Origin: Dehalococcoidia bacterium
GTDB lineage: Bacteria; Chloroflexota; Dehalococcoidia; UBA2979
Direction of reading: 5' to 3'
Length of the DNA: 64,000 nt
NCBI GenBank assembly: GCA_029941115.1
Contig: JAPYRK010000005.1
Coordinates: 1-64,000 of the forward strand
The stretch's first letter is position 1. Every line of letters starts with the position of its first letter. The translations under genes and the position numbers were made by a program. Under the pieces are notes generated by a model. That model was not told the origin of the DNA, did not search any database, and saw nothing but the letters and a program-made list of their open reading frames with translations. Positions 1 through 64,000 of the stretch are shown here, one piece after another.

Positions 1-783
1 GCTATATGTGGGGTAAATTATTTAGCCGGAAACGAGAATGAGCCTCCAATCGGAGTCGGAACGAATTATACAGACTATGTCATCAACCCGACCCACGCGG
101 CGGTGGCTGTCATGGCAGCTGTGCGACACAAGCGCCGTACTGGTGAGGGTCAACTTATCGACATGTCGCAATTAGAATCGTCTGTATCGGGGATGGCTGG
201 CCCCCTATTTGCTTGGGATAACGCGAAAATTGGTTACGAACGTATCGGCAATAGAGTTCCATATGCCGCTCCTCACGGTGCCTATCTTGCTGACGAAACG
301 GGTGACAGACCAGATCATTGGGTCGTTATAGCTTGTATGACTGACGCTCAGTGGTCGACTTTATCAGCGGTGATAAAACAACCTGAACTTGGCAGCGATC
401 CACGATTTGCCACTTTGCGCGGTCGCAAGGAAAATGAGAATGAATTGGACGAAATTGTTGGAGGGTGGGTAAATGAACTCAAAGCTCCTGACGTTATGAA
501 TAAACTTCAGTCGGAGAGTATTCCTGCTGGGATGGTACAGAAAGCCTCCGAAGTATTGCAGGATCCCCATCTCATAGCGAGAAAATTCTATGCCTATCCA
601 GAACATATAGAGGCCGGGAAACGTGCATATGATGGTCCAGGGTTTAGATTGTCAGAGACGCCTCACGAAATCAGGGGAGCAGCGCCTCTTTTAGGTGAAC
701 ACACTTGGGAAATCTGTTCAGAGGTATTAGGTATGGAGGGCGATGAAATCGGACAGCTCATTGCGGAGCAGATTCTCTACTAG
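1..783 (+). CDS. CaiB/BaiF family CoA-transferase, 5' end outside window
   Basis: This is the C-terminal part (about 260 residues) of a family III CoA-transferase, which moves CoA between carboxylic acids. The frame is open to the left edge, so the gene begins outside the window; the internal GTG at 103 is not its start. Family features are the TGEGQ segment followed by a helix, and the ending AAPLLGEHTWEI, which matches the usual PLLGEHT signature near the C-terminus of these proteins. A second, complete paralogue lies at 42.4 kb and shares both features. The nucleophilic Asp of the family would lie upstream of the window. The acyl substrate cannot be told from sequence. The ferredoxin gene follows after 85 bases on the same strand. 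Confidence 0.9.
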   Translation, partial: AICGVNYLAGNENEPPIGVGTNYTDYVINPTHAAVAVMAAVRHKRRTGEGQLIDMSQLESSVSGMAGPLFAWDNAKIGYERIGNRVPYAAPHGAYLADETGDRPDHWVVIACMTDAQWSTLSAVIKQPELGSDPRFATLRGRKENENELDEIVGGWVNELKAPDVMNKLQSESIPAGMVQKASEVLQDPHLIARKFYAYPEHIEAGKRAYDGPGFRLSETPHEIRGAAPLLGEHTWEICSEVLGMEGDEIGQLIAEQILY

Positions 784-868
784 TCAGAGATCTATAGAGT
801 GTAGGTGACTTGCCGCCATGATTGTAGGAAGGTAATCTCGCAGTGAGAGTTGAGTGTAAGGAATTCAA

Positions 869-1360
869 TTGGCATACAAGATAGTTGAAACTTGCATCGG
901 ATGTACGGCATGTACCAAGAAATGTCCGGTAGAGGCAATTTCGGGTGTTCGTAACGAATTGCATGTTATTGATGCCGAGTTGTGCATAGATTGTGGAGCC
1001 TGTGGTGCAGTATGTCCGCCCGAGTCCATTCTTGACGAATTAGGTGACATAGCCAGAACGTTTCCGAGACGTGAACTTCCATTGGCAAAGGTGGTCGAGG
1101 AGAATTGTATTGGTTCCGGATGTGAACTATGCATCAATATCTGTCCATTCGATGCACTATCACTGACTGATAGCCCGACTAACCAAGATTATTTTGGAAT
1201 GGCAACTGTGGACGATCGAAAGTGTGTTGGTTGCCGGCTTTGTGAGGAGGCCTGTGGGTGGAGCGCGATTTATATCGATCCTCCTCGTGAAATGCTAAAG
1301 AGAAAAGTTTATCCACTCGAGGTACTCACGCCTAAAAAAGGCAAGGCGCTTCAACGGTAG
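869..1360 (+). CDS. Ferredoxin-like protein with four cysteine motifs
   Basis: A 163-residue cytoplasmic electron-transfer protein. Four cysteine motifs are visible: CIGCTACTKKCP near residue 9, CIDCGACGAVCP, CIGSGCELCINICP (with two extra residues between the first cysteines) and CVGCRLCEEACG near the C-terminus. This suggests two tandem double-cluster ferredoxin domains and up to four [4Fe-4S] clusters. The start is a TTG preceded by a TAAGGA ribosome-binding site. The third and fourth motifs depart from the classical spacing, as in some electron-bifurcation or Rnf/Hdr-associated ferredoxins. No redox partner lies next to it: the neighbours are a CoA-transferase and endonuclease IV. It could serve the complex I encoded further on, but that is a guess. 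Confidence 0.85.
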   Translation: MAYKIVETCIGCTACTKKCPVEAISGVRNELHVIDAELCIDCGACGAVCPPESILDELGDIARTFPRRELPLAKVVEENCIGSGCELCINICPFDALSLTDSPTNQDYFGMATVDDRKCVGCRLCEEACGWSAIYIDPPREMLKRKVYPLEVLTPKKGKALQR

Positions 1361-1430
1361 GTACTGGGTGTTGTGTCTATTTTTCTATATCTTTAAGTCC
1401 AAGTAGTAAGATTCATTTATAGGAGCCTTC

Positions 1431-2300
1431 ATGAATGACTTGTTAGTGGGCGGGCACGTTTCTTCGTCTGGTGGAATTTATAAAGCTATAGAACGCGGAG
1501 TTGAAATTGAAGCTGAGGCGATACAAATCTTTTGTTCAGCACCTCAAATGTGGCGGGCAACAAAGCATACCGATGAGGCGCTTGAGCAATTTGTAGATGA
1601 ATTCGAGGCATCTTCGATTAAATCGGTATGGATTCATAATATCTATCTTGCCAATTTAGCTACCGATAAACCTGAAATGCTGGAGAAGTCAATTGCATCA
1701 GTAGTTAATGCCTTGACTATTGCGGACAAGATATCTGCCACCGGCGTAGTGCTTCACACGGGATCTCACAAAGGACTTGGGATTGATGCTGTTTCTGCCC
1801 AAGTAATTACGGCATTAACAGAGATTTTAGATCAAACTCCAAGCGATACCAGACTGGCACTTGAAAATATGGCTGGGCAGGGTGGAGTGATCGGCGCATC
1901 ATTTGAGGAGCTTGGAATGTTACTAGCGGGAGTCAATTCCGATCGACTCGGTATTTGTTTTGACACCTGTCACGCATTTGCTGCGGGGTATGACATTAGT
2001 AAGTCAGCCGGAGTCAATAGCTCGATGGAACAATTTGACGCAGCAATTGGAGTTGAGAAGTTAATGGTGGTGCATGCAAATGATTCACTTATGGAGTTGG
2101 GTGGGAACAGAGATAGGCACGAGAATATAGGTCAGGGGTTTATTGGTGACGATGGCTTCAGAGCTATCTTAAGCCACCCGGCGTTCAAAGGGGTGCCTTT
2201 TTTACTGGAAGTTCCTGGATATCCAATAGCGGACAGCGAAAAAGGAAGCGGACCTGATTTGCAGAACGTGAGTCACCTAAAGAAATTGCGGGACAGCTAA
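1431..2300 (+). CDS. nfo: Endonuclease IV (AP endonuclease)
   Basis: This 289-residue protein is a deoxyribonuclease IV, a metal-dependent TIM-barrel enzyme that cuts DNA 5' to abasic sites in base excision repair. It begins with GGHVSSSGGIYKAIERG, typical of the family. It then shows VLHTGSHKG, the LALENMAGQGG strand with its metal-ligand Glu, GICFDTCHAFAAGYDI, VVHANDS and the RHENIGQGFIG loop, so the zinc-binding His, Asp and Glu residues are all present. Length is normal (about 280). A good AGGAG ribosome-binding site precedes the ATG. The next plus-strand gene is dut, another DNA-maintenance gene, but a small minus-strand gene lies between them. Confidence 0.95.
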   Translation: MNDLLVGGHVSSSGGIYKAIERGVEIEAEAIQIFCSAPQMWRATKHTDEALEQFVDEFEASSIKSVWIHNIYLANLATDKPEMLEKSIASVVNALTIADKISATGVVLHTGSHKGLGIDAVSAQVITALTEILDQTPSDTRLALENMAGQGGVIGASFEELGMLLAGVNSDRLGICFDTCHAFAAGYDISKSAGVNSSMEQFDAAIGVEKLMVVHANDSLMELGGNRDRHENIGQGFIGDDGFRAILSHPAFKGVPFLLEVPGYPIADSEKGSGPDLQNVSHLKKLRDS

Positions 2301-2311
2301 CTATCTTGCCC

Positions 2312-2638
2312 TTATGAGGGATTAATTTTTCGAGGATAACCGGCCATTGACCGGAATTCATCTTCCCAGTACAAGATTTCTCGAATTAAGAATTCAGTGA
2401 TTGCGCCCTCTTGTGTTGGAATTTCAGGATCGGACTCAAATTTTTGGTGGAGCAAAGTGGCCATCGATTGATGGGACATCATAGGATCGCTTTTTTCCTC
2501 TCGAATCACAAGCTCAGTCTCAATTATTAAATCACAAAGCTCAGATGGAATAAATCCGTTGAGGTCTTCGGACGCCATTTCTGCTATCCAATCAGCGCCC
2601 TCTTCTAGAGTACTTTTGTCGATTCCTTCGTTTGTCAT
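2312..2638 (-). CDS. Small acidic protein of unknown function
   Basis: A 108-residue protein I do not recognise. It is strongly acidic (many Glu and Asp), mostly predicted helical, with no membrane segment, signal peptide or metal motif. The ATG is preceded on the minus strand by GGAGAC at suitable distance, which supports a real gene. It is divergent from dut and convergent with endonuclease IV, whose stop lies 11 bases away. The acidic, leucine-poor composition could suit a small binding or regulatory protein, but nothing in the sequence fixes a role. Confidence 0.6.
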   Translation of the reverse strand: MTNEGIDKSTLEEGADWIAEMASEDLNGFIPSELCDLIIETELVIREEKSDPMMSHQSMATLLHQKFESDPEIPTQEGAITEFLIREILYWEDEFRSMAGYPRKINPS

Positions 2639-2726
2639 AGACGGTAGTCTCCGGAACTCTAATATTATTATTGTTAGGTTAACGATCTTAATTCATGTAT
2701 GCGACTATTTTGAAGTGGAAGACATT

Positions 2727-3164
2727 ATGGAAAATATCGAAGTGTTGAAATTACACCCGCTAGCCAGGATTCCAGAGCGTGCTACGGCTCTGTCCACTGG
2801 ATTTGATCTATATGCCTGCATCGAATCACCCATCGAACTAAAATCTAGTCCGCAGTTAATTTCGGTCGGTATTTCTCTTTCGATTCCGTTTGGAATCGAT
2901 GCTCAGATTCGACCAAGATCGGGACTCACCTTGAAGGGGATTATTGCTGGATACGGCACGATAGATGCTGACTATCGAGGTGAGTTATTTGTGACAATGT
3001 ATTTATTGAATGATAATTCATCATATGTAGTTAACTCTGGAGATCGAGTTGCACAGCTGGTATTTAACTCTGTTCCGCCGGTAGAGTTTGAGATTGCAGA
3101 CTCCACTGACGACTTGGGGTTGACTGACCGAAGCTCGGGTGGGCACGGCAGCACAGGGCGATAA
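2727..3164 (+). CDS. dut: dUTP diphosphatase (dUTPase)
   Basis: A 145-residue trimeric-type dUTPase that hydrolyses dUTP to dUMP and diphosphate, keeping uracil out of DNA. All five family motifs are visible in order: STGFDLYA (I), PRSGLTLKG (II), GTIDADYRGE with the catalytic Asp and Tyr (III), RVAQLVF (IV) and SSGGHGSTGR (V). In motif V the aromatic residue that normally stacks on the uracil ring (Phe) is His. I chose the ATG with GGAA six bases upstream; an open frame extends further 5' but would overlap the divergent small gene and is unlike the family. A strong hairpin terminator follows. Confidence 0.93.
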   Translation: MENIEVLKLHPLARIPERATALSTGFDLYACIESPIELKSSPQLISVGISLSIPFGIDAQIRPRSGLTLKGIIAGYGTIDADYRGELFVTMYLLNDNSSYVVNSGDRVAQLVFNSVPPVEFEIADSTDDLGLTDRSSGGHGSTGR

Positions 3165-3183
3165 TATTTTATAGCTAAAAATC

Positions 3184-3220
3184 AGAAAAGGCCTGTAGTA
3201 ATTCACTACAGGCCTTTTCT
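3184..3220. terminator. Strong bidirectional terminator hairpin
   Basis: A perfect 16-bp inverted repeat (arms 3184-3199 and 3205-3220) encloses a 5-base loop. The stem core is GGCCTGTAGT flanked by A and T runs, so either strand would form a stem followed by U residues. It lies just after dut and about 95 bases beyond the end of the convergent aquaporin gene, so it can stop transcription from both sides. Confidence 0.85.
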
Positions 3221-3282
3221 TTGCTATACATCTGCCGTGCGGCGGGGGTACGTATTTGCGGCAGATGTTATAACCAATTTTT

Positions 3283-3305
3283 AAAAGCGACAGCGCTTAG
3301 CTGTC
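3283..3305 (-). terminator. Probable terminator of the aquaporin gene
   Basis: On the minus strand, 9 bases after the aquaporin stop codon, GACAGC and GCTGTC form a 6-bp stem with a 5-base loop (3289-3305), followed by GCTTTTAAAAATT. The stem is short, so it may act together with the strong hairpin beyond it. Confidence 0.45.
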
Positions 3306-3313
3306 AGCTGCTA

Positions 3314-4000
3314 TCAAGCTTCTGACTTCCCTTCTGTTCCCTTTGAAATAAGTACTACGTGATACAGCAAGGCTGCTGCAAGACTTCCGATGATTGGTCC
3401 AATCCAATACACGAGGTGATTAGCCCACGTTCCACTGATAAGTGCTGGTCCAAGAGCTCGAGCTGGATTCATGGCGGCTCCGGTAAGTGGGCCGCCTGCC
3501 AAAGTATCCATGGTGATTGCTAATCCGATTGCCATACCACCTAACGCAGGCCCTCTGCTATCGACAGCTGTACCAAATATCACAATGACTAAAAAGAAGG
3601 TAAGTATTGCTTCAATAGCGATTCCATTTATGAAGCTTATTTGACCGTCCAGCACTGGTGTGCCAAGCGTGCCGGTGATGTCTAATAAACTTGTTGGTAA
3701 TAGCACATTCACTAATAAAGCGCCGATTACTGCGCCGATGAGCTGTGCCGCGATATACGCGATAGCAGGTACACTTTCAATTCGCTGCGTAACCCAAAAT
3801 CCTATAGTTACAGCTGGATTGAAGTGGCCTCCCGAAACTCCGCCGAGAGCAGACACCATCAGTGCGATAGCCAGACCGTGAGCAAATGCGATCGCAATTA
3901 TATTTCCAGTAATAATTATTGATGACACGCCGATAAATACAAGGGTGAAAGCACCGATCGCCTCGGCAATTAATCTGGGGAACAGCAGTGAAGAAGACAA
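3314..4000 (-). CDS. Aquaporin / MIP-family channel
   Basis: A 228-residue six-helix channel of the major intrinsic protein family, in the cytoplasmic membrane. Both half-helix signatures are present: HFNPAVTIG around residues 60-67 and AAMNPARALGP around 176-185. The Arg of the selectivity filter (NPAR) is there, but the position that is His in strict water channels such as AqpZ appears to be Thr (MDTLAGGPLTGA). I infer a less water-specific pore that might pass small neutral solutes. The start is TTG with AAGGAA six bases upstream. It stands alone on the minus strand, with an MFS transporter gene upstream. Confidence 0.92.
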   Translation of the reverse strand: MSSSLLFPRLIAEAIGAFTLVFIGVSSIIITGNIIAIAFAHGLAIALMVSALGGVSGGHFNPAVTIGFWVTQRIESVPAIAYIAAQLIGAVIGALLVNVLLPTSLLDITGTLGTPVLDGQISFINGIAIEAILTFFLVIVIFGTAVDSRGPALGGMAIGLAITMDTLAGGPLTGAAMNPARALGPALISGTWANHLVYWIGPIIGSLAAALLYHVVLISKGTEGKSEA

Positions 4001-4089
4001 ATGAGTTTCCTTATTTGGTTATTATTCTTACCTGATAAGAAGTATCTTTGCCTCTCGTTAAACTGTCAAGTGCCTAGACAAGTGAACAG

Positions 4090-5385
4090 TTAGCCGAAGC
4101 GTGTTTCTGGTAGGATCAACGAGTTTTTCGGGTATGGCGCCAGAATGTAACAGAATGCCGCTATTAGGAACATGCTAACGAAGACTATAAAGACGCCGTC
4201 GTAGGAACCTAGCCGGTCATACCAGATGCCGATTAAAGGCGGCCCCAGCGCGTTCATGCCTAGTTGAATCGGTTGGAAGGAGCCTCTTATTTTTCCGACG
4301 TGGAATCGACCGAAATAGTCCGCATGGATAACTTGCATGAATGTTACGTGAGATCCAAAGGCTAACCCGTTCGTTAGTGCATAGAGCATTCCATCTCGTA
4401 GCGTGGTTGCTCGGGCAAGAAACGGAATTGTTAATGCCATGAGAATAAGTGTCGCTATCATTGTTCGTCGCATGGTTATGCGTTGCGCGATAATTCCTCC
4501 AAGAATACTGCCAGCGGCACCCATTATGGACCATACAGTGATTACAAGAGCTGCTTCGCTTGGTCGTAAGCCGTGTTCCATCAGATATGGAATCTGGTGG
4601 AAATTTATTGATCCGCTTGTCATCATCGTAATGCTGAGCGCGATACCGATGAGCCAGTACGCCTTCAAATGCAATGCCTCACGCAGCGTGAACGATGAAG
4701 CACTATCTAATTCAGGAACTGTTGCTGAGAGTCGGGCGGTGATCTTGTCTTGGACTGATTGAACTTCGTTATCGGGCAATAATCCAATGTCCTCGGGTCG
4801 TCGTCTCATGAAAAGAAGAGCTGGCAAAAATGCCACGAGTAGGAGTACCGAGAGAACTACCCAAGCATTGCGCCAGGAATCAGTGAATTGGATAGTAAGG
4901 GCGACTGCGAGAGGTAGAGTGGCCATTCCTAATCGCTGGCCCACCCCAACAATACTCGCTACCAGTGCTCTTTTTTTGATGTACCAATTTGAAACAGTTA
5001 TATAGGAGCTTGCTTGCATACCTCCCATGGAGAGTGCTCTACCAATACCGTAGAACAGAATGAGCTGCCATAAACTGTCAATCGTTGAGAGACTGATACA
5101 TAGGATGGCCATTGCTGTGCCGCAGATGCCTATAACCCAGCGACCACCCCAGCGATCGATAATCGCGCCTGACCAGGGTGAAGCAATCCCGCCTAAGAGC
5201 GATCCAACAGAAATTGCACTTGCGATCGCTGCTCTGCTCCAACCAAATTCGAATTCTAATGATTGAGTAAATGCACCGAGTACTGGATTAAAAAATGTTA
5301 CCGATGCAAAGGATGTTCCGACAGCGCTGCCAACAATTAGCCATCCATAATGAAATGTAGGGAACTGGCTTCTATTATTTTTCAT
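4090..5385 (-). CDS. MFS transporter (monocarboxylate/oxalate-like)
   Basis: A 431-residue major facilitator superfamily permease with about twelve hydrophobic segments. It shows the family's loop 2-3 motif as GAIIDRWGGRWV and N-terminal FHYGWLIVGSAVG, which resembles the OFA/monocarboxylate branch. The substrate is probably an organic anion, but sequence alone does not prove it. I start at the ATG giving MKNNRSQF: the 56 residues encoded upstream in frame are polar, unlike the family, and would overlap the divergent gene at 5553. The ribosome-binding site is weak. A second MFS gene of a different branch occurs at 60.2 kb. Confidence 0.88.
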   Translation of the reverse strand: MKNNRSQFPTFHYGWLIVGSAVGTSFASVTFFNPVLGAFTQSLEFEFGWSRAAIASAISVGSLLGGIASPWSGAIIDRWGGRWVIGICGTAMAILCISLSTIDSLWQLILFYGIGRALSMGGMQASSYITVSNWYIKKRALVASIVGVGQRLGMATLPLAVALTIQFTDSWRNAWVVLSVLLLVAFLPALLFMRRRPEDIGLLPDNEVQSVQDKITARLSATVPELDSASSFTLREALHLKAYWLIGIALSITMMTSGSINFHQIPYLMEHGLRPSEAALVITVWSIMGAAGSILGGIIAQRITMRRTMIATLILMALTIPFLARATTLRDGMLYALTNGLAFGSHVTFMQVIHADYFGRFHVGKIRGSFQPIQLGMNALGPPLIGIWYDRLGSYDGVFIVFVSMFLIAAFCYILAPYPKNSLILPETRFG

Positions 5386-5552
5386 TTCACTGCTTAAGTA
5401 ATACCTAATATGATGTGTGTATAGTGTGTGAGTGTATGTATTGATCTCGACTAGCGCATGCAAGAGTGTTTTTCGAGTTGGATTCTCAAGAACCAGTTGT
5501 TGAATGGATCCGTGCTTCAGCAGTGAGTTAGATGTGTGGGAGGGTAATGTCA

Positions 5553-5933
5553 ATGAATCGTCGGGTTAAAAGTGCATTTGGAATTTTATGTGCAGCGGTT
5601 CTAGGAACCGTGCTTGGTAGATTATTGCGAGAGTCTTATATCCAACCGAACGAGGATGGATCTCGAACGCCTAATTCAAATTTAAGCATCCCCGATCTAA
5701 TACCTGGTCTTGTTGCAGCCGGACGCACTCGTGACGTTCCCTGGGTTTGGCTTAGAATACCGATGTGGTTGACTGCATTTGTCGTAAATTTTTCATTTTC
5801 GGCTGCGGGAGGTGATATGGACAAGGTCCGCGAGACTATTACCAGATTGGTAAAAGAAAATAGCGGTATCGACATTGAAGGGATTTTATCCGCAATGGAC
5901 ACCTTAAACGTTGACAATGACCTTTGGAGTTAG
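5553..5933 (+). CDS. Small membrane-anchored protein of unknown function
   Basis: A 126-residue protein I do not recognise. It has an N-terminal hydrophobic helix (FGILCAAVLGTVLGRLL, about residues 9-25) preceded by basic residues, then a mostly polar part with a second weakly hydrophobic stretch (WLTAFVVNFSFSA). The last 40 residues are charged and probably helical. The ATG at 5553 is chosen because GGAGGG lies eight bases upstream; two earlier in-frame ATGs are too near or before that site. It is followed by plsY on the same strand, so a membrane-associated role is possible. Confidence 0.65.
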   Translation: MNRRVKSAFGILCAAVLGTVLGRLLRESYIQPNEDGSRTPNSNLSIPDLIPGLVAAGRTRDVPWVWLRIPMWLTAFVVNFSFSAAGGDMDKVRETITRLVKENSGIDIEGILSAMDTLNVDNDLWS

Positions 5934-5989
5934 ATGAAGATGATAAGATCGAATCAAGATTACCTGGCCTGCAAGATTAGGTGCCTCTG

Positions 5990-6595
5990 ATGACAATAGT
6001 TCTTCTAATACTGACAGCCTACCTTTTGGGATCTATTCCAACTTCATATCTAGTGGTTCAATTTTTCCATGGTTTAGATATAAGAAGAGTAGGCACCACC
6101 AATCCTGGCATGATGAATGTTTGGGATAATCTTGGATTCATGTCTGCTCTACTTGTCGGAATTGGCGATGTAGGTAAGGGAGCTCTAGCAGTTGGGTTGG
6201 CGTATTGGTTGAACGCAGATGCGTTCGTTGTATGCGCGGTCGCATTTACAGTAGTTCTTGGACATGACTTTTCTGTTTTTTTGAAATTCCACGGTGGAAA
6301 TGGGATGGCTACTGCGGTCGGAGCCGTAATAGCGTTGTTACCGCTATCAACTATTTACATATTAATAACTGTTATTGGCCTTTATTTAGTTACCCGACGG
6401 AAGCGACTATCTGGAATTATCGGGATATTACTGATTCCCAGCTTGAGCTATTTGCTTGGGTATGAAGAATCAAAGATTTTGATTGCTGTTCTGGTGTTAA
6501 CCCTAGCGGTGCTCAAGGTAATACGTTTTGAAGGCTTCTCAGCAGATAGAACTCGTCAGCCCGACGATCTGGTCAGACAGCGTGAGGACGAGTAG
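5990..6595 (+). CDS. plsY: PlsY-family glycerol-3-phosphate acyltransferase
   Basis: An integral membrane enzyme of about 201 residues that acylates glycerol 3-phosphate from acyl-phosphate, the first step of phospholipid synthesis. Family motifs are visible: YLLGSIPTSYL near the N-terminus, RRVGTTNPGMMNVWDNLG (the conserved GxxNxGxxN region, here with MNV) and KFHGGNGMATAVG (canonical FxGGKGVAT, with Asn where Lys is usual). Five to six hydrophobic helices follow the family pattern. I prefer the ATG with AGGTG upstream over a GTG three codons earlier. The Lys-to-Asn change in the glycine motif may mean a divergent enzyme. Confidence 0.85.
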   Translation: MTIVLLILTAYLLGSIPTSYLVVQFFHGLDIRRVGTTNPGMMNVWDNLGFMSALLVGIGDVGKGALAVGLAYWLNADAFVVCAVAFTVVLGHDFSVFLKFHGGNGMATAVGAVIALLPLSTIYILITVIGLYLVTRRKRLSGIIGILLIPSLSYLLGYEESKILIAVLVLTLAVLKVIRFEGFSADRTRQPDDLVRQREDE

Positions 6596-6669
6596 TTTTG
6601 GGCTTAGTAATTAGATTGATTAATCTGATGGGTTTCTGACGATTCTGTCTTGGGAAAATTTGTGACGTA

Positions 6670-7572
6670 ATGAAAAACAGTGAGTCTCACGATCGCTTGG
6701 TTGGTGAATTTGCTCGGTTGGTGAACAGCGATAATTCACAGTTTAGTCTTTCAAGTGCAGCGTTTCTGATAGCAAAAGAAAATAATCCAGAATTACAGAC
6801 TGATCTGTACGAGCGGGAGCTTTCCCGGTTAAGCAATGGACTCGTCGAAGCTATTGGACTAGACACGCTCCGTTATAACGCCCGTCGGATAATCAGGAGT
6901 ATGTCAGTTTTCTTATTTAGGGAATGTGGATTCGTTCCAGATCTTGAGTTTCCAGACGATCCGCTGAATATCTATCTAGATACGATGCTCGATCGGAAGA
7001 CTGGTGTCGCGATTTCATTGACACTTCTCTATTGTGAGTTGGGCCGGAGGGCGGGATTAGATATTAGGCCAGTGGGACTGCCCGGGAATATGATTTGCCG
7101 ATTCTATCCGATCGTTGCAGAGAGCGATCTTGAGCAAGAGGTTCCAGAAATTTTGATAGATCCCTATGCTGCAGGTAAGAACATTCGCAGGCAGGATGCG
7201 CACATTCTCATTCGTAATCGTTTCGGCGGTAGGATTCGGTTGGAGGACCATTACTTCGATCCGTTGGAACCGCGGCAGTTTATGCAACGACTCCTTAGGT
7301 TACTCAAGACCATTTATCTGCAAAGGGGTGACGAGGAACACGCGGCACTAATAATCGACTTTTTGGTAGCAATGTACCCTTGGGATCTTGACGAAATGCG
7401 TGACAGAGGGATGTTGCGAGCGAAGACAGATGACGCCAGCGATGCTATTAGTGATCTTGAGCCATACCTACGATATCGGCCACATGCACGCGATGTTGGA
7501 ACAATTCGCGAAATCGTTCTATCGTTAAAGGAGCATATTCAATTAGAGAATGATTCTGCTATGTTAGATTGA
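6670..7572 (+). CDS. SirB1/transglutaminase-like protein with TPR-like C-terminus
   Basis: A 300-residue cytoplasmic protein matching the SirB1 (YchA) family, whose fold resembles transglutaminases but whose biochemical role is unsettled. The middle holds the hallmark LDRKTGVAISLTLLYCELG segment, followed by the conserved GLPGNMICRF. The C-terminal third (about residues 195-290) is helical and resembles tetratricopeptide repeats, as is usual in this family. It is separated by only nine bases from the YjbQ gene. I see no signal peptide or membrane segment. Confidence 0.85.
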   Translation: MKNSESHDRLVGEFARLVNSDNSQFSLSSAAFLIAKENNPELQTDLYERELSRLSNGLVEAIGLDTLRYNARRIIRSMSVFLFRECGFVPDLEFPDDPLNIYLDTMLDRKTGVAISLTLLYCELGRRAGLDIRPVGLPGNMICRFYPIVAESDLEQEVPEILIDPYAAGKNIRRQDAHILIRNRFGGRIRLEDHYFDPLEPRQFMQRLLRLLKTIYLQRGDEEHAALIIDFLVAMYPWDLDEMRDRGMLRAKTDDASDAISDLEPYLRYRPHARDVGTIREIVLSLKEHIQLENDSAMLD

Positions 7573-7581
7573 TATTGAGTG

Positions 7582-8115
7582 ATGAACGGGGGAATGATGG
7601 AAGAAAAAATTACGCATCTCCATCAGGTCGAGTCAACTGCATCAGATTTTGTTGTATTTGCCGAAACTTTGACTTACGACACTAATCATGCGCTTGAGTT
7701 CATCGATATAACAGAGGATGTAAAAAAATTCGTTCGCAAGTCGAAGGTCAATTTTGGTCAAGTGTCGATTACGTCTGATCATACGACTGCCGCAGTGATA
7801 GTAAATGAAAATGAACCACTTTTATTGAATGATATGGCCCGAGTTCTTGCAAGGTTTGCTCCGACCGGTGACTACTATGAACATAACGATTTTTCTATAC
7901 GAACGGTCAATATGACGTCGGCTGAGAGTGCCAACGCGCATTCGCATTGTCAGCAACTACTTTTGGGTGGGAGTGAGTCTCTCCCAGTGCATAACGGATC
8001 TATGCGACTGGGGAGATGGCAGAGTATTTTTTTTGTGGAGTTAGACCATGCTCGTCCCAGGAGCCTTTACCTACAGGCGATCGGTATAAAGAAATCTGAT
8101 GTAGACCAAGGGTAG
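7582..8115 (+). CDS. YjbQ family protein (UPF0047)
   Basis: A protein of about 177 residues in the YjbQ/UPF0047 family. Members have been reported to show weak thiamin-phosphate synthase activity, but their true role is uncertain. Family features are ITSDHTTAAVIVNENEP, NAHSHCQQLLLGGSESLP and GRWQSIFFVELDHARPRS, which contain the conserved His, Glu and Asp residues of the active-site pocket. The start is ambiguous: GTG 7579, ATG 7582 and ATG 7594/7597 are all in frame, and a GGGGGA just before the last pair could serve them. It lies in a tight run after the SirB1-type gene. Confidence 0.88.
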   Translation: MNGGMMEEKITHLHQVESTASDFVVFAETLTYDTNHALEFIDITEDVKKFVRKSKVNFGQVSITSDHTTAAVIVNENEPLLLNDMARVLARFAPTGDYYEHNDFSIRTVNMTSAESANAHSHCQQLLLGGSESLPVHNGSMRLGRWQSIFFVELDHARPRSLYLQAIGIKKSDVDQG

Positions 8116-8145
8116 GTCGTTGAGAGCCCTTCAGGTAAATGGAAA

Positions 8146-8796
8146 ATGAGCCGAGTCGTCCGCACGTTACTAATTTCTAATAAATCTGGTACCGAGGCGT
8201 TGATACGTGCTCAGCATCCTGCTGTTGATCGTAATGCTGTATGTGTTTCATTGCGGGGGAATAATATACTCGTAAGAGTTTTGAGATTGATGAGAATTTC
8301 TCCTCGGACTGTTGCTATTCAACTAGATGATTTTCGAGCACTTTTGCCGACAGGAAAAGAAAACTGCTCATTTTCTCCTAATGTCCCCACGAATGTGCAT
8401 TTTATTTTGCCTTTCTTTATTTCCAAGGCACGCCTGCTCTCAGATATTAGATCAGTCGCTGATTCCTTCGGCCTCACGCGAATATCTATCGATAATCTAA
8501 GACAAGCAGTTTTTTTGGCGGCGGCGTTGCCTGAGCTTGAAGTTGTCTGGGTTGTGAGGTCCAAGAAGGATCTTGGAGATTTGGTCAGTATACATGAACG
8601 GTCTCAAAAGCTAGGAGTTTTTGTGGAGATGGATGAGCGTTTACTGGATTCAAAATATATTTTGAGCAGTCTTCTAGGGTGTTCTACCCACGTGATCGCA
8701 ACCAAGGTTAGGACTCCGGAACGTGCTCTCGAGCTGCGCACTTGGTCGATTTCAGAAATTGCATCACAGCATATAACCGTACTGAATATTTTATGA
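8146..8796 (+). CDS. Protein of unknown function upstream of MidA-type methyltransferase
   Basis: A 216-residue protein I cannot assign. It looks like an alternating alpha/beta fold: hydrophobic strands (VHFILPFFI, LEVVWVVRS, THVIATKV) alternate with helices, and there is no signal peptide or clear membrane segment. No P-loop, Rossmann glycine motif or metal motif is evident. It ends eight bases before the methyltransferase gene, whose ribosome-binding site overlaps its stop region, so the two are probably cotranscribed and may act together. The pattern could fit a TIM-barrel-like or nucleotide-binding fold, but that is speculation. Confidence 0.65.
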   Translation: MSRVVRTLLISNKSGTEALIRAQHPAVDRNAVCVSLRGNNILVRVLRLMRISPRTVAIQLDDFRALLPTGKENCSFSPNVPTNVHFILPFFISKARLLSDIRSVADSFGLTRISIDNLRQAVFLAAALPELEVVWVVRSKKDLGDLVSIHERSQKLGVFVEMDERLLDSKYILSSLLGCSTHVIATKVRTPERALELRTWSISEIASQHITVLNIL

Positions 8797-8804
8797 GGAT
8801 CTAA

Positions 8805-10064
8805 ATGATTGAAGATGAAATTTTAGATGAGCTAGAGTTTTTGGATGATCTAGTTGCGGCGGATGACTTAAATCAAGACCTCAAAGCCCCGCTTCTCGAG
8901 ATTATTCGAGAAATTATTCGGACAAATGGTGGTTCGATTTCATTCAAGGAGTTTATGGCGCTTGCTTTAAATTATCCGGATCTTGGGTACTATTCCAAGC
9001 CAGATCTCAAATTAGGAGCAGATGGTGATTTTGAGACAAGCCCAGAGACGCATCCTATGTACGGAGGACTTTGGGCAAGACAGGTTCTCGAATGCTGGAA
9101 TTTGTTAGATTCACCTTCGATATTTACTTTTATCGAATTAGGTGGCGGTTCGGGTTCGTTCTTACTCGGAATGCTGGCCTCCTTGAAGAGAAGTTCACCC
9201 GATTGTGTGAATTCACTGAGACTAATTTTGGTGGATGGATCCAAGCACCGCCTGAACCAGCAGAGAGAAAAACTAGAGTTGGCTCATCCTGACTTAGACG
9301 GACGCGTCGACTTATGGTTGCTTGATGACTGGTTGGACAAGCAACCTCCAGTTGAAAACAGTGTGCTGTTTGCTAACGAATTTTTTGACGCGTTGCCAGT
9401 TCATTTACTTGAGGCTAGTGATGAACCACAGTCAATAGTATCGGAGCTTCACGTAGTATTGGATGAGCGAAATCAGCTGGCATTTCGACGAAGCATCTTG
9501 ATGGATCAGGCGGTGATTGAACACCTTGAGCAACTATTTTTATCGGGTGATACTCCTACGCGGGTTCCGATTTCGGGCACACAAATAGAGGTGAATCTTC
9601 TAGCATGTGAATTTATGTCGAGAGTGTCAAAAAAGATAGTGAATGGTTACATGTTCATAAGCGACTATGGCTATGAGGCATTTGACTTGTATGCCAGCTG
9701 GAGAAAATCAGGGACACTCATGGCCTTTCGTGGGCATAATGTGCAACAGAATGTTTTGGATTTACCAGGTATTACAGATCTTACAGCTCATGTTAATTTC
9801 ACCGCTCTAGCAAGGGCTGCAGGTGTATCTTGGGTGAGTGATGAACTTATTTCTCAGGCTGAAGTCTTAGTTTCGCTCGGTGCCTTCAGATTATTAGATT
9901 CCCAATCTGGATGGGCGCGGCGGAGACCTGATCGATTTCTCGCGGCACGAAAGGCTGTTGAAACATTGACAGACCCCAATGGTTTAGGCCGAGTAAGAGT
10001 CAGAGTAATGCGACGAAGTGTTTCTGCTGAGAGGTTATTATGCCAGTCAGAGGTGCTAGTTTAG
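8805..10064 (+). CDS. SAM-dependent methyltransferase, MidA/NDUFAF7 family
   Basis: A 419-residue class I methyltransferase of the MidA family (DUF185). The signature N-terminal block is present: SFKEFMALALNYPDLGYY, then GDFETSPETHPMYG. The SAM-binding glycine motif is FIELGGGSGSFLLGML, followed by LVDGS and ANEFFDALPVHLL, where family members have NEFFDALP. The mitochondrial relative NDUFAF7 methylates an Arg of the complex I subunit NDUFS2 (NuoD) during assembly. A bacterial equivalent acting on this organism's NuoD (encoded at 28.3 kb) is a reasonable inference but is not shown here. The first 20 residues are very acidic. Confidence 0.9.
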   Translation: MIEDEILDELEFLDDLVAADDLNQDLKAPLLEIIREIIRTNGGSISFKEFMALALNYPDLGYYSKPDLKLGADGDFETSPETHPMYGGLWARQVLECWNLLDSPSIFTFIELGGGSGSFLLGMLASLKRSSPDCVNSLRLILVDGSKHRLNQQREKLELAHPDLDGRVDLWLLDDWLDKQPPVENSVLFANEFFDALPVHLLEASDEPQSIVSELHVVLDERNQLAFRRSILMDQAVIEHLEQLFLSGDTPTRVPISGTQIEVNLLACEFMSRVSKKIVNGYMFISDYGYEAFDLYASWRKSGTLMAFRGHNVQQNVLDLPGITDLTAHVNFTALARAAGVSWVSDELISQAEVLVSLGAFRLLDSQSGWARRRPDRFLAARKAVETLTDPNGLGRVRVRVMRRSVSAERLLCQSEVLV

Positions 10065-10085
10065 TTTGTTCTTGCAGGAGGTGAT

Positions 10086-10547
10086 TTGATTGTGAATTTG
10101 GGTGACCAAGCGCCAGACTTTTGTCTCCAAAGTACGGGTGGAGACGTTTGCCTGGCTGATTTACATGCTCGAGGTCCTGCGGCATTGGTTTTCTACACGA
10201 CAGATTTTACTCCGCTGTGTACAAATTCTCTAAATGTATTAGCTGACGAATTTCCAATTCTGGAGAAACTTAATACCACGGTGATTGCTATATCAGCTGA
10301 TTCAATCGAATCACATTTCAAGTTTATGTCGGTTAATAAATTTCCTTTCAGTCTTGCGTCAGATCCCAGTTGTCAAACTATCCGTGCTTACGGTGTTTTG
10401 AATGAGGACGGAGTCAGTTCAAATCGTGCGATCATATGCGTCGACCAGAAGGGAGTAATAGTACACGTGAATCAGTTTTTCCAGCCGGCCGATTCTCAGC
10501 AAGTGGTCGATCTGTTTTCAGTTTTAGGATATCGATCGAGATCGTAA
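10086..10547 (+). CDS. Peroxiredoxin (AhpC/TSA family)
   Basis: A thiol peroxidase of about 153 residues that reduces hydrogen peroxide and organic peroxides. The opening NLGDQAPDFCLQ and the active-site block VFYTTDFTPLCT hold the peroxidatic Cys in the T-P-x-C arrangement. A Cys in SDPSCQTIRAYGV might act as resolving residue. The start is uncertain: a perfect AGGAGGTGAT sits immediately before TTG 10086 (four bases after AGGAGG), while GTG 10092 is ten bases from it and gives the usual MNLGDQAPDF beginning. It follows the methyltransferase gene by 21 bases, so the two may share a transcript. Confidence 0.9.
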   Translation: MIVNLGDQAPDFCLQSTGGDVCLADLHARGPAALVFYTTDFTPLCTNSLNVLADEFPILEKLNTTVIAISADSIESHFKFMSVNKFPFSLASDPSCQTIRAYGVLNEDGVSSNRAIICVDQKGVIVHVNQFFQPADSQQVVDLFSVLGYRSRS

Positions 10548-10659
10548 TTATTATATTGGACGTCACTTTCTTGACGTTGGGCAAGCTAATTTCGTCGTAG
10601 CAATATTCAGGAAAAGACTGGGTTTGTTAACATCATGATATAAAGTTTTAGAGGATTCA

Positions 10660-11094
10660 ATGTCCGGCAATAATTTATCTTCCCAATATTACTCTGCTAT
10701 TGCTATCGAACACTTTGAAAACCCGCGAAATGTGGGGGAGATTGTAGACGCGGATATAGAGGGGCAAGTGGTTAACCCCGTGTGTGGTGATGAAGTTAAG
10801 TTCTTTTTTAGATTCGAAAAAACTGAGGTCGGACAAGAGCGCGTGATAGAGTCAGTCTCCTTTCAGGCATCAGGCTGTCCTGCTACGATTGCGACCTCGT
10901 CTATCGCCACAGAAATGCTTCGAGGGCTGAGCATGACCGAGGCAAGTCAGCTCACCCGGTCGGATTATGCTGAGGCGGTTGGTGGACTTCCGAAATCCAA
11001 GCAGCACTGTTCTGTACTCGCGGAAGCCGTCGTCAAGCAAGTTGCTGCAAATCTTCGGTTTAAAGACGAGTTGAGCAGAAAAGATTCAAGCTGA
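10660..11094 (+). CDS. IscU/NifU-like iron-sulfur cluster scaffold
   Basis: A 144-residue scaffold on which [2Fe-2S] or [4Fe-4S] clusters are built before transfer to apoproteins. The three conserved cysteines are visible: Cys42 in NPVCGDEV (with the following Asp), Cys73 in ASGCPATIATSS and Cys117 in KQHCSVLAEA. The opening YYSAIAIEHFENPRNVGE matches the family. A good AGAGGA precedes the ATG. Its stop overlaps the start of the MocA-like gene by one base (TGATG), so translation is coupled. Fe-S-rich NuoI and NuoG homologues follow, fitting a local cluster-loading role. No cysteine desulfurase is encoded nearby. Confidence 0.9.
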   Translation: MSGNNLSSQYYSAIAIEHFENPRNVGEIVDADIEGQVVNPVCGDEVKFFFRFEKTEVGQERVIESVSFQASGCPATIATSSIATEMLRGLSMTEASQLTRSDYAEAVGGLPKSKQHCSVLAEAVVKQVAANLRFKDELSRKDSS

Positions 11095-11747
11095 TGATTG
11101 GTGCCATTTTACTTGCAGCTGGTGCTTCGACTCGAATGGGATCGCCGAAGCAGTTGCTTAGATGGGGCGATACAACCCTTATCGAGTGGGAAATACGGGA
11201 ACTAAATTGTGCGGGCGTTACTCGGCCAGTCGTTGTGCTGGGTGACAATTCGTCTGAAATAACTGAAGCTATCTCTGGCTTGGACTGCACAATCGTTGTA
11301 AATTCGCAATGGCAGCAGGGCCGCGCTACCTCTCTGAGCACTGGCGCCCGTGCTCTACTTGAGGAAGTGGATAGCAACACTGAGAGTTACCAGTCAGTGG
11401 TCATTCAAAATGTTGATCAACCAACTACCGGTTCTATTATTCATTTGCTTATAACTGAATTAGCCATAAGTGGCGCGGCGCTGGTTCAACCAGAGTATCT
11501 GGACGAGTCAGGATTACCCCATGGGGGCCACCCTGTAGTTCTAAAAGGCCAATTACTAAATGAACTTCAGCAGGTTACTGAAGAGGGTCAAGGGTTGCGA
11601 CAAATCGTTAAGCAGCATGGATCTCAAAGATTAGATATGTCACACGAGCCAATAGTCAAACTTAATCTTAATACTCCGGATCTAGTGAGCGATGCCCGGT
11701 CATTATTTAGATTCAACAATGATTCCGACGAAGAGGCCCGTGCATAG
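11094..11747 (+). CDS. MocA/MobA-like nucleotidyltransferase
   Basis: A 217-residue NTP-transferase of the molybdenum cofactor cytidylyltransferase type. The N-terminal signature LLAAGASTRMGSPKQLL is clear, followed by VVVLGD and QNVDQPTTGSIIH (the conserved Asp of the metal site, usually in NxDQP) and a PHGGHPVVL segment typical of MocA. In relatives it attaches CMP to molybdopterin for xanthine-oxidase-type enzymes. Its coupling to the IscU-like gene suggests a joint role in metalloenzyme maturation. No xanthine-oxidase-type enzyme is present in this window, so the client is not visible. MobA-type guanylylation is the alternative. Confidence 0.85.
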   Translation: MIGAILLAAGASTRMGSPKQLLRWGDTTLIEWEIRELNCAGVTRPVVVLGDNSSEITEAISGLDCTIVVNSQWQQGRATSLSTGARALLEEVDSNTESYQSVVIQNVDQPTTGSIIHLLITELAISGAALVQPEYLDESGLPHGGHPVVLKGQLLNELQQVTEEGQGLRQIVKQHGSQRLDMSHEPIVKLNLNTPDLVSDARSLFRFNNDSDEEARA

Positions 11748-11806
11748 AAGTAAGGGCTCGAGTATCCTCAGTAGACGTAATTTAGTTTGAAGGGTTCAGT
11801 ACAAAA

Positions 11807-12391
11807 ATGATTTACGGTATGGGCGTCGTGAGAGGGATGCTTTTAACATTGAAGCACGTCTTTCGCCCAGCAATCACTGTGAACTATCCAGAGCAAGAAC
11901 GAGAAGTTCCTGCCCGTGCTAGAACGAACTTGCTGTGGTTTGAGGAACGCTGTACTGGCTGTTCTACCTGTGCTCAGGCATGCCCTGACGGTTGTATCTT
12001 AGTTGAAACATCACCGCGATCTGATGGCACCTTAGAAATTGACCGGTATGAGATTGATTTCAGAATTTGTATGTATTGTGGGCTTTGCACAGAGGCTTGT
12101 CCATATCAGGCGATTCAAGCTGGTGGTCGCTACAATGATGCGGTATATCTTTTCGAGAATATGTATCGTGACCGAGATACTTTGACTGGAGAAGCTCAAA
12201 AATACCTTGTCGAGACAGATGGGCGTTATCCCAATGGTCAATTGCAGGATAGTATCCCTTTGATCACTTCAATGCCGACAGCTCGATCTCGAGTTGATGT
12301 GTCGGGCCTTGATGAGACCCCCGGCCCTCAGCGTTTGCAAGGTCGTCATAATTCGCCTATACGCATTGCTCCGAAAGAAGAAGTAAATTAG
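11807..12391 (+). CDS. NuoI-like ferredoxin subunit, orphan copy
   Basis: A 194-residue homologue of complex I subunit NuoI, with two [4Fe-4S] motifs: CTGCSTCAQACPDGCI and CMYCGLCTEACPYQAI. The N-terminus (MGVVRGMLLTLKHVFRP, then VNYPEQ) matches the amphipathic region by which NuoI sits on the membrane arm. The C-terminal 60 residues are polar, with no known motif. A separate nuoI lies in the main operon at 30.6 kb, so this is a second copy. It is followed by the NuoG-like gene after 20 bases, and the two form a module resembling the iron-sulfur part of complex I or a soluble dehydrogenase partner. Confidence 0.88.
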   Translation: MIYGMGVVRGMLLTLKHVFRPAITVNYPEQEREVPARARTNLLWFEERCTGCSTCAQACPDGCILVETSPRSDGTLEIDRYEIDFRICMYCGLCTEACPYQAIQAGGRYNDAVYLFENMYRDRDTLTGEAQKYLVETDGRYPNGQLQDSIPLITSMPTARSRVDVSGLDETPGPQRLQGRHNSPIRIAPKEEVN

Positions 12392-12411
12392 TTAACACTG
12401 AGGTTGGTACT

Positions 12412-14946
12412 GTGGTTGAAATCTCAATAAATGGTAAAACAGTTGATGCTGAACCAGGTCGTCGTCTAGTCGAGGTGATCAAGGAACAGGGAATTACGAT
12501 AACAAATCTCTGTTATATCGATGGCTTGGAGCCATACGCTGGCTGCAGAACTTGTATTGTTGATATAGAGGGTGGCCGTCCGTCATCCCTGCAACTTTCA
12601 TGTACAGCGCAGATTACTGAAGGGCAGGTTGTTCGAACGGACACGACCGAAGTAAAGCAGGCTAGACAGTCTGTGATGTCGGTTATTTTGGCAAATCATC
12701 CAGATCGTTGTCTGACTTGTCATAGGCGAGTTCATTGCATGCCCGGCGATATTTGTCTGCGTGACGATGTGGTAACCCACCGCTGCCTAACCTGTAGTAA
12801 GAATTATAGATGTGAGCTTCAGACATCATGTGAAAATGTGGATCAAGGTGATTTTTCTGAGCCATGGGTTGGCGAGAAACGATCATATTATGAGACTCCT
12901 CCTCCGGAACCCGACCGCGCGAATCCATTTTTAGAATTTGATCCACAGATGTGCATTATTTGTGCTCGGTGCGTAAGGGCGTGTGATGAACTTCGTCACA
13001 CGGGCGCTCTTTCTCTGGCGGGCAAGGGACATACTACGATGATTGCTTTTGGGGCAGGCGGCCAAATTCATGAGAGCGACTGTGATTTTTGTGGAGCTTG
13101 CATTGATGTCTGTCCAACCGCCACACTTATGGAAAAGCCTAACAAATGGAATGGTAGAGCTGACGATTGGACGAGCGCGGTATGTAATTCATGTTCGGTC
13201 GGCTGTACGATCACTTATGGGACCAGCGATCAGGTAGGGTCAGAGAATATTCCAGTTATTGTGCGGCCAGAGCGAATAAATCCAGTATCTCAAGATCAGA
13301 TCTGTGTTCGAGGTAGATTTGGCTATGATGCTATTGGTCCGGAAGATCGACTTACGACCTCACTTGAAAGACAAAATGACCGCTTGGTGCCTAGATCTCT
13401 TTTCGATGCAACGAATCTGGCCGTAGAGCAATTAAGAACAGTAATTGATTCTCATGGCGCGCAAACGATAGGTTTATTAGGTTCACCATTAGCAACCACG
13501 GAAGAGGCGATGGCTCTTTCGGCTTTAGCGGACTCAATAGGAACCCCGAACATTGATTTTTCTCACGGTGTGATTCATAGATCAGTGCTTTCAAGTCTTG
13601 ATCAGGCGCTGGGTACTAACAAACTTTCAGCAGATCTTACAGATATTGAGAAGTCGGCGAGACTAGTCGTAATTGCTACTGATTTAGAAGAATCACACCC
13701 TGGCGTCTCGCTCAGAATAAAGGGTGCCGCGAGAAAGAACCAAGCTAAGGTAGTTTTGATTTCACCACGTTGGAGTGAACTGGATAGATTTGCATGTAGT
13801 GTTTTACGTTGCTATCCAGGTACTGAGGCAAATGTTGCCGATTCATTAGGTAAACTGGAAACCAATCCACCGCTAGGAATTTCAACTGAGCAGTGGAATG
13901 CGGCACTAACTATTGTCGGCTCTAATGAGGAATTTTCAGATGAAATAACTTCCGTCGTTTTTGCGCCGAACGCAATTGACGCTGAAATGGCCAGTGGGCT
14001 AGCCTCAGCCGCCTGTAATTTGGCTATTGGGATGGTTGGTAATACAACTGCCGAGCACCTGTTCTATCTGCCAGTAGATGGTAATACGCATGGCGTACAT
14101 GACGCTGGTATTTTCCCTAAAACAGATGGTAAAGCATTCCGAGAGATTATTTTAGGAGCGATTTCTGGGTCGATAAAAGGGCTTATTATTCACGATGACA
14201 ATCCTATTTTGAATTCTCCAGATACTGACATGATTATCTCTGCACTCTCAAATCTAGAGTCCTTAGTGGTAATCGATTCAGTGAAGTCTACGCTTTCTGA
14301 TTATGCTACGGTGATGCTTTCAGAGGCTGCTTTTTATCATAGATCTGGTTCAATCACGACGGCTGATCGACGAGTATTACTTCACAATTCTATTGACAGT
14401 GGTGTTGAGAAGGAGAAGTCTGGAATAGAAATTATCAAGCGAATAGGTGCCGGACTAGGCTTTGATTTTGATAGAGTATTCTCATATTCCGCGCTTGCTG
14501 AATATCCCTCTGAGGAGGCTCTAGTGCAGCAGCAAGGTCGATTAAGGGCTATACCGGATCAGGCTGTTTTTAAGGCCGAAGTACAGGAGATAGATGTCCC
14601 AATGCGGCGAGTAGACGACCTAGCAGTTTTCACCTCTAGATCGTTGTATACATCTTGGGATGGAGCATCCAGCGCGTCCGAGGAAGCAGATAAATTGGAT
14701 CGAGAGGGGACTGCATGGGTCAATCCAGGAGACGCACAAGAAGCTGGAGTGACTCAGGGTGTTGCGGTCACTCTTCAGAACGGATCGCATTCCATCACTA
14801 TGAAAATTAAGTTAGATGATGGAGTAGCTGCTGGTACCGTCTACGTACCGTCTTACTATCGAGGTGGCGCGATTATGTCTTTGTTTGCCTTGGAGGGTTT
14901 GACTGGCGGACTACCCTCGGTTAAATTAGTCGCCGCTGACGCGTAG
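12412..14946 (+). CDS. NuoG-like iron-sulfur / molybdopterin-fold subunit, orphan
   Basis: An 844-residue protein with the domain order of NuoG and the formate dehydrogenase alpha family. It opens with a [2Fe-2S] ferredoxin domain (Cys34, 45, 48, 64). An enlarged Cys-rich region follows, with H96, C100, C103, C109, then C115, C125, C128, C134 and C140. Next come two ferredoxin motifs (Cys181-191 and Cys224-234), a CNSCSVGC site near 258 with a later QICVRG Cys, and a long molybdopterin-oxidoreductase-like domain with a barrel at the C-terminus. The catalytic Cys/SeCys motif seen in the formate dehydrogenase at 47 kb is not evident, so it is probably non-catalytic like NuoG. The start is GTG with GAGG upstream. 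No nuoE or nuoF is adjacent. Confidence 0.88.
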   Translation: MVEISINGKTVDAEPGRRLVEVIKEQGITITNLCYIDGLEPYAGCRTCIVDIEGGRPSSLQLSCTAQITEGQVVRTDTTEVKQARQSVMSVILANHPDRCLTCHRRVHCMPGDICLRDDVVTHRCLTCSKNYRCELQTSCENVDQGDFSEPWVGEKRSYYETPPPEPDRANPFLEFDPQMCIICARCVRACDELRHTGALSLAGKGHTTMIAFGAGGQIHESDCDFCGACIDVCPTATLMEKPNKWNGRADDWTSAVCNSCSVGCTITYGTSDQVGSENIPVIVRPERINPVSQDQICVRGRFGYDAIGPEDRLTTSLERQNDRLVPRSLFDATNLAVEQLRTVIDSHGAQTIGLLGSPLATTEEAMALSALADSIGTPNIDFSHGVIHRSVLSSLDQALGTNKLSADLTDIEKSARLVVIATDLEESHPGVSLRIKGAARKNQAKVVLISPRWSELDRFACSVLRCYPGTEANVADSLGKLETNPPLGISTEQWNAALTIVGSNEEFSDEITSVVFAPNAIDAEMASGLASAACNLAIGMVGNTTAEHLFYLPVDGNTHGVHDAGIFPKTDGKAFREIILGAISGSIKGLIIHDDNPILNSPDTDMIISALSNLESLVVIDSVKSTLSDYATVMLSEAAFYHRSGSITTADRRVLLHNSIDSGVEKEKSGIEIIKRIGAGLGFDFDRVFSYSALAEYPSEEALVQQQGRLRAIPDQAVFKAEVQEIDVPMRRVDDLAVFTSRSLYTSWDGASSASEEADKLDREGTAWVNPGDAQEAGVTQGVAVTLQNGSHSITMKIKLDDGVAAGTVYVPSYYRGGAIMSLFALEGLTGGLPSVKLVAADA

Positions 14947-15005
14947 CTGAACAAGTTATACGCACGAAGATATTTGCTATCACAGGAGTTATTACGGCCG
15001 TATAA

Positions 15006-16373
15006 ATGACAGACAGTTCGAAGAATATTCCTGATTCAATTGCGCCACCGGATCATGAGTTAAATGGTGCACGTCTTGATACCAGAGATATAACTCTAGA
15101 TAATGGACTCCGCGTTCTCCTCACACCCATGGATCGTGCGACTTCAGTCGGAATTTCCTTGTATGTGAAAGCGGGTTCAAGATATGAGTCAACTGAATCT
15201 GACAGCGGGCTCTCTCATTTCTTAGAACACCTTTGTTTCAAGGGCACCACCCAGCGACCAGATCCAGTAGAGATTTCAAGAGAACTTGATCAACTTGGAG
15301 GCGGAGTTAACGCAGTAACAGATCGGGAACTGACCATTTATTATGGGAAGATGACGCCAGATGCGGCGTTACATGGGTTGGCACTTTTATCTGATTTGAT
15401 ACAAAATTCTATCCTTTTAGATCAAGAAATTGAGCGAGAACGTGGGGTTATTTTGGAAGAGTTAGCTGCAGTTGAGGATTCCCCTCCAGAACTAGTCGCC
15501 GTGGCTCTTGATGGTTTACTTTGGCGTAATCAGCCTCATGGTCGAGAAATCGCTGGAACAGTCAACTCTGTTACGAATATGCCGCGTGACAAGATTGTTA
15601 GTTATTACAAGCAACAATATGTGCCAAATGCGGCGATTTTATCAATCGCTGGTGCTTTCAATCCTAGTAATGCGGAACTGGCAATTAAAGAGCTTTATGG
15701 TGAATGGCAATCAGGTTCTCCCGCCCAGTTTATTCCAGACGAGTCAATATATAGCGATGGTGAAAATAAGTCAGGTCAGGACTTAGCGGGTAGGTTAGCT
15801 CTTATTCAGCGTGATACCGAACAAGTACATTTGATGCTCGGGATGCCGGGACTGGCTCTGCACGATGAAAGACGTTATGCGCTTGAGTTATTCTCGGTAA
15901 TTTTAGGTGAGGGGATGTCATCAAGATTGTTTGTCCGGCTCCGTGAGCAGTTAGGATTATGTTACGACATTCACTCGTATCCAAACTTCTTAGCTGACAC
16001 CGGAATGTTTGGCATATATTCGGGAGTTGACCCGAGAAATGTTGACGCCACCATTCAAGAGCTATTCGACGAACTAAAGCGCGCGGTTGAGATGCCTACC
16101 GAATCTGAGGTAAAGCTAGCAAAACAAATTATTCGATCAAGATTAACCCTACGTCTAGAGGATTCCCGAGCAGTCTCTTCGTACGTTGGCGCACAAGCTT
16201 CGCTAAACCTTCCTGGCTTACAACCCGACGAGTTGCTATCAAAAATCGATTCGATTGATCGCGCGTCAATTGGAGAGGTGGCGGAGTTAATATTGAAGCC
16301 AAGTCAATATCATTTATCGGTGATAGGTCCGGTCGAGCGAGATAGATTAGTTAATCATTTAATGTTGGCGTGA
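15006..16373 (+). CDS. M16 family zinc metallopeptidase
   Basis: A 455-residue pitrilysin-type peptidase related to mitochondrial processing peptidase and insulinase. The inverted zinc motif HFLEH (residues 71-75) lies in the typical SHFLEHLCFKGT block. The third ligand Glu is expected in the ERGVILEELAAVED helix. The second half has the non-catalytic M16 domain, with RLFVRLREQLGLCYDI, the substrate-binding R/Y segment. No signal peptide is present, so it is probably cytoplasmic and degrades peptides. It follows the NuoG-like gene by about 60 bases, with an AGGAG rather far (about 17 bases) from its ATG. Two hairpins lie after the stop. Confidence 0.93.
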   Translation: MTDSSKNIPDSIAPPDHELNGARLDTRDITLDNGLRVLLTPMDRATSVGISLYVKAGSRYESTESDSGLSHFLEHLCFKGTTQRPDPVEISRELDQLGGGVNAVTDRELTIYYGKMTPDAALHGLALLSDLIQNSILLDQEIERERGVILEELAAVEDSPPELVAVALDGLLWRNQPHGREIAGTVNSVTNMPRDKIVSYYKQQYVPNAAILSIAGAFNPSNAELAIKELYGEWQSGSPAQFIPDESIYSDGENKSGQDLAGRLALIQRDTEQVHLMLGMPGLALHDERRYALELFSVILGEGMSSRLFVRLREQLGLCYDIHSYPNFLADTGMFGIYSGVDPRNVDATIQELFDELKRAVEMPTESEVKLAKQIIRSRLTLRLEDSRAVSSYVGAQASLNLPGLQPDELLSKIDSIDRASIGEVAELILKPSQYHLSVIGPVERDRLVNHLMLA

Positions 16374-16376
16374 TGT

Positions 16377-16440
16377 AAGCAGCTGTTCAGCTGCTTGGTA
16401 CAGTAGTCTCGCCAGAATCTTTGAAGGCGAGAGGACTTTT
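16377..16440 (+). terminator. Tandem hairpins after M16 peptidase gene
   Basis: Just past the stop codon, AAGCAGCT and AGCTGCTT form an 8-bp stem with a GTTC loop (16377-16396). A second stem, TCTCGCC with GGCGAGA (16407-16413 and 16426-16432), is followed shortly by CTTTT. The second looks like an intrinsic terminator with a weak U tract. It sits between two convergent genes, the other being recF, which ends at 16488. Confidence 0.6.
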
Positions 16441-16487
16441 AAACTAATGAACTTTCTGGTATTTATGAGCTTGTGTGTCCGATCGAT

Positions 16488-17699
16488 TTAGATTGGAAGT
16501 ATCATTTCCGATAGTTCATTATTCTCAAGGAGCCAGCGATTTGACCCGTGCAGGTCATTAGCTCTAGGTCGTTCGGGGTCGGGGGTTGCAATGAAGGTCT
16601 GGTCTGACTCTTGGACCAGGTGTGTCACACGCTCCCGATGTGCTTCGTCAAGCTCAGAGAGTACATCGTCTAATAAGAGAATGGGTTGCTCCCCAGTGCT
16701 TGTTCGGGAGAGCTCCACTTCAGCAAGACGCAGGCTGAGAGCAAGTGAGCGAAGCTGACCTCGAGATGCAGATACACCGGCATCCGATCGATTTAGTTGA
16801 AATATCAGATCGTCCCTATGTGGCCCGACTGTTGTTATTCCTCGGGAAATGTCTAGTGACCGAGCTTGACCAAAGCAATCAACAAGTGAAGATTCGAGGT
16901 TGGAAATAGAATCATTTGAATCCACTTTTGCGCTTGGTGCATATTGGAGGACAATTTTATTGTCGGCAGGATTTTTAGGGTTTAGTTCAGAAAAGAATGC
17001 CGATGTTGTTTTGCTTACGATGTCTAGAATATTTCCACGTATAGTTATGATTATTGCCGCGGCTTTAGAAGCTTGAATATCCCAAATATCTAGGGCAGCG
17101 CTTCCTTGTTTACCTGAATTTATTTGTTTAAGAAGAGAATTTCTGTTTTCTAGTATCTTGTTATATTCACGAAGTGCGACGGTGTAATCACGATTTAGTT
17201 GAGATATTGTGGCATCAATATATCGTCTTCTGTCGGCTGGTGTTCCCTCAATAATTTTAAGGTCACGCGCGGAGAACAAGATACTTTTTATGCAGCCAAT
17301 CACATCAGAGGCCTTTTGGGGGCTTTTATTTCGTTGGAATTGTTTGATCATTTTTGGCTTCGGGTCACGAGGAATATTGGGGTCGTAGCCTATTGGCTCG
17401 GCTGCGCTGATGCTGATATCAATTGATTCCCTTGTGTCGATCAGTTTCGAGGCATTTATTTTTTCAGCTGATATGAAGGCTCCTGGAAGTGGGTCTTCAT
17501 CGAGCGCTCGCCAAGACACGAGCTCAGTATCTCTATGCGTTCGAGGGGAGCGAGTGGTGCTGAGCATCGAAATAGCTTCTAAAAGATTAGATTTCCCTGA
17601 TCCGTTTTCACCATAAATTATATGAATGCCTGAACTGGGTTCCCAGTGAAACCTGTGGAAGGAGCGATAATCCTTAAGTATTAATTTGGTGATTTCCAT
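16488..17699 (-). CDS. recF: DNA replication and repair protein RecF
   Basis: A 403-residue SMC-like ATPase that binds gapped or single-stranded DNA and helps RecOR load RecA. The Walker A motif GENGSGKSN is at residues 30-38, the family signature LKDYRSFHRFHW precedes it, and ASRGQLRSLALSLRLAEVE followed by ILLLDDVLSELDEAHRERV gives the ABC-type signature and Walker B regions. Length is normal. In many bacteria recF lies beside dnaA and dnaN. Here it ends a minus-strand run of AAA+ ATPase, VWA protein and double-VOC protein, which is an unusual location. It starts 19 bases after the VOC gene. Confidence 0.95.
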   Translation of the reverse strand: MEITKLILKDYRSFHRFHWEPSSGIHIIYGENGSGKSNLLEAISMLSTTRSPRTHRDTELVSWRALDEDPLPGAFISAEKINASKLIDTRESIDISISAAEPIGYDPNIPRDPKPKMIKQFQRNKSPQKASDVIGCIKSILFSARDLKIIEGTPADRRRYIDATISQLNRDYTVALREYNKILENRNSLLKQINSGKQGSAALDIWDIQASKAAAIIITIRGNILDIVSKTTSAFFSELNPKNPADNKIVLQYAPSAKVDSNDSISNLESSLVDCFGQARSLDISRGITTVGPHRDDLIFQLNRSDAGVSASRGQLRSLALSLRLAEVELSRTSTGEQPILLLDDVLSELDEAHRERVTHLVQESDQTFIATPDPERPRANDLHGSNRWLLENNELSEMILPI

Positions 17700-17718
17700 T
17701 CTAGGTACCGGCGATTTG

Positions 17719-18633
17719 TTACACCCAAATTCCCGATTTTTCCTCCCAAAAAAATTGAACTAAAACGCCAAATGCGTCCCTCGGGTGAATAAATGTTTCA
17801 CGCCAGAGGGCCCCATCGGTTATACCCTCTCTGCCACCGAATACACTCACGCCATAGTTTTCGCATGCAGCTAAAGCTTGTCCAAAGTCAGAGACTTGAA
17901 ATGTTAGATGGTGCAAGCCAGGCCCACGTTTGTCCAAAAAGTCATATAGAAAGGAATCATCTCCGTGGGGTTCTAGTATTTCAATTCGAGACTGCTTAGT
18001 TGGCCAATTAAGTACATGTGAGCTGAACTGAACTTTTTGGTCTGTGTCATTTGAGTTAGTTCCGAGTGGGGATTGATAGATTGTAGAAAGTCCGAAAAAT
18101 TTTTTGTACCAGCTCGCAGTGTGTTCGAGAGATTCTGTAACATGGCACACATGGTTCAGTGCTGTAATTCCTAGATGGGAGATCTCTGTGTCGAGGAATC
18201 CTGGAGCCTGATTCCAAGGAGATGTAGATTCATACAGCTGGAATAACACACCTTGTCCACCTTCGCGCGGGTGAATGTAGGCATATTTTGTACCTTCCTC
18301 ATCAATGGTTTCTCCCCAGGGAGTGATCCCTTCCGATCGAAGGAAATCAGTGCTTTCTTTTATAGATGGGACCTGAAATGCTATGTGATGAAGTCCGGGA
18401 CCATGTGGCCCATCTAGAAAAGAATGAAGGTACGAGTCGGCATCAGCAGGTTCTATTATTTCGAGGGCGATTTTTGAACTACCAGGTGCTTCTAGTGTCA
18501 GTCCGTTTAGCCCAGAACTACCAGTAAAGGTAATAATTTCACGAAAACCAAATAGGTTTTTCCAGAGCTCGGACACGGGACCGACTGCTCTGGCGGCAAT
18601 ACTTACGTGATCCCATTGCAAGGTGTCGATCAT
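17719..18633 (-). CDS. Tandem glyoxalase/VOC-domain protein
   Basis: A 304-residue protein made of two vicinal-oxygen-chelate halves, each resembling methylmalonyl-CoA epimerase or 4-hydroxyphenylpyruvate dioxygenase. The first half has WDHVSIAARAVGPVSELW and GPGLHHIAFQVPSI; the second repeats this as LNHVCHVTESLEHTASWY and GPGLHHLTFQVSDF. His and Glu residues in positions suited to metal binding recur in both halves (LEIIEP and IEILEP). This suggests a metal-dependent isomerase, epimerase or dioxygenase fold, with unknown substrate. It is flanked by the VWA gene and recF on the same strand, with short gaps, but no functional link is evident. Confidence 0.85.
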   Translation of the reverse strand: MIDTLQWDHVSIAARAVGPVSELWKNLFGFREIITFTGSSGLNGLTLEAPGSSKIALEIIEPADADSYLHSFLDGPHGPGLHHIAFQVPSIKESTDFLRSEGITPWGETIDEEGTKYAYIHPREGGQGVLFQLYESTSPWNQAPGFLDTEISHLGITALNHVCHVTESLEHTASWYKKFFGLSTIYQSPLGTNSNDTDQKVQFSSHVLNWPTKQSRIEILEPHGDDSFLYDFLDKRGPGLHHLTFQVSDFGQALAACENYGVSVFGGREGITDGALWRETFIHPRDAFGVLVQFFWEEKSGIWV

Positions 18634-18656
18634 ATGCGTTCTGATGTGACCCTAGG

Positions 18657-20741
18657 TTATCTTCGACCACTGATTTGCTTTGTTTTATGCTCAACATAAT
18701 CGACCAGTATATATTCTCCTAACTGGTCAGGGGTTGAGAAAAATACACGACCGCCATTTAGCTTGGCAATTTGGTTAACGAACTCTTTAAGCGAATAACT
18801 TCGATCTAGCATGAATGTGTTAATCGTGACTTGTTTCTGCGTGAGTCTTTTTACGGCCTTTAAGGTTTCTCTAATGGTTACTGGACTGGGCGGATAGGAG
18901 AACTGGGATCGACCATTTTCCATATGCGCGGTTGGCTCGCCGTCAGAGACCATAAGTATTTGTTTGGAACTGCCAGAATGCCTGGCAAGTAGGCCCTCCG
19001 CGAGCATAAGTGCATGGTGCATATTTGTGCCTACGACCGATTCGTCCCAGCTGACGAAGGGAAGTTCGTTTGGCTTCAGTTCACGGGCATATGCATTAAA
19101 ACCCACTACATAGAAGGTGTCTCGGGGATACTGGGCCTTAATTAGATTTTGAAGTGCCAGAGCCACCTTTTTGGCTGCGACGAACGACCCGCGCAATGCC
19201 ATTGACCACGATAGATCAACAAGAAGAACGGTCGCCGTCGTAGTCTGCAATTCAGACCGGTAAATTTCGAAATCATTGGGGTCCAATTGAACAGGTGAGC
19301 CTCGCCCTTCTCGTTCAAGCGCATTCATGATTGTTTGTTTCATGTCCAAGTGAAACGGGTCACCAAATTCGTATGGCTTACTCTCGTCTAGTCGTTCACC
19401 TTGTCGCCCGTTCTCTGGCACCTGGTGATTGCCTACGGTTCCTAGTTTAAGTTGCCTAAATATCTCCCGTAGCGCGTTCTCCCCAATCATCCTTGTACCT
19501 CGTGGAGTTAATCTCCATTCGTCACCGTCTTTCTGGATATAACCGGCATCCTCAAGCGCGTCCACTAGGTTTTTAAGAGATTCAAATTCATCCACGGTAT
19601 CTCTGCCGAGTATTCTTTCGAGCTGATCCAGGTCAACCCCGTCCATTTCGCCTCGATATTGGGCCCGCTCTAGTGACTTTTCAAGTGAGTCCATATCATT
19701 CATTTGTTTCATCAAATCAGAGGCAGCTTCGAGACTTATATCTTCACCACCACGGAAAGGGTACTGTGTACCATTTTTGCCAGAGTTAAGGAATGAGAGA
19801 TTTTCAGAGAGTTCATTTAGCTCCGCCTGTAGATCAGGATCTCCAAGGCTATTAGAAAGTAATTCTTGCAGTTGGTCTCGTTCATCACTTGGTAAGGAAG
19901 ACATGAGTGACTGCATTGCGTTCATTTGTTCTTGAATTTGCTCGAGTAACTCATCGAGTGATTGGGGCGGATTGTCACCCATCATGTCTCCATATTTTTG
20001 CATGAATAAATCGAAATCAGGCTCTTCGCCCTTGATTTTTTGATTAATCATGTCATTGAGATCGCTAATCATATCCTTTGTCCGTTGCTTGTCTTCATGG
20101 GACATGTTGGTCAACGACTCTTTCATTTGATCTAACATTTGCGAAGACATGGCTTCTTTGAGTCGCTCAAGTAATTCTTGGAATTGATCATTCGCTTCAG
20201 GAGATAAGAATTCATAGGATTGAAGCGCCTTCAGTTGCTCTGATTCTTTGTCGGATAAGTCATCAAGAAAATCTTGCTTCCGTTGTGCTATTGATTGAAG
20301 TAAGTCATTTAGGCGTTTACTTTCTTCCTTATCACCTTTGTCGTCTTCGCCTTGATTCTGTTTGTCAGACGGTGAGTTTGCCTCACTCGGCTCGCTCTTA
20401 TTGAAGGCTTGCGTTTGTTCGAGTCGTTCGGTCACCGTGGATTGTTCTTCTTCAATGATTTTTGATAAAGCCTCTTTGAGTTCTTCTAACACACTGCTGA
20501 GATTGTATTTATCAAGTTGATCGCGGCGCTGCTGGCGGAGATCTTGAAGCATATCCCGCAAACCCTGCATATTGTCGCCTTGAGGGGTTTCTACTCCACG
20601 CTGCATAAGATTTCGCAACGCATGTTGCAGGTCACCAAAATTTAGCAAGTCATCCGCCAGTGACGAGAGTAAGTCATCCGCGTCAAGTGAATCTTCAGCC
20701 TGCGAACCATCCCAATTTGTATATCGATAAGATGAGGTCAT
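18657..20741 (-). CDS. VWA-domain protein partner of AAA+ ATPase
   Basis: A 694-residue protein. The last 200 residues form a von Willebrand factor A domain with the metal-ion site DLSWSMA near residue 510, a Thr in VGTNMHH and SDGEPTAH near 598. The long middle (about residues 60-400) is Gln/Glu/Asp/Leu-rich and predicted coiled-coil. No signal peptide or membrane helix is seen. It starts 80 bases after the AAA+ ATPase gene. The pair resembles Rv0959/Rv0958 of Mycobacterium (recognised from memory) and the wider MoxR/VWA class, in which the VWA protein delivers substrates or metal cofactors to a remodelling ATPase. The substrate is unknown. Magnesium-chelatase D-subunit-like function is an alternative but no chlorophyll genes are present. 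Confidence 0.87.
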   Translation of the reverse strand: MTSSYRYTNWDGSQAEDSLDADDLLSSLADDLLNFGDLQHALRNLMQRGVETPQGDNMQGLRDMLQDLRQQRRDQLDKYNLSSVLEELKEALSKIIEEEQSTVTERLEQTQAFNKSEPSEANSPSDKQNQGEDDKGDKEESKRLNDLLQSIAQRKQDFLDDLSDKESEQLKALQSYEFLSPEANDQFQELLERLKEAMSSQMLDQMKESLTNMSHEDKQRTKDMISDLNDMINQKIKGEEPDFDLFMQKYGDMMGDNPPQSLDELLEQIQEQMNAMQSLMSSLPSDERDQLQELLSNSLGDPDLQAELNELSENLSFLNSGKNGTQYPFRGGEDISLEAASDLMKQMNDMDSLEKSLERAQYRGEMDGVDLDQLERILGRDTVDEFESLKNLVDALEDAGYIQKDGDEWRLTPRGTRMIGENALREIFRQLKLGTVGNHQVPENGRQGERLDESKPYEFGDPFHLDMKQTIMNALEREGRGSPVQLDPNDFEIYRSELQTTTATVLLVDLSWSMALRGSFVAAKKVALALQNLIKAQYPRDTFYVVGFNAYARELKPNELPFVSWDESVVGTNMHHALMLAEGLLARHSGSSKQILMVSDGEPTAHMENGRSQFSYPPSPVTIRETLKAVKRLTQKQVTINTFMLDRSYSLKEFVNQIAKLNGGRVFFSTPDQLGEYILVDYVEHKTKQISGRR

Positions 20742-20821
20742 TCAGCTATTCCTCTTATTTAATTTATATCAGCTAGGGTAACAGGGATAACCTTGCTACC
20801 GCCCAGCAGTCTAAATAACTA

Positions 20822-22231
20822 TTACATGCGATACAGAGCTTCTCCTTGAAGCTTATCTTTGTTGAGAAGTTTGTTGAGATGCATACCTTCTAAAACTAGT
20901 TCGATACATGATGCTTGCATTTCGACTGTATTATCGTCGGTAATAGAGCTGACTATTTCTTTCATGCCATCCAATGAGTCTAGTATGGAGCCATATTCTT
21001 GAGCTTTTTTTGCTTCACCAACATCGACGGACAGGTCCTCAGAAAAGGCCGCAGATATTCCGTCTAACACGGAATCTTTTGCAACACTCTCCATCAGGCT
21101 ATTAAAAACTGACGCTACGGCGCCGTTAATTAGCTTGGCAATAATTTGATCCTCTTTGCCTTCCTCGACAGTTTCGAATTCAATTTTTCCTTGAAGCGAC
21201 GGGATTAAATAATGCAAGTCAGAAATCCTTGGAACAGCGCACGATTCGCCAAGCCTGATAGCTCGTCGCACAGCATTTGCCTGAATAGCTTCATAGCCTG
21301 ATACTGAGGCGCGAACCGAAACTCCTGATCTTTGAGAGACATCTGGAGATCGACGAGCGAGTCGAGTAATTTCAGCAATAATTTGCTCCATATAGGTCGG
21401 GATAATCAGTCGGCATTCGTCCAAATCGATCGTGTTGGCCTCGCTGTGCATTATTTTAATTTCATGCTCAATAGTAGGCGGGTAGTGCGTTCTAATTTGG
21501 GCTCCGTATCGATCTTTGAGAGGAGTGATAATCCTGCCTCTATTTGTATAGTCCTCTGGGTTTGCAGTGGCAACCACAAGGACATCTAAGGGAAGACGTA
21601 CCTTGTGTCCTCTGATTTGAACATCGTGCTCTTCCATCACATTTAGGAGACCAACCTGAATTCGCTCGGCTAGGTCAGGTAGCTCGTTTAGTCCAAAAAT
21701 GCCCCTGTTGGTTCTCGGAATAAGGCCATAATGAATCGTCATTTCATCTGAAAGGTAAAGTCCTTCCGCAACCTTGATGGGATCTATTTCACCTATTAGA
21801 TCAGCGATCGTTATGTCGGGTGTAGCTAATTTTTCACCGTATCGTTCATCACGATGCATCCAGCGAATAGGAGTCCGGTCCCCTAACTCACGGACTGCCG
21901 CCTTGCCCGGAGCAGATATAGGGCTGAATGGATTTTCTGGAAGTTCAATTCCATCGAGCACAGGGGTCCATTCGTCAAGTAATGTGGTCAATGACCGAAT
22001 AATTCTCGACTTAGCTTGTCCTCGCTCGCCAAGTAAAATGATGTCTTGACCGGAGAGGATTGCGTTCTGAAGCTGAGGGACGACCGTATTCTCGTATCCT
22101 TCGATTCCCGGAAATATATTTTCTCCAGATTTTATTTTAGCGATTAAGTTCTTGCGTAATTCCTCACGAATCGGAAGGATCTCATATCCTGATTTCTTTA
22201 GTTGTCCAAGAGTCTTAACTGTTTTAGTCAT
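20822..22231 (-). CDS. AAA+ ATPase, MoxR / Mg-chelatase ChlI-like
   Basis: A 469-residue ATPase. The P-loop GERGQAKS is at residues 68-75, within IILLGERGQAKSRIIRSL. The Walker B and pre-sensor region appears as GIFGLNELPDLAERIQVGLL, and VVATANPEDYTNRGRIITP supplies the sensor 1 Asn. The opening TLGQLKKSGYEILPIREELR is characteristic of the Rv0958-like group that always travels with a VWA protein, as here. It probably remodels or activates protein complexes in the cytoplasm with the VWA partner. The ATG has GGGGGA upstream. Upstream DNA carries two CTCCGGAG palindromes shared with the divergent gene. Confidence 0.88.
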   Translation of the reverse strand: MTKTVKTLGQLKKSGYEILPIREELRKNLIAKIKSGENIFPGIEGYENTVVPQLQNAILSGQDIILLGERGQAKSRIIRSLTTLLDEWTPVLDGIELPENPFSPISAPGKAAVRELGDRTPIRWMHRDERYGEKLATPDITIADLIGEIDPIKVAEGLYLSDEMTIHYGLIPRTNRGIFGLNELPDLAERIQVGLLNVMEEHDVQIRGHKVRLPLDVLVVATANPEDYTNRGRIITPLKDRYGAQIRTHYPPTIEHEIKIMHSEANTIDLDECRLIIPTYMEQIIAEITRLARRSPDVSQRSGVSVRASVSGYEAIQANAVRRAIRLGESCAVPRISDLHYLIPSLQGKIEFETVEEGKEDQIIAKLINGAVASVFNSLMESVAKDSVLDGISAAFSEDLSVDVGEAKKAQEYGSILDSLDGMKEIVSSITDDNTVEMQASCIELVLEGMHLNKLLNKDKLQGEALYRM

Positions 22232-22275
22232 ATTTCCCCCCGTATTAACATCATCAGTTCAGTTGAGTCCGCAGA

Positions 22276-22307
22276 CTCCGGAGACTCGATTATATGCGGC
22301 TCCGGAG
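22276..22307. promoter_or_regulatory. Paired CTCCGGAG palindromes in divergent promoter region
   Basis: Two identical 8-bp palindromes (22276-22283 and 22300-22307) have centres 24 bases apart, in the 166-base gap between the divergent AAA+ ATPase and metallo-beta-lactamase-fold genes. A GAGTC/GACTC inverted repeat overlaps the first. The arrangement resembles a pair of operator sites about two helical turns apart. The cognate regulator is unknown. Confidence 0.3.
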
Positions 22308-22397
22308 GTGAGTGCGCTACCATCCATTAGAAATATTTACACATAGTAACGGAAACCGATAGTAGATTTATCAATAGCGTGGATTGGGGACTCAAGA

Positions 22398-23078
22398 ATG
22401 GCAGATCAGTCGAATATAGTCACGGCCGATGTTGTATATGCAGACGAAGGATTCAGGATAGAACGCCTGCGTGAGATTAGCCCTTTTGGTAATAATTCAT
22501 ATATTATTTCTGATTCAAGTGAAATCGGTTCCGTGATTGTTGTTGATGCACCTCTAGGATCAGAATCCACTGTTCAGGCGATAGGTGATAGAGATGTACA
22601 AGCGTTGTTGTTCACTCACCATCATGGGGATCATTGGCAGGGCTTTGAGACACTTCGAGCGATGACCTCTGCACCTGCATATGCTGGCGCCACTGAAATT
22701 AATCTTGATCCTGACAAGCAAATACAGCCGATTACAGAGGGCCAGATTTTTAAATTGGGCGCAAATGAAATTGTCGCGATGCATACGCCTGGCCATACGC
22801 CGGGGTCGACCTGTTTCTTGGTGGGAGGCGCTGTTCTTACTGGCGATGTGTTATTTCCAGGGGGTCCAGGACTAACTGGATCTAATGCGGATTTACTGAC
22901 GAGCGTCAAGAGTATTACTTCAAGACTTCATCCTCTCGCACCACAGACGGTAGTGTTACCAGGACATGGTGGTACCACCACAATTTTCGAATCACGTTGG
23001 GAGTATACGATTTTTGCTGAGAAGCCTTGGAATGATTCGTTAAAAGGTGATGTTCTCTGGCTGTCCGACGAGGCTTAG
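22398..23078 (+). CDS. Metallo-beta-lactamase-fold hydrolase
   Basis: A 226-residue hydrolase of the MBL superfamily, probably cytoplasmic. The metal motif HxHxDH is seen in THHHGDH (residues 73-79), followed by HTPGHTPGSTCFL, the TGDVLF Asp and a late LPGHGGTTT His. This set supports binding of two metal ions. The closest general type is the glyoxalase II-like or persulfide-dioxygenase-like group, but no residue fixes the substrate. Its stop codon overlaps that of the convergent valS by four bases. A second, longer MBL protein lies at 37.1 kb. Confidence 0.9.
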   Translation: MADQSNIVTADVVYADEGFRIERLREISPFGNNSYIISDSSEIGSVIVVDAPLGSESTVQAIGDRDVQALLFTHHHGDHWQGFETLRAMTSAPAYAGATEINLDPDKQIQPITEGQIFKLGANEIVAMHTPGHTPGSTCFLVGGAVLTGDVLFPGGPGLTGSNADLLTSVKSITSRLHPLAPQTVVLPGHGGTTTIFESRWEYTIFAEKPWNDSLKGDVLWLSDEA

Positions 23079-25765
23079 TCCCTAACAAGCTCTTGCAGCC
23101 TATCTGAGATACTCATAGCCTTTGCCTTCGCAGCTTCTAATTTATCACGCTCTTTTTGTATGACTGGTTCTGGAGCTTTTTCACGGAACTCTTGGTTGTC
23201 TAGTTTTTGATTTTGTCGATCAATTTCTTGTTGAACAATTTGGAGATCGCTCTTCAGGCGCTTTTGTTCGATCTCAAGGTCAAACAACCCCCCCAGTGGA
23301 ACTATCACGGTGCCACCGTCTGTCACTTGAGATACCACCTGATCGGTTGGGGCTTCACTAATTTCACTGACAATGTGAAGTGGATCTATCCGACCCAAAG
23401 ATTTAATCGCAGCGCTTAGATTTCTGACTTCATCCGTATATTCGGCAGTCACGAGAAAGCATTCAATTTTTCTTGCCGCATCTACTTTATTTTCTGACCG
23501 GATATATCTGATTGAACGAATGAATTCTTGGACAGCGCTAAATCGGGTTATGGCATCTGGGTCTTTTTTTAACCTGATTTCTTTAGAGTTTGGATAGTTT
23601 GCCACGATCAGGGCTCGCTCTTCATCCGAGGGAGCAATTGAATTTTGTAATCTTTGCCAGATTTCTTCAGATATGAAAGGCATAAAGGGGTGGATTAGCC
23701 TGAGGATCGTCTCATATGTTTCGGTTAGCACCACAAGAGGTGTGTAATCTTCGTCACGAATCCTGATCTTTGCGATTTCCAGATACCAATCGGCAAAATC
23801 ATCCCAGAAGAAATCTCTTATCTGACGCAGCGCTTCAGATAATTCGTAACTGGTGAGTAGTCTGTCAACCTCATCTGTTAGTTCCGCTAATCGAGAACTA
23901 ATCCACCGATCTTCTAGCGCTGGTTCAGAACGAGCTGTAGTTACCTTGTTTTTGTGCTGTTCCCTTAGGTTGATGACAAATCGTCCTGCATTCCAAAGTT
24001 TATTGGCAAAATTTCGACCCGACTCGAGTCGATCACCTGTCAGTTTTTGATCGTTGCCGGGGCTAGTACCAGATATGAGCGCATATCGTAAACCATCACA
24101 TCCATAAGTTTCTATCGCCTCGAGTGGATCGACAATATTCCCTGTGGATTTCGACATTTTTTTACCATCAGTACCTCGAACTAGGCCGTGTAAGTAGACC
24201 GTCTCGAAAGGCGGAACACCGTCCATGTTATAAATTGAGAGCATAATCATGCGGGCTACCCAGAAAAAAATGATGTCATAACCTGTCTCAAGAACCTGAG
24301 TCGGATAGAAGCGCTCGAGATCCCGATCTAGGCTTTCGGGCCAGCCCAGGGTTGAGTGCGGCCAGAGGCCAGAGGAAAACCAGGTGTCAAGTGTGTCTTC
24401 ATCCTGACTAACATTCACACTGTCACATGACTCACACGAATCTCTATCGATTACCGATACCGTAAGATGCCCGCAGTCAGCGCAGTACCAGACAGGAATC
24501 CGGTGTCCCCACCAAATTTGTCTTGAAATACACCAGTCGCGGATATTTTCCATCCATCTGAGATAAGTTTTTTGGAATCGAGATGGCACAAAGGCTATTT
24601 GTTTGCTTGTCACTGCTTGAATTGCCGGTTTTGCAAGCTGTTTCGCGTCGACCCACCATTGTTCAGAGACTAGCGGTTCAACGATGGTCGAGCATCGTTG
24701 GCAGTGTCCGACGGCATGTGTGTAAGGATCAGTTCGCTCAATAAGTTCCAAATTTTCCATATCTTTGACGATTAGCTGTCTCGTGACCTCGAGGCTAAGT
24801 CCTTTGTATCTACCTGCCAGTTCATTCAAAGTACCGTCAGGATTTAGAATATTGATGATTTCAAGGTTATGTCTTTCACCTATGTCGAAGTCAATTTGGT
24901 CGTGTGCCGGCGTAACCTTTAATGCACCAGAGCCTAATTCGATATCTATTGCTTCGTCACCGATTATCGGGATCGTACGATTGGTTGTGGGAACAAAACA
25001 TCTTTTACCTATTAAGTGCGCGTTTCTTTCGTCATTGGGATTCACTGCCACTGCGACGTCAGCTGGTATTGTTTCCGGCCGCGTCGTTGCGACAATAAGT
25101 GATTCATCTGATTCATCATCAAGCTTGTATTTTATGTACCAAAATGAGCCATCTTCGTCATCGTATTCGACCTCGATGTCAGAAATGGCTGAGCGGCATC
25201 CGATACACCAATTAATCAGTCTTTCAGCACGAAATATTAAACCATCATCATATAGATTCTTGAACGTAGTTCGTACAGATAACTCACGTTTAGCGTCAGC
25301 TGTGAATGCTTCACGTTCCCAGTCAGCCGATGCTCCCAGTCTTTTATGCTGAGTACTGATTCGGCTTCGATTACTTTCGACAAATGCCCACGTGCGATCT
25401 AAGAACTCTTCTCTTCCCACGTCGTGCCGTGATTTGCCTTCTTCCCGTAATTGTCTTTCTATTAATGCATTCACAGCGATTGCAGCGTGATCGACGCCTG
25501 GCAGCCATAGTGTGTCATGACCGAGCATTCGATGCCATCGGGTGAGCGCATCTTCGATGGCGACTGTAAGCGCGTGTCCTAGATGTAATGCCCCGGTGAG
25601 ATTTGGCGGAGGCATGATGATAGTGAATGGGTCAGCTTCTGGATTACTAGGGCTGAAGAAATTATTTTTCTCCCACCACTCGTAAATTGGTGATTCAACG
25701 GTTGTGGGGTTGTAGCTCGTGGCCATCTCATGGTCGATTGGAACGAATTTTGACGTCGACTTCAT
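23075..25765 (-). CDS. valS: Valyl-tRNA synthetase
   Basis: An 896-residue class I synthetase charging tRNA-Val. The ATP-binding HIGH motif appears as PPPNLTGALHLGHAL (HLGH at 61-64) and the KMSKS loop as DGKKMSKSTGNIVDP near residue 536. The CP1 editing domain (residues about 190-340) is present, with TTRPETIPADVAVAV. A zinc-like four-cysteine set, CADCGHLTVSVIDRDSCESC, occurs near 430. The C-terminal coiled-coil arm (LFDLEIEQKRLKSDLQIV onward) is typical of ValS and distinguishes it from IleS. I looked for a T-box leader upstream and saw none. Confidence 0.97.
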   Translation of the reverse strand: MKSTSKFVPIDHEMATSYNPTTVESPIYEWWEKNNFFSPSNPEADPFTIIMPPPNLTGALHLGHALTVAIEDALTRWHRMLGHDTLWLPGVDHAAIAVNALIERQLREEGKSRHDVGREEFLDRTWAFVESNRSRISTQHKRLGASADWEREAFTADAKRELSVRTTFKNLYDDGLIFRAERLINWCIGCRSAISDIEVEYDDEDGSFWYIKYKLDDESDESLIVATTRPETIPADVAVAVNPNDERNAHLIGKRCFVPTTNRTIPIIGDEAIDIELGSGALKVTPAHDQIDFDIGERHNLEIINILNPDGTLNELAGRYKGLSLEVTRQLIVKDMENLELIERTDPYTHAVGHCQRCSTIVEPLVSEQWWVDAKQLAKPAIQAVTSKQIAFVPSRFQKTYLRWMENIRDWCISRQIWWGHRIPVWYCADCGHLTVSVIDRDSCESCDSVNVSQDEDTLDTWFSSGLWPHSTLGWPESLDRDLERFYPTQVLETGYDIIFFWVARMIMLSIYNMDGVPPFETVYLHGLVRGTDGKKMSKSTGNIVDPLEAIETYGCDGLRYALISGTSPGNDQKLTGDRLESGRNFANKLWNAGRFVINLREQHKNKVTTARSEPALEDRWISSRLAELTDEVDRLLTSYELSEALRQIRDFFWDDFADWYLEIAKIRIRDEDYTPLVVLTETYETILRLIHPFMPFISEEIWQRLQNSIAPSDEERALIVANYPNSKEIRLKKDPDAITRFSAVQEFIRSIRYIRSENKVDAARKIECFLVTAEYTDEVRNLSAAIKSLGRIDPLHIVSEISEAPTDQVVSQVTDGGTVIVPLGGLFDLEIEQKRLKSDLQIVQQEIDRQNQKLDNQEFREKAPEPVIQKERDKLEAAKAKAMSISDRLQELVRD

Positions 25766-25998
25766 ATAAATTCAATTTTACCAGAAGTTTCAGAAGTTGA
25801 CGTTTGTTACATATTTCTAGTCTCCATCCGGAAGAAGAAAGAGTAAAGTCGCACTTACTGGCACAAGTTCAAATCTTCTATATCGAACGCCCAGATGTTA
25901 CATTCAGAGAAGTTTTTGCGTAGTCTTGCTACCACATATGTAGTTAATTGATATTGAACTGTTGGAATAGAGAAATTAAGGCTAAAAGGTACATACAA

Positions 25999-26547
25999 AT
26001 GGTCCAGACTTTAGGTATAAATTATCCAGCTATCATTGTGAAGGACATTGAGGAATCACTTCAGTTCTATGAAAAATTAGGACTTCGGCCGCTATACATA
26101 GAACCAAATAGAGACGATCCGGAGTCGATAGTAGCCTTGTTATACACGGGTGGGGGAGATACTTTTATTCAATTGGTCGGTCCCCGAGAGAGTAATGCGG
26201 TGAATATTGCTGCAGCATCTCCGGGAGTGGGTTCGATGCAGTACTTATCCTTTAATATTTCACTCAGCGAAATGAATAATATGTGGGATGAAATGTCCCG
26301 GGCAGGTGTTCAGGGTTCAGAGCAGATCACCAGGGGATACGAGCGGATCGTTTTTTTAGAGGATCCGAACGGGGTATTAATTACATTGACAGCGTGGGGA
26401 GTTGAGCCACCAAGTAGTGTGCCGCGCGCTCTAATTTTGCAGCGTGCTGCCTCAATTCGTGAAACTGAGGGTGCAGCATATATCGAAGATCAGCACGTGC
26501 GTAGTGCTATTGAATCGGTGATACTAGACCTTGAAAAAAAACAATAA
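25999..26547 (+). CDS. VOC-domain protein
   Basis: A 182-residue glyoxalase/dioxygenase-fold protein. It has VKDIEESLQFYEKLGLRPLY, typical of the first beta-alpha unit, and YERIVFLEDPNGVLITLTAWG, where the DPNG turn and following strand mark the end of the second unit. Residue choice at the metal positions is not typical of glyoxalase I, so function is unknown. The C-terminal 40 residues are an extra helical, charged extension. I start at the ATG with AAAAGG nine bases upstream; the 17 residues encoded before it are basic and not family-like. It precedes the nuo operon by about 200 bases and is probably a separate transcript. Confidence 0.8.
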   Translation: MVQTLGINYPAIIVKDIEESLQFYEKLGLRPLYIEPNRDDPESIVALLYTGGGDTFIQLVGPRESNAVNIAAASPGVGSMQYLSFNISLSEMNNMWDEMSRAGVQGSEQITRGYERIVFLEDPNGVLITLTAWGVEPPSSVPRALILQRAASIRETEGAAYIEDQHVRSAIESVILDLEKKQ

Positions 26548-26744
26548 TATTTCTGCCGAACGACTTTGGCCTACCCGCAAGTTGCTTTCTGATTGCGTTA
26601 AAAAATTTCTTCCAACTAATTTTACTGATTCGATGTTTTCTGAGACCGAAGTTTGATAGACTGCAGTAGTTCAAATTGGAATTGACCTTACGGATAACGC
26701 GATGTTAATTTTCGAATGCCTTAAACGACGTAAAGGTAACATTA

Positions 26745-27122
26745 TTGATGGAATCTGAGACCGCACTATACGTTAATTACCTGCCGGTTTTGCTGGGTGG
26801 GGTGGTAGGATTTATTCTGGTATTCACCGCGCTGATAGGCGCTCGTTTACTTGCTCCGTTTTCTGAGGAAAATCAGAAGTCGACGACTTATGAGTGCGGA
26901 ATGTTGCCTATTAGGCGCGCTTCCACAAATATAGGTATGCGCTTCTATTTGTACGCTATTTTGTTTATAGTTTTCGATGTCGAGGTGATATTTATATTTC
27001 CTTGGGCTATGTCATTTCTTAACGTCGGGGTATTTGCTTATTGGCTGATGGTGCTCTTCATAGGAGTATTAGCATTATCTCTAGGGTATGCCTGGAAGAA
27101 AGGGGCTTTACAATGGCGATAA
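26745..27122 (+). CDS. nuoA: Complex I subunit NuoA
   Basis: First gene of the 11-gene complex I operon, which couples electron transfer to quinone with proton export. The 125-residue product has three membrane helices and the conserved segment [14 protein letters not shown] (usually YECG), followed by [22 protein letters not shown], with the acidic residues of the third position in subunit A. The ATG lies after GTAACATTATTG, without a strong ribosome-binding site. Its last ten bases overlap the nuoB start. No nuoE, F or G is in this operon. Confidence 0.95.
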
Positions 27123-27736
27123 CTCCCGCCGATGCTGCGACGATTCCAGCTGAATCTCCGGTAACAGCACCGGAGATCATTCCGGTACTACCCGCACTAC
27201 CTACTGAACATCCGAGCGAAACCCCACTTTTGACCCCCACGCAGTATGTACCTGGGAAGGCTTTGTATAAGCAAATTCTTCCGGGAATAATTCAAGCGCC
27301 TCTAGATTTACTGTTAGGCGCTTCTCGTAAGTCTTCTCTGTGGCCGATGACTTTCGGCCTAGCTTGTTGCGCAATTGAGATGATTGCCACTTATATGGCT
27401 CATTATGATTTGGATAGATTTGGCATTGTGCCTTGGCCTTCGCCTCGACAGTCGGACGTGATGATCGTTGCCGGAACTGTGACCAAGAAAATGGCTCCTT
27501 CGGTGAAACTCCTTTACGAACAGATGCCGGGGCCTAAGTGGGTTATTTCAATGGGTGCATGTGCGACAAATGGTGGCCCCTATACCCGTTATGATCGCGT
27601 TTTGCAGGGAGTAGATAAGATTGTTCCGGTTGACGTTTATGTGCCCGGCTGCCCACCGCGACCGGAAGCTTTGATCGACTCATTTATTGCTCTGCAAGAG
27701 CTCATCATGGAAGAACGGAAAGTACAAGGTAAATGA
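27113..27736 (+). CDS. nuoB: Complex I subunit NuoB
   Basis: A 207-residue subunit that holds the terminal [4Fe-4S] cluster N2, which passes electrons to quinone. The tandem Cys pair in GLACCAIEM, the Cys in [12 protein letters not shown] and the Cys in [10 protein letters not shown] are all present. The first 50 residues are unusually rich in Pro, Thr, Ala and Glu and form an extension ahead of the conserved core. I start at the ATG overlapping the end of nuoA; an earlier in-frame possibility lies deeper inside nuoA. The last four bases overlap nuoC (ATGA). Confidence 0.95.
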
Positions 27737-28275
27737 CAACCGAGCCCGCTGAGGAGCAGTTCACAAATCAGATAGGTGACCATGACGATATTTGGTCGAT
27801 CGTGGATAATGCCCTGTTGGGAATTGGCGTTACTCGTGAAACTGGTTTCATGGATGTGATAGTCAGTGTCGAAAATGATGAGATAGTTCAGGCGTCCCGG
27901 GCATTACGTGATGATGAGGATTCGAAGTTCGATTATCTAAGATCTCTTACTGCGGTCGATAACACGGCCGATGGAATGGAAGTTGTCTATCACCTCTATT
28001 CAACAACAAAGAAACACAATGTTACGGTGAAAGTATTTCTCTCAAATGAATCTCTGAGACTTCCTACCGTGACGGACGTGTGGCCTGCCGCTAACTGGTT
28101 GGAGCGCGAAGTCGCTGAAATGTTTGGTATAAAATTTTTGGGACATCCCGATCCTAGAAATTTACTAATGCCTGAAGAAATCGATGATACTTTTCCGCTG
28201 AGGAAAGATCACCCATTGGCTGAAATTGAGGTTTTACAGGGTGAGGGCATGGGCTATTCAGGAGAGGAACTCTAA
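27733..28275 (+). CDS. nuoC: Complex I subunit NuoC (30 kDa)
   Basis: A 180-residue peripheral-arm subunit. The family signature is clear: [28 protein letters not shown], followed by FPLRKDHPL. It forms part of the Q-module with NuoB, NuoD and NuoI. The start overlaps the nuoB stop by four bases and the stop abuts the GTG of nuoD, so the block is translationally coupled. NuoC and NuoD are separate polypeptides here, unlike the fused CD subunit in Escherichia coli. Confidence 0.94.
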
Positions 28276-29418
28276 GTGGTCGAGGTTTTATCGCAAACGT
28301 CCGATCAATCGGCAGAATTTGAGACGCAAGATCTTCTACTGAATGTTGGTCCGCAGCATCCGTCTACTCACGGAGTATTTCGTATGGTGATGACTGTTGA
28401 TGGCGAAGTTGTGCGTGACGTGATTCCTTATATTGGCTATTTGCACCGCGGAGCTGAAAAACTTTGTGAGACCATGGATTTTCGGCAAGGTATCGGCTTT
28501 ATGGATCGAACCGAATACCTAGCTGCTTTTAATGCAGAACTATCCTATGTTATGGCTGTAGAGGCGTTAGCGGATCTTGAAGTTCCAGAACGAGCACAAT
28601 GGATCAGGATGATTTTATGTGAGCTCAATCGCTTGTCGAGTCATTTCATGTTCTTGGGCGCATTTGGGGTGGATACCGGTGTATTTGGCACTCCCTTTAT
28701 CTATGCGTGGAGAGAACGAGAAGCACTGATTGATCTTTTTGAGGAAGTTTCTGGTGACAGGATGATGTATGCGTATTTCCGACCAGGCGGAGTCGCCTGG
28801 GATGTTCCAGTCAATTTCGTGGATCGGGTAAGAGAAGTTTTAATATCGGCAACGCAAGGAATTAATGACTTTGACTCGTTGTTATCAGAGAATGAGATTT
28901 TTCTCGCGAGAACACAGGGAGTTGGTTCAATATCTGCGACGCGCGCGATTGCTCTTGGTATGAGTGGACCTTCGTTACGTGCCTCAGGTGTCGATATGGA
29001 TATCAGAAGAGATGAGCCATATCTTAAATATGATCAGATTGACTGGGATGTAATAACTGGTGAGCATGGCGACGTATTTGATCGTTACTACTGCAGAGTG
29101 CTGGAAATGCGTGAGTCCATCAAGATTGTTAAGCAATGCTTGGAGCACCTAGCACCAGGCCCGATACTGCCAGAGAAGCTGCCGCGTATGCTACGGACTC
29201 CTCCCGGCGAAGTATACCTGCGAACAGAGGCTCCCCGAGGTGAATACGGTGTCTATATGGTTAGTAAGGGTGGCAATCGACCCTATCGGTGTAAAGTTCG
29301 ATCCTCATGTCTCTCTAATCTTCAGGCCCTTCAAGAGCTCACTATTGGTGAGTATGTTGCGGACGCAATCGTCATTTTGGGGTCAATAGATATCGTGCTC
29401 AGTGAGGTAGATAGATAA
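28276..29418 (+). CDS. nuoD: Complex I subunit NuoD (49 kDa)
   Basis: A 380-residue subunit forming the quinone-reaction chamber with NuoB. It begins with the signature LNVGPQHPSTHGVFRMVM, and the C-terminal sequence ends in IVLSEVDR, the usual ending of this subunit. Residues of the quinone site (His and Tyr) follow the family pattern. The start is GTG directly after the nuoC stop. The stop overlaps the nuoH ATG by one base. In mitochondria the homologue is methylated by NDUFAF7; a family member of that enzyme is encoded at 8.8 kb. Confidence 0.95.
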   Translation: MVEVLSQTSDQSAEFETQDLLLNVGPQHPSTHGVFRMVMTVDGEVVRDVIPYIGYLHRGAEKLCETMDFRQGIGFMDRTEYLAAFNAELSYVMAVEALADLEVPERAQWIRMILCELNRLSSHFMFLGAFGVDTGVFGTPFIYAWREREALIDLFEEVSGDRMMYAYFRPGGVAWDVPVNFVDRVREVLISATQGINDFDSLLSENEIFLARTQGVGSISATRAIALGMSGPSLRASGVDMDIRRDEPYLKYDQIDWDVITGEHGDVFDRYYCRVLEMRESIKIVKQCLEHLAPGPILPEKLPRMLRTPPGEVYLRTEAPRGEYGVYMVSKGGNRPYRCKVRSSCLSNLQALQELTIGEYVADAIVILGSIDIVLSEVDR

Positions 29419-30554
29419 TGTCGGTCGAGCTTTTTGGTGCTTCACTTAACCCCTGGGTTGATGCAGCAATTAGGCTGCAATTGGTTGTAGGATTCATGAC
29501 TGTCGTAGTGATGGGTCTTATATACGCTGAGCGTAAAATTCTGGCACGATTTCATCAGCGAGTAGGACCACAAAAGACTGGGCCGAGGGGGCTATTACAG
29601 TCCGTAGCGGACGCAGTTAAGTTAGTTGGGAAGGAAGATTTACGCCCGGCGGCGGCGGATCCTTGGACGTTTGAATTAGCGCCATATTTTGTTTTTATTC
29701 CAATATTTCTTGGATTTGTGATAGTTCCTTGGGTTCAGGGATGGAACGTAAGACTTCTTGAGTTGGGGATTTTGTATTTCGTTGCAATTTCATCGGTCAG
29801 CATAGTCGGCTGGGTAATGGCTGGTTGGGGCTCTGACAACAGATACGCGATCATTGGAGCTTTGCGTGCAGCAGCTCAGGGAATTTCGTACGAACTACCA
29901 CTTGTCTTAGCTCTATTATCGGCAGCGATGTTAGCTGGGTCCCTACAACTGGATAAGATCGTTGAATTTCAGAGCGCAGTCCCCTTAATCGTATGGCAGC
30001 CGTTGGGTTTTTTCATCTTTTTCGTGGCAGCACTTGCTGAATTAAATAGAACTCCGTTTGATATTCCTGTTGGTGAGAGTGAAATTGTTGGCGGCCCTTT
30101 CGTGGAGTATTCAGGTATCAGGTGGTCGATGTTTTTCTTAGCTGAGTATGCCGGGATGCTCATAATGGCGTTTGTAGGATCATCAGTATTTTTGGGAGGC
30201 TATTCGTGGCCTTTCGGTGAAGATTTTGGCCTTCCACTCCAGGTGCTTCTGGCCGCTGGTAAAGGTGGATTATTTATCTTCCTGATTTTCTGGGTTAGGG
30301 CCTCGGTTCCGCGACTTAGAATTGATCAATTGATGGGATATTCCTGGAAAATACTATTACCATTTAGCTTTTTGCAGATACTAATAAATGGATTTGTACT
30401 TGTTTATGGCTTGCCGCACATAATACTGCTTATCACTGGGGTATTATCGCTGGGTCTTTTGTTTTGGGTGACTGAGGGAATTGTTCAAAGACCCTTAAAA
30501 TCCAGACGACGACGAGCTAGACCAATAGCAATACAGGAAGCAGAGGTTTCATAA
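29418..30554 (+). CDS. nuoH: Complex I subunit NuoH
   Basis: A 378-residue membrane subunit that links the quinone site to the proton channels. Family marks include YAERKILARFHQRVGPQKTGP near the N-terminus and LAELNRTPFDIPVGESEIVGG in the middle, with the conserved acidic and Arg residues of the E-channel. About eight hydrophobic helices are seen. The last 25 residues are an Arg-rich tail (PLKSRRRRARPIA) that extends beyond most homologues. nuoI follows without a gap. Confidence 0.95.
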   Translation: MSVELFGASLNPWVDAAIRLQLVVGFMTVVVMGLIYAERKILARFHQRVGPQKTGPRGLLQSVADAVKLVGKEDLRPAAADPWTFELAPYFVFIPIFLGFVIVPWVQGWNVRLLELGILYFVAISSVSIVGWVMAGWGSDNRYAIIGALRAAAQGISYELPLVLALLSAAMLAGSLQLDKIVEFQSAVPLIVWQPLGFFIFFVAALAELNRTPFDIPVGESEIVGGPFVEYSGIRWSMFFLAEYAGMLIMAFVGSSVFLGGYSWPFGEDFGLPLQVLLAAGKGGLFIFLIFWVRASVPRLRIDQLMGYSWKILLPFSFLQILINGFVLVYGLPHIILLITGVLSLGLLFWVTEGIVQRPLKSRRRRARPIAIQEAEVS

Positions 30555-31076
30555 ATGAGAGGTATAGCAAAGAGCATGGCTCGTACATTCGCGGTCTTTT
30601 TGCGAAAGCCCGTGACTCGAGATTATCCGACCTATCACAAACCGATTCCTGAACGAGATCGAGCGTTTCCATTACTTTTGTGGGACGAGGATATTCACGA
30701 ACCATTTTGTACAGGATGTCATGCCTGTGAGCGTGCTTGTCCTGTTGAATGCATGACAGTTCTTATGAAAGATAATCCGAATCACAAGAATCTTGACGGC
30801 ACATCTTCTCGACGAAAAATAATTGATAAATTTTGGATTGATTACGCGCGTTGTATGCGGTGTAATATTTGCGTCGAAGTGTGTAATTTTGATGCTATAG
30901 CTATGAATAATACCTGGGAAGGCCATGAAATATCTGTCTATGATAGACAAGATTTGGTGATGGATCTTCCGCAATTACTGTCACAGAGTAGAACTGGCAA
31001 TATCAATGAGTGGGTGCCAGTTCTTGGTCAAACAAACGAGACTATGTCGGAGACCGACGCCGAAGTCAGTAACTGA
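30555..31076 (+). CDS. nuoI: Complex I subunit NuoI, operon copy
   Basis: A 173-residue subunit with two [4Fe-4S] clusters (N6a and N6b) that passes electrons along the peripheral arm to NuoB. Motifs are CTGCHACERACPVECM and CMRCNICVEVCNFDAI; the second lacks the usual Pro after the last Cys. A stretch of about 30 residues separates them, longer than in most NuoI. A second NuoI-like gene, with different flanks, lies at 11.8 kb. Being between nuoH and nuoJ is the conserved position. Confidence 0.94.
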   Translation: MRGIAKSMARTFAVFLRKPVTRDYPTYHKPIPERDRAFPLLLWDEDIHEPFCTGCHACERACPVECMTVLMKDNPNHKNLDGTSSRRKIIDKFWIDYARCMRCNICVEVCNFDAIAMNNTWEGHEISVYDRQDLVMDLPQLLSQSRTGNINEWVPVLGQTNETMSETDAEVSN

Positions 31077-31094
31077 ATAATTGGAATTACTAGA

Positions 31095-31727
31095 ATGCTG
31101 AAACGAATCCCACTTCCTTCTCAATTCGACCGAATTATTATTAGCGGTGGAATTACAGTGGGTGCCATCGGCCTACCGCTGGGTATTGTGCTTGTTGCTT
31201 TGGTTGCATTTGGAGTAATTAGTGCGCCAGAAATGGTTTTCTTTGTTGCGGCATTTATTGTTATTCTCGGTGCATTAGGCTGCGTACTTTTACCTAATAT
31301 AGTGCATGCAGCTTTGTCTCTTACTGCCACACTTATTGGAGTAGCTGCGCTTTATCTTCTTTTAATGTCTGAGTTCTTGGCGCTCGTTCAAGTTCTAGTT
31401 TATGGGGGTGGTGTTGTTTTATTGCTGCTATTTGGCTTAATGATGACCAATGCTCAGGACGATCCAGTAGTAACTGACGGCTCACAAAAACCATTTGCAT
31501 TTTTACTAGTATCGCTACTTATAGGCACGTTCATAACCTTGTTGTTGGCAGGTGACTGGGGGAATCCAACGGCACATGTTGTGCCATTTGAGTTATTTGG
31601 TGAACGTCTATTTAGAGAATTCGCCGTGCCAATTATCATCGTTGCTGTATTGCTTGATGTAGCAATTACGGGTGCGTTGGTCAATGTGCACACGGCCAGT
31701 AGTGATTTACCTGAGGAGTCTGAATAA
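31095..31727 (+). CDS. nuoJ: Complex I subunit NuoJ
   Basis: A 210-residue membrane subunit with about five hydrophobic helices. The middle contains ALGCVLLPNIVHAALSLTAT and LLMSEFLALVQVLVYGGGV, the latter being the strongly conserved J-subunit helix with its Glu and flexible Gly-rich stretch. The N-terminus adds about 30 residues before the first shared helix. The stop overlaps the nuoK ATG by one base (TAATG). Confidence 0.93.
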   Translation: MLKRIPLPSQFDRIIISGGITVGAIGLPLGIVLVALVAFGVISAPEMVFFVAAFIVILGALGCVLLPNIVHAALSLTATLIGVAALYLLLMSEFLALVQVLVYGGGVVLLLLFGLMMTNAQDDPVVTDGSQKPFAFLLVSLLIGTFITLLLAGDWGNPTAHVVPFELFGERLFREFAVPIIIVAVLLDVAITGALVNVHTASSDLPEESE

Positions 31728-32035
31728 TGATTCCCATTGAGTATTTTTTAACACTAGGTGCAATTCTTTTTGGTTTAGGCTTATTTGGGGTATTGTCTCG
31801 CCGTAGTGCGATTTTGATACTAATGGCGATTGAATTGATGTTGGCAGGAGTGTCGATAAATTTTATAGCGTTTGCGTCCTATTTAGATACGGATGCGTTT
31901 AGTGGTTTGATTTTTGCGCTTTTCGTGATTACGGTGGCCGCAGCTGAAGTTGGTTTGGCATTGGGAATTGTTCTGCGTTTATTCAGAGAGAGACGAACGT
32001 CTAATGTGGATGAAGCAAGTGACATGCGCTGGTAG
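31727..32035 (+). CDS. nuoK: Complex I subunit NuoK
   Basis: A 102-residue three-helix subunit. Conserved acidic residues lie in the membrane: Glu in MAIELMLAGVSINF and in AAAEVGLALGIVL, which take part in proton transfer between NuoH/J and NuoN. Length is normal (about 100). It is separated from nuoL by 59 bases that contain a perfect hairpin. Confidence 0.94.
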   Translation: MIPIEYFLTLGAILFGLGLFGVLSRRSAILILMAIELMLAGVSINFIAFASYLDTDAFSGLIFALFVITVAAAEVGLALGIVLRLFRERRTSNVDEASDMRW

Positions 32036-32052
32036 AGAGTAAAAAATAGTAT

Positions 32053-32072
32053 TCGATTTCGGATGAAATCGA
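32053..32072. other. Hairpin in the nuoK-nuoL gap
   Basis: TCGATTTC and GAAATCGA form a perfect 8-bp stem with a GGAT loop, ending about 22 bases before the nuoL GTG and its AGGAGGA site. No U run follows, so it is unlikely to terminate transcription. It could mark an mRNA processing or stability site between the small and large antiporter-like genes. Confidence 0.45.
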
Positions 32073-32094
32073 GCGATAATATGAGGAGGAAATT

Positions 32095-34029
32095 GTGCCG
32101 GATATCTCTGTCACAATAGGAATGCAGCAAGCGTGGCTTCTGCCTGCGATGCCAGTAGTAGCATTCTTGATTATTTCCTTCTTTAGAAAGCTATTACCTC
32201 GGGAAGGAGACTTTCTAGCTATTATCGGTATGCTTGGTATTTTACTAGTCACGCTGTTTATTATTATTGATTTCCAAGGATTTTTCCATGATGGGGAATT
32301 CCACCCGGGTGAAGCAAACGTCTATGCTTTTGATTGGGTACGAATCTCAGCCGACAACTTTTTATTTTTAATTGAATTTTCAACCTATATCGATGCAATC
32401 TCTGTAGTTATGTTGATTGCGATCTCGATTGTCGGCTTGATGGTCGCGATTTATTCAATGGGTTACATGCAAGGTGAGGATAGGTACGGCTGGTATTTTG
32501 CGGTACTGAGTCTATTCGTTGCAGCAATGCTTCTATTAGTGACATCAGGTTCGCTTGTATGGATGTACCTTGCTTGGGAGGGTGTCGGCTTGGCATCTTA
32601 TTTACTTATTGGGCATTATTGGGAGCGTCAATCAGCTGCAGAAGCTGCTAAGAAAGCGTTCATAACAACTCGAATCGGTGACGTCGGTTTGCTAATTGGG
32701 ATTATTTTATTATGGAAGGCCACTGGTAGTTTCGATATACAAACTATTATTGCTGCAGCAACATCTGGACAGATAGGTGAGACTTATCTCACGATAGCTA
32801 TGCTGGCATTATTTGCTGGAGCAGTGGGTAAGAGTGCTCAATTCCCATTACACGTGTGGCTACCTGATGCGATGGAGGGACCAACTCCGGCGTCAGCACT
32901 TATTCATGCAGCGACGATGGTAGTTGCTGGAGTTTATCTGATCGCAAGATTCTCACCAGTCTACGAAGTTGTATTAGTCGCGCGAGATGTAATTCTGTAC
33001 ACGGGATTATTGACCGCGTTTCTAGCGGCGACTATGGGATTGGTTACGTCTGATATCAAGCGCGTGCTGGCTTTTTCGACAATCTCGCAATTGGGCTTCA
33101 TGTTTGTTGCGCTTGGTGTTGGTGCAGTCGGGGCGGCAATGTTTCACGTTTTGACCCATGCTTTTTTCAAGGCGCTTTTATTTCTTGGTTCCGGTTCGGT
33201 TATTCACGCGACTGGGCGACAAGAGGTTGAATATTTGGGAGGACTGCGCCACAAGCAACCAGTAACGGCTGCAACCTTTATCATCGGTTCGCTTGCTCTG
33301 GCGGGAATTCCAATATTTGCCGGCTTTTGGTCGAAAGATGAAATACTTCATGCGGTTTCCGGTTACGCAAGTCCTTTTGTTTATATTGTGCTAGCTGGAA
33401 CAGCCTTGCTAACGGCTATTTATACTACACGACTTGTTCTTCTCACTTTTTTCGGAAGTCCTCGCGATAGATCTGCTTTTGATCACGCCCATGAGAGCCC
33501 AAGCTCGATGACAGGGCCTTTATTGTTACTAGGATTATTGGCAACTGTATCCGGCTTTTTCGTTTTCGATGCTGTGGGAGAACTCTTCGGCTTTAGCGGC
33601 GGTATTGGCTATCTTGTGTACCTGCACCACCCACATGCTTTTCATATCGACTGGGCATTCGCAAGTATTGCTACCGTTTCTTCCCTGACCGGAGTTATCA
33701 TCGGCTGGGTTTACTGGCATGGCGGAGCTGAGCGAGCTATTAAAGCTCGGACATGGTCTCCAGATCTTCATGCTCTGCTTGTCAATAGATATTATCTCGA
33801 TGAACTCTACCAAGGAATTGTTAATAAGGTTGTTTTGGGCCTAGCTGGGATTGTTGCCTGGTTCGACAAAAAAATTATTAATGAGACCGGTGTCGATGGA
33901 GGAGCTCAATTTATTGGGTATTTCGGATATCGCTTGAAGTTTCTGCAGACAGGAAAAATTCCTAATTATGCGCTGGGCATTGCTACTGGAATATTAGTGC
34001 TAAGCGTGATGGTGCTGGCTCGTGCATAG
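32095..34029 (+). CDS. nuoL: Complex I subunit NuoL
   Basis: A 644-residue antiporter-like proton channel at the far end of the membrane arm. It has WEGVGLASYLLIGHYW with the conserved Glu, GKSAQFPLHVWLPDAMEGPTP with the channel Lys, and MFHVLTHAFFKALLFLGSG. The long lateral helix and last membrane helices are represented in the C-terminal third. The start is GTG with a strong AGGAGGA nine bases upstream. Length is in the usual range (600-700). Confidence 0.95.
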   Translation: MPDISVTIGMQQAWLLPAMPVVAFLIISFFRKLLPREGDFLAIIGMLGILLVTLFIIIDFQGFFHDGEFHPGEANVYAFDWVRISADNFLFLIEFSTYIDAISVVMLIAISIVGLMVAIYSMGYMQGEDRYGWYFAVLSLFVAAMLLLVTSGSLVWMYLAWEGVGLASYLLIGHYWERQSAAEAAKKAFITTRIGDVGLLIGIILLWKATGSFDIQTIIAAATSGQIGETYLTIAMLALFAGAVGKSAQFPLHVWLPDAMEGPTPASALIHAATMVVAGVYLIARFSPVYEVVLVARDVILYTGLLTAFLAATMGLVTSDIKRVLAFSTISQLGFMFVALGVGAVGAAMFHVLTHAFFKALLFLGSGSVIHATGRQEVEYLGGLRHKQPVTAATFIIGSLALAGIPIFAGFWSKDEILHAVSGYASPFVYIVLAGTALLTAIYTTRLVLLTFFGSPRDRSAFDHAHESPSSMTGPLLLLGLLATVSGFFVFDAVGELFGFSGGIGYLVYLHHPHAFHIDWAFASIATVSSLTGVIIGWVYWHGGAERAIKARTWSPDLHALLVNRYYLDELYQGIVNKVVLGLAGIVAWFDKKIINETGVDGGAQFIGYFGYRLKFLQTGKIPNYALGIATGILVLSVMVLARA

Positions 34030-34073
34030 AGTATTGATTTATTTGGAAAAAGAACGAATGGAGTTCAGCTAGC

Positions 34074-35561
34074 ATGACAGAAAATGACGGATATTTTCTT
34101 ATAGCTCTTATTGTACTTCCGTTGTTGAGTGCAGTTAGTTTGATGATTATTCCTTCGAAGGAGCGGGCCCTTATTGTGGGACTGACTGCTATTTCCTCAT
34201 TGGTGATGTTTTTCGTTTCCATTTACGTATTTATGGCATATTCCTTTGACGGCTCAACTTTTCAGGGTGTAATGTCTTACCCTTGGGTCGAAAATGTCGG
34301 TTTGCTTGGAGAAAACGGAATTTCTTTAAAGGTTGGTATTGATGGCGTAACGGCGTCACTAGTGTTATTGACCGGAATAGTAGTTTTGCCGGGAACTTGG
34401 GTATCTTGGAAAATACAGCACCGACTTAAAGATTTCTTTATTTTATTTTATATTTTGACCGCGGGTGTCTACGGTGTATTTGTCCTTCTTGATTTATTTT
34501 TCTGGTTTCTTGCCTATGAGACCGCACTATTGCCAATGTATTTATTGATCGCAGTATGGGGTTCTACTCGAAAAGAGTATGGTGCTATGAAACTGATGAT
34601 GATGTTGATGGCAGGATCTATTCCTATTTTTGTTGCTATTTTTGCGCTTTTTGCAGAAGTTGGTCTTGGAACGTTCGATATGGAGGTCCTTCTCAGCGCA
34701 TCGAAGGATGAACACTTTCAGAAAATTTTCTTTCCACTAGTTGTTATCGGCTGTGGCACGCTTGGAGCGATGTTTCCTTTTCATTCATGGTCACCAGACG
34801 GTCATGCTGCTGCACCAACAGCAGTTTCGATGGTGCATGCTGGCGTACTTATGAAAGTTGGTGCCTTTGGCGTTGTTCGTTTAGGGGTACAGATGATGCC
34901 GGAGGGCGCGCTTTTCTGGGGCCCAGCACTTGTCGCTTTGGGTATAACAGCTGCTTTGTACGGAGCGATATCGGCGCTTCGCCAAACCGACATGAAGATG
35001 TTGATGGGATTCTCATCGATTTCTCACATGGGATACGTGTTTGTTGGATTAGGAACCATGAATGTGATAGGAATGACCGGCGCTGTTTTGCAAATGACCG
35101 CTCATGGATTAATGACAGCTCTGTTCTTTTTACTTATCGGAGCTATGTACGATCAGTCGCATAATCGCGATCTTCCGAACTTTAGTGGATTAGCCAAGCA
35201 GATGCCAATTTGGTCAGTATTCTTTGTGTTTGCGTCGCTTGCGTCTTTGGGCTTACCAGGTTTATCAGGCTTTATTGCTGAAGTTCATATATTCATCGGC
35301 GCGTTTAGATCATATCCGATCGTTGGTGGTTTAGCGGTACTTACTGCGGCTATTACTACTACCTATCTGATGAGAGCACTGGCGCAGGCATTTTTTGGCG
35401 AGGCCAATCCGAAGTGGGATTCGTTGAATGAGATGACATGGATTGAACGTTCGGGTGCGGCTGTTTTAGTAGGCGCAATTTTATTGCTTGGCCTTTGGCC
35501 ATCTCCGTGGATTGATCGAATTGCACCGTCACTTAGCCAAATCCCTGGCTTAATGATGTAA
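34074..35561 (+). CDS. nuoM: Complex I subunit NuoM
   Basis: A 495-residue antiporter-like subunit with about fourteen helices. Characteristic segments are AYETALLPMYLLIAVWG (with the conserved Glu) and GAMFPFHSWSPDGHAAAPTAVSM, where the usual LPDAH appears as SPDGH. HGLMTALFFLLIGAMYDQ contains the family's second broken-helix region. It lies 44 bases after nuoL. The change from LPDA to SPDG is a small deviation to note. Confidence 0.94.
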   Translation: MTENDGYFLIALIVLPLLSAVSLMIIPSKERALIVGLTAISSLVMFFVSIYVFMAYSFDGSTFQGVMSYPWVENVGLLGENGISLKVGIDGVTASLVLLTGIVVLPGTWVSWKIQHRLKDFFILFYILTAGVYGVFVLLDLFFWFLAYETALLPMYLLIAVWGSTRKEYGAMKLMMMLMAGSIPIFVAIFALFAEVGLGTFDMEVLLSASKDEHFQKIFFPLVVIGCGTLGAMFPFHSWSPDGHAAAPTAVSMVHAGVLMKVGAFGVVRLGVQMMPEGALFWGPALVALGITAALYGAISALRQTDMKMLMGFSSISHMGYVFVGLGTMNVIGMTGAVLQMTAHGLMTALFFLLIGAMYDQSHNRDLPNFSGLAKQMPIWSVFFVFASLASLGLPGLSGFIAEVHIFIGAFRSYPIVGGLAVLTAAITTTYLMRALAQAFFGEANPKWDSLNEMTWIERSGAAVLVGAILLLGLWPSPWIDRIAPSLSQIPGLMM

Positions 35562-35577
35562 GAGGGGAAGCAAAACT

Positions 35578-37053
35578 GTGACAGATATTTTTGGGCAGAC
35601 ACTTAATCTAAATTATGTTCTTCTGTTACCTGAGATTGTTTTATTAATCTTTTCCATGCTTGTGATTGGAATTGACGCTTTTAAGCGCCAACTGAATATT
35701 TCCGGTAACGTGCCGGTTGGACTCGCTTTGGCGGGTCTGGTAGTTGCCCTAACTTTATCAATTCTACAGGTGAATATGGATGAGGATTTTGCGAGACTTA
35801 TTCAAGTGGACTCTTTTACGAGCTTCTTCAGAATTTTATTTATAGCAATCACACTTGTACTTATCGTTGGCTCACATGAATACATAGAGAAATCAGTGTC
35901 TCATGTAGGTGAGTTTTACGGATTGCTATTGTTGGCAACCGTTGGTGCTATGTTGATGGCTTCGGCCAGAGAACTGCTAACGGCTTACTTAGCGATTGAA
36001 TTATTATCTTTTTCTCTCTACATTGCAGTATCGCTTGCTCGGTCTGATCGACGCTCAGGTGAGGCGTCTCTTAAATACGTGTTGCTTGGGGGAGTCGCAT
36101 CTGCTTCATTGTTATACGGACTTAGCATGATTTATGGAGTGACGGGTGCGACACAGTATCACGAAATAAGTGCGGTTTTGAGTGCTGGAGATACCGGCCT
36201 CACTACGCCGCTATTACTTGGCTTGGTTTTAATCATAGTTGGACTAGGATTCAAGGCTTCTGCGGTGCCATTTCATATGTGGACACCCGATGCATATGAG
36301 GGAGCTCCAATCCCAGTTACTGCTTTCTTATCAGCGACTTCAAAGGCCGCAACAATTGCATTATTCCTTCGTTGGTTTGGCGGGCCACTATTGCCGATAG
36401 CGTCTGACTGGCAATTCATATTGAGTGGGGTAGCAGTGGCGACGATGGTTGTAGGAAATCTTGTTGCGTTGCAACAAGTGAATATTAAGCGATTACTTGC
36501 CTATTCATCGATTGGTCAAATGGGCTATATGCTGATGGCAATAGTGGCAGTTGGTAGCGGTTTTGGGAGCGATGCTACGTCTGCAGTTCTGGTTCATTTG
36601 GCTGGTTACATAATCACTAATCTTTTGGTGTTCATTTCCGTTACTCACTTCTTTAATCAGACAGGTCAAGAGGAGATTACTAGTTTCAAAGGACTTGCAC
36701 AATCTAACCCTTATCTCGCACTAATGATTACTGCGGGTTTGTTTTCGCTCGCGGGTATGCCTCTGTTGGTTGGTTTTTTCACAAAGTTTATACTGTTTCA
36801 AGCGGTTGTTTCAGCCGGACATTTAGGATTAGTAACTGTCGCAGTTGTGGCGTCTACCGTTTCTCTTTATTACTACCTCATGGTTGTCCGTCAAATGTAT
36901 TTGTATGAGCCGGAGGATGGTACCGAGCAATGGAGACTATCTCTAACCGGATATGTGACGACACTGGCTTTGTTTGTCTCATTGGTGGTATTTGGCTTGT
37001 GGGGCACGCCACTCTACGCCGCGGCTGATGCAGCAGCAGCGGGGATGTTTTAG
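35578..37053 (+). CDS. nuoN: Complex I subunit NuoN
   Basis: A 491-residue antiporter-like subunit and last nuo gene. It contains YLAIELLSFSLYIAVSLARSD with the conserved Glu, GFKASAVPFHMWTPDAYEGAP with the channel Lys, and LLAYSSIGQMGYMLMAIVAV. The start is GTG 16 bases after nuoM, with AGGGGAAG upstream. An imperfect palindrome follows its stop and precedes the MBL-fold gene. Confidence 0.95.
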   Translation: MTDIFGQTLNLNYVLLLPEIVLLIFSMLVIGIDAFKRQLNISGNVPVGLALAGLVVALTLSILQVNMDEDFARLIQVDSFTSFFRILFIAITLVLIVGSHEYIEKSVSHVGEFYGLLLLATVGAMLMASARELLTAYLAIELLSFSLYIAVSLARSDRRSGEASLKYVLLGGVASASLLYGLSMIYGVTGATQYHEISAVLSAGDTGLTTPLLLGLVLIIVGLGFKASAVPFHMWTPDAYEGAPIPVTAFLSATSKAATIALFLRWFGGPLLPIASDWQFILSGVAVATMVVGNLVALQQVNIKRLLAYSSIGQMGYMLMAIVAVGSGFGSDATSAVLVHLAGYIITNLLVFISVTHFFNQTGQEEITSFKGLAQSNPYLALMITAGLFSLAGMPLLVGFFTKFILFQAVVSAGHLGLVTVAVVASTVSLYYYLMVVRQMYLYEPEDGTEQWRLSLTGYVTTLALFVSLVVFGLWGTPLYAAADAAAAGMF

Positions 37054-37066
37054 GCCCCTTTTTCTC

Positions 37067-37088
37067 GTCAGTTAACCGGTTTACTGAC
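37067..37088. promoter_or_regulatory. Imperfect 22-bp palindrome after nuoN
   Basis: GTCAGT and ACTGAC flank AACCGGTT with a single T-T mismatch on each side, making a near-perfect 22-bp dyad 14 bases after the nuoN stop. There is no U run immediately after it, but TGTTTTAT follows about 20 bases on. It may be a weak terminator or an operator for the next gene. Confidence 0.35.
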
Positions 37089-37128
37089 TGTGGCAGGCAG
37101 TGTTTTATATTTGATGAAGGGTGCATGA

Positions 37129-38196
37129 ATGTCTACTGATGGATGGCCTGATTCAAAATGGACACCTGAAGTATTGATCGATGGGTTATGGAGACTCCGA
37201 ACTCCAATGACTTCTGAGGCACTTCCATGGGTTTTTGCCTATTTATTTAGAACTTCTGATGGATTAGCTTTATTTGACAGTGGTCACGGAACAGCAAAAG
37301 CTCAGGCATCTCTGAAGGTCCAAATCGAAGGACTTGGGTTTGAGATGAAAGATATACACAGCCTTATGATTTCTCATGCTCATCCAGATCATCTGGGAAT
37401 GGCCTCATGGATCAAGGAGTCGGCGCCTAACTGCAAGATAATGATGATTGATGTTGAAGCTGATTGGTACGCTGACAATGGCAGAGGTAGTCGAAATTGG
37501 GTCGAGCAAAATGATTTATGGATGGTTAGGCATGGAGTGTTGGAGAGTGAGATTGATGCTGAGAGTGAAGCCGTCAACAAAAGATCTAGCAGGATAGATT
37601 CTGGTGATAGAGACCAGTCATGGTTTCATAGGAAGATTAATCCTGATTTACTTCTACAGGACAATGATTTGATAGAGATTGGCAACTGGTCGCTTCAGGC
37701 TGTGTGGACACCTGGTCATACACCTGGTCATCTTTGTGTTTATATTCCAGATCATGACCTTCTCCTTACAGGCGATCATGTACTCGGCCGCATTACGCCA
37801 AATGTTTCTATGTCACCTGATGACGAAAACATTGGTCGAGATCCATTGACTGAATTCTTAGATTCTTTGGCGAAGATTAAAGAATACAAAACAAGTGTTG
37901 GTCTGCCAGCGCATGAGAAACTTATTCCGAAATTGTCAGATCGGTGTTCGGAATTGATTCAACATCATTCAAATAGGTGTGATGAGGTGATGCTCGGGAT
38001 TGCTGGTGCGAAGCAAGCCTCTGCCAGTGATATCTCGTCGAGAGTGACTTGGAACAAACCGTTTGAGGGATTTTCTATTTTTAAGAAACGAATGGCTCTG
38101 GGTGAAACGCTTGCTCACCTTTACTACTTAGAGGGGCGAGGTAAAGTAATAAGCCATACGGATCAAGAAACAGCTATTACTTGGTCGTTGACGTAA
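37129..38196 (+). CDS. Metallo-beta-lactamase-fold hydrolase, long form
   Basis: A 355-residue MBL-superfamily protein. The metal motif HAHPDH lies in LMISHAHPDHLGMASWI near residue 84, HTPGHTPGHLCVYI supplies the next His, and LLTGDHVLG the bridging Asp. The C-terminal third adds a helical domain (residues about 265-350) often seen in the group that includes thioesterase-like and LACTB2-like MBL proteins. Substrate unknown. It follows nuoN by 75 bases and could be read from the same transcript. It is convergent with the next gene, which ends eight bases away. Confidence 0.88.
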   Translation: MSTDGWPDSKWTPEVLIDGLWRLRTPMTSEALPWVFAYLFRTSDGLALFDSGHGTAKAQASLKVQIEGLGFEMKDIHSLMISHAHPDHLGMASWIKESAPNCKIMMIDVEADWYADNGRGSRNWVEQNDLWMVRHGVLESEIDAESEAVNKRSSRIDSGDRDQSWFHRKINPDLLLQDNDLIEIGNWSLQAVWTPGHTPGHLCVYIPDHDLLLTGDHVLGRITPNVSMSPDDENIGRDPLTEFLDSLAKIKEYKTSVGLPAHEKLIPKLSDRCSELIQHHSNRCDEVMLGIAGAKQASASDISSRVTWNKPFEGFSIFKKRMALGETLAHLYYLEGRGKVISHTDQETAITWSLT

Positions 38197-38203
38197 CAGA
38201 GAC

Positions 38204-40111
38204 TTACTCACCTTCGAATATTTTTACGAATCTTAGTATTTTGGATTCCGTAAGCAAATATAAGACCTCATTGTCAGAGGCGATATCTATAATTTCGGCA
38301 AATGTGGGGTGTCGATATATGCCTATGAGAGTGTGCTCGGCGTCTACTACTAGGATACGCCGTTGTTCCGGTTCAACGACGTACGCGAATACATGGACAG
38401 GATCTGTAGCGAGGGTAGTCGCTAATTTAATTGGTGGAGCGGGCTCTATTTCCAGAACAACTTGATTTTCAAGTTGAAGAGACATGAATTTTGTACTTGT
38501 GAGAAGTAGCGGGTTACCTGACTTACCTAGATTAATCGAGAGTACATCAGGGATAGACTGTGGTAGTAGTAATTCGACGTTAGGTCGAAGCGCATTAACC
38601 TCCAATTCATACATGCTGAGTAATCCCTCGGAATCGACTGCCAGTAGTGAATTTTTAGAGACTGTTATCTTCAAGATTTGGTTGGCAGACATATTTCTTG
38701 GTAGGCCAAGTGGCCGTGGTAATCCATTGCCTGCATTTCGATAGGCAAAAAATGCGCCATTTGCGTCGAGGATGATCAACCGATCTCTTAATTCATCCCA
38801 GGCAATTGAGAGAGGAATATCAGCAGGCGTTCCTTGATATGTATCACCTCGGTGGTAAATTACGGCTGAATACTCTGTTTTTTTGAGGTTGCTCTCTAAC
38901 ACCTGACCGTTGGACTGATCAATTGACCACAGTCGTCCTCCACCGAATGCGATCGTCGTGATTTGGCGGTTCGTTTGATAGTCCTCCTTGAATGTGACTA
39001 GTGTTTGTAACGAGGTGACTTCTTTTGAAATTCCAAGTGTATTGAGCCGGTCGAGAATTTCAGTTTCAAGTTGGCTAAGTTTCTTGTCATCTGGCGTAAT
39101 GGATAAGCCTGTGTTGATTTGAAGGAGCGCTGAGTTCAGATACGATCTAGTTTCGCTGAGTGAATCTGATTTATCAGAATTACTTATTGCTTCCCTGGAT
39201 AAGATCTGAATATCTAACACTAATTGGTCGTACTGATTCCAGAAGTCAATACGACCAGCACTTTGTATATTTGTGTACAGAGGCAATAGTCCAATGAAAA
39301 AAGCAAGAGAGAGAAAAATTAGCTTCCAGTTTTTAAACACTCTCTTAATTGGTGTGATGAGAGCCTCTTTGAGCGAGATGAACTTTGTTGAGTGGGTAGA
39401 TTGTCCGGAGTCTTTGTATGTGTTGACTGGCGTCTCGATTGAACCTTGTGTGTATTCCGATTGAGTGGTTTGCCACGTGAGTAAAACAGCGGAAGCGTGA
39501 GGAATATCTCTGACGTAATTAACGATATCTGCCCACGTATTTTCCAAGGTATTCTTCTTGGTCATAATCTCTTCAAGACTTTCATCAAAACGTGTAGTGG
39601 AAGTTGTAAGTAACAGTTGTTGATCTCGTAAGTTGGTGTTGAAAAATCTCACAGCCGTGGGCGTATTAGTCGCTCCGATGGGAGCCGCTGCCGCGTGACC
39701 TTTGGTTGTGAGGGAAAATAATTCATCACCATCTCGCAGAAAACAATGCGTAGTTCCCACGAGGCCAATAATTGCTTGATCTTCAAGTACTTCGATGCAG
39801 GCGATTGCAACAACCGGTTTGTCTTCGAAGTGTTGATTTTGCGTGTTTGTTGTAAGTCGCTGTTGTATGTTCTGGATTGCCATTTCAATACCAAATGTTC
39901 GGCTTCTATTTTGGTCTATTAGTGATTGCTGAAGTTCAGTTATTAATGTTTGGGCTATTTCATCTGTTCGATTAATTGCGTCGACGGTTAAGGGTTCCAC
40001 TAGAACCACTATCGTTGCGTTGTTGGCAGCGGGAACTTTTCGAATTATCAGCGCAGAATCTCTTTCCACTTGGTTTGAAAGGATGGGAAATTGTTGTATC
40101 CAGAGGGTCAA
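38204..40111 (-). CDS. Membrane protein with degenerate PP2C-like and propeller-like parts
   Basis: A 635-residue protein I do not know by name. Residues 1-215 resemble a PPM/PP2C phosphatase: AIACIEVLEDQAIIGLVG and THCFLRDGDELFSLT match the VGDSRAYL/LRDGEL region, and LRDQQLLLTTSTTRFDESLE the late SDGL region. The metal-binding Asp residues of those motifs are replaced by Thr or Ser, so it is probably inactive. A single membrane helix is at about 261-280. Residues 375-635 hold repeated strands (RLWSIDQSNGQVLES, RLIILDANGAFFAYR, SLLAVDSEGLLSMYE) that look like a beta-propeller outside the membrane. It may sense or scaffold at the cell surface. Divergent from an unknown 132-residue gene. Confidence 0.75.
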   Translation of the reverse strand: MTLWIQQFPILSNQVERDSALIIRKVPAANNATIVVLVEPLTVDAINRTDEIAQTLITELQQSLIDQNRSRTFGIEMAIQNIQQRLTTNTQNQHFEDKPVVAIACIEVLEDQAIIGLVGTTHCFLRDGDELFSLTTKGHAAAAPIGATNTPTAVRFFNTNLRDQQLLLTTSTTRFDESLEEIMTKKNTLENTWADIVNYVRDIPHASAVLLTWQTTQSEYTQGSIETPVNTYKDSGQSTHSTKFISLKEALITPIKRVFKNWKLIFLSLAFFIGLLPLYTNIQSAGRIDFWNQYDQLVLDIQILSREAISNSDKSDSLSETRSYLNSALLQINTGLSITPDDKKLSQLETEILDRLNTLGISKEVTSLQTLVTFKEDYQTNRQITTIAFGGGRLWSIDQSNGQVLESNLKKTEYSAVIYHRGDTYQGTPADIPLSIAWDELRDRLIILDANGAFFAYRNAGNGLPRPLGLPRNMSANQILKITVSKNSLLAVDSEGLLSMYELEVNALRPNVELLLPQSIPDVLSINLGKSGNPLLLTSTKFMSLQLENQVVLEIEPAPPIKLATTLATDPVHVFAYVVEPEQRRILVVDAEHTLIGIYRHPTFAEIIDIASDNEVLYLLTESKILRFVKIFEGE

Positions 40112-40191
40112 GCAACACGCTCACTTCTGCTTCTAGCGATTTTTTCTATGTATTGCTGCAGTAGCGGCAATAGATAGCTATATTTAAATTT

Positions 40192-40590
40192 ATGACAGAT
40201 AACAATCCCAGTTCTGATATGTCAATAATACAGGCAACTAGCGAGGTGCTTCTCAAGAGAACCGCTGAAAGCTTATCTGAGTTATTGAAGGAATTAGTGA
40301 AAAAATTCGATCCTTTTCCATCATACCCCGGAGCATTCTTCGCGTATGGAATTGAAATCGATGCTCCAAAATTTATTGCAACTGATTTTGGTTGCGTGAT
40401 TCTGGGAAATGACGGGGGTTTGTATGAGTTTCAGATTGGTCTCGATGCTGAGCAAATTGCAGCTGGTGCTGATCCGATGAGCACCCGTGAAGAGTCTCTC
40501 GTGCCGCTAGATCTATCTGATATTGAATATATTCCTTTAGCGTATGAAGCAATCAGGACTGCTACTTTGCGGCTAGAGGAGGCAGGTTAA
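40192..40590 (+). CDS. Small protein of unknown function
   Basis: A 132-residue protein I cannot assign. The N-terminal half is a charged helix (LKRTAESLSELLKELVKKF); the rest has strands such as KFIATDFGCVILGNDGGLYE with a Gly-rich turn. The C-terminal part ends in a helix. There is no signal or membrane segment. The gene is divergent from the pseudophosphatase-like membrane protein, with an 80-base gap that must contain both promoters, so they may share control. Confidence 0.6.
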   Translation: MTDNNPSSDMSIIQATSEVLLKRTAESLSELLKELVKKFDPFPSYPGAFFAYGIEIDAPKFIATDFGCVILGNDGGLYEFQIGLDAEQIAAGADPMSTREESLVPLDLSDIEYIPLAYEAIRTATLRLEEAG

Positions 40591-40608
40591 GCGTCAATTA
40601 CCAACCTG

Positions 40609-41658
40609 TTATTCAATAACGACCCGTTTACCATTTTTTCTGGCGTGATATGTAGCTTCGATGACTTTCATGTAGTTGAGGCCATCCGAGAAGTTAGTGA
40701 GTATGACGGGATTTCCCAATCGGATTGAGTTAATAAAATCGACCTCAACCTGCCAGCCAGCGGTGGTGCCTTCATCGTGCGGCATTGGTGCCGCCTGGCG
40801 ATCGAGTGGTGTAAATTCCAGAGTATCAGTTGCAAAAGACCACTTTAGAGTTCCCTTGCTTCCATATATGACCGCTCCATTTGTTCCTTCCGGATCATTC
40901 GTGATGGTGGATAGCCTGTAAATCACCCTTGAACCACTCACCTGCCTTGCTATAACGTTTAGGCTATCGGGAATTTCAATCGCAATTTCAGAATTGGTTT
41001 CGGGATTCATTTTTTTGTTTATAGTCGTCTGTCCGTCTGCAATGACAGATTCGGTAGGTCCTAACCAACGCTCCATAATTTCGACAGCGATCCCATAGAC
41101 CATTACGTTCATTCCACTGTACTCAGTGCGTTCTCTCCAGTGGAGCGGGGCAGTCGGATTAAGACCTTGGCCCGACAGTACAGAAAAATGAGCTTCGCGG
41201 ATAGTACCTAAGTCTCCGTTTTCACCCTCATTAACCAGTCTTTTGATTGTTCTCCACGAACCAAAATCCATTGGTGCAGGAACAATTTGACTTATCAAGT
41301 TTGGATTTTGTTGTGCCGTGTCCAGCATTTCCTGCGCTTCTGTGGCATTCATCGACATCCTGGCCTCAACTAATACGTGCTTACCCGCGTTAAGCGATGC
41401 TATTGTGAACTCACGATGCATGTACGGCCAGGTTCCGATACAGATGGCATCGATATTAGGATCAGTAATTACGTCCAACGGATCGACGGTTATGCGAGCG
41501 GATAAATTAAATTCGCTTGATACAGCCTCGGCGCTCTCTTTGGTTCTGTTGGCGATAGCAACTATCTCTACATCAGGAATTGCAAGGAATTCTGGAATAT
41601 GCTTTGCTCGTGTATTGCCGCCAGCTCCGATGAGTCCAATACGAATCGTGTCGACCAT
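40609..41658 (-). CDS. Gfo/Idh/MocA-family oxidoreductase
   Basis: A 349-residue NAD(P)-dependent dehydrogenase of the glucose-fructose oxidoreductase/inositol dehydrogenase family. The Rossmann motif is at the N-terminus: IRIGLIGAGGNTRAKHIPEF. Then come VEIVAIANRT, AICIGTWPYMHREFTIASL and GKHVLVEARMSMNATEAQEML, where the conserved EKP of the family is EAR. Loss of the Lys, which often contacts nucleotide or substrate, suggests a variant. The substrate is likely a sugar or cyclitol. The ATG used has GGAGG eight bases upstream, which excludes a 12-residue upstream extension. Confidence 0.88.
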   Translation of the reverse strand: MVDTIRIGLIGAGGNTRAKHIPEFLAIPDVEIVAIANRTKESAEAVSSEFNLSARITVDPLDVITDPNIDAICIGTWPYMHREFTIASLNAGKHVLVEARMSMNATEAQEMLDTAQQNPNLISQIVPAPMDFGSWRTIKRLVNEGENGDLGTIREAHFSVLSGQGLNPTAPLHWRERTEYSGMNVMVYGIAVEIMERWLGPTESVIADGQTTINKKMNPETNSEIAIEIPDSLNVIARQVSGSRVIYRLSTITNDPEGTNGAVIYGSKGTLKWSFATDTLEFTPLDRQAAPMPHDEGTTAGWQVEVDFINSIRLGNPVILTNFSDGLNYMKVIEATYHARKNGKRVVIE

Positions 41659-41832
41659 GCCGTAAACCTCCGCTGCCCCGAGATGATAACTCAACGCGGC
41701 ACAATAGTTATATTTGTCTAGTTAATATAGTTGAATGCCACCAGCAGCCCCGCGTTATTCTTTCAAAACCAATAGTCGGTATTCAATGGACCGATCAGAG
41801 TGAATAGAGCTTGCAAAGCTAGGAGTTGAGAT

Positions 41833-42357
41833 ATGAATGAAGTAGAAGTGCTCAGAAGTGGACTGACTAGTATGCACGAAATGCTGGACAAAGCGGTTCA
41901 GGAAATGACTGCAGATCAATGGAACTATTGGCCAACTGAAGGTGGTGTAAGTGCTTTTTTTTCTCTTTGGCACTATGTACGCACAGAGGACAATATTGTG
42001 CAATTTGTAATACAAGGAAAGAGTACCTCATGGCTTGACGGTGGTTTTGACACTGAATTTGGCTTACATAGAACGGCCCAGGGTACTGGAATGACTCATG
42101 AACAGGCTATGGCAGTTCAAATGGTGGATACCTCTAGATGGCTCGACTACCAGAGAGACGTATGGGTTGCAACGGATACATATCTTCAGAGCATTAATGT
42201 CGCCGATCTTCATTCAACGGAAGTAACTATAAAACCAGTTCCTCCTATGTCACTCTGGCAGGGATTGTTTGGAATGTGCTTAACTCATGGGTACAGGCAT
42301 GTCGGAGAGATTGAGCATGCTCGAGGTTTAGTAGGTCTAGGTGGCTTGTCTATATAG
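41833..42357 (+). CDS. DinB-like four-helix protein
   Basis: A 174-residue DinB/YfiT-type protein, a four-helix bundle often carrying a metal site of three His residues. Visible candidates are His in SLWHYVRTEDN and in LTHGYRHVGEIEHARG at the C-terminus, which match the HxxxH arrangement typical of the family. Members include mycothiol- and bacillithiol-dependent transferases, but most are uncharacterised. It starts at ATG with TAGGAG upstream and stands alone before a CoA-transferase gene. Confidence 0.85.
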   Translation: MNEVEVLRSGLTSMHEMLDKAVQEMTADQWNYWPTEGGVSAFFSLWHYVRTEDNIVQFVIQGKSTSWLDGGFDTEFGLHRTAQGTGMTHEQAMAVQMVDTSRWLDYQRDVWVATDTYLQSINVADLHSTEVTIKPVPPMSLWQGLFGMCLTHGYRHVGEIEHARGLVGLGGLSI

Positions 42358-42446
42358 CTTATTTAAAAAAATCATCAATCCGAGTACACTAGGGCCGACC
42401 GTGAAGGTCACGTGAGGGCAAAGACACTTCACTTACAGGAGGAATT

Positions 42447-43688
42447 ATGGGTGCACTTGAATCGATGCGAGTTTTGGATATGACCCAATATGAGGCGGGT
42501 ACATCTTGTACTCAGGCGTTAGGCTTTATGGGTGCAACTGTTACGAAAATTGAGCGACCTGGCACGGGTGACCCTGGACGAGGAGTTGCGCGGGGTACTG
42601 ATAATGCACCCTACTTTCTTAATTGGAATTCTAATAAGCGCAGTATTGCCCTAGATTTGCAGAAACCTGAGGGTCGTGATTTATTTTTACAAATGGTTTC
42701 TCATTACGATGTTTTTGTTGAGAATTATGGTCCTGGAGTCATAGAAAAGCTCGATATCGGCTACGACGTAATGAAGAAAATCAACCCCGGCATCATATAT
42801 GCACGGCTCAAGGGGTTTGGACTCTCTGGCCCATATTCAGACTACAAATCGTACGATATGATCGCTCAAGCTGCAGGCGGAGCTTTTTCAGTTACGGGAA
42901 ACGCGGATGGGCCTCCAATGAGACCAGGATACTGTGTAGGGGATAGTGGTACTGGAATGCAGCTTGCTTTCGCAATTACGGCTGCATTTGTTCACAAGCA
43001 AAAGACTGGTGAAGGTCAGGAGATTGAGATTTCCATGCAGGAAGCGCTGACGTACTACATGCGAACACCCATTGCGAACGGGTCGAACTGGGGCCAGTCA
43101 GTCTCTCCTCGGAATGGTAATCGTGCAGTAGTGCCAACGGATCTTTTTCCATGTAAGCCTTTCGGACCAAATGATTGGGTGTATGTCATGGCCCAGACTT
43201 CAAGAATGTGGGATACGTTTTGTGCAGTTTTGGGGCGGACTGACTTTTTAACTGATGACCGCTGGAATGATGTGGAAAGTAGGAGGCAGAACGGAGATTC
43301 CTTGTACGAGGAGATCTGTAAGTGGACGCGTGAGCGGACCAAACATGAAGTGATGAGTGAATTAGGAGCAGCGGGTGTTCCCTGTTCGGCAGTTATGGAT
43401 ACGGTGGATTTATTCAATGATCCGCACCTTAAGTCGCGCGATTTTATAAAAACAGTGTCTCACCCTACTGAGGGAGATTTGAAATTACTCGGTTTTGCGC
43501 CGCTTATGTCAGAACATGAAGTGGATTACAGGCCAGCGCCGCTGTTAGGAGAGCATACGAAGGAAATATTGAATGAGGATCTTGACTTGGGGTCTGAGGC
43601 TGTGGACCAATTAATTGCCCAAGGCGTGGTGAATCAGTTTACTATCGATCAAACGGTTATCCCAAAAGGTAGCACTCCTAAATCATAA
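42447..43688 (+). CDS. CaiB/BaiF family CoA-transferase
   Basis: A complete 413-residue family III CoA-transferase, cytoplasmic, transferring CoA between carboxylic acids. Marks include MRVLDMTQYEAGTSCTQALG, VTKIERPGTGDPGRG, NWNSNKRSIALDLQKPEG and YDMIAQAAGGAFSVTG. The nucleophilic Asp is expected near VGDSGTGMQLAFAITAA, and the PAPLLGEHTKEIL ending is typical. A perfect AGGAGG lies upstream of the ATG. It is paralogous to the truncated gene at the left edge. Its stop and that of the convergent amidohydrolase are one base apart. Likely role: activation of organic acids for degradation. Confidence 0.93.
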   Translation: MGALESMRVLDMTQYEAGTSCTQALGFMGATVTKIERPGTGDPGRGVARGTDNAPYFLNWNSNKRSIALDLQKPEGRDLFLQMVSHYDVFVENYGPGVIEKLDIGYDVMKKINPGIIYARLKGFGLSGPYSDYKSYDMIAQAAGGAFSVTGNADGPPMRPGYCVGDSGTGMQLAFAITAAFVHKQKTGEGQEIEISMQEALTYYMRTPIANGSNWGQSVSPRNGNRAVVPTDLFPCKPFGPNDWVYVMAQTSRMWDTFCAVLGRTDFLTDDRWNDVESRRQNGDSLYEEICKWTRERTKHEVMSELGAAGVPCSAVMDTVDLFNDPHLKSRDFIKTVSHPTEGDLKLLGFAPLMSEHEVDYRPAPLLGEHTKEILNEDLDLGSEAVDQLIAQGVVNQFTIDQTVIPKGSTPKS

Positions 43689-43689
43689 A

Positions 43690-44817
43690 TTAGATATTTA
43701 AATTATCGGGGTTGATATTGTAGAGATTTTTGACATTTTCCCAGACCATTTGATTTTTGTCTTGCTCCGATACACCCGTCATGATTCGATCTAAAACTTC
43801 CATAGAGTTTGGCCATATGGAATCGTGGTGTGGGTAATCATTTCCCCATAACAAGTTTTCTGCACCTAGATAGTCGAGAGTTCGGAGACCGATATCATCG
43901 TCTTCAAAGGTAATCATAAAATTTCGCTTGAAATATTCACTTGGTAATAACGAGAGATCTGGTGACGCTGCCGTTCTTGATCGGTAGAATGCGTGATCCC
44001 ATCGCTGTAAGGTATGGGCCACCCACCCAGTTTCCCATTCAGCCACTACAAACTTCAGTGTTGGATGCCTTTCAACAACTCCAGAGGTAACGATATTACT
44101 GACAGAATTCCATATAGCTGCATGGGACAGTGTGTAGGCAACGATAGGGTCCCAGTGCTGCGGCAAGCCCATGGGCCAATCAGATCCACTGAATATATGC
44201 ATCGTTAGCGGTAGACCTGCCTCTTCAGCGGCAGCCCAAAAGGGTTCATAATACGGATCGCTATATGGTCGCTCGAGCGGTGCCGTGCACGGTATCGCTA
44301 CGCCTTTTACGCCTAGCTTGGTAACCCGTTCTAATTCAGTGATTGCTAGGTCAACATCACGAAGTGGAACACAGCCTACTCCGATTAATCGATCTGGGTT
44401 AGGGCTGCAGTAGTTAACAATCCAATCGTTATAGTTTTGGAAGACTGCATTCGTTACTTCAGTATCTTCGATAGAGTAAGTAAGCAGATTAATGCTGGGA
44501 TACATAACTTCGCCTACTACCCCGTCGACAGTTTGCTCATCAAGTCTCGCGATGGGATCTTGAACGCCGGGATTCATGCCATCCCAACCAAGCTTGATAC
44601 GCTCGTGTGTCTCGGGATCATCTAGACTGTGTCCTGCAATTCCCCATCGCCCGACTGGAACTAGTCGATCGAGCGCAGGCCAGGCTATCCACACGCCCTC
44701 TCTATCTTTCCATCCGTTAACAGGTCGAGGAGCTCGGTCACCAAATCGCTCAATCAATCCGTTAAATACTTCGGGTGGTTCAACTACATGCGAGTCGCAG
44801 GAATAATATATCGTCAT
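43690..44817 (-). CDS. Amidohydrolase-2 family metal-dependent hydrolase/decarboxylase
   Basis: A 375-residue TIM-barrel protein of the amidohydrolase 2 family, which contains decarboxylases such as aminocarboxymuconate-semialdehyde decarboxylase. The DSHVVEP near the N-terminus gives the DxH-type metal site, MHIFSGSDWP the next His, and LLWGNDYPHHDSIWPNS the late Asp region. Most relatives in aerobic degraders act on aromatic or cyclic acids, which fits neighbouring CoA-transferase and haloacid dehalogenase genes. The exact substrate is not visible. Confidence 0.88.
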   Translation of the reverse strand: MTIYYSCDSHVVEPPEVFNGLIERFGDRAPRPVNGWKDREGVWIAWPALDRLVPVGRWGIAGHSLDDPETHERIKLGWDGMNPGVQDPIARLDEQTVDGVVGEVMYPSINLLTYSIEDTEVTNAVFQNYNDWIVNYCSPNPDRLIGVGCVPLRDVDLAITELERVTKLGVKGVAIPCTAPLERPYSDPYYEPFWAAAEEAGLPLTMHIFSGSDWPMGLPQHWDPIVAYTLSHAAIWNSVSNIVTSGVVERHPTLKFVVAEWETGWVAHTLQRWDHAFYRSRTAASPDLSLLPSEYFKRNFMITFEDDDIGLRTLDYLGAENLLWGNDYPHHDSIWPNSMEVLDRIMTGVSEQDKNQMVWENVKNLYNINPDNLNI

Positions 44818-44887
44818 AAGAAACTTTCTTGCGTAATCGGCCTACTTTTCACGAGTAGTGTATTAGGTGGTGTCAAGTATTTTTTAT

Positions 44888-45631
44888 TTAGTCGACTTTG
44901 GGCACTGCAAGGAGTTCAGCCAAATGGCTGAAGTCATTGGCAATAAAATCAAACGGCAGATCTGGCCTGATAGCTTTCTTATTATCTATACCGTACTCAG
45001 TGGGTCGGAATACGTAGGCAGTGCCGAATCCAACAGCTTGTGCTGCTAGTAAATCGGATTCGTGGGCGGCCACGAGCATAATTTCATTCGCGTCGAACCC
45101 TAAAAGATTGGCTGCGTTTCGGTAGCATTCGGGGTTCGGTTTGAAAGCGCCGGTAATTTCAGCCGACAAGATTACATCCCATCGTAAATTCGAATATTTA
45201 GCCATATTTGTCAGTAGGGATATATTGCCATTTGAAAGTGTACTCACGATGAAATGGCTTCGTAAGCGTTCTAATCCTAGGACTGAATCAGGCCATGGCT
45301 GGAGTCGATGCCACACCGTATTGAGGTGCTTAACTGCGGCGATATTTTTCTTAGTATCGAATTCAATTTCCTCGAGTAATATAGTTAGCATTCGATGGTG
45401 AAGAGCGTCGGCTGTTTGAAACGGGAGTGAGCCCTGTTGTACGAGCCTCATACCTCCCATATATCCTTCAGTACGCCATCGATCGGCAAATTCAGACCAA
45501 TCAGCATTTATTGCTTGCTCCGAGCCAAATAATTGAAGCTCATTAATAACTGTAGTTCGCCAGTCAACAACTGTTCCAAAGACATCAAAACAAAGGGCTT
45601 TTATTTGACCTAATTTACTGGCCTCGCTCAT
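44888..45631 (-). CDS. Haloacid dehalogenase, type II
   Basis: A 247-residue HAD-superfamily enzyme like L-2-haloacid dehalogenase, which replaces halogen by hydroxyl through an Asp ester. Motif I is CFDVFGTVVDWR with the nucleophile Asp; STLSNGNISLL is motif II; the Lys is in AFKPNPECYR; and AAHESDLLAAQAVGFGTAYV is motif IV, where typical dehalogenases have HxxD. Type II members also include enzymes of unknown non-halogen substrates. It is on the minus strand between an amidohydrolase and a membrane protein. Confidence 0.9.
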   Translation of the reverse strand: MSEASKLGQIKALCFDVFGTVVDWRTTVINELQLFGSEQAINADWSEFADRWRTEGYMGGMRLVQQGSLPFQTADALHHRMLTILLEEIEFDTKKNIAAVKHLNTVWHRLQPWPDSVLGLERLRSHFIVSTLSNGNISLLTNMAKYSNLRWDVILSAEITGAFKPNPECYRNAANLLGFDANEIMLVAAHESDLLAAQAVGFGTAYVFRPTEYGIDNKKAIRPDLPFDFIANDFSHLAELLAVPKVD

Positions 45632-45669
45632 AATCCACTCTTTTCAACGATTACTTAATTTCAAAGTCA

Positions 45670-46131
45670 TTAGATGCGGCGCTCTCGTCGCCCTACATAG
45701 TCTATTTGATCTTTTCGGTTTACTAGATTCGAAATGATTAAGTGAATCAGAGCGATGATGATGGCCGTACACATAGCGGTCCAAAAGCCGTTAACTTGAA
45801 AACTTAATCCAATTGAAACAGATAGCTTGGACGTGAGAAGTAGCATCGTAGCATCGATAATAATGATAGTGAATCCAAGGGTAATAAGAATAAGGCAGAC
45901 TGAGAATGCGATGAAAAATGGTCTAATTAGTAGATATGTGAGTGCCAGTATTGCTGATCCAGCGAACAAAGCCCCGATGCCATCTATTTTGACAGTATCT
46001 AACAGAGCATCAGACACCCACAGCCCAACCAATAGTGAGCAAAATCTCGTGACAAGGCTTTGACCACTGTATTGGTTATTGGCGCTGTTCCCAAGCCTAA
46101 AAAGACGAAATTGTCTGCTTTGTGGGCTCAT
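45670..46131 (-). CDS. Phage-holin-4-like / YvlD-like membrane protein
   Basis: A 153-residue integral membrane protein with four hydrophobic helices. The pattern LAGSAILALTYLLIRPFFI followed by LILITLGFTIIIIDATMLLL and a late FWTAMCTAIIIALIHLII resembles the phage holin family 4 / YvlD group, small proteins of unknown function in many bacteria. The basic C-terminal tail ends in RRERRI. No phage genes are near, so a holin role is unlikely. Confidence 0.65.
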   Translation of the reverse strand: MSPQSRQFRLFRLGNSANNQYSGQSLVTRFCSLLVGLWVSDALLDTVKIDGIGALFAGSAILALTYLLIRPFFIAFSVCLILITLGFTIIIIDATMLLLTSKLSVSIGLSFQVNGFWTAMCTAIIIALIHLIISNLVNRKDQIDYVGRRERRI

Positions 46132-46172
46132 GGGTTAGTGACTTAAGGTGGTTAGCCTTAATAGCTTATCGA

Positions 46173-46970
46173 CTAAATTCCAGTCCAATTTGGAGTTCGC
46201 TTTTCACTGAAAGCAATTGGCCCTTCCTTCTGGTCTGGTGAGGTATTGTGTCGATTGAGCCAGTAGAAGGATCGACTCATCGCCGATTCCAACGGTATTT
46301 CTAGCCCTTCCATCGACCCCTGCTTTGATCCCCTAACTGAAAGCGGTGCACACTCTAGAATTTCATTTGCCCAGCGTTCTGCCGCGCCCATCAGGTCATC
46401 ATGTGGGACTACTTCGTTGACGAATCCATATTCCTTCGCCGTCTGTGCATCGAGATTTCGTCCGGTAAGTATCATGCCCATTGCTAATTTAAGTGGTATT
46501 TGTCTAGGAAGTCTGTGAATACCACCTGCTCCTGCGTAAAGCCCGACTCGTGGTTCAGGTAGCCCAAACCGAGCTTGGTCAGACGCGATGATTATGTCGG
46601 ACGCCAATGCCATCTCGAAGCCGCCGCCCATAGCCCATCCGTTGACAGCTGCGATCACCGGCTTATGCATGTCGAATCGACTTGTTATCCCACCGAAGCC
46701 TCCCTGCCGAGGCACCACACCCGGGTCAAGTCTACCGACGCCAGCTGCTTGGGCTTTGAGATCATTGCCTGCAGAAAAAGAGCGGGAACCTGCTCCAGTT
46801 AATATGGCCACCCATAAATTGTCATCTGACGCAAAATCATCCCATAACTCAGCTATTTCATGCGACGCCGCAGGATGGAGCGCATTCATTACTTCTGGTC
46901 GATTAATAGTTATTGTTGCTACATGACCATTTTTTTCATACAACGCATAATCTGTCGCCGGTGTTGCCAT
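46173..46970 (-). CDS. Enoyl-CoA hydratase/isomerase (crotonase family)
   Basis: A 265-residue crotonase-fold enzyme. The oxyanion-hole segment SFSAGNDLKAQAAG and the second GGGFEMALASDIIIASD are present, then RFGLPEPRVGLYAGAGG. Glu residues occur at both catalytic positions (GGGFE and LPEP), which supports hydratase activity. The start is the ATG preceded by GGAG at six bases; the 16 residues encoded before it are not family-like. It may take part in beta-oxidation or degradation of branched or aromatic acids. It follows the formate dehydrogenase gene on the same strand by about 60 bases. Confidence 0.9.
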   Translation of the reverse strand: MATPATDYALYEKNGHVATITINRPEVMNALHPAASHEIAELWDDFASDDNLWVAILTGAGSRSFSAGNDLKAQAAGVGRLDPGVVPRQGGFGGITSRFDMHKPVIAAVNGWAMGGGFEMALASDIIIASDQARFGLPEPRVGLYAGAGGIHRLPRQIPLKLAMGMILTGRNLDAQTAKEYGFVNEVVPHDDLMGAAERWANEILECAPLSVRGSKQGSMEGLEIPLESAMSRSFYWLNRHNTSPDQKEGPIAFSEKRTPNWTGI

Positions 46971-47028
46971 CTCGTTCTCCATTTCTTTTGTCCAGCCACA
47001 GCTTAAGGCATGTGGCATTTTTGATCAG

Positions 47029-49866
47029 TTAATTTGTGGATCGTTTTTTCCGTGTTTTTCGCGTACTCCCTGGAACATCAAGTCTCACAGCACAGGCTTT
47101 GTACTCAGGGATGCCACTTGGTAGGTCAAGTGCGTCATTTGTTAGTATATTTGCGGCCACTCCTTCAAGTGCAACAAATGGGACAAAGAGGTCTCCACGT
47201 TGCATTCGATCGACAACATGCACACGGGCAATAATTTCACCTCGCCTCGAACTAATTTGAATATCCTGACCATCGCGGATATTCATCTCGTTGGCGTCTG
47301 CGGAGTTTATATCCACCGTGACTACTGGCACTTTTTTCATGAGATTCGCCACTTCTCGCGTTATCGCACCAGTATGCCAATGGTAAAGAGATCTTCCAGT
47401 AATTAGTGTGAAAGGGTATCGCCGGCTAGGTAGTTCGGCTGCCAAGGCAGCCTGAACTACGGGCATGAACAATCCACGTCCTCGCGGGAAATCTTTATCG
47501 AATAGTATTTTCGTTCCAGGATGATTATCGTCTGAGCAAGGCCATTGAATACCCCCTTCTTTATTTAGTCTCGAGTGTGAGAGTCCAGAAATTATAGGTG
47601 TGAGACCTGCCATCTCATCAAATATTTCCGAAGACTCGGCATAAGTAAACTGATGTACAGGTCTTTCAAGCCGTTCCAGAACTCGGCGAGCTATATCCGC
47701 GGTTATTTCCCAGTCATTTCTTGATTCACCAACATTTTCCATGAATGGACGAATCAATTGGACCCTTCGCTCAGAGTTGGTGAAAGTCCCCGATTTTTCG
47801 GCAAATGAGGTGGCTGGAAGTACGACATCCGCGATTTCAGCCGTTTCATGCATAAACAAATCTTGGACCACTAGGAAATCAAGACGATTAAATGCTTCAC
47901 GTGCGTGTATGAGATATGGGTCAGAAACGAGGGGGTTTTCTCCCACAATGTACATTGTAGTGAGTTCGCCGCTCAGCATTTTGTCGATCATTAATGTTGA
48001 TTGGAGTCCAGGATTCTGGGGAATTTCTGCCTCCCACGCTGTTTCCCATTTGCCATGTGTTTCCCCGCCAACAGACTCATATCCTGGGAAGATGTTTGGT
48101 AAGCAGCCAGAATCTGAACACCCTTGAACATTATTTTGTCCTCGAAGCGGTGAAATGCCGTTGCCTGATTTTCCTACTTGGCCACTGCTGAGTGCAAGGT
48201 TTATTAACGAACGAGCGTTGTCAGAGCCATTCGTGTGTTGAGTAACTCCCATTCCCCATATCAAACATGAGCCGCGATCTGTCCCATCACTGCTTGGCCT
48301 TGGCTGTGCATACAGGCGAGCCGCTTTGCTAATGTCGACCGCAGGTACGCCTGTTATTGTTTCAGCTTCAGGCAAATGAATCTTATCGATGACTTCTCTC
48401 CACTCAGTGAACCCTTCAGTCCGATTATTGATGAAGTCTTGATTTTCTAAGCCCTCATCAATAATGACTTTAGCCATTGCATTGAAAAGAGTTACGTCTG
48501 TACCTGGTCGGGGCTGTAAATGGATTTCTGCAACATCACAGAGTTCGATGCGGATGGGGTTTACTACTATTAGAGCCGCGTTGTTATTTTCTATGTTTCG
48601 GCGAATTCGAGATGCAACAACCGGATGATTTCGTCCTGTATCACTTCCTACTACTAGCAAAGTGCCAGCCTTCTCGTAATCTTCATAAGAGTTAGATGTA
48701 GCACCAGATCCTATCTGCTCCATCAAAGCTACTACTGAAGGTGCGTGGCATAGACGAGAGCAGTGATCGATAGAATTTGTCCCCATAACCGATCGCACAA
48801 ACTTTTGCATAACATAACCATCTTCGTTGGTAGCTTTAGCTGAGGCGATACCTCCAAATTTTTGTGTGGGTGATTTTGCGTTGACTGAGACCACGCCAGC
48901 AAATTTATCCGCAACGAGATTTAGGGCTTCGTCCCAAGAAGTTGGCTCAAGCTTACCGTTTTTTCTAACTAATGGCTGAGTCAGTCGCTCTTTTGAATTG
49001 ATGTAATCCAAACCAAATCGACCTTTCACACAGGTCATACCGAGTGAAGAATCATTTTCAGGAACTCCATCTACCCACACGACGTTTTCTTTGTCTGTGT
49101 GCACTCGTAAGCCACAACCGACACCACAATAGGGGCAAGTGGTTTCAGTGACTGTTGTGCCCACTGCTGTTTGATATTGTTTCTTTTCATCTGTTGTTTC
49201 ACTAGTTGAACTTATTATTGGTAGAGCCATCGTGACGGCGTTTGCACGTGGCGGATGATTTGTAACGGGTAGTAAAGCACCAGTAGGGCATTGCGAAACA
49301 CATTGCCCGCAAGACGTGCAAGTGGAGTCCTCCCAGTCAGATTCAAATGCTGAGCCGATTACCCCGTTTTGTCCTCGACCATTAATCCCGATCGCTCCGA
49401 TATGTTGGGTTTTTTGACAGGCATCGATACACCTGCCACACAGTATGCAATCAGCCATTGTTAGCGAAAAGAAGGGATTAGTATCATCCTCTGAGATCCT
49501 GGGCATAGGACTGAACGTGGACTGAGTTAATAGATGCTTCCTCGCATGTATGACAGTTAAACCTTTTCCTTTACCATCGGAAGACATTCCAAGCGTTAAA
49601 TCTAGAACACCAGTTCGTATTCGCTGAGATTTGGCGCTATCAGTCATAATACTTTGCGAGTCACTGGCAGGGGTATGACACGCTGCGACGAGTCTAGGTG
49701 ATCCATCTATCTCGATTAAACATGTTCGACAGGCACCGAGAGGTGAGCGCGATTCAGGCTTACAAAGATGTGGTAAATCAACATTGGACGCCAGTACAGC
49801 ATCTAGGATAGTTGCACCATCCGGCACTTCGACTGGGGCACCATTAACTTGTAAATTAATTGTCAT
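47029..49866 (-). CDS. Formate dehydrogenase alpha subunit, molybdopterin enzyme
   Basis: A 945-residue NAD-type formate dehydrogenase alpha subunit or close relative. It has an N-terminal [2Fe-2S] domain (Cys35, 46, 49, 63), two ferredoxin motifs (Cys140-150 and Cys183-193), then CPYCGVGCG with a later TCVKGRFG for the [4Fe-4S] near the active site. The catalytic Cys (SeCys in some) is Cys373 in CSRLCHAPSV. Residues 64-139 contain no Cys, so the HCCC cluster usual in this domain is absent. The C-terminal pterin barrel (TGRSLYHWHTGAITR) is complete. It oxidises formate to CO2; the electron acceptor subunits are not adjacent. The divergent neighbour is a rhodanese. Confidence 0.92.
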   Translation of the reverse strand: MTINLQVNGAPVEVPDGATILDAVLASNVDLPHLCKPESRSPLGACRTCLIEIDGSPRLVAACHTPASDSQSIMTDSAKSQRIRTGVLDLTLGMSSDGKGKGLTVIHARKHLLTQSTFSPMPRISEDDTNPFFSLTMADCILCGRCIDACQKTQHIGAIGINGRGQNGVIGSAFESDWEDSTCTSCGQCVSQCPTGALLPVTNHPPRANAVTMALPIISSTSETTDEKKQYQTAVGTTVTETTCPYCGVGCGLRVHTDKENVVWVDGVPENDSSLGMTCVKGRFGLDYINSKERLTQPLVRKNGKLEPTSWDEALNLVADKFAGVVSVNAKSPTQKFGGIASAKATNEDGYVMQKFVRSVMGTNSIDHCSRLCHAPSVVALMEQIGSGATSNSYEDYEKAGTLLVVGSDTGRNHPVVASRIRRNIENNNAALIVVNPIRIELCDVAEIHLQPRPGTDVTLFNAMAKVIIDEGLENQDFINNRTEGFTEWREVIDKIHLPEAETITGVPAVDISKAARLYAQPRPSSDGTDRGSCLIWGMGVTQHTNGSDNARSLINLALSSGQVGKSGNGISPLRGQNNVQGCSDSGCLPNIFPGYESVGGETHGKWETAWEAEIPQNPGLQSTLMIDKMLSGELTTMYIVGENPLVSDPYLIHAREAFNRLDFLVVQDLFMHETAEIADVVLPATSFAEKSGTFTNSERRVQLIRPFMENVGESRNDWEITADIARRVLERLERPVHQFTYAESSEIFDEMAGLTPIISGLSHSRLNKEGGIQWPCSDDNHPGTKILFDKDFPRGRGLFMPVVQAALAAELPSRRYPFTLITGRSLYHWHTGAITREVANLMKKVPVVTVDINSADANEMNIRDGQDIQISSRRGEIIARVHVVDRMQRGDLFVPFVALEGVAANILTNDALDLPSGIPEYKACAVRLDVPGSTRKTRKKRSTN

Positions 49867-50015
49867 ATGTTTGTAAGTTTCTCGTTGCTGTAGTCTTCGG
49901 CTATGTCATTTATATAATTCAAGCTTAACAAAATTCAATCAAAACAGAAATGGCGCAGAAATTGTTTACATTTCCAGTTATATTAGTCTACAAATACAGA
50001 AGAATAGGGGTCTAA

Positions 50016-50360
50016 ATGTCAGCAAAACCAGAAAAACTAGAGGGTGAACCTTTTTATCGAATTGACGTTGGCGAGGCAAAACGGATGATTGATGATGAGG
50101 ACGTTCAAGTGATCGATGCTCGTGAAATCGATGAGCATGCGGATGGACATGTTCCGGGGTCAGTTCGGATTCAACATATGGCAGTACTAAGTAATGCCGA
50201 TAAGCTGGCGACGGACAAGCCAATTCTCTTTATTTGCAGAAGCGGCCAGCGGTCGGCTGTAGCTGCAGAATTTGCTGCGTCCCTTGGCTTGGACGATCTT
50301 TACAATGTTGAGGGTGGCCATCAGGCGTGGGCTGAAGCAGGTTATCCGATGGAATCCTAG
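50016..50360 (+). CDS. Rhodanese-like sulfurtransferase
   Basis: A 114-residue single-domain rhodanese. The active-site loop is ILFICRSGQRSAVAAEF with the catalytic Cys in CRSGQRS. The domain starts after DEDVQVIDAREIDEHADGHVPGS. It probably carries persulfide sulfur. It is divergent from formate dehydrogenase; such enzymes need sulfuration by FdhD, which can receive sulfur from a rhodanese or desulfurase, so a supporting role is possible but not shown. Its stop overlaps that of the convergent LON-domain gene by four bases. Confidence 0.92.
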   Translation: MSAKPEKLEGEPFYRIDVGEAKRMIDDEDVQVIDAREIDEHADGHVPGSVRIQHMAVLSNADKLATDKPILFICRSGQRSAVAAEFAASLGLDDLYNVEGGHQAWAEAGYPMES

Positions 50361-51037
50361 TTTCGATTAGCCCCACCAAATCGTGTTGCCTGGAGAAAAT
50401 TGAGTTGTTTATAGATTTTTGTCTTCGCCTTTTGCAAAAGATTGTCTGCTACTGGCAATCGTTGTTCCCCATCATATGTAGACAATAAATCCTGTCGAAG
50501 GAGATCGGGTGCATAGCCTTCCGTCATTGAACCGACTTGATCACAAAACTTATGAATTTGTGGATGCGTGTCTGGTGCTTTTCTCCAGGAACTGGCTAGG
50601 GCGTCGCGCATCGCAAGAACTTCTAAATACGACTCCCATATCTTGGGAGATAGGACATTAGGAGAAACGGTATTGAGGGATGTATGTTCATTTAGATCGG
50701 TTGGAAGATTAAATGACACCTTAGCTTCCGGATAAGGATAGTGAGTAATAGCTGTGTCGATTTGGAATCTTTTGTGACCGTAGCCCGTGAGTAAAATTCT
50801 GTTGTTACTGGTTGGAACGATCTCGCGGATCCTTACGGTCGTTCCTATGCCATGTGGTATTGCCTCATCTCCGACTTCTTCTCCAGAGTCAATCAGGACT
50901 ACACCGAATTGCTTATTATTTTCAGCGCAGTAGCTGAGCATTTCTTTGTAACGTTCTTCGAATATTTGTAGGACTATTTCCTGTCGAGGGAATAATACTT
51001 TTTTCAGAGGCATTAAGGGAATACTTATAGCAGGCAT
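50357..51037 (-). CDS. LON-substrate-binding-domain protein
   Basis: A 226-residue protein consisting only of the Lon N-terminal (substrate-binding) domain, with no ATPase or protease part. The signature at the start is ISIPLMPLKKVLFPRQEIVLQIFEERY, and the domain continues through VVLIDSGEEVG. Isolated LON-domain proteins are widespread and likely bind proteins or act in proteolysis. It is the last gene after the Clp ATPase on the minus strand (57-base gap), which supports a protein quality-control link. Confidence 0.88.
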   Translation of the reverse strand: MPAISIPLMPLKKVLFPRQEIVLQIFEERYKEMLSYCAENNKQFGVVLIDSGEEVGDEAIPHGIGTTVRIREIVPTSNNRILLTGYGHKRFQIDTAITHYPYPEAKVSFNLPTDLNEHTSLNTVSPNVLSPKIWESYLEVLAMRDALASSWRKAPDTHPQIHKFCDQVGSMTEGYAPDLLRQDLLSTYDGEQRLPVADNLLQKAKTKIYKQLNFLQATRFGGANRN

Positions 51038-51094
51038 TATTTCGTATCGTTAATTTATGTTCTATCCAAAAACCAGATATATAGGCGCATCAAG

Positions 51095-53545
51095 TTACAC
51101 ATTAGCTGGTGACTTATTTTTTGTTATTTCAAAGCTAAAATCAGAGGAGTCTTCAGTCTCATCTAGATCAATATCAACTGTATCACCGCTGTCTAGTTCT
51201 CCGGCGAGCATAGCTCGCGCGAGGATATTTTCAATTCTTCTTTCGATGAGTCGTTTTAGTGGTCGGGCCCCAAACTGGGGATCGTAACCTTCTTTAGCGA
51301 GTAGTGACATAGCCTTTTCACTGATATTAAGCATAATCTGTTGCGTACCTATTCTTGCGGCGATTTGTTTTACTTCAAGGTCCGCTACGCTGGCGATCTC
51401 CTTCTCGTTTAAGGGTTCGAAAACTACTATCTCATCCAGACGATTGAGAAATTCTGGCCGGAATGTCTGCTTCAGGGATGCCTCAATTCGTTTTTCTTGG
51501 GCGTTGGCTTCATCTGTTGATTGAGATCTAACGAATCCGACAGGTTCGCGTTTCACATCAACACCTAAGTTGCTGGTCAGAATGATTATTGTATTGCTGA
51601 AATCTACAGTTCTTCCGTGTGAATCGGTGAGGCGCCCGTCGTCCATTATTTGAAGAAGCGTATTAAATATATCTGGATGTGCCTTTTCTATCTCGTCGAA
51701 GAGGATGACTTGGTAGGGGCGCCGACGAATTTGCTCAGTGAGCTCTCCGGCCTGATCATATCCAATATATCCGGGAGGTGCGCCTATTAATCTTGATGCG
51801 GTGTGCTTTTCACTGTACTCGGACATATCAAGACGGATGATTGCATCCTGATCGTCGAACAAATATTCTGCGAGTGCTTGCGCAAGATAAGTTTTTCCAA
51901 CGCCAGTCGGCCCAACAAAGATGAACGAACCTATTGGCCTGCGAGGATCTTTTAATCCAGACCGAGCTCTACGAATGGCATCCGAAAGTGAACTGATAGC
52001 TCGTTCCTGCCCAACAATTCGTTCATGAAGAAATTCTTCCATTCGAAGTAATTTAGATGCCTCTGCTTCGAGCATTTGGGCTACCGGAATGCCAGTCATT
52101 TGGGCGATGAGGCGGGCAATATCGTGTCGTGTTACTTCACTATTTGGTCCATGCTCAGACTGCCAGTCTTGCACACAATCCTCATATTTAGATTGAATAT
52201 GTAAGAGTTGTTGCTTGATTCTAGCCGCTTCTTCAAAGTCTTTTTTCTCGGCGGCTGTGTCGAGCCTTGTGGATGCATCATCTACTTCTCTTTTGAGTGC
52301 TCTAATTGCAGGAGCCATTGATTCATTTTCAATGACCTGCCTTGATGAAGCCTCATCAATAAGATCTATCGCCTTGTCAGGTAAGTGTCGGTCTGTAATA
52401 TATCTCGACGATAGATTTACGGCAGCATCGATAGCTTCATCAGTAATGGATATCCCGTGATGATCTTCATAGCTTGGTCGAAGTCCTTGCAAAATTGCTG
52501 TGGCATCTTCGAGCGACGGTTCGTCAACATAAACGGGCGAAAAGCGTCTCTCTAGGGCAGGGTCAGATTCGATCGATGTCCTGTACTCATCAAGAGTGGT
52601 CGCACCGATAACATGGAGCTCTCCACGAGCGAGAGCCGGTTTCATCATATTTGAGGCATCAAGAGCACCATCCGCACCGCCAGCTCCTACAACAGTATGT
52701 AACTCATCAATGAAAAGCAAGACCTCGCCTTGGGAACTCTTGACCTCTTGCATTACGGCCTGCAGGCGCTCTTCAAATTCACCACGAAACTTTGATCCGG
52801 CTAAGAGTGCCCCCATGTCTAGGGCCATGATTCGTCTATCTTTGAGACGTTCGGGGACATCATCGTCGACAATTCTTTGCGCCAGACCTTCTGCAATTGC
52901 AGTTTTTCCTACACCGGCTTCTCCAATAATAACCGGGTTATTTTTTGTTCGTCGATTGAGAATTTGCATTACTCGGCTGATTTCACCATCTCTCCCTATC
53001 ACGGGATCGAGCATGCCTTGTTTTGCAAATTCGGTCAGATCTCGGGCGAACTTAGTGAGTGCTTGATAGGTTGATTCTGCTGTTGGGGAATCAACTCGAG
53101 CAGAACCTCGAACGCTTTGCAATGCTCGATAAAGTCGTTCTTTGCTGACCTGAAATTCTTCCATAACTTTTGCTGATTCGCCGTCGGTTGCATCAACAAC
53201 TGCTAAAAGCAAATGCTCGACTCCAACATATTCGTCTTTCAGTCGATTGGCTTCGGCATTGGCGCGCTCTAGCATTTCGACGATTCGTGGGGTGGTATAA
53301 ATTTGGACTACTTCATTACCCAATTTCGGGCCGTGTTTTAATTTTTCTTGTAACGAACGCAACATTGCATCACTTTCTATTTGCGCGGCTGCGAAGATAT
53401 CTCGAGCAAGACCGTTCGGAAGAGCAAGAAGGGCAAATAGCACGTGCTCAACATCCCATTGTGAGTGCCTTTCGTCCCGAACTAGCTGTTGGGAGGCTGA
53501 TATTACCTCTTGAGCTTGTTCAGTGAATCGATCATTTCGCATCAT
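51095..53545 (-). CDS. ClpC-like AAA+ unfoldase
   Basis: An 816-residue Hsp100 unfoldase with an N-terminal double Clp repeat (residues 1-145), two ATPase modules (Walker A GEAGVGKT near 211 and GPTGVGKT near 547), and a short middle region ([20 protein letters not shown]) typical of ClpC rather than the longer coil of ClpB. The VGF tripeptide in [10 protein letters not shown] fits the loop that docks on ClpP, so it probably feeds the ClpP protease. clpP is not in the window. The ATG has AAGGAGA upstream. It lies downstream of dnaJ-hspR and may be under HspR control, although I cannot place an operator with confidence. Confidence 0.92.
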
Positions 53546-53569
53546 AGTATAGTCTCCTTCTAACGCCGA

Positions 53570-53962
53570 CTAAGAAAATCTTAGAAAAAAATCGGCACCA
53601 TATTCTTTTTCAGCTTCGTGAATTTGCTCTGAGTCGCTGCTCATTGCAGCTAGTTGCTCGCGCAAAGCTACAACATCTTTCGTAAGGGTATTGTTAGTGT
53701 CTTCAAGTTGTTTGATTTGCCTATGTAGACGCATCATAATTTCAACCCCTGCCAAGTTAAGCCCTAAATCTGTAGTCCAACTTACGATTTGGCCTATTTG
53801 GTCTATATCTCGAGTTGAAAATAATCTGGTATTACCAATTGAGCGTGCTGGTTGTACTAATCCTAAACGCTCGTACGAGCGAATAGTTTGTTGATGGACA
53901 CCTATTATTTTTGCGACGACAGAAATTTGAAACAGTGGCTCATCTTGTGGAATAGTTGTCAC
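53570..53962 (-). CDS. hspR: HspR-type MerR-family heat-shock repressor
   Basis: A 130-residue winged helix-turn-helix regulator of the MerR family. The DNA-binding part is LFQISVVAKIIGVHQQTIRS with YERLGLVQPARS, which closely fits HspR. A coiled-coil dimerisation segment (residues about 75-110) follows. In actinobacteria HspR represses dnaK, clpB and its own operon, with DnaK as co-repressor. I start at GTG, one base after the dnaJ stop, since AGGAGG lies six bases before it; the 25 codons before this overlap dnaJ. The next gene is the Clp unfoldase. Confidence 0.9.
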   Translation of the reverse strand: MTTIPQDEPLFQISVVAKIIGVHQQTIRSYERLGLVQPARSIGNTRLFSTRDIDQIGQIVSWTTDLGLNLAGVEIMMRLHRQIKQLEDTNNTLTKDVVALREQLAAMSSDSEQIHEAEKEYGADFFLRFS

Positions 53963-53963
53963 T

Positions 53964-54863
53964 TCATGCCTCCTGCTCGGATTCTTCAAGTACACGCAAC
54001 TGTTCATACAGGGCTTTCTGTGCTGTTGATAGTTCACTGGGGACTCGTATGCGTATTATTCCAATCATGTCGCCAAATCCGCCGTCAGTCTTTGGCATAC
54101 CTTGCCCAGCTAGTCGAATTTTTGCCCCTCCTTGAGAGGACGCAGGAATGCTAACCTCCAACGTTGTCGATTTGATACTTGTTACGGAAAGCGAACTTCC
54201 TAATGCAGCATCAGACGGTGTAATCAGCAGATCTATCTCCAAGTCATCATCGGTGCGAGTGAATATTGGGTGTGGTGCTACCGTGGTTTTAATATATAGG
54301 TCGCCGGCATGACCGCCATTTCGACCGTCCTGCCCTCTTCTTGGTATTCTGATTCGCTGATTATTTTTTACGCCAGCCGGAATTTTTACCTCTATCTGTG
54401 AGCCGGGATATTTCCCAACTTGTGCAGTGACTGTTTTTGCTATTCCTTGATATGATTCCTCGAGTGATATCTCGATCTGTTGCTCGATATCAGAGCCTTT
54501 TTGTGCTTGAGGTTTTCTGTTAAACGCGCCGCCTAGCCCGCCAAATAAGGATTCAAACCCTGAAGCTTGGTTACCTCGACCTCCAAACATGTCTCCAAAG
54601 TCAAATACGATATTGTCATTATTTTGGAATCCAGCTCCCCCAGACGACTGTGTATGTCCAAAGCGATCATACTTCGATTTCTTTTCAGAATCAGACAAGA
54701 TTTGATAAGCATCGTTAATTGTCTTGAATTTTTCGGCGGCCGCGGAGTCACCAGCATTGACATCAGGATGATGTTCGCGTGCAAGCTTTCTGTAAGCAGA
54801 CCGAATTTCCTTTTCAGATGAGGTTCTTTTGATCCCTAGAGTTTGGTATGGATCAGCTTGCAC
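53964..54863 (-). CDS. DnaJ/CbpA-type co-chaperone without zinc finger
   Basis: A 299-residue J-domain protein. The J domain has the HPD motif in KLAREHHPDVNAGDS (residues about 33) and is followed by a Gly/Phe-rich stretch with GGRGNQASGFESLFGG. The zinc-finger cysteine repeats of DnaJ are missing, so it is the CbpA (type B) kind, with a C-terminal client-binding domain (KIPAGVKNNQRIRIPRRGQDG). Start is GTG with GAAAGG eight bases upstream. It heads the operon with hspR and the Clp unfoldase. No dnaK or grpE is encoded here, so its Hsp70 partner lies elsewhere. Confidence 0.9.
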   Translation of the reverse strand: MQADPYQTLGIKRTSSEKEIRSAYRKLAREHHPDVNAGDSAAAEKFKTINDAYQILSDSEKKSKYDRFGHTQSSGGAGFQNNDNIVFDFGDMFGGRGNQASGFESLFGGLGGAFNRKPQAQKGSDIEQQIEISLEESYQGIAKTVTAQVGKYPGSQIEVKIPAGVKNNQRIRIPRRGQDGRNGGHAGDLYIKTTVAPHPIFTRTDDDLEIDLLITPSDAALGSSLSVTSIKSTTLEVSIPASSQGGAKIRLAGQGMPKTDGGFGDMIGIIRIRVPSELSTAQKALYEQLRVLEESEQEA

Positions 54864-54890
54864 TTATTTTGCCTTTCAGGTATTTAATAT

Positions 54891-54918
54891 ATTGTAGTTG
54901 ATTGCAGTTTAAATTCAA
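54891..54918 (-). promoter_or_regulatory. Candidate sigma-70-type promoter of dnaJ operon
   Basis: On the minus strand, TTGAAT (-35) and TACAAT (-10) are 16 bases apart, ending 28 bases before the dnaJ GTG. Both boxes match the vegetative consensus well. The -35 box overlaps CTTGAAT, one mismatch from the CTTGAGT half of the HspR-associated inverted repeat, but the second half is not found at the expected distance. Confidence 0.5.
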
Positions 54919-55067
54919 GTGAGAAGTTAGATAATATGAGTCTTATGCACTAAGGTTATATTATAAATATGAATGAGATATAGTTTTACGAGATCGAGTT
55001 ATCGCTAGCGAGAGGCATCCCCCTTGCTTACTCGGACCCCTGAGTTTGGTGCAGATTGAATTCGAAG

Positions 55068-55883
55068 TTAGCTAGGTCGTGAGAGGAAATGTGGGTTAGA
55101 TTCGATGGAGTACAGATAGACTGAACCTGCTGTGAGAGAGTTACTACTTTGGTTGATAAATCGGTTTCTACGTTGTTCTAGCCTGGAAAGAAGAATCATT
55201 GCTCGGCGGGTATCGGAGGCGATGCGAGCAGGTTCCATATGGCGCACCCGGTATTTTGAAAGCCAGTAAAGAAAGTGTTCAAAATCTTCACGAGTCGCGT
55301 TCTCGGGAAGAAGCATCCCTGAGGCACCACGATAATGCGATCTTAGCTTTTTAAAAGGCTCGCCATATACTTCTTTAAACGCTTGTTCGTCGGGATATGG
55401 TCTCTGAATTGCAGCGAATATCGAGGCATTTTTGATTAATTTTTCTTCTGCTGCAGCTAGGACTAATTGCTCTACGATTACTCCATACTGGTAGTTTAGA
55501 AAAGCTCGGTATTTGGCGGCGCCTATTGCCGCTTCAAAGGCGATTTCTTCATGCCCGTCACGACTGAGTATTGGCGATATCCCGAACAGTACTAACTTTT
55601 CAGTTTCTTCCGCCGGTAGTAATGATTCAGCACTGATAATTAGACGTTCGGCTAGCGAAAGCCAGTCGAAGGCTTCGCCATTGATTAAGTAGTGGCGGGT
55701 GCGACCATCAATATACTCACTTGGTGCGGTCCAGCGGGAAATAACGTTGAGCAGCGCTGGGTACCACGATATGCCTGCTTCAAGCTGTCTAGTGAACTCG
55801 TTGACTCCTTCTTCTGGGTTCAGGGATCCCTCAGCCGCTTTGGCAATAGAGGAAACCGTTGGGTGTGAGACCGCTTCTACCAT
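55068..55883 (-). CDS. Helical protein of unknown function
   Basis: A 271-residue protein I do not recognise. It appears almost all helical with conserved-looking aromatic and charged clusters (YLINGEAFDWLSLAERLI, FEHFLYWLSKYRVRHMEP). No signal peptide, membrane segment, nucleotide or metal motif is clear. It lies between dnaJ and a kinase-like gene on the minus strand, separated by 204 bases from dnaJ. Composition and codon use look like neighbours, so I take it as a native gene. Confidence 0.6.
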   Translation of the reverse strand: MVEAVSHPTVSSIAKAAEGSLNPEEGVNEFTRQLEAGISWYPALLNVISRWTAPSEYIDGRTRHYLINGEAFDWLSLAERLIISAESLLPAEETEKLVLFGISPILSRDGHEEIAFEAAIGAAKYRAFLNYQYGVIVEQLVLAAAEEKLIKNASIFAAIQRPYPDEQAFKEVYGEPFKKLRSHYRGASGMLLPENATREDFEHFLYWLSKYRVRHMEPARIASDTRRAMILLSRLEQRRNRFINQSSNSLTAGSVYLYSIESNPHFLSRPS

Positions 55884-55971
55884 GCGTTTAGCCTATCAGA
55901 GTGTTTGAGTAGGGTTAATCGAGCTCAAAAATAAGATAAAGGAAACGTCCGAGCTGCACAAATAATTCTGC

Positions 55972-56460
55972 TTACATTATTCGAGCCTCATTCGCGTTTT
56001 GGATCATAGAATTCACGATAGCTTGACTACTGAGATTTGAAGTTTGAATAAATAGTCCTTTTTCACGTATGTCTGTTGGTGGGGTGAGAGTGTTGTCAAC
56101 TAGAGTGATGAACCGAAGTACGCCACCACGTAAGTAGTTACAAAACGCATCGAGATAGAATTGTGAATGTACCTGAATATAAAGAATTGGTAGGAATCCA
56201 GCTTCGGAAAACGAGCGTGCAAGAAGGCACATGTTTCTAATTATTAATTCATATTGACGTTCATTTTCTTCATTCTCATTAGGGTTATATTCTGTTTCAC
56301 CACCTATAACCATATTAGAAATATCTGTCGCCCGTATTAAAGCAGCTCTCTCATAGTTTTCGCCTAGAAGATTGGAAAATTCGGAGTTGTTTCCTTGCGT
56401 CCAGGATGAGACGAGCCAAATTTCAGGCAACGTGTCAGTCTGTCGATTCGAAGTATTCAT
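55972..56460 (-). CDS. Kinase-like protein with degenerate P-loop
   Basis: A 162-residue protein. Residues 38-110 (RAALIRATDISNMVIGG and RNMCLLARSFSEAGFLPIL) resemble small P-loop kinases such as the chloramphenicol phosphotransferase or adenylylsulfate-kinase-like group. Where those have GxxxxGKS, this has VSSWTQGNNS (residues 17-26), lacking the first Gly, the Lys and the Ser/Thr. It therefore probably cannot bind ATP in the normal way and may be a pseudokinase or binding protein. It starts three bases after the secA stop, so it is cotranscribed with secA. The resemblance is my own reading. Confidence 0.6.
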   Translation of the reverse strand: MNTSNRQTDTLPEIWLVSSWTQGNNSEFSNLLGENYERAALIRATDISNMVIGGETEYNPNENEENERQYELIIRNMCLLARSFSEAGFLPILYIQVHSQFYLDAFCNYLRGGVLRFITLVDNTLTPPTDIREKGLFIQTSNLSSQAIVNSMIQNANEARIM

Positions 56461-56463
56461 AGA

Positions 56464-59052
56464 TTACCTAGCGGACGCTCTCCCATTTCTGACTTTATTT
56501 ATTTTTTTCTGTTGGCGTTCAATCCTTCGCCTTTCGGCTCGAGTGTTCCCTGTTGGAGCCGCCGCATCGTCAGCTGTTGGGTTTTTAACTTGGTCCATCG
56601 TGGTTTGACTATTCGATCGGGGTTGCATTCTTGATGGCTCATTAATAATGATACGTGCCCGCAAGATTTGTCTTGCGACCGTATTTTGAACTCGTTCCCT
56701 ATATTGAGTCCACATGTCATGTGCTTCTCGCTGAAAAGCGACTAGTGGGTCCGTCTGGGCATAGGCCCGCAGTCCGATACCTTGCCTTAACTCGCTGAGC
56801 GCGGTTAAATGCTCTACCCAAGTCGCGTCGATAGCTGATATCAAGATTAATTCTTCAGTTCGTCGCCTGAGCTCTTCTCCGAATTCATCATCTAATATTT
56901 TAAGTCTTGAATTAGCCAAATGTTTGGCTTCTTCGACGAGCTCAGCAGACTTCTGATTTTCTGGGTTATTTAGATCCTTTGGGTCAAGATCTCCAGTTAT
57001 TTGCTCGATGCTTTGCCTAAATAATTCGATATCGTAATCTACATTGGTCAGATGCTGAAGTGCTAGCGAATCAATTTCATCATGAACCATTTCAATAACG
57101 GTTTCTTTTACATGTTGACCTTGAAGCACTAAATTACGCTGTTCATAGACCACGGCCCGTTGTGAGTTTGTAACATCATCATATTTAACCAAATGTTTCC
57201 GGATGTCAAAGTTATAGGATTCTACCTTTTGTTGCGCTTGTCCGATGGCACTCGTTAGTTGTTTTGACTCTAGTGGCTCTCCATCATCGACTAACTTATC
57301 GATCATTCCCGAGAGCCAGTCAGGTGAAAAACGTTTTACCATTTCATCCTCAAATGAAACAAAAAATCTAGTAGATCCAGGGTCGCCCTGTCTGCCACAT
57401 CGTCCCCTTAACTGATTGTCGATTCTTCGAGCTTCGTGCCGCTCCGTTCCGATGACGTGGAGACCACCTAGCTGTTTGACTTCGTCACTTAACTTAATAT
57501 CAGTTCCTCGACCGGCCATATTTGTAGCGATTGTTACCGCTCCCAATGCCCCCGCTTTTTCAATGATCTGAGCCTCTCTTTGATGTTGTTTCGCGTTTAA
57601 AACCTCATGTGGAATGTTCAGTTTGGTTAGTTGTGCTGAGAGACCTTCTGATGTCTCAATTGACACGGTGCCGACTAATACGGGTCGTTTTACTTGATAT
57701 TTTTCCTGGACGTCAGTTATGACTGATTGCCATTTAGCAGTTTGATTTCGAAAAACAAGATCGGGATAATCTTCCCTGGCAACGTCACGATTTGGTGGAA
57801 TTACCAAAACTTCAAGATTATAAATTTCATTGAATTCCTCTGCTTCAGTTATCGCTGTACCGGTCATTCCAGATAGCTTTCCATACAGACGAAAATAATT
57901 TTGAATTGTTATCGTTGCGTAGGTTATTGATTCTTGTTGAATTTTAACTTTTTCTTTTGCCTCTACAGCCTGATGAAGTCCATCCGACCATCTTCGACCT
58001 TCCATAAGTCGTCCGGTAAAGTCATCAACTATGACCACTTGTCCATCATTTACTACATAGTCACGATCTTTTTTAAAGAGCACTTCAGCCTTCAACGCGG
58101 CCTCTAGGTACCGGGTCATACGAAAGTTTTCAGGCGCATAGATATTTGAAATTCCTAAAGCTTTTTCGAGAATTTCGATCCCACTCTCAGTAAGATTGAT
58201 TGATCTGTGTTGTAAATCCACGATGTAATCACGTTCGGCTTGGAGCGACGGTACGATTTTTGCAAATCGAGGGTATAGAGTCACATCAACTTGGGCTGCT
58301 CCGCTAATAATTAGTGGTGTTCTAGCTTCATCGATTAGGATGGAATCTGCTTCGTCGACGATTGCAAAGTCTAATTGTCCTTGGGAACTGTCGGCTAGGG
58401 TAGTAGCCATGTTGTCACGTAAATAATCAAATCCGAATTCATTATTAGTTCCGTAGACTATATCGGCTTGGTAAGCCTCGGGGCGAGTTACTTCTCGTAA
58501 GTGTTCATATGTCGGCCGACTGGAAAGTATTTCCCGACTATAAATCCATGCTGAGCGATCATTTTGTACTACGCCAATTGATATGCCTAAAAGATCAAGG
58601 GCGGGTGCGTACCACTGTGAATCGCGCCTAGCGAGATAATCATTAACAGTGACTGAATGAACGCCTTTGGCAATCAGGCTGTTTATGTATAGCGCTAGGG
58701 TAGCGACCAAAGTTTTTCCTTCACCAGTTCTCATCTCTGCTACTTGTCCACGATGCAGCGCCAGCGCGCCTTTGATTTGGACGCCGTATGCTGTTTCTCC
58801 TGTAGTTCTCGTGATTGATTCTCTAATTAGACCTAGTGCCTCAACAATGGATAAATCCAGCTCCTTGGGTGGATCGTCAGATTGAACAAGTTTGTTTTTT
58901 AGGGCTTTAGACTTTTCTTGTAATTCTTGATCGGTTAAGTTGCCGAGGCTTTTGCCATAGGTTTCGACTTCACCGACCACTTGATTCATTTCAAGTAGAA
59001 CTTTTTCATTTGAGTCGCCAGTGAATAAATTTTTTAAAAATTTTAGAGCCAT
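56464..59052 (-). CDS. secA: Protein translocase ATPase SecA
   Basis: An 862-residue SecA, the motor that pushes secreted proteins through SecYEG. Motifs are visible: Walker A EMRTGEGKTLVATLA near residue 105, DEADSILIDEARTPLIISG (Walker B), the preprotein cross-linking region, TNMAGRGTDIKLS and the helical scaffold. The usual zinc-binding Cys tail is absent: the C-terminus is basic (RRRIERQQKKINKV). I chose the ATG giving MALKFLKNLF; 19 extra upstream codons are not family-like. It follows prs by 62 bases on the same strand, though no strong ribosome-binding site is seen. SecB-type binding through a zinc tail is not expected. Confidence 0.97.
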   Translation of the reverse strand: MALKFLKNLFTGDSNEKVLLEMNQVVGEVETYGKSLGNLTDQELQEKSKALKNKLVQSDDPPKELDLSIVEALGLIRESITRTTGETAYGVQIKGALALHRGQVAEMRTGEGKTLVATLALYINSLIAKGVHSVTVNDYLARRDSQWYAPALDLLGISIGVVQNDRSAWIYSREILSSRPTYEHLREVTRPEAYQADIVYGTNNEFGFDYLRDNMATTLADSSQGQLDFAIVDEADSILIDEARTPLIISGAAQVDVTLYPRFAKIVPSLQAERDYIVDLQHRSINLTESGIEILEKALGISNIYAPENFRMTRYLEAALKAEVLFKKDRDYVVNDGQVVIVDDFTGRLMEGRRWSDGLHQAVEAKEKVKIQQESITYATITIQNYFRLYGKLSGMTGTAITEAEEFNEIYNLEVLVIPPNRDVAREDYPDLVFRNQTAKWQSVITDVQEKYQVKRPVLVGTVSIETSEGLSAQLTKLNIPHEVLNAKQHQREAQIIEKAGALGAVTIATNMAGRGTDIKLSDEVKQLGGLHVIGTERHEARRIDNQLRGRCGRQGDPGSTRFFVSFEDEMVKRFSPDWLSGMIDKLVDDGEPLESKQLTSAIGQAQQKVESYNFDIRKHLVKYDDVTNSQRAVVYEQRNLVLQGQHVKETVIEMVHDEIDSLALQHLTNVDYDIELFRQSIEQITGDLDPKDLNNPENQKSAELVEEAKHLANSRLKILDDEFGEELRRRTEELILISAIDATWVEHLTALSELRQGIGLRAYAQTDPLVAFQREAHDMWTQYRERVQNTVARQILRARIIINEPSRMQPRSNSQTTMDQVKNPTADDAAAPTGNTRAERRRIERQQKKINKVRNGRASAR

Positions 59053-59114
59053 ACGTACAGCATACAGAATGAACTCAGAATGATCGCGTTCACGCTGGTC
59101 GCAACTCATTTACG

Positions 59115-60077
59115 CTATTTTTTGAAAAGAGCCCCTACTGATCCACCGCTGTGGATTCTATTAATCGCGTCACCTAGTAATGGAGCTATTGATATAGTTT
59201 TTTGAGGGATGGCGGTGAATTCGCCTCGTACGAGCGGTAAGGTGTCTGTAAATATAATTTCGTCGATTCCAACAGAGGTGTTATCAAGTCTCTCATACGC
59301 TTTCGCAGCAAAGACTGGATGCACGCAAGCGACACGAACTGACCTAGCTCCATTTTCTCGAGCTGTAGCAACTGCTGCCGCAATAGTTCCACCAGTTAAA
59401 ATTTCATCATCTAGGACTAAACAGTCTCTCCCATCAACAGATCCAACTAAGTTCATAGCCTCGGCAACCTCACTGTTGCCTGTTCTTTGTTTATCAACAA
59501 TTGCAAAATCACCGCCGATACGAGCGGATAGATCTCGTGCTAGTTTTGCCCGTCCGGAGTCTGGAGCTACCACAACCGGCGCTAACTGGCTGATAGAGCC
59601 AAAATAGTCAGCAAGTAATGGGAATGCTGTGAGTTCGTCAACTGGGACATTGAAAAAACCCTGAATTTGGCCAGCATGCATATCCATAGATAAGAGTCGA
59701 TCTGCACCGGCGGTCTCTATGAAGTTGGCAACGAGCCTAGCGGTGATAGGTATGCGGGGTTGATCTTTTTTATCGCTTCGTCCGTAGGCGTAATAGGGAA
59801 CCACCGCAGTTATTCTTCCGGCTGACGCTCTACGTGCAGCATCAATCATTATGAATAATTCCATGAGACTTGTGTTTACGGGAGACACTATGGGTTGAAC
59901 TATAAAGACGTCTCGCTCACGAACGTTATCTAGATATCGGACAAAAACTTCTTCATTGGAGAATTGGAAAACTTCACAGTTACCCAGCTTAATACCCATG
60001 TGTGTGCAAATATCATCAACAAGTTGGGGATGTCCATTGCCAGAAAATATTGCTATTTCATTGAAAGTCGTGGCCAT
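59115..60077 (-). CDS. prs: Ribose-phosphate pyrophosphokinase
   Basis: A 320-residue PRPP synthase, which makes the precursor for nucleotides, histidine and tryptophan. Marks are FSNEEVFVRYLDNVRERDVF, DAARRASAGRITAVVPYYAY, RSDKKDQPRIPITARLVAN and a metal-binding MDMHAGQIQGFF His. The PRPP loop is LVLDDEILTGGTIAAAVA; in most enzymes this reads DDMIDTGGT, so one acidic position is Leu here. The ATG is preceded by AGGGGGA close by. It is upstream of secA on the same strand. Confidence 0.94.
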   Translation of the reverse strand: MATTFNEIAIFSGNGHPQLVDDICTHMGIKLGNCEVFQFSNEEVFVRYLDNVRERDVFIVQPIVSPVNTSLMELFIMIDAARRASAGRITAVVPYYAYGRSDKKDQPRIPITARLVANFIETAGADRLLSMDMHAGQIQGFFNVPVDELTAFPLLADYFGSISQLAPVVVAPDSGRAKLARDLSARIGGDFAIVDKQRTGNSEVAEAMNLVGSVDGRDCLVLDDEILTGGTIAAAVATARENGARSVRVACVHPVFAAKAYERLDNTSVGIDEIIFTDTLPLVRGEFTAIPQKTISIAPLLGDAINRIHSGGSVGALFKK

Positions 60078-60164
60078 CAAATCCCCCTGCAAAGTATTGC
60101 TCTGCTTGGATGTTAACCCGACTTGTATCTACTGTGTAAACGGTCTTAGGAATAGGAAAATTAA

Positions 60165-61277
60165 TCAGCGTAACTTCCGGAAGTAGAGGAGGACGGCACC
60201 AAGGGGTAGTAGCGTCAACAATAGGAAAACATTGCTCATACCTAGGCTAATTACCAGTAATCCAAAACCTGTTTGACCCAGGATGGCACCAAAGTCCCAC
60301 GCCAAAGTATAGGTAGCAAGTGAGGAAGACAAATCCTTTTCACTAGATCGGTCGACAACCAATGCGGAGATGGTTGTTTGAACTCCCGCATTTGCAAGAC
60401 CGATAACTAATCCAGCAAGTAGCAGCATTGGCACCGTGTTGGCAATCGATAACGTAATCAATCCCACGCTCATAAGAAGTAGCATTGGGACTATGACGGC
60501 ACCCCGTCCGAATCTATCGGACAGCCCCCCACTTAAAGATCGTGAAAATAGTTGTCCGATTGCAGCGGCCTGCCAAAATATGGGATATCCGGCGATGTCT
60601 CTTGCAGCCGCAAACTTGGGAAGGAGTCCTGTTATCGCCATGTAACCCGTCGCTGTGGAGAGGAATATCATCATGGGCAATATTGCTTGTGATGATATTC
60701 CATTAATTGGATTTACAAGAGTCCATCGACTCGGGAATGGTTTTTTTATGATTGATTTCGGGTCTCCAATTGCGGCCGCGCTAATCAACGCGATACCAGT
60801 GCTGATTGCTCCTAGCAAGAATGCAAGTTCCAGCGAGAAGGATTCTACAACATTTTTCATTAGAAGAGGTCCGTAGAAGAGTGAAAGTGTGTTGGCAGTT
60901 TGGAATATACCTAGTCCCAATCCCCTTCGATGAATTGGCAAACCTTCGGCAACTAATGCAAGCAATCCCGTGGCAAAGAAACCCATCGCTGTACCATGCA
61001 GAATACGAAACGGTATAAAACCCCAGGGGCCAAGATTGAGGCTGTAACCAAGAAAAGCTAGGACAGTCGCGATTCCACCGATCCGAAGCCAAAGTTGGTG
61101 CCTTCCTAAATCGAGTAATCCGCCGGTAATAGGTCTGGCAATAACCCCAGCAAACCCAAAAACACCCAGTACAAAGCCCGCCAGCCCAATAGGTACACTT
61201 TCAAGCGCTTCAGGAACAAGGACGTTGCTACTTGAGTGATAGCCGAGAAAGAAAAAGTGTGTGGAAATGGTGGCCAA
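60165..61277 (-). CDS. MFS transporter with abnormal 5' end
   Basis: A 370-residue major facilitator permease with about twelve helices. GLLDLGRHQLWLRIGG and GLSDRFGRGAVIVPM match the paired loop motifs of the family. No good start exists: the only in-frame standard codon is TTG, which would cut the first helix. The frame stays open about 75 bases further upstream and encodes IPLITPGFILA, which completes helix 1. An ATG at 61321 lies in the next frame and would join this one if a six-A run held seven. So a one-base deletion, sequencing error or slippage is likely. Substrate unknown. Confidence 0.85.
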   Translation of the reverse strand: MATISTHFFFLGYHSSSNVLVPEALESVPIGLAGFVLGVFGFAGVIARPITGGLLDLGRHQLWLRIGGIATVLAFLGYSLNLGPWGFIPFRILHGTAMGFFATGLLALVAEGLPIHRRGLGLGIFQTANTLSLFYGPLLMKNVVESFSLELAFLLGAISTGIALISAAAIGDPKSIIKKPFPSRWTLVNPINGISSQAILPMMIFLSTATGYMAITGLLPKFAAARDIAGYPIFWQAAAIGQLFSRSLSGGLSDRFGRGAVIVPMLLLMSVGLITLSIANTVPMLLLAGLVIGLANAGVQTTISALVVDRSSEKDLSSSLATYTLAWDFGAILGQTGFGLLVISLGMSNVFLLLTLLPLGAVLLYFRKLR

Positions 61278-61412
61278 AATAAATCCCGGGGTGATGAGAG
61301 GGATATTTTTTGTACCAGCATGTGTTGAATTGGTGCGCGAGGAAATAGTATCGCCCGTCTATAATGGCAGTTACGATCTAAAAGTTAATTAAGATCTAAA
61401 TTCGGGTCAGGC

Positions 61413-61757
61413 CTAGCTTTCAGACTCGGCAGCTGATTCTTCGTCTGTTGCTTCAGTTGTGGGCTCGGACGCATATGCCAAGAGTCGACCATCTCTCTCA
61501 ATGAACATTGCCAGGCGATCCTCAGTCTCGATTTGCTCAACCCATTGAGGGAGGATTGCGCCATGTCCGTTAACCAGATACGTGTGACCTTGATATGAAA
61601 ACTCATTTTCAGAAACAGAGAGACTGTATGGTGGTGGAGCATCCGCCCGATTCCAATTAAGGGCAAATACATCGATGCCTCCGGTTGAGATCAAATACAG
61701 GTCCGCAAAATCAACCTTTAATTGGGTAGTGTCAGTGGTTGAGTAGTCCGTAGTCAT
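61413..61757 (-). CDS. Small acidic protein of unknown function
   Basis: A 114-residue protein I do not recognise. The middle has beta-strand character (VDFADLYLISTGGIDVFALN, TYLVNGHGAILPQWVEQI) and the last 25 residues are a Glu/Ser/Ala-rich acidic tail. No signal peptide is seen. The ATG has GGAGAG just upstream. It lies downstream of VKOR and DsbA on the minus strand by 37 bases, hence likely in their operon, but no Cys is present, so it is not a thiol enzyme. Confidence 0.65.
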   Translation of the reverse strand: MTTDYSTTDTTQLKVDFADLYLISTGGIDVFALNWNRADAPPPYSLSVSENEFSYQGHTYLVNGHGAILPQWVEQIETEDRLAMFIERDGRLLAYASEPTTEATDEESAAESES

Positions 61758-61793
61758 GCAGTCTCTCCAACCGAAGTATATATCATCATCAAT

Positions 61794-62267
61794 TCAAGAC
61801 GTAGTCTTGTTGATATTTTTTACTTCAATTACCTCAACGATGAAAATTAGTGAGATAATCACGGCTGATGCAAGGCACCAAATGCACCAGGCTTCCAGCA
61901 CGAATGCTTCGATTCCAGTGAGGTAGATTGAATATATAGTGCCCGCAGTCGCAACAAAGAGAGACCATATTCGAATATTTCTTACTAGCCACTCACGCGA
62001 ATCGAAAAATATTTTGTGAAGGTATTGGGCTCGGGCGACGTGCAAACCGAGCAGCGTCAGATACATAAATAACCCGAAGAGTGAGATGGGTATACCGGCG
62101 ACTCTTGAGTATTCTGAGTCTTGAACCTCGTGACAACCGCCACTTTCTCCGCAAATTAAGGCGCCCTCATCGAACAATGCCGTATAGGTCAAATATACAG
62201 CGACAGCTAAACCGGACAATTTTAAGATGACCGAAACACAGGCTATAAAAGAAGATCTTTGTAACAA
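61794..62267 (-). CDS. VKOR-family membrane disulfide oxidase
   Basis: A 157-residue integral membrane protein of the vitamin K epoxide reductase family, which re-oxidises DsbA-like proteins by passing electrons to quinone. All four catalytic cysteines are visible: Cys39 and Cys45 in the loop (ICGESGGCHEV) and Cys128/Cys131 in AWCIWCLASAV. The Ser/Pro-rich IPISLFGLFMYL segment is typical. Start is TTG with AGAGGA seven bases upstream. It follows the DsbA gene by 43 bases, so the pair forms a disulfide-bond-forming system for exported proteins. Confidence 0.9.
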   Translation of the reverse strand: MLQRSSFIACVSVILKLSGLAVAVYLTYTALFDEGALICGESGGCHEVQDSEYSRVAGIPISLFGLFMYLTLLGLHVARAQYLHKIFFDSREWLVRNIRIWSLFVATAGTIYSIYLTGIEAFVLEAWCIWCLASAVIISLIFIVEVIEVKNINKTTS

Positions 62268-62310
62268 GGCTCTATCCTCTGACGCTCAAGTTAAGCAGAT
62301 ATCAATTAAG

Positions 62311-63018
62311 TTACTCGAGCTGATTTTCTATAATTTGTTGAATATCTGCTAATTTAACGACACCCGAAACGGGGTAGTTTCCTATTAGTGTATAGGGGGT
62401 TCCTCCAGTAAATCCATTTTTTAATGCTAATTCGGCAGCTGTTTGCACCGCATCGTGTTCCTGTTCTGAATTCACGCACGTGCCGAACAAATCCGTATCT
62501 AAAGGAAGGCCGGCATTCACTAATTCGTCAGCAAAATCTACCAGATTGGGGAGGCTAAAAACACCAGAATTAGGCTTACCCTGTCTCAAGAACAGCAAGT
62601 TGTGATACTCCCAGAATAGATTTTGGTCTGCTGCGCAAAGCGATGCGGTCGCTGCATTAAATGATTCTCTACCAAGAATCGGAGTGTTTACAAAGACAAT
62701 TTTGACTTGACCTTCTTGAACATAACTATCAATTAAAGGCTTAACAATGTTTTCTGAGAAAGTTTTGCAGTGTGAACACTGAAAGTCCTCATGCAGCCAG
62801 ATTGTGAGGGGCGAATCGTCATTACCCAGTTCAGTTCCGTTGGTCGGAATATTCTGATAGGTGCCAGTCGGTTGAAAAGCCTCGTCATTTGTTGTAGACC
62901 CCGGGCGACCAGACCAGATAAGCCATATCACTATCACTAGTATTAGAGCACCAGCTGCAAAAACAGGGAGCCCACCCCAGTCGTGGTAGAACTTACTGAG
63001 TTTCAACTTTGTTCTCAA
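62311..63018 (-). CDS. DsbA-like thiol oxidoreductase, membrane-anchored
   Basis: A 235-residue thioredoxin-fold protein with an N-terminal membrane helix (FAAGALILVIVIWLIW, about residues 19-34) that places the rest outside the cytoplasm. The active site is CSHC in HEDFQCSHCKTFS, and GGTPYTLIGNYPVSG gives the cis-Pro loop (TPY). It probably introduces disulfides into exported proteins and is recharged by the VKOR protein next to it. The start is TTG, with GAGG seven bases upstream. An alternative is a disulfide-dependent reductase. Confidence 0.9.
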   Translation of the reverse strand: MRTKLKLSKFYHDWGGLPVFAAGALILVIVIWLIWSGRPGSTTNDEAFQPTGTYQNIPTNGTELGNDDSPLTIWLHEDFQCSHCKTFSENIVKPLIDSYVQEGQVKIVFVNTPILGRESFNAATASLCAADQNLFWEYHNLLFLRQGKPNSGVFSLPNLVDFADELVNAGLPLDTDLFGTCVNSEQEHDAVQTAAELALKNGFTGGTPYTLIGNYPVSGVVKLADIQQIIENQLE

Positions 63019-63068
63019 TATCTGACCTCAGTTTGCGTCTAAATAAACTTTCAAAACTGATAACCTTG

Positions 63069-64000
63069 TTATCCGCGTGGAAGGCCCAGACCTCTTTGAG
63101 CGATAATATTTCTTTGCACCTCGCTTGTTCCAGCTGCCACAGTGCTTGATACAGAAGTCATGTATTGCTGTGCAAAAGCACCACCAAGTTTCGCGTACGG
63201 CGATCCCGGACGAAGCTGAGATATGCTTCCAAGAAGATTCATCCCTGTTCCAGCAATTCGCTGCGAAAGTTCAGAGCCATACAGCTTTGATACGGACGCT
63301 TCATGATTTGGAATAATACCCTGCGACTGAAGGAATGGAATACGGTAAGCAACGTTAAATCCGACCTGTACTTCTATCCAACGATCCGCCAACTCATACC
63401 GCGCCGTTGGATTCTGTTCAACAAGTGACTCTTCGTCACGAGCTGCAGAGACAAGCTTTTCGACACTTCGTTTTCCATTAGCGTACGCACCTACACCGGA
63501 TCGCTCAAAATCTAGTGCGGTCGCAACTTGATACCAACCACGGTTTTCAACACCGACGAGACTATCTCCCGGAATTCGCACATCCTCGAAGAATATTTCA
63601 TTAAATCCATGCTCTCCAGCTAAGTTTGGAAGAGGTCGTACCGATACCCCAGGGGCATCCATAGGCATTACGAACGTAGATATTCCCCGATGCTTTGGCG
63701 CACTAGGGTCAGTTCGCGCTGCTAGCCAACCCATATTTGCGTAATGTCCGCCACTGGTCCATATTTTAGAACCATTAATGATCCACTCGTCACCGTCTCT
63801 TACGGCCCGGGTTTGTAAAGAAGCAAGATCTGACCCAGCGCCAGGCTCAGAATAAAGTGTGCACCAAATATCATCGCCATTAGTGATTTTTGGGAGATAT
63901 TGCTCTTTTTGTTCATCGGTTCCGTACAGTATTAATGCCGGTCCAACCCATGCCACGCCCATACCACCTCCACCCGGCATTCGAGCGTAGGTAGTCTCTT
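63069..64000 (-). CDS. Acyl-CoA dehydrogenase, N-terminus outside window
   Basis: The C-terminal 310 residues of a flavin-dependent acyl-CoA dehydrogenase, first step of beta-oxidation or related side-chain oxidation. Marks are CTLYSEPGAGSDLASLQTRA (the FAD/substrate loop), INGSKIWTSGGHYA, and the C-terminal AGTSEVQRNIIAQRGLGLP. The frame is open to the right edge, so the beginning lies beyond. The catalytic Glu common in AcdA is not obvious in the usual place, so it may belong to a different acid-base subclass. It is upstream of the DsbA gene on the minus strand, but not obviously related. Confidence 0.93.
   Translation of the reverse strand, partial: ETTYARMPGGGGMGVAWVGPALILYGTDEQKEQYLPKITNGDDIWCTLYSEPGAGSDLASLQTRAVRDGDEWIINGSKIWTSGGHYANMGWLAARTDPSAPKHRGISTFVMPMDAPGVSVRPLPNLAGEHGFNEIFFEDVRIPGDSLVGVENRGWYQVATALDFERSGVGAYANGKRSVEKLVSAARDEESLVEQNPTARYELADRWIEVQVGFNVAYRIPFLQSQGIIPNHEASVSKLYGSELSQRIAGTGMNLLGSISQLRPGSPYAKLGGAFAQQYMTSVSSTVAAGTSEVQRNIIAQRGLGLPRG

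Follow-up and report, generated by a model that had tools for sequence, protein, structure and literature searches.

A conserved four-cysteine insert in the His-Cys3 loop of a NuoG-like protein from a Dehalococcoidia bacterium: a probable site for one additional [4Fe-4S] cluster

Complex I and related enzymes are generally taken to have an almost invariant chain of clusters. In the window analysed here (the whole stretch of 64,000 nucleotides from a Dehalococcoidia bacterium), a NuoG-like protein carries two cysteine blocks in its His-Cys3 loop, raising the question of whether this loop might hold one cluster more. The region concerned (12694-12834, residues 95-141 of the ORF) reads H96-P-D-R-C100-L-T-C103-H-R-R-V-H-C109-M-P-G-D-I-C115-L-R-D-D-V-V-T-H-R-C125-L-T-C128-S-K-N-Y-R-C134-E-L-Q, that is, with the spacing H96-x3-C100-x2-C103-x5-C109-x5-C115-x9-C125-x2-C128-x5-C134. 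The motif C-x2-C-x5-C occurs twice with a period of 25, as C100/C103/C109 and then as C125/C128/C134. The cysteines of the N-terminal part of the protein are residues 34, 45, 48, 64, 100, 103, 109, 115, 125, 128, 134 and 140, and others from 181 onward. An earlier, sequence-only reading had described a His-Cys3 site at residues 96-109 and a similar pattern at 123-134, both of which are present in the ORF as claimed, and had proposed C115 and C140 as extra ligands. C115 is retained in relatives. C140 is replaced in most of them (Table 1) and the histidine of the second block, which is H123 and not residue 122 and lies two residues ahead of C125 rather than four, is variable; hence neither is a general ligand.

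The protein resembles both NuoG and the alpha subunits of formate dehydrogenases. Pfam recognises Fer2_4, Fer4_Nqo3, Molybdop_Fe4S4, Molybdopterin and Molydop_binding domains, and the top-scoring solved chain by sequence is the formate dehydrogenase alpha subunit 6tg9_A. The scores against TIGR01973 (NuoG; 227.9 bits, equivalog cut-off 470.05) and TIGR01591 (formate dehydrogenase alpha; 186.1 bits, cut-off 666.25) are both below the cut-off. The same is true of PF10588, the 4Fe-4S His(Cys)3 family (22.1 bits over residues 85-109, gathering cut-off 27), for which two relatives, L091 and L120, reach 44.7 and 46.4 bits with two stretches in each; the ligand spacing of this family, H-x3-C-x2-C-x5-C, is found at H96, C100, C103 and C109. 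Fold search, Pfam and the conserved cysteines together identify the N-terminal part as a NuoG-type fold with N1b, His-Cys3 and dicluster sites. Here the set C34/C45/C48/C64 is named N1b-type and the set C258/C261/C265/C298 N7-type from what is known of complex I. The AlphaFold2 model of residues 1-314 (mean pLDDT 85.3, pTM 0.85) matched 7t2r_A with Z 28.1 (rmsd 2.1 Å, 274 residues aligned) and 3i9v_3 with Z 25.1 (2.6 Å over 274 residues). That of L091 (mean pLDDT 89.3, pTM 0.84) matched the formate dehydrogenase chain 9ktl_A with Z 26.2 (rmsd 1.6 Å, 271 residues aligned within 1-297), leaving 26 unaligned residues, which is about the length of the insert described below, their identity not being given by the search. 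These matches to HydA-type, complex I and formate dehydrogenase chains confirm the NuoG/formate dehydrogenase fold of the predicted structures. Because Ile388 replaces the Cys/Sec ligand of Mo/W, the molybdopterin domain is probably non-catalytic.

Table 1. Coordinates of the features in the window. Rows refer to an alignment of 178 sequences, taken from 193 ORFs with the seven-cysteine pattern by keeping those that reach 330 aa (the window protein standing for L001). Some genes are in it twice, each time with a different locus id, and the seven cysteines are invariant by construction.
Feature	Position	Strand	Evidence
NifU-like scaffold	10660-11094	+	PF01592; upstream of the NuoG-like gene
MobA-like NTP transferase	11094-11747	+	PF12804; upstream of the NuoG-like gene
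NuoI-like dicluster ferredoxin, 20 bases upstream of the NuoG-like gene	11807..12391	+	Fer4 matches
NuoG-like / formate-dehydrogenase-alpha-like protein, 844 aa	12412..14946	+	GTG start; Pfam, TIGR and solved-chain matches
C34, C45, C48, C64: [2Fe-2S] (N1b-type) ligands	12511..12603	+	Cys in 178/178 rows
H96, N5-type histidine ligand	12697..12699	+	His in 178/178 rows (a search criterion for L085-L202 alone)
25-residue insert, residues 100-124, with C100, C103, C109, C115 and R117	12709..12783	+	gap in single-block relatives
Second block C125-x2-C128-x5-C134, then canonical E-L-Q helix	12784..12813	+	alignment to residues 121-130 of 6tg9, its single block
C140, non-conserved	12829..12831	+	Cys in 47/178 rows
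C181-C191 and C224-C234: ferredoxin-like dicluster	12952..13113	+	Pfam Fer4_7 / Fer4_Nqo3; Cys in 169-178 of 178 rows
C258, C261, C265, C298: N7-type Fe4S4 site, molybdopterin domain	13183..13305	+	PF04879; Cys in 168-178 of 178 rows
I388 at the Mo/W-ligand position	13573..13575	+	alignment column; Cys or Sec in active formate dehydrogenases

Comparison with relatives that have only one block shows the doubling to be an insertion. The insert is present in none of 20 lower-ranked relatives fetched from the protein-similarity search with the NuoG-like protein: 14 have a single block, typically H-P-x-D-C-L-T-C-x-x-N-x-x-C-E-L-Q, three (L232-L234) have no block and three are poorly aligned there. 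The 14 single-block rows differ from the doubled rows by a single gap of some 25 residues, and the insertion adds four cysteines. Any placement of a 25-residue stretch within residues 97-134 contains four cysteines and leaves a complete set of one histidine and three cysteines, and the edges of the insert are ambiguous because the period is 25. The family profile aligns 6tg9 as 4-104 and then again as 125-308, around one single block, CLTCAANGDCELQ. The earlier description of the region as a duplicated cysteine block holds for the cysteine spacing, which is repeated. Outside the cysteines, residues 100-124 and 125-149 are no more alike than expected by chance (permutation p = 0.27), so that a duplication is evident only in the cysteine spacing; tandem duplication as the origin finds no support, an ancient one being possible. 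In a tree of 107 rows with and 18 without the insert, from which the insert columns were omitted, five changes are needed and at least three are forced by supported branches, a count that is soft because three of the 18 insert-free rows (L232-L234) have lost the block wholly and several branches are long. A single origin was rejected on this basis, the insert having been gained or lost more than once.

The insert is strongly conserved where it occurs. All seven cysteines are found at the exact spacing, with H96 kept too, in 50 of the 50 loci from the top of the similarity search (L001 and L006-L054), for whose selection the motif was not required. Among 31 sequences of the window protein's family, pN/pS is 0.064 over H96-C134 against 0.36 over residues 60-95 and 0.28 over residues 5-59, pS being about 0.64 and thus near saturation; purifying selection acts more strongly on the double block than on its flanks. 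Alignments A1 (89 rows) and A2 (86 rows) show no variation at the eight ligands or at R117 either, which is not counted as evidence because all rows except that of the window came from a pattern requiring those residues.

The distribution of the motif was followed first within the phylum. The seven-cysteine DNA pattern, which omits the histidine, was found in 43 of 400 genomes, against 12, counted by hand from the rows, for a reversed control pattern. Sorted by eye, nine of the 43 held repeats or chance matches only and 34 were real, comprising the genome itself, 25 of 53 other sampled members of the class and 8 of 346 genomes from the rest of the phylum; the remaining 28 of the 53 are without the pattern. 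A histidine stands ahead of the block in 23 of the 23 real ORFs of the phylum-scan loci (L061, L062 and L064-L084), though it was not required. A wide scan of genome contigs from 84,980 species for the histidine, the seven cysteines and a codon fitting Arg117 gave at least 118 loci. From the 118 listed, 115 passed a simple filter, L098, L132 and L156 being of low complexity, and L087, a 137-aa ORF from Pseudomonas, was judged a chance match, leaving 114 among the matches listed. These comprise 105 from Chloroflexota, six from Methanotrichaceae (filed under Methanobacteriota) and one each from Planctomycetota (a Kuenenia MAG), a MAG filed under Myxococcota and a bacterium without phylum (HR29), counts which do not give prevalence and in which single MAG contigs may be misbinned. 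Among the matches listed, then, most cases of the pattern are from Chloroflexota, with some in Methanotrichaceae and rare ones in other groups.

The carriers are NuoG-like proteins, formate dehydrogenases with Cys or Sec, and GltD fusions. When 120 ORFs among the matches listed (L087 included) were classed at the Mo-ligand position by regular expression, 66 had 'no motif', 13 had Cys, nine had Sec, 10 were GltD-like and 22 were cut off, the first class including L091 and L174_1398, which carry Cys and Sec, respectively, by alignment. The formate dehydrogenase alpha cut-off is exceeded by L091, L086, L120 and L134, and at L127, L141 and L168 a GltD-like protein adjoins a formate dehydrogenase with Sec, the insert being present in both proteins. 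Alignment with the NuoG and formate dehydrogenase families had been suggested as a guide to how common the doubling is: it extends to formate dehydrogenases and GltD-type proteins and stops short of all 20 lower-ranked relatives.

This recurrence bears on whether there is an extra metal site at all. The cysteines might instead belong to a surface loop in which they are reactive or form disulfides, N5 alone being bound, and the low model confidence at the insert would agree with such a loop. Disulfides are seldom retained in low-potential cytoplasmic oxidoreductases, and the retention of all seven cysteines in the 50 similarity loci, together with ORFs of the same pattern in archaea, makes this explanation very unlikely.

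AlphaFold2 confidence is low at the insert. Over residues 101-130 the pLDDT per ten residues is 68, 54 and 67 in the window protein and 73, 57 and 67 in L091, whereas the adjoining stretches of ten residues score 84 and 91, respectively, on the N-terminal side and 86 and 90 on the C-terminal side. A helix follows C134 in both models (135-142 in the window protein and 135-143 in L091). No solved chain with cysteines at both blocks was present in the alignments shown from two phmmer searches and a profile search (4, 5 and 3 alignments, from the best 60 of 94, 94 and 150 matches). Most solved-chain alignments break between residues of about 104 and 123; 9wxb_B was aligned unbroken by phmmer and by the profile search, yet it has a single block only.

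Four extra cysteines on top of a full His-Cys3 set, their conservation in all 50 similarity loci and the precedent of StnC, considered below, point to one additional [4Fe-4S] cluster beyond the usual NuoG set, which we regard as likely. To this extent the earlier suggestion of one further Fe-S cluster stands, with C140 and H123 removed from the ligand set. H96 and the seven cysteines would hold two cubanes, one on C100/C103/C109 and the other on C125/C128/C134, with H96 and C115 as the fourth ligands. The favoured partition has C100/C103/C109/C115 as the new cluster and H96/C125/C128/C134 as N5, since the canonical K-N and C-E-L-Q signature is in block 2, with the helix behind it. The partition is not fixed, because a period of 25 allows several equivalent insert positions. 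In the arrangement implied by the earlier reading, N5 would be H96/C100/C103/C109 and the added cluster C115/C125/C128/C134; this is a sub-case of the two-cluster explanation, and its odds do not add to those of the others. Block 1 does provide H-P-x-x-C-L-T-C, contiguous with the canonical helix and with His96, and the canonical spacing H-x3-C-x2-C-x5-C. The block 2 signature and the helix after C134 speak for the opposite assignment, as does the collapse of model confidence over block 1 and the linker and not behind C134, so that the implied arrangement, though possible, is doubtful.

A different role for the four cysteines would be to bind zinc or another structural metal for folding or docking rather than for electron transfer. 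Four cysteines within a loop of 25 residues is a common size for a zinc site too, and an autonomous metal-held loop might give the low AlphaFold2 score seen at the insert. Against this, the site lies within the Fe-S loop of a protein whose other cysteine sets match Fe-S domains, its C-x2-C-x5-C copies the spacing of the adjoining Fe-S triple, and StnC bears two extra Fe-S clusters at the same point. A structural metal site is thus considered unlikely, and an additional [4Fe-4S] cluster remains the preferred explanation.

The genomic setting is that of a NuoG-like gene apart from the other nuo genes and paired with a NuoI-like gene. All 30 family loci have the NuoI-like gene directly upstream, as do some of the further loci tested, for example L035 and L037-L039, though not L036, L041, L042 or L192. 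Its product is 28% identical to the NuoI of a complex I gene set without nuoEFG (genes named by reading) at 26745-37053 of the same window. Elsewhere in the genome, two NuoF-like genes lie on other contigs, each beside an ORF read as NuoE. For a deep-sea Chloroflexi genome, PMC5736913 reports a separate nuoEFG operon adjoining an 11-subunit Nuo. The separate complex I genes and the family resemblance to NuoG would also suit an ordinary complex I NuoG in which the motif arose in one genome by chance or through faulty assembly. Its presence in all 50 similarity loci and in more than 100 ORFs of named records refutes a chance oddity and leaves this explanation scarcely credible.

Neighbours vary widely. 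Among the 115 listed loci of the wide scan (L087 included) a NuoF-like gene was found at 64, NuoE at 48, a NuoI-like gene at 20, GltD/NfnB at 17, NfnA at nine and none of the tested genes at 26, and in Methanothrix GltD/NfnB-like genes lie near FdhA-like proteins at four of the six loci among the matches listed. As insert-bearing loci differ in their neighbours, no single partner explains the insert. The NuoG-like protein is probably an electron-wire subunit of a NADH module, whether soluble or associated with complex I, and its His-Cys3 (N5-type) [4Fe-4S] loop has gained a 25-residue four-cysteine insert that would bind one added [4Fe-4S] cluster. This cluster would adjoin N5 on the outside of the wire and lengthen it so as to reach a second partner. 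For the window protein that partner would most likely be the NuoI-like ferredoxin, a route put forward as a hypothesis, and in some relatives it may be a flavoprotein of NfnB/GltD type.

A conserved extra site in the N5 loop would, if real, add a cluster position to the NuoG/complex I family, and the insert would then offer a specific feature, open to mutation, by which a second electron route could be followed. The four-cysteine insert is distributed across a bacterial class most of which is uncultured and occurs also in Methanothrix records, where it marks FdhA-like proteins; formate use by Methanothrix is called controversial in PMC7382037. No published description of such an insert or cluster was seen among the papers listed by searches of the PMC open-licence literature, a silence that is weak as evidence. 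A speculative and on balance improbable reading is that the N5 loop of NuoG-type proteins is a general socket for extra electron entrances, filled in StnC by an entire flavoprotein, and in Chloroflexota and Methanotrichaceae by a minimal four-cysteine loop of 25 residues with one cubane. NuoG and the NuoI-like ferredoxin would on the same speculation make the NADH module a two-donor hub, for NADH and ferredoxin, feeding complex I in this Dehalococcoidia-like lineage.

A number of parallels can be drawn with known systems. NuoG itself (TIGR01973; Nqo3, NDUFS1) shares the fold of residues 1-314, the cysteine sets of N1b, His-Cys3, dicluster and N7 type, and the lack of Cys or Sec at the Mo-ligand position. 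The window protein differs from it in the 25-residue four-cysteine insert in the His-Cys3 loop, in scoring far below the equivalog cut-off and in the pairing of its gene with that of a NuoI-like ferredoxin. Among the FdsA-type NAD-dependent formate dehydrogenase alpha subunits (6tg9, 9ktl), 6tg9 is the best-scoring solved chain by sequence, and each half of the doubled block can be aligned with its N5 loop, HPLDCLTCAANGDCELQ, which has a single block; 6tg9 is without the insert, however, and in the window protein Ile takes the place of the Mo ligand. The HydA-type subunits of electron-bifurcating hydrogenases (7t2r, 8a6t) have the same fold in the N-terminal module, whilst the insert was not seen in them, the single block of 7t2r being aligned twice and the alignment of 8a6t stopping at block 1.

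A further parallel is the StnC / NfnABC large subunit (8oh5, 9bov), which is NuoG-type and has an Fe-S-adding insertion at the same point. In the alignment with 9bov, residues 2-101 of the query correspond to 4-101 and residues 123-241 to 561-673. According to PMC10482914, aa 102-565 of StnC form a GltD domain, carrying two [4Fe-4S] clusters, that breaks up the NuoG domain, and the Fdh domain is catalytically inactive. Electrons are there described as passing along C7-C6-C5-C4-C3 from the FAD-NADPH site towards StnAB, the GltD clusters feeding the NuoG wire (PMC10482914). What StnC carries there is an entire GltD domain, with FAD as well as the two [4Fe-4S] clusters, in contrast to the 25 residues of the window protein. 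Since the break in StnC falls at the position of the insert, the comparison suggests that the insert would likewise place an added [4Fe-4S] cluster beside N5 and open the wire to a second partner.

A formate dehydrogenase alpha subunit is encoded in the window, matching TIGR01591 above its cut-off (719.8 bits), and its N-terminal module has lost the entire His-Cys3 block (alignment rows L002-L004). The complex I gene set, with genes named by reading, is ordered nuoA-B-C-D-H-I-J-(K)-L-M-N and lacks nuoE, nuoF and nuoG; the NuoF-like genes of this genome lie on other contigs (loci L213 and L214). The L213 NuoF has a ferredoxin-like C-x2-C-x2-C stretch in its final ~40 residues, outside the usual NuoF domains. 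The window also encodes, immediately downstream of a CoA-transferase-looking protein, a small protein with several ferredoxin-type cysteine motifs, polyferredoxin-like by reading.

Coordinates of the features discussed
Feature	Location	Strand	Length
Polyferredoxin-like protein	window 869-1360	+	163 aa
Complex I genes	window 26745-37053	+	
Formate dehydrogenase alpha	window 47029-49866	-	
NuoF	L213:6003-7961	-	652 aa
Doubled-block reading frame	L218:9689-13561	+	

At locus L218, another NuoG/FDH N-terminal module, this one single-block (L041b), comes immediately after a doubled-block protein whose reading frame runs on through one TGA, which probably encodes selenocysteine. At L127, L141 and L168, the doubled block occurs alike in a GltD-type protein and in a selenocysteine formate dehydrogenase; the two genes adjoin each other.

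The four-cysteine insert is also present in FdhA-like proteins of Methanothrix/Methanotrichaceae (L086, L106, L122, L128, L134 and L201), where the ligand cysteine of formate dehydrogenase is retained in all five loci with sufficient reading length, L201 being cut off. GltD/NfnB-like genes are found at four of these loci (L086, L106, L128 and L134), and NfnA-like genes at L086 and L134.
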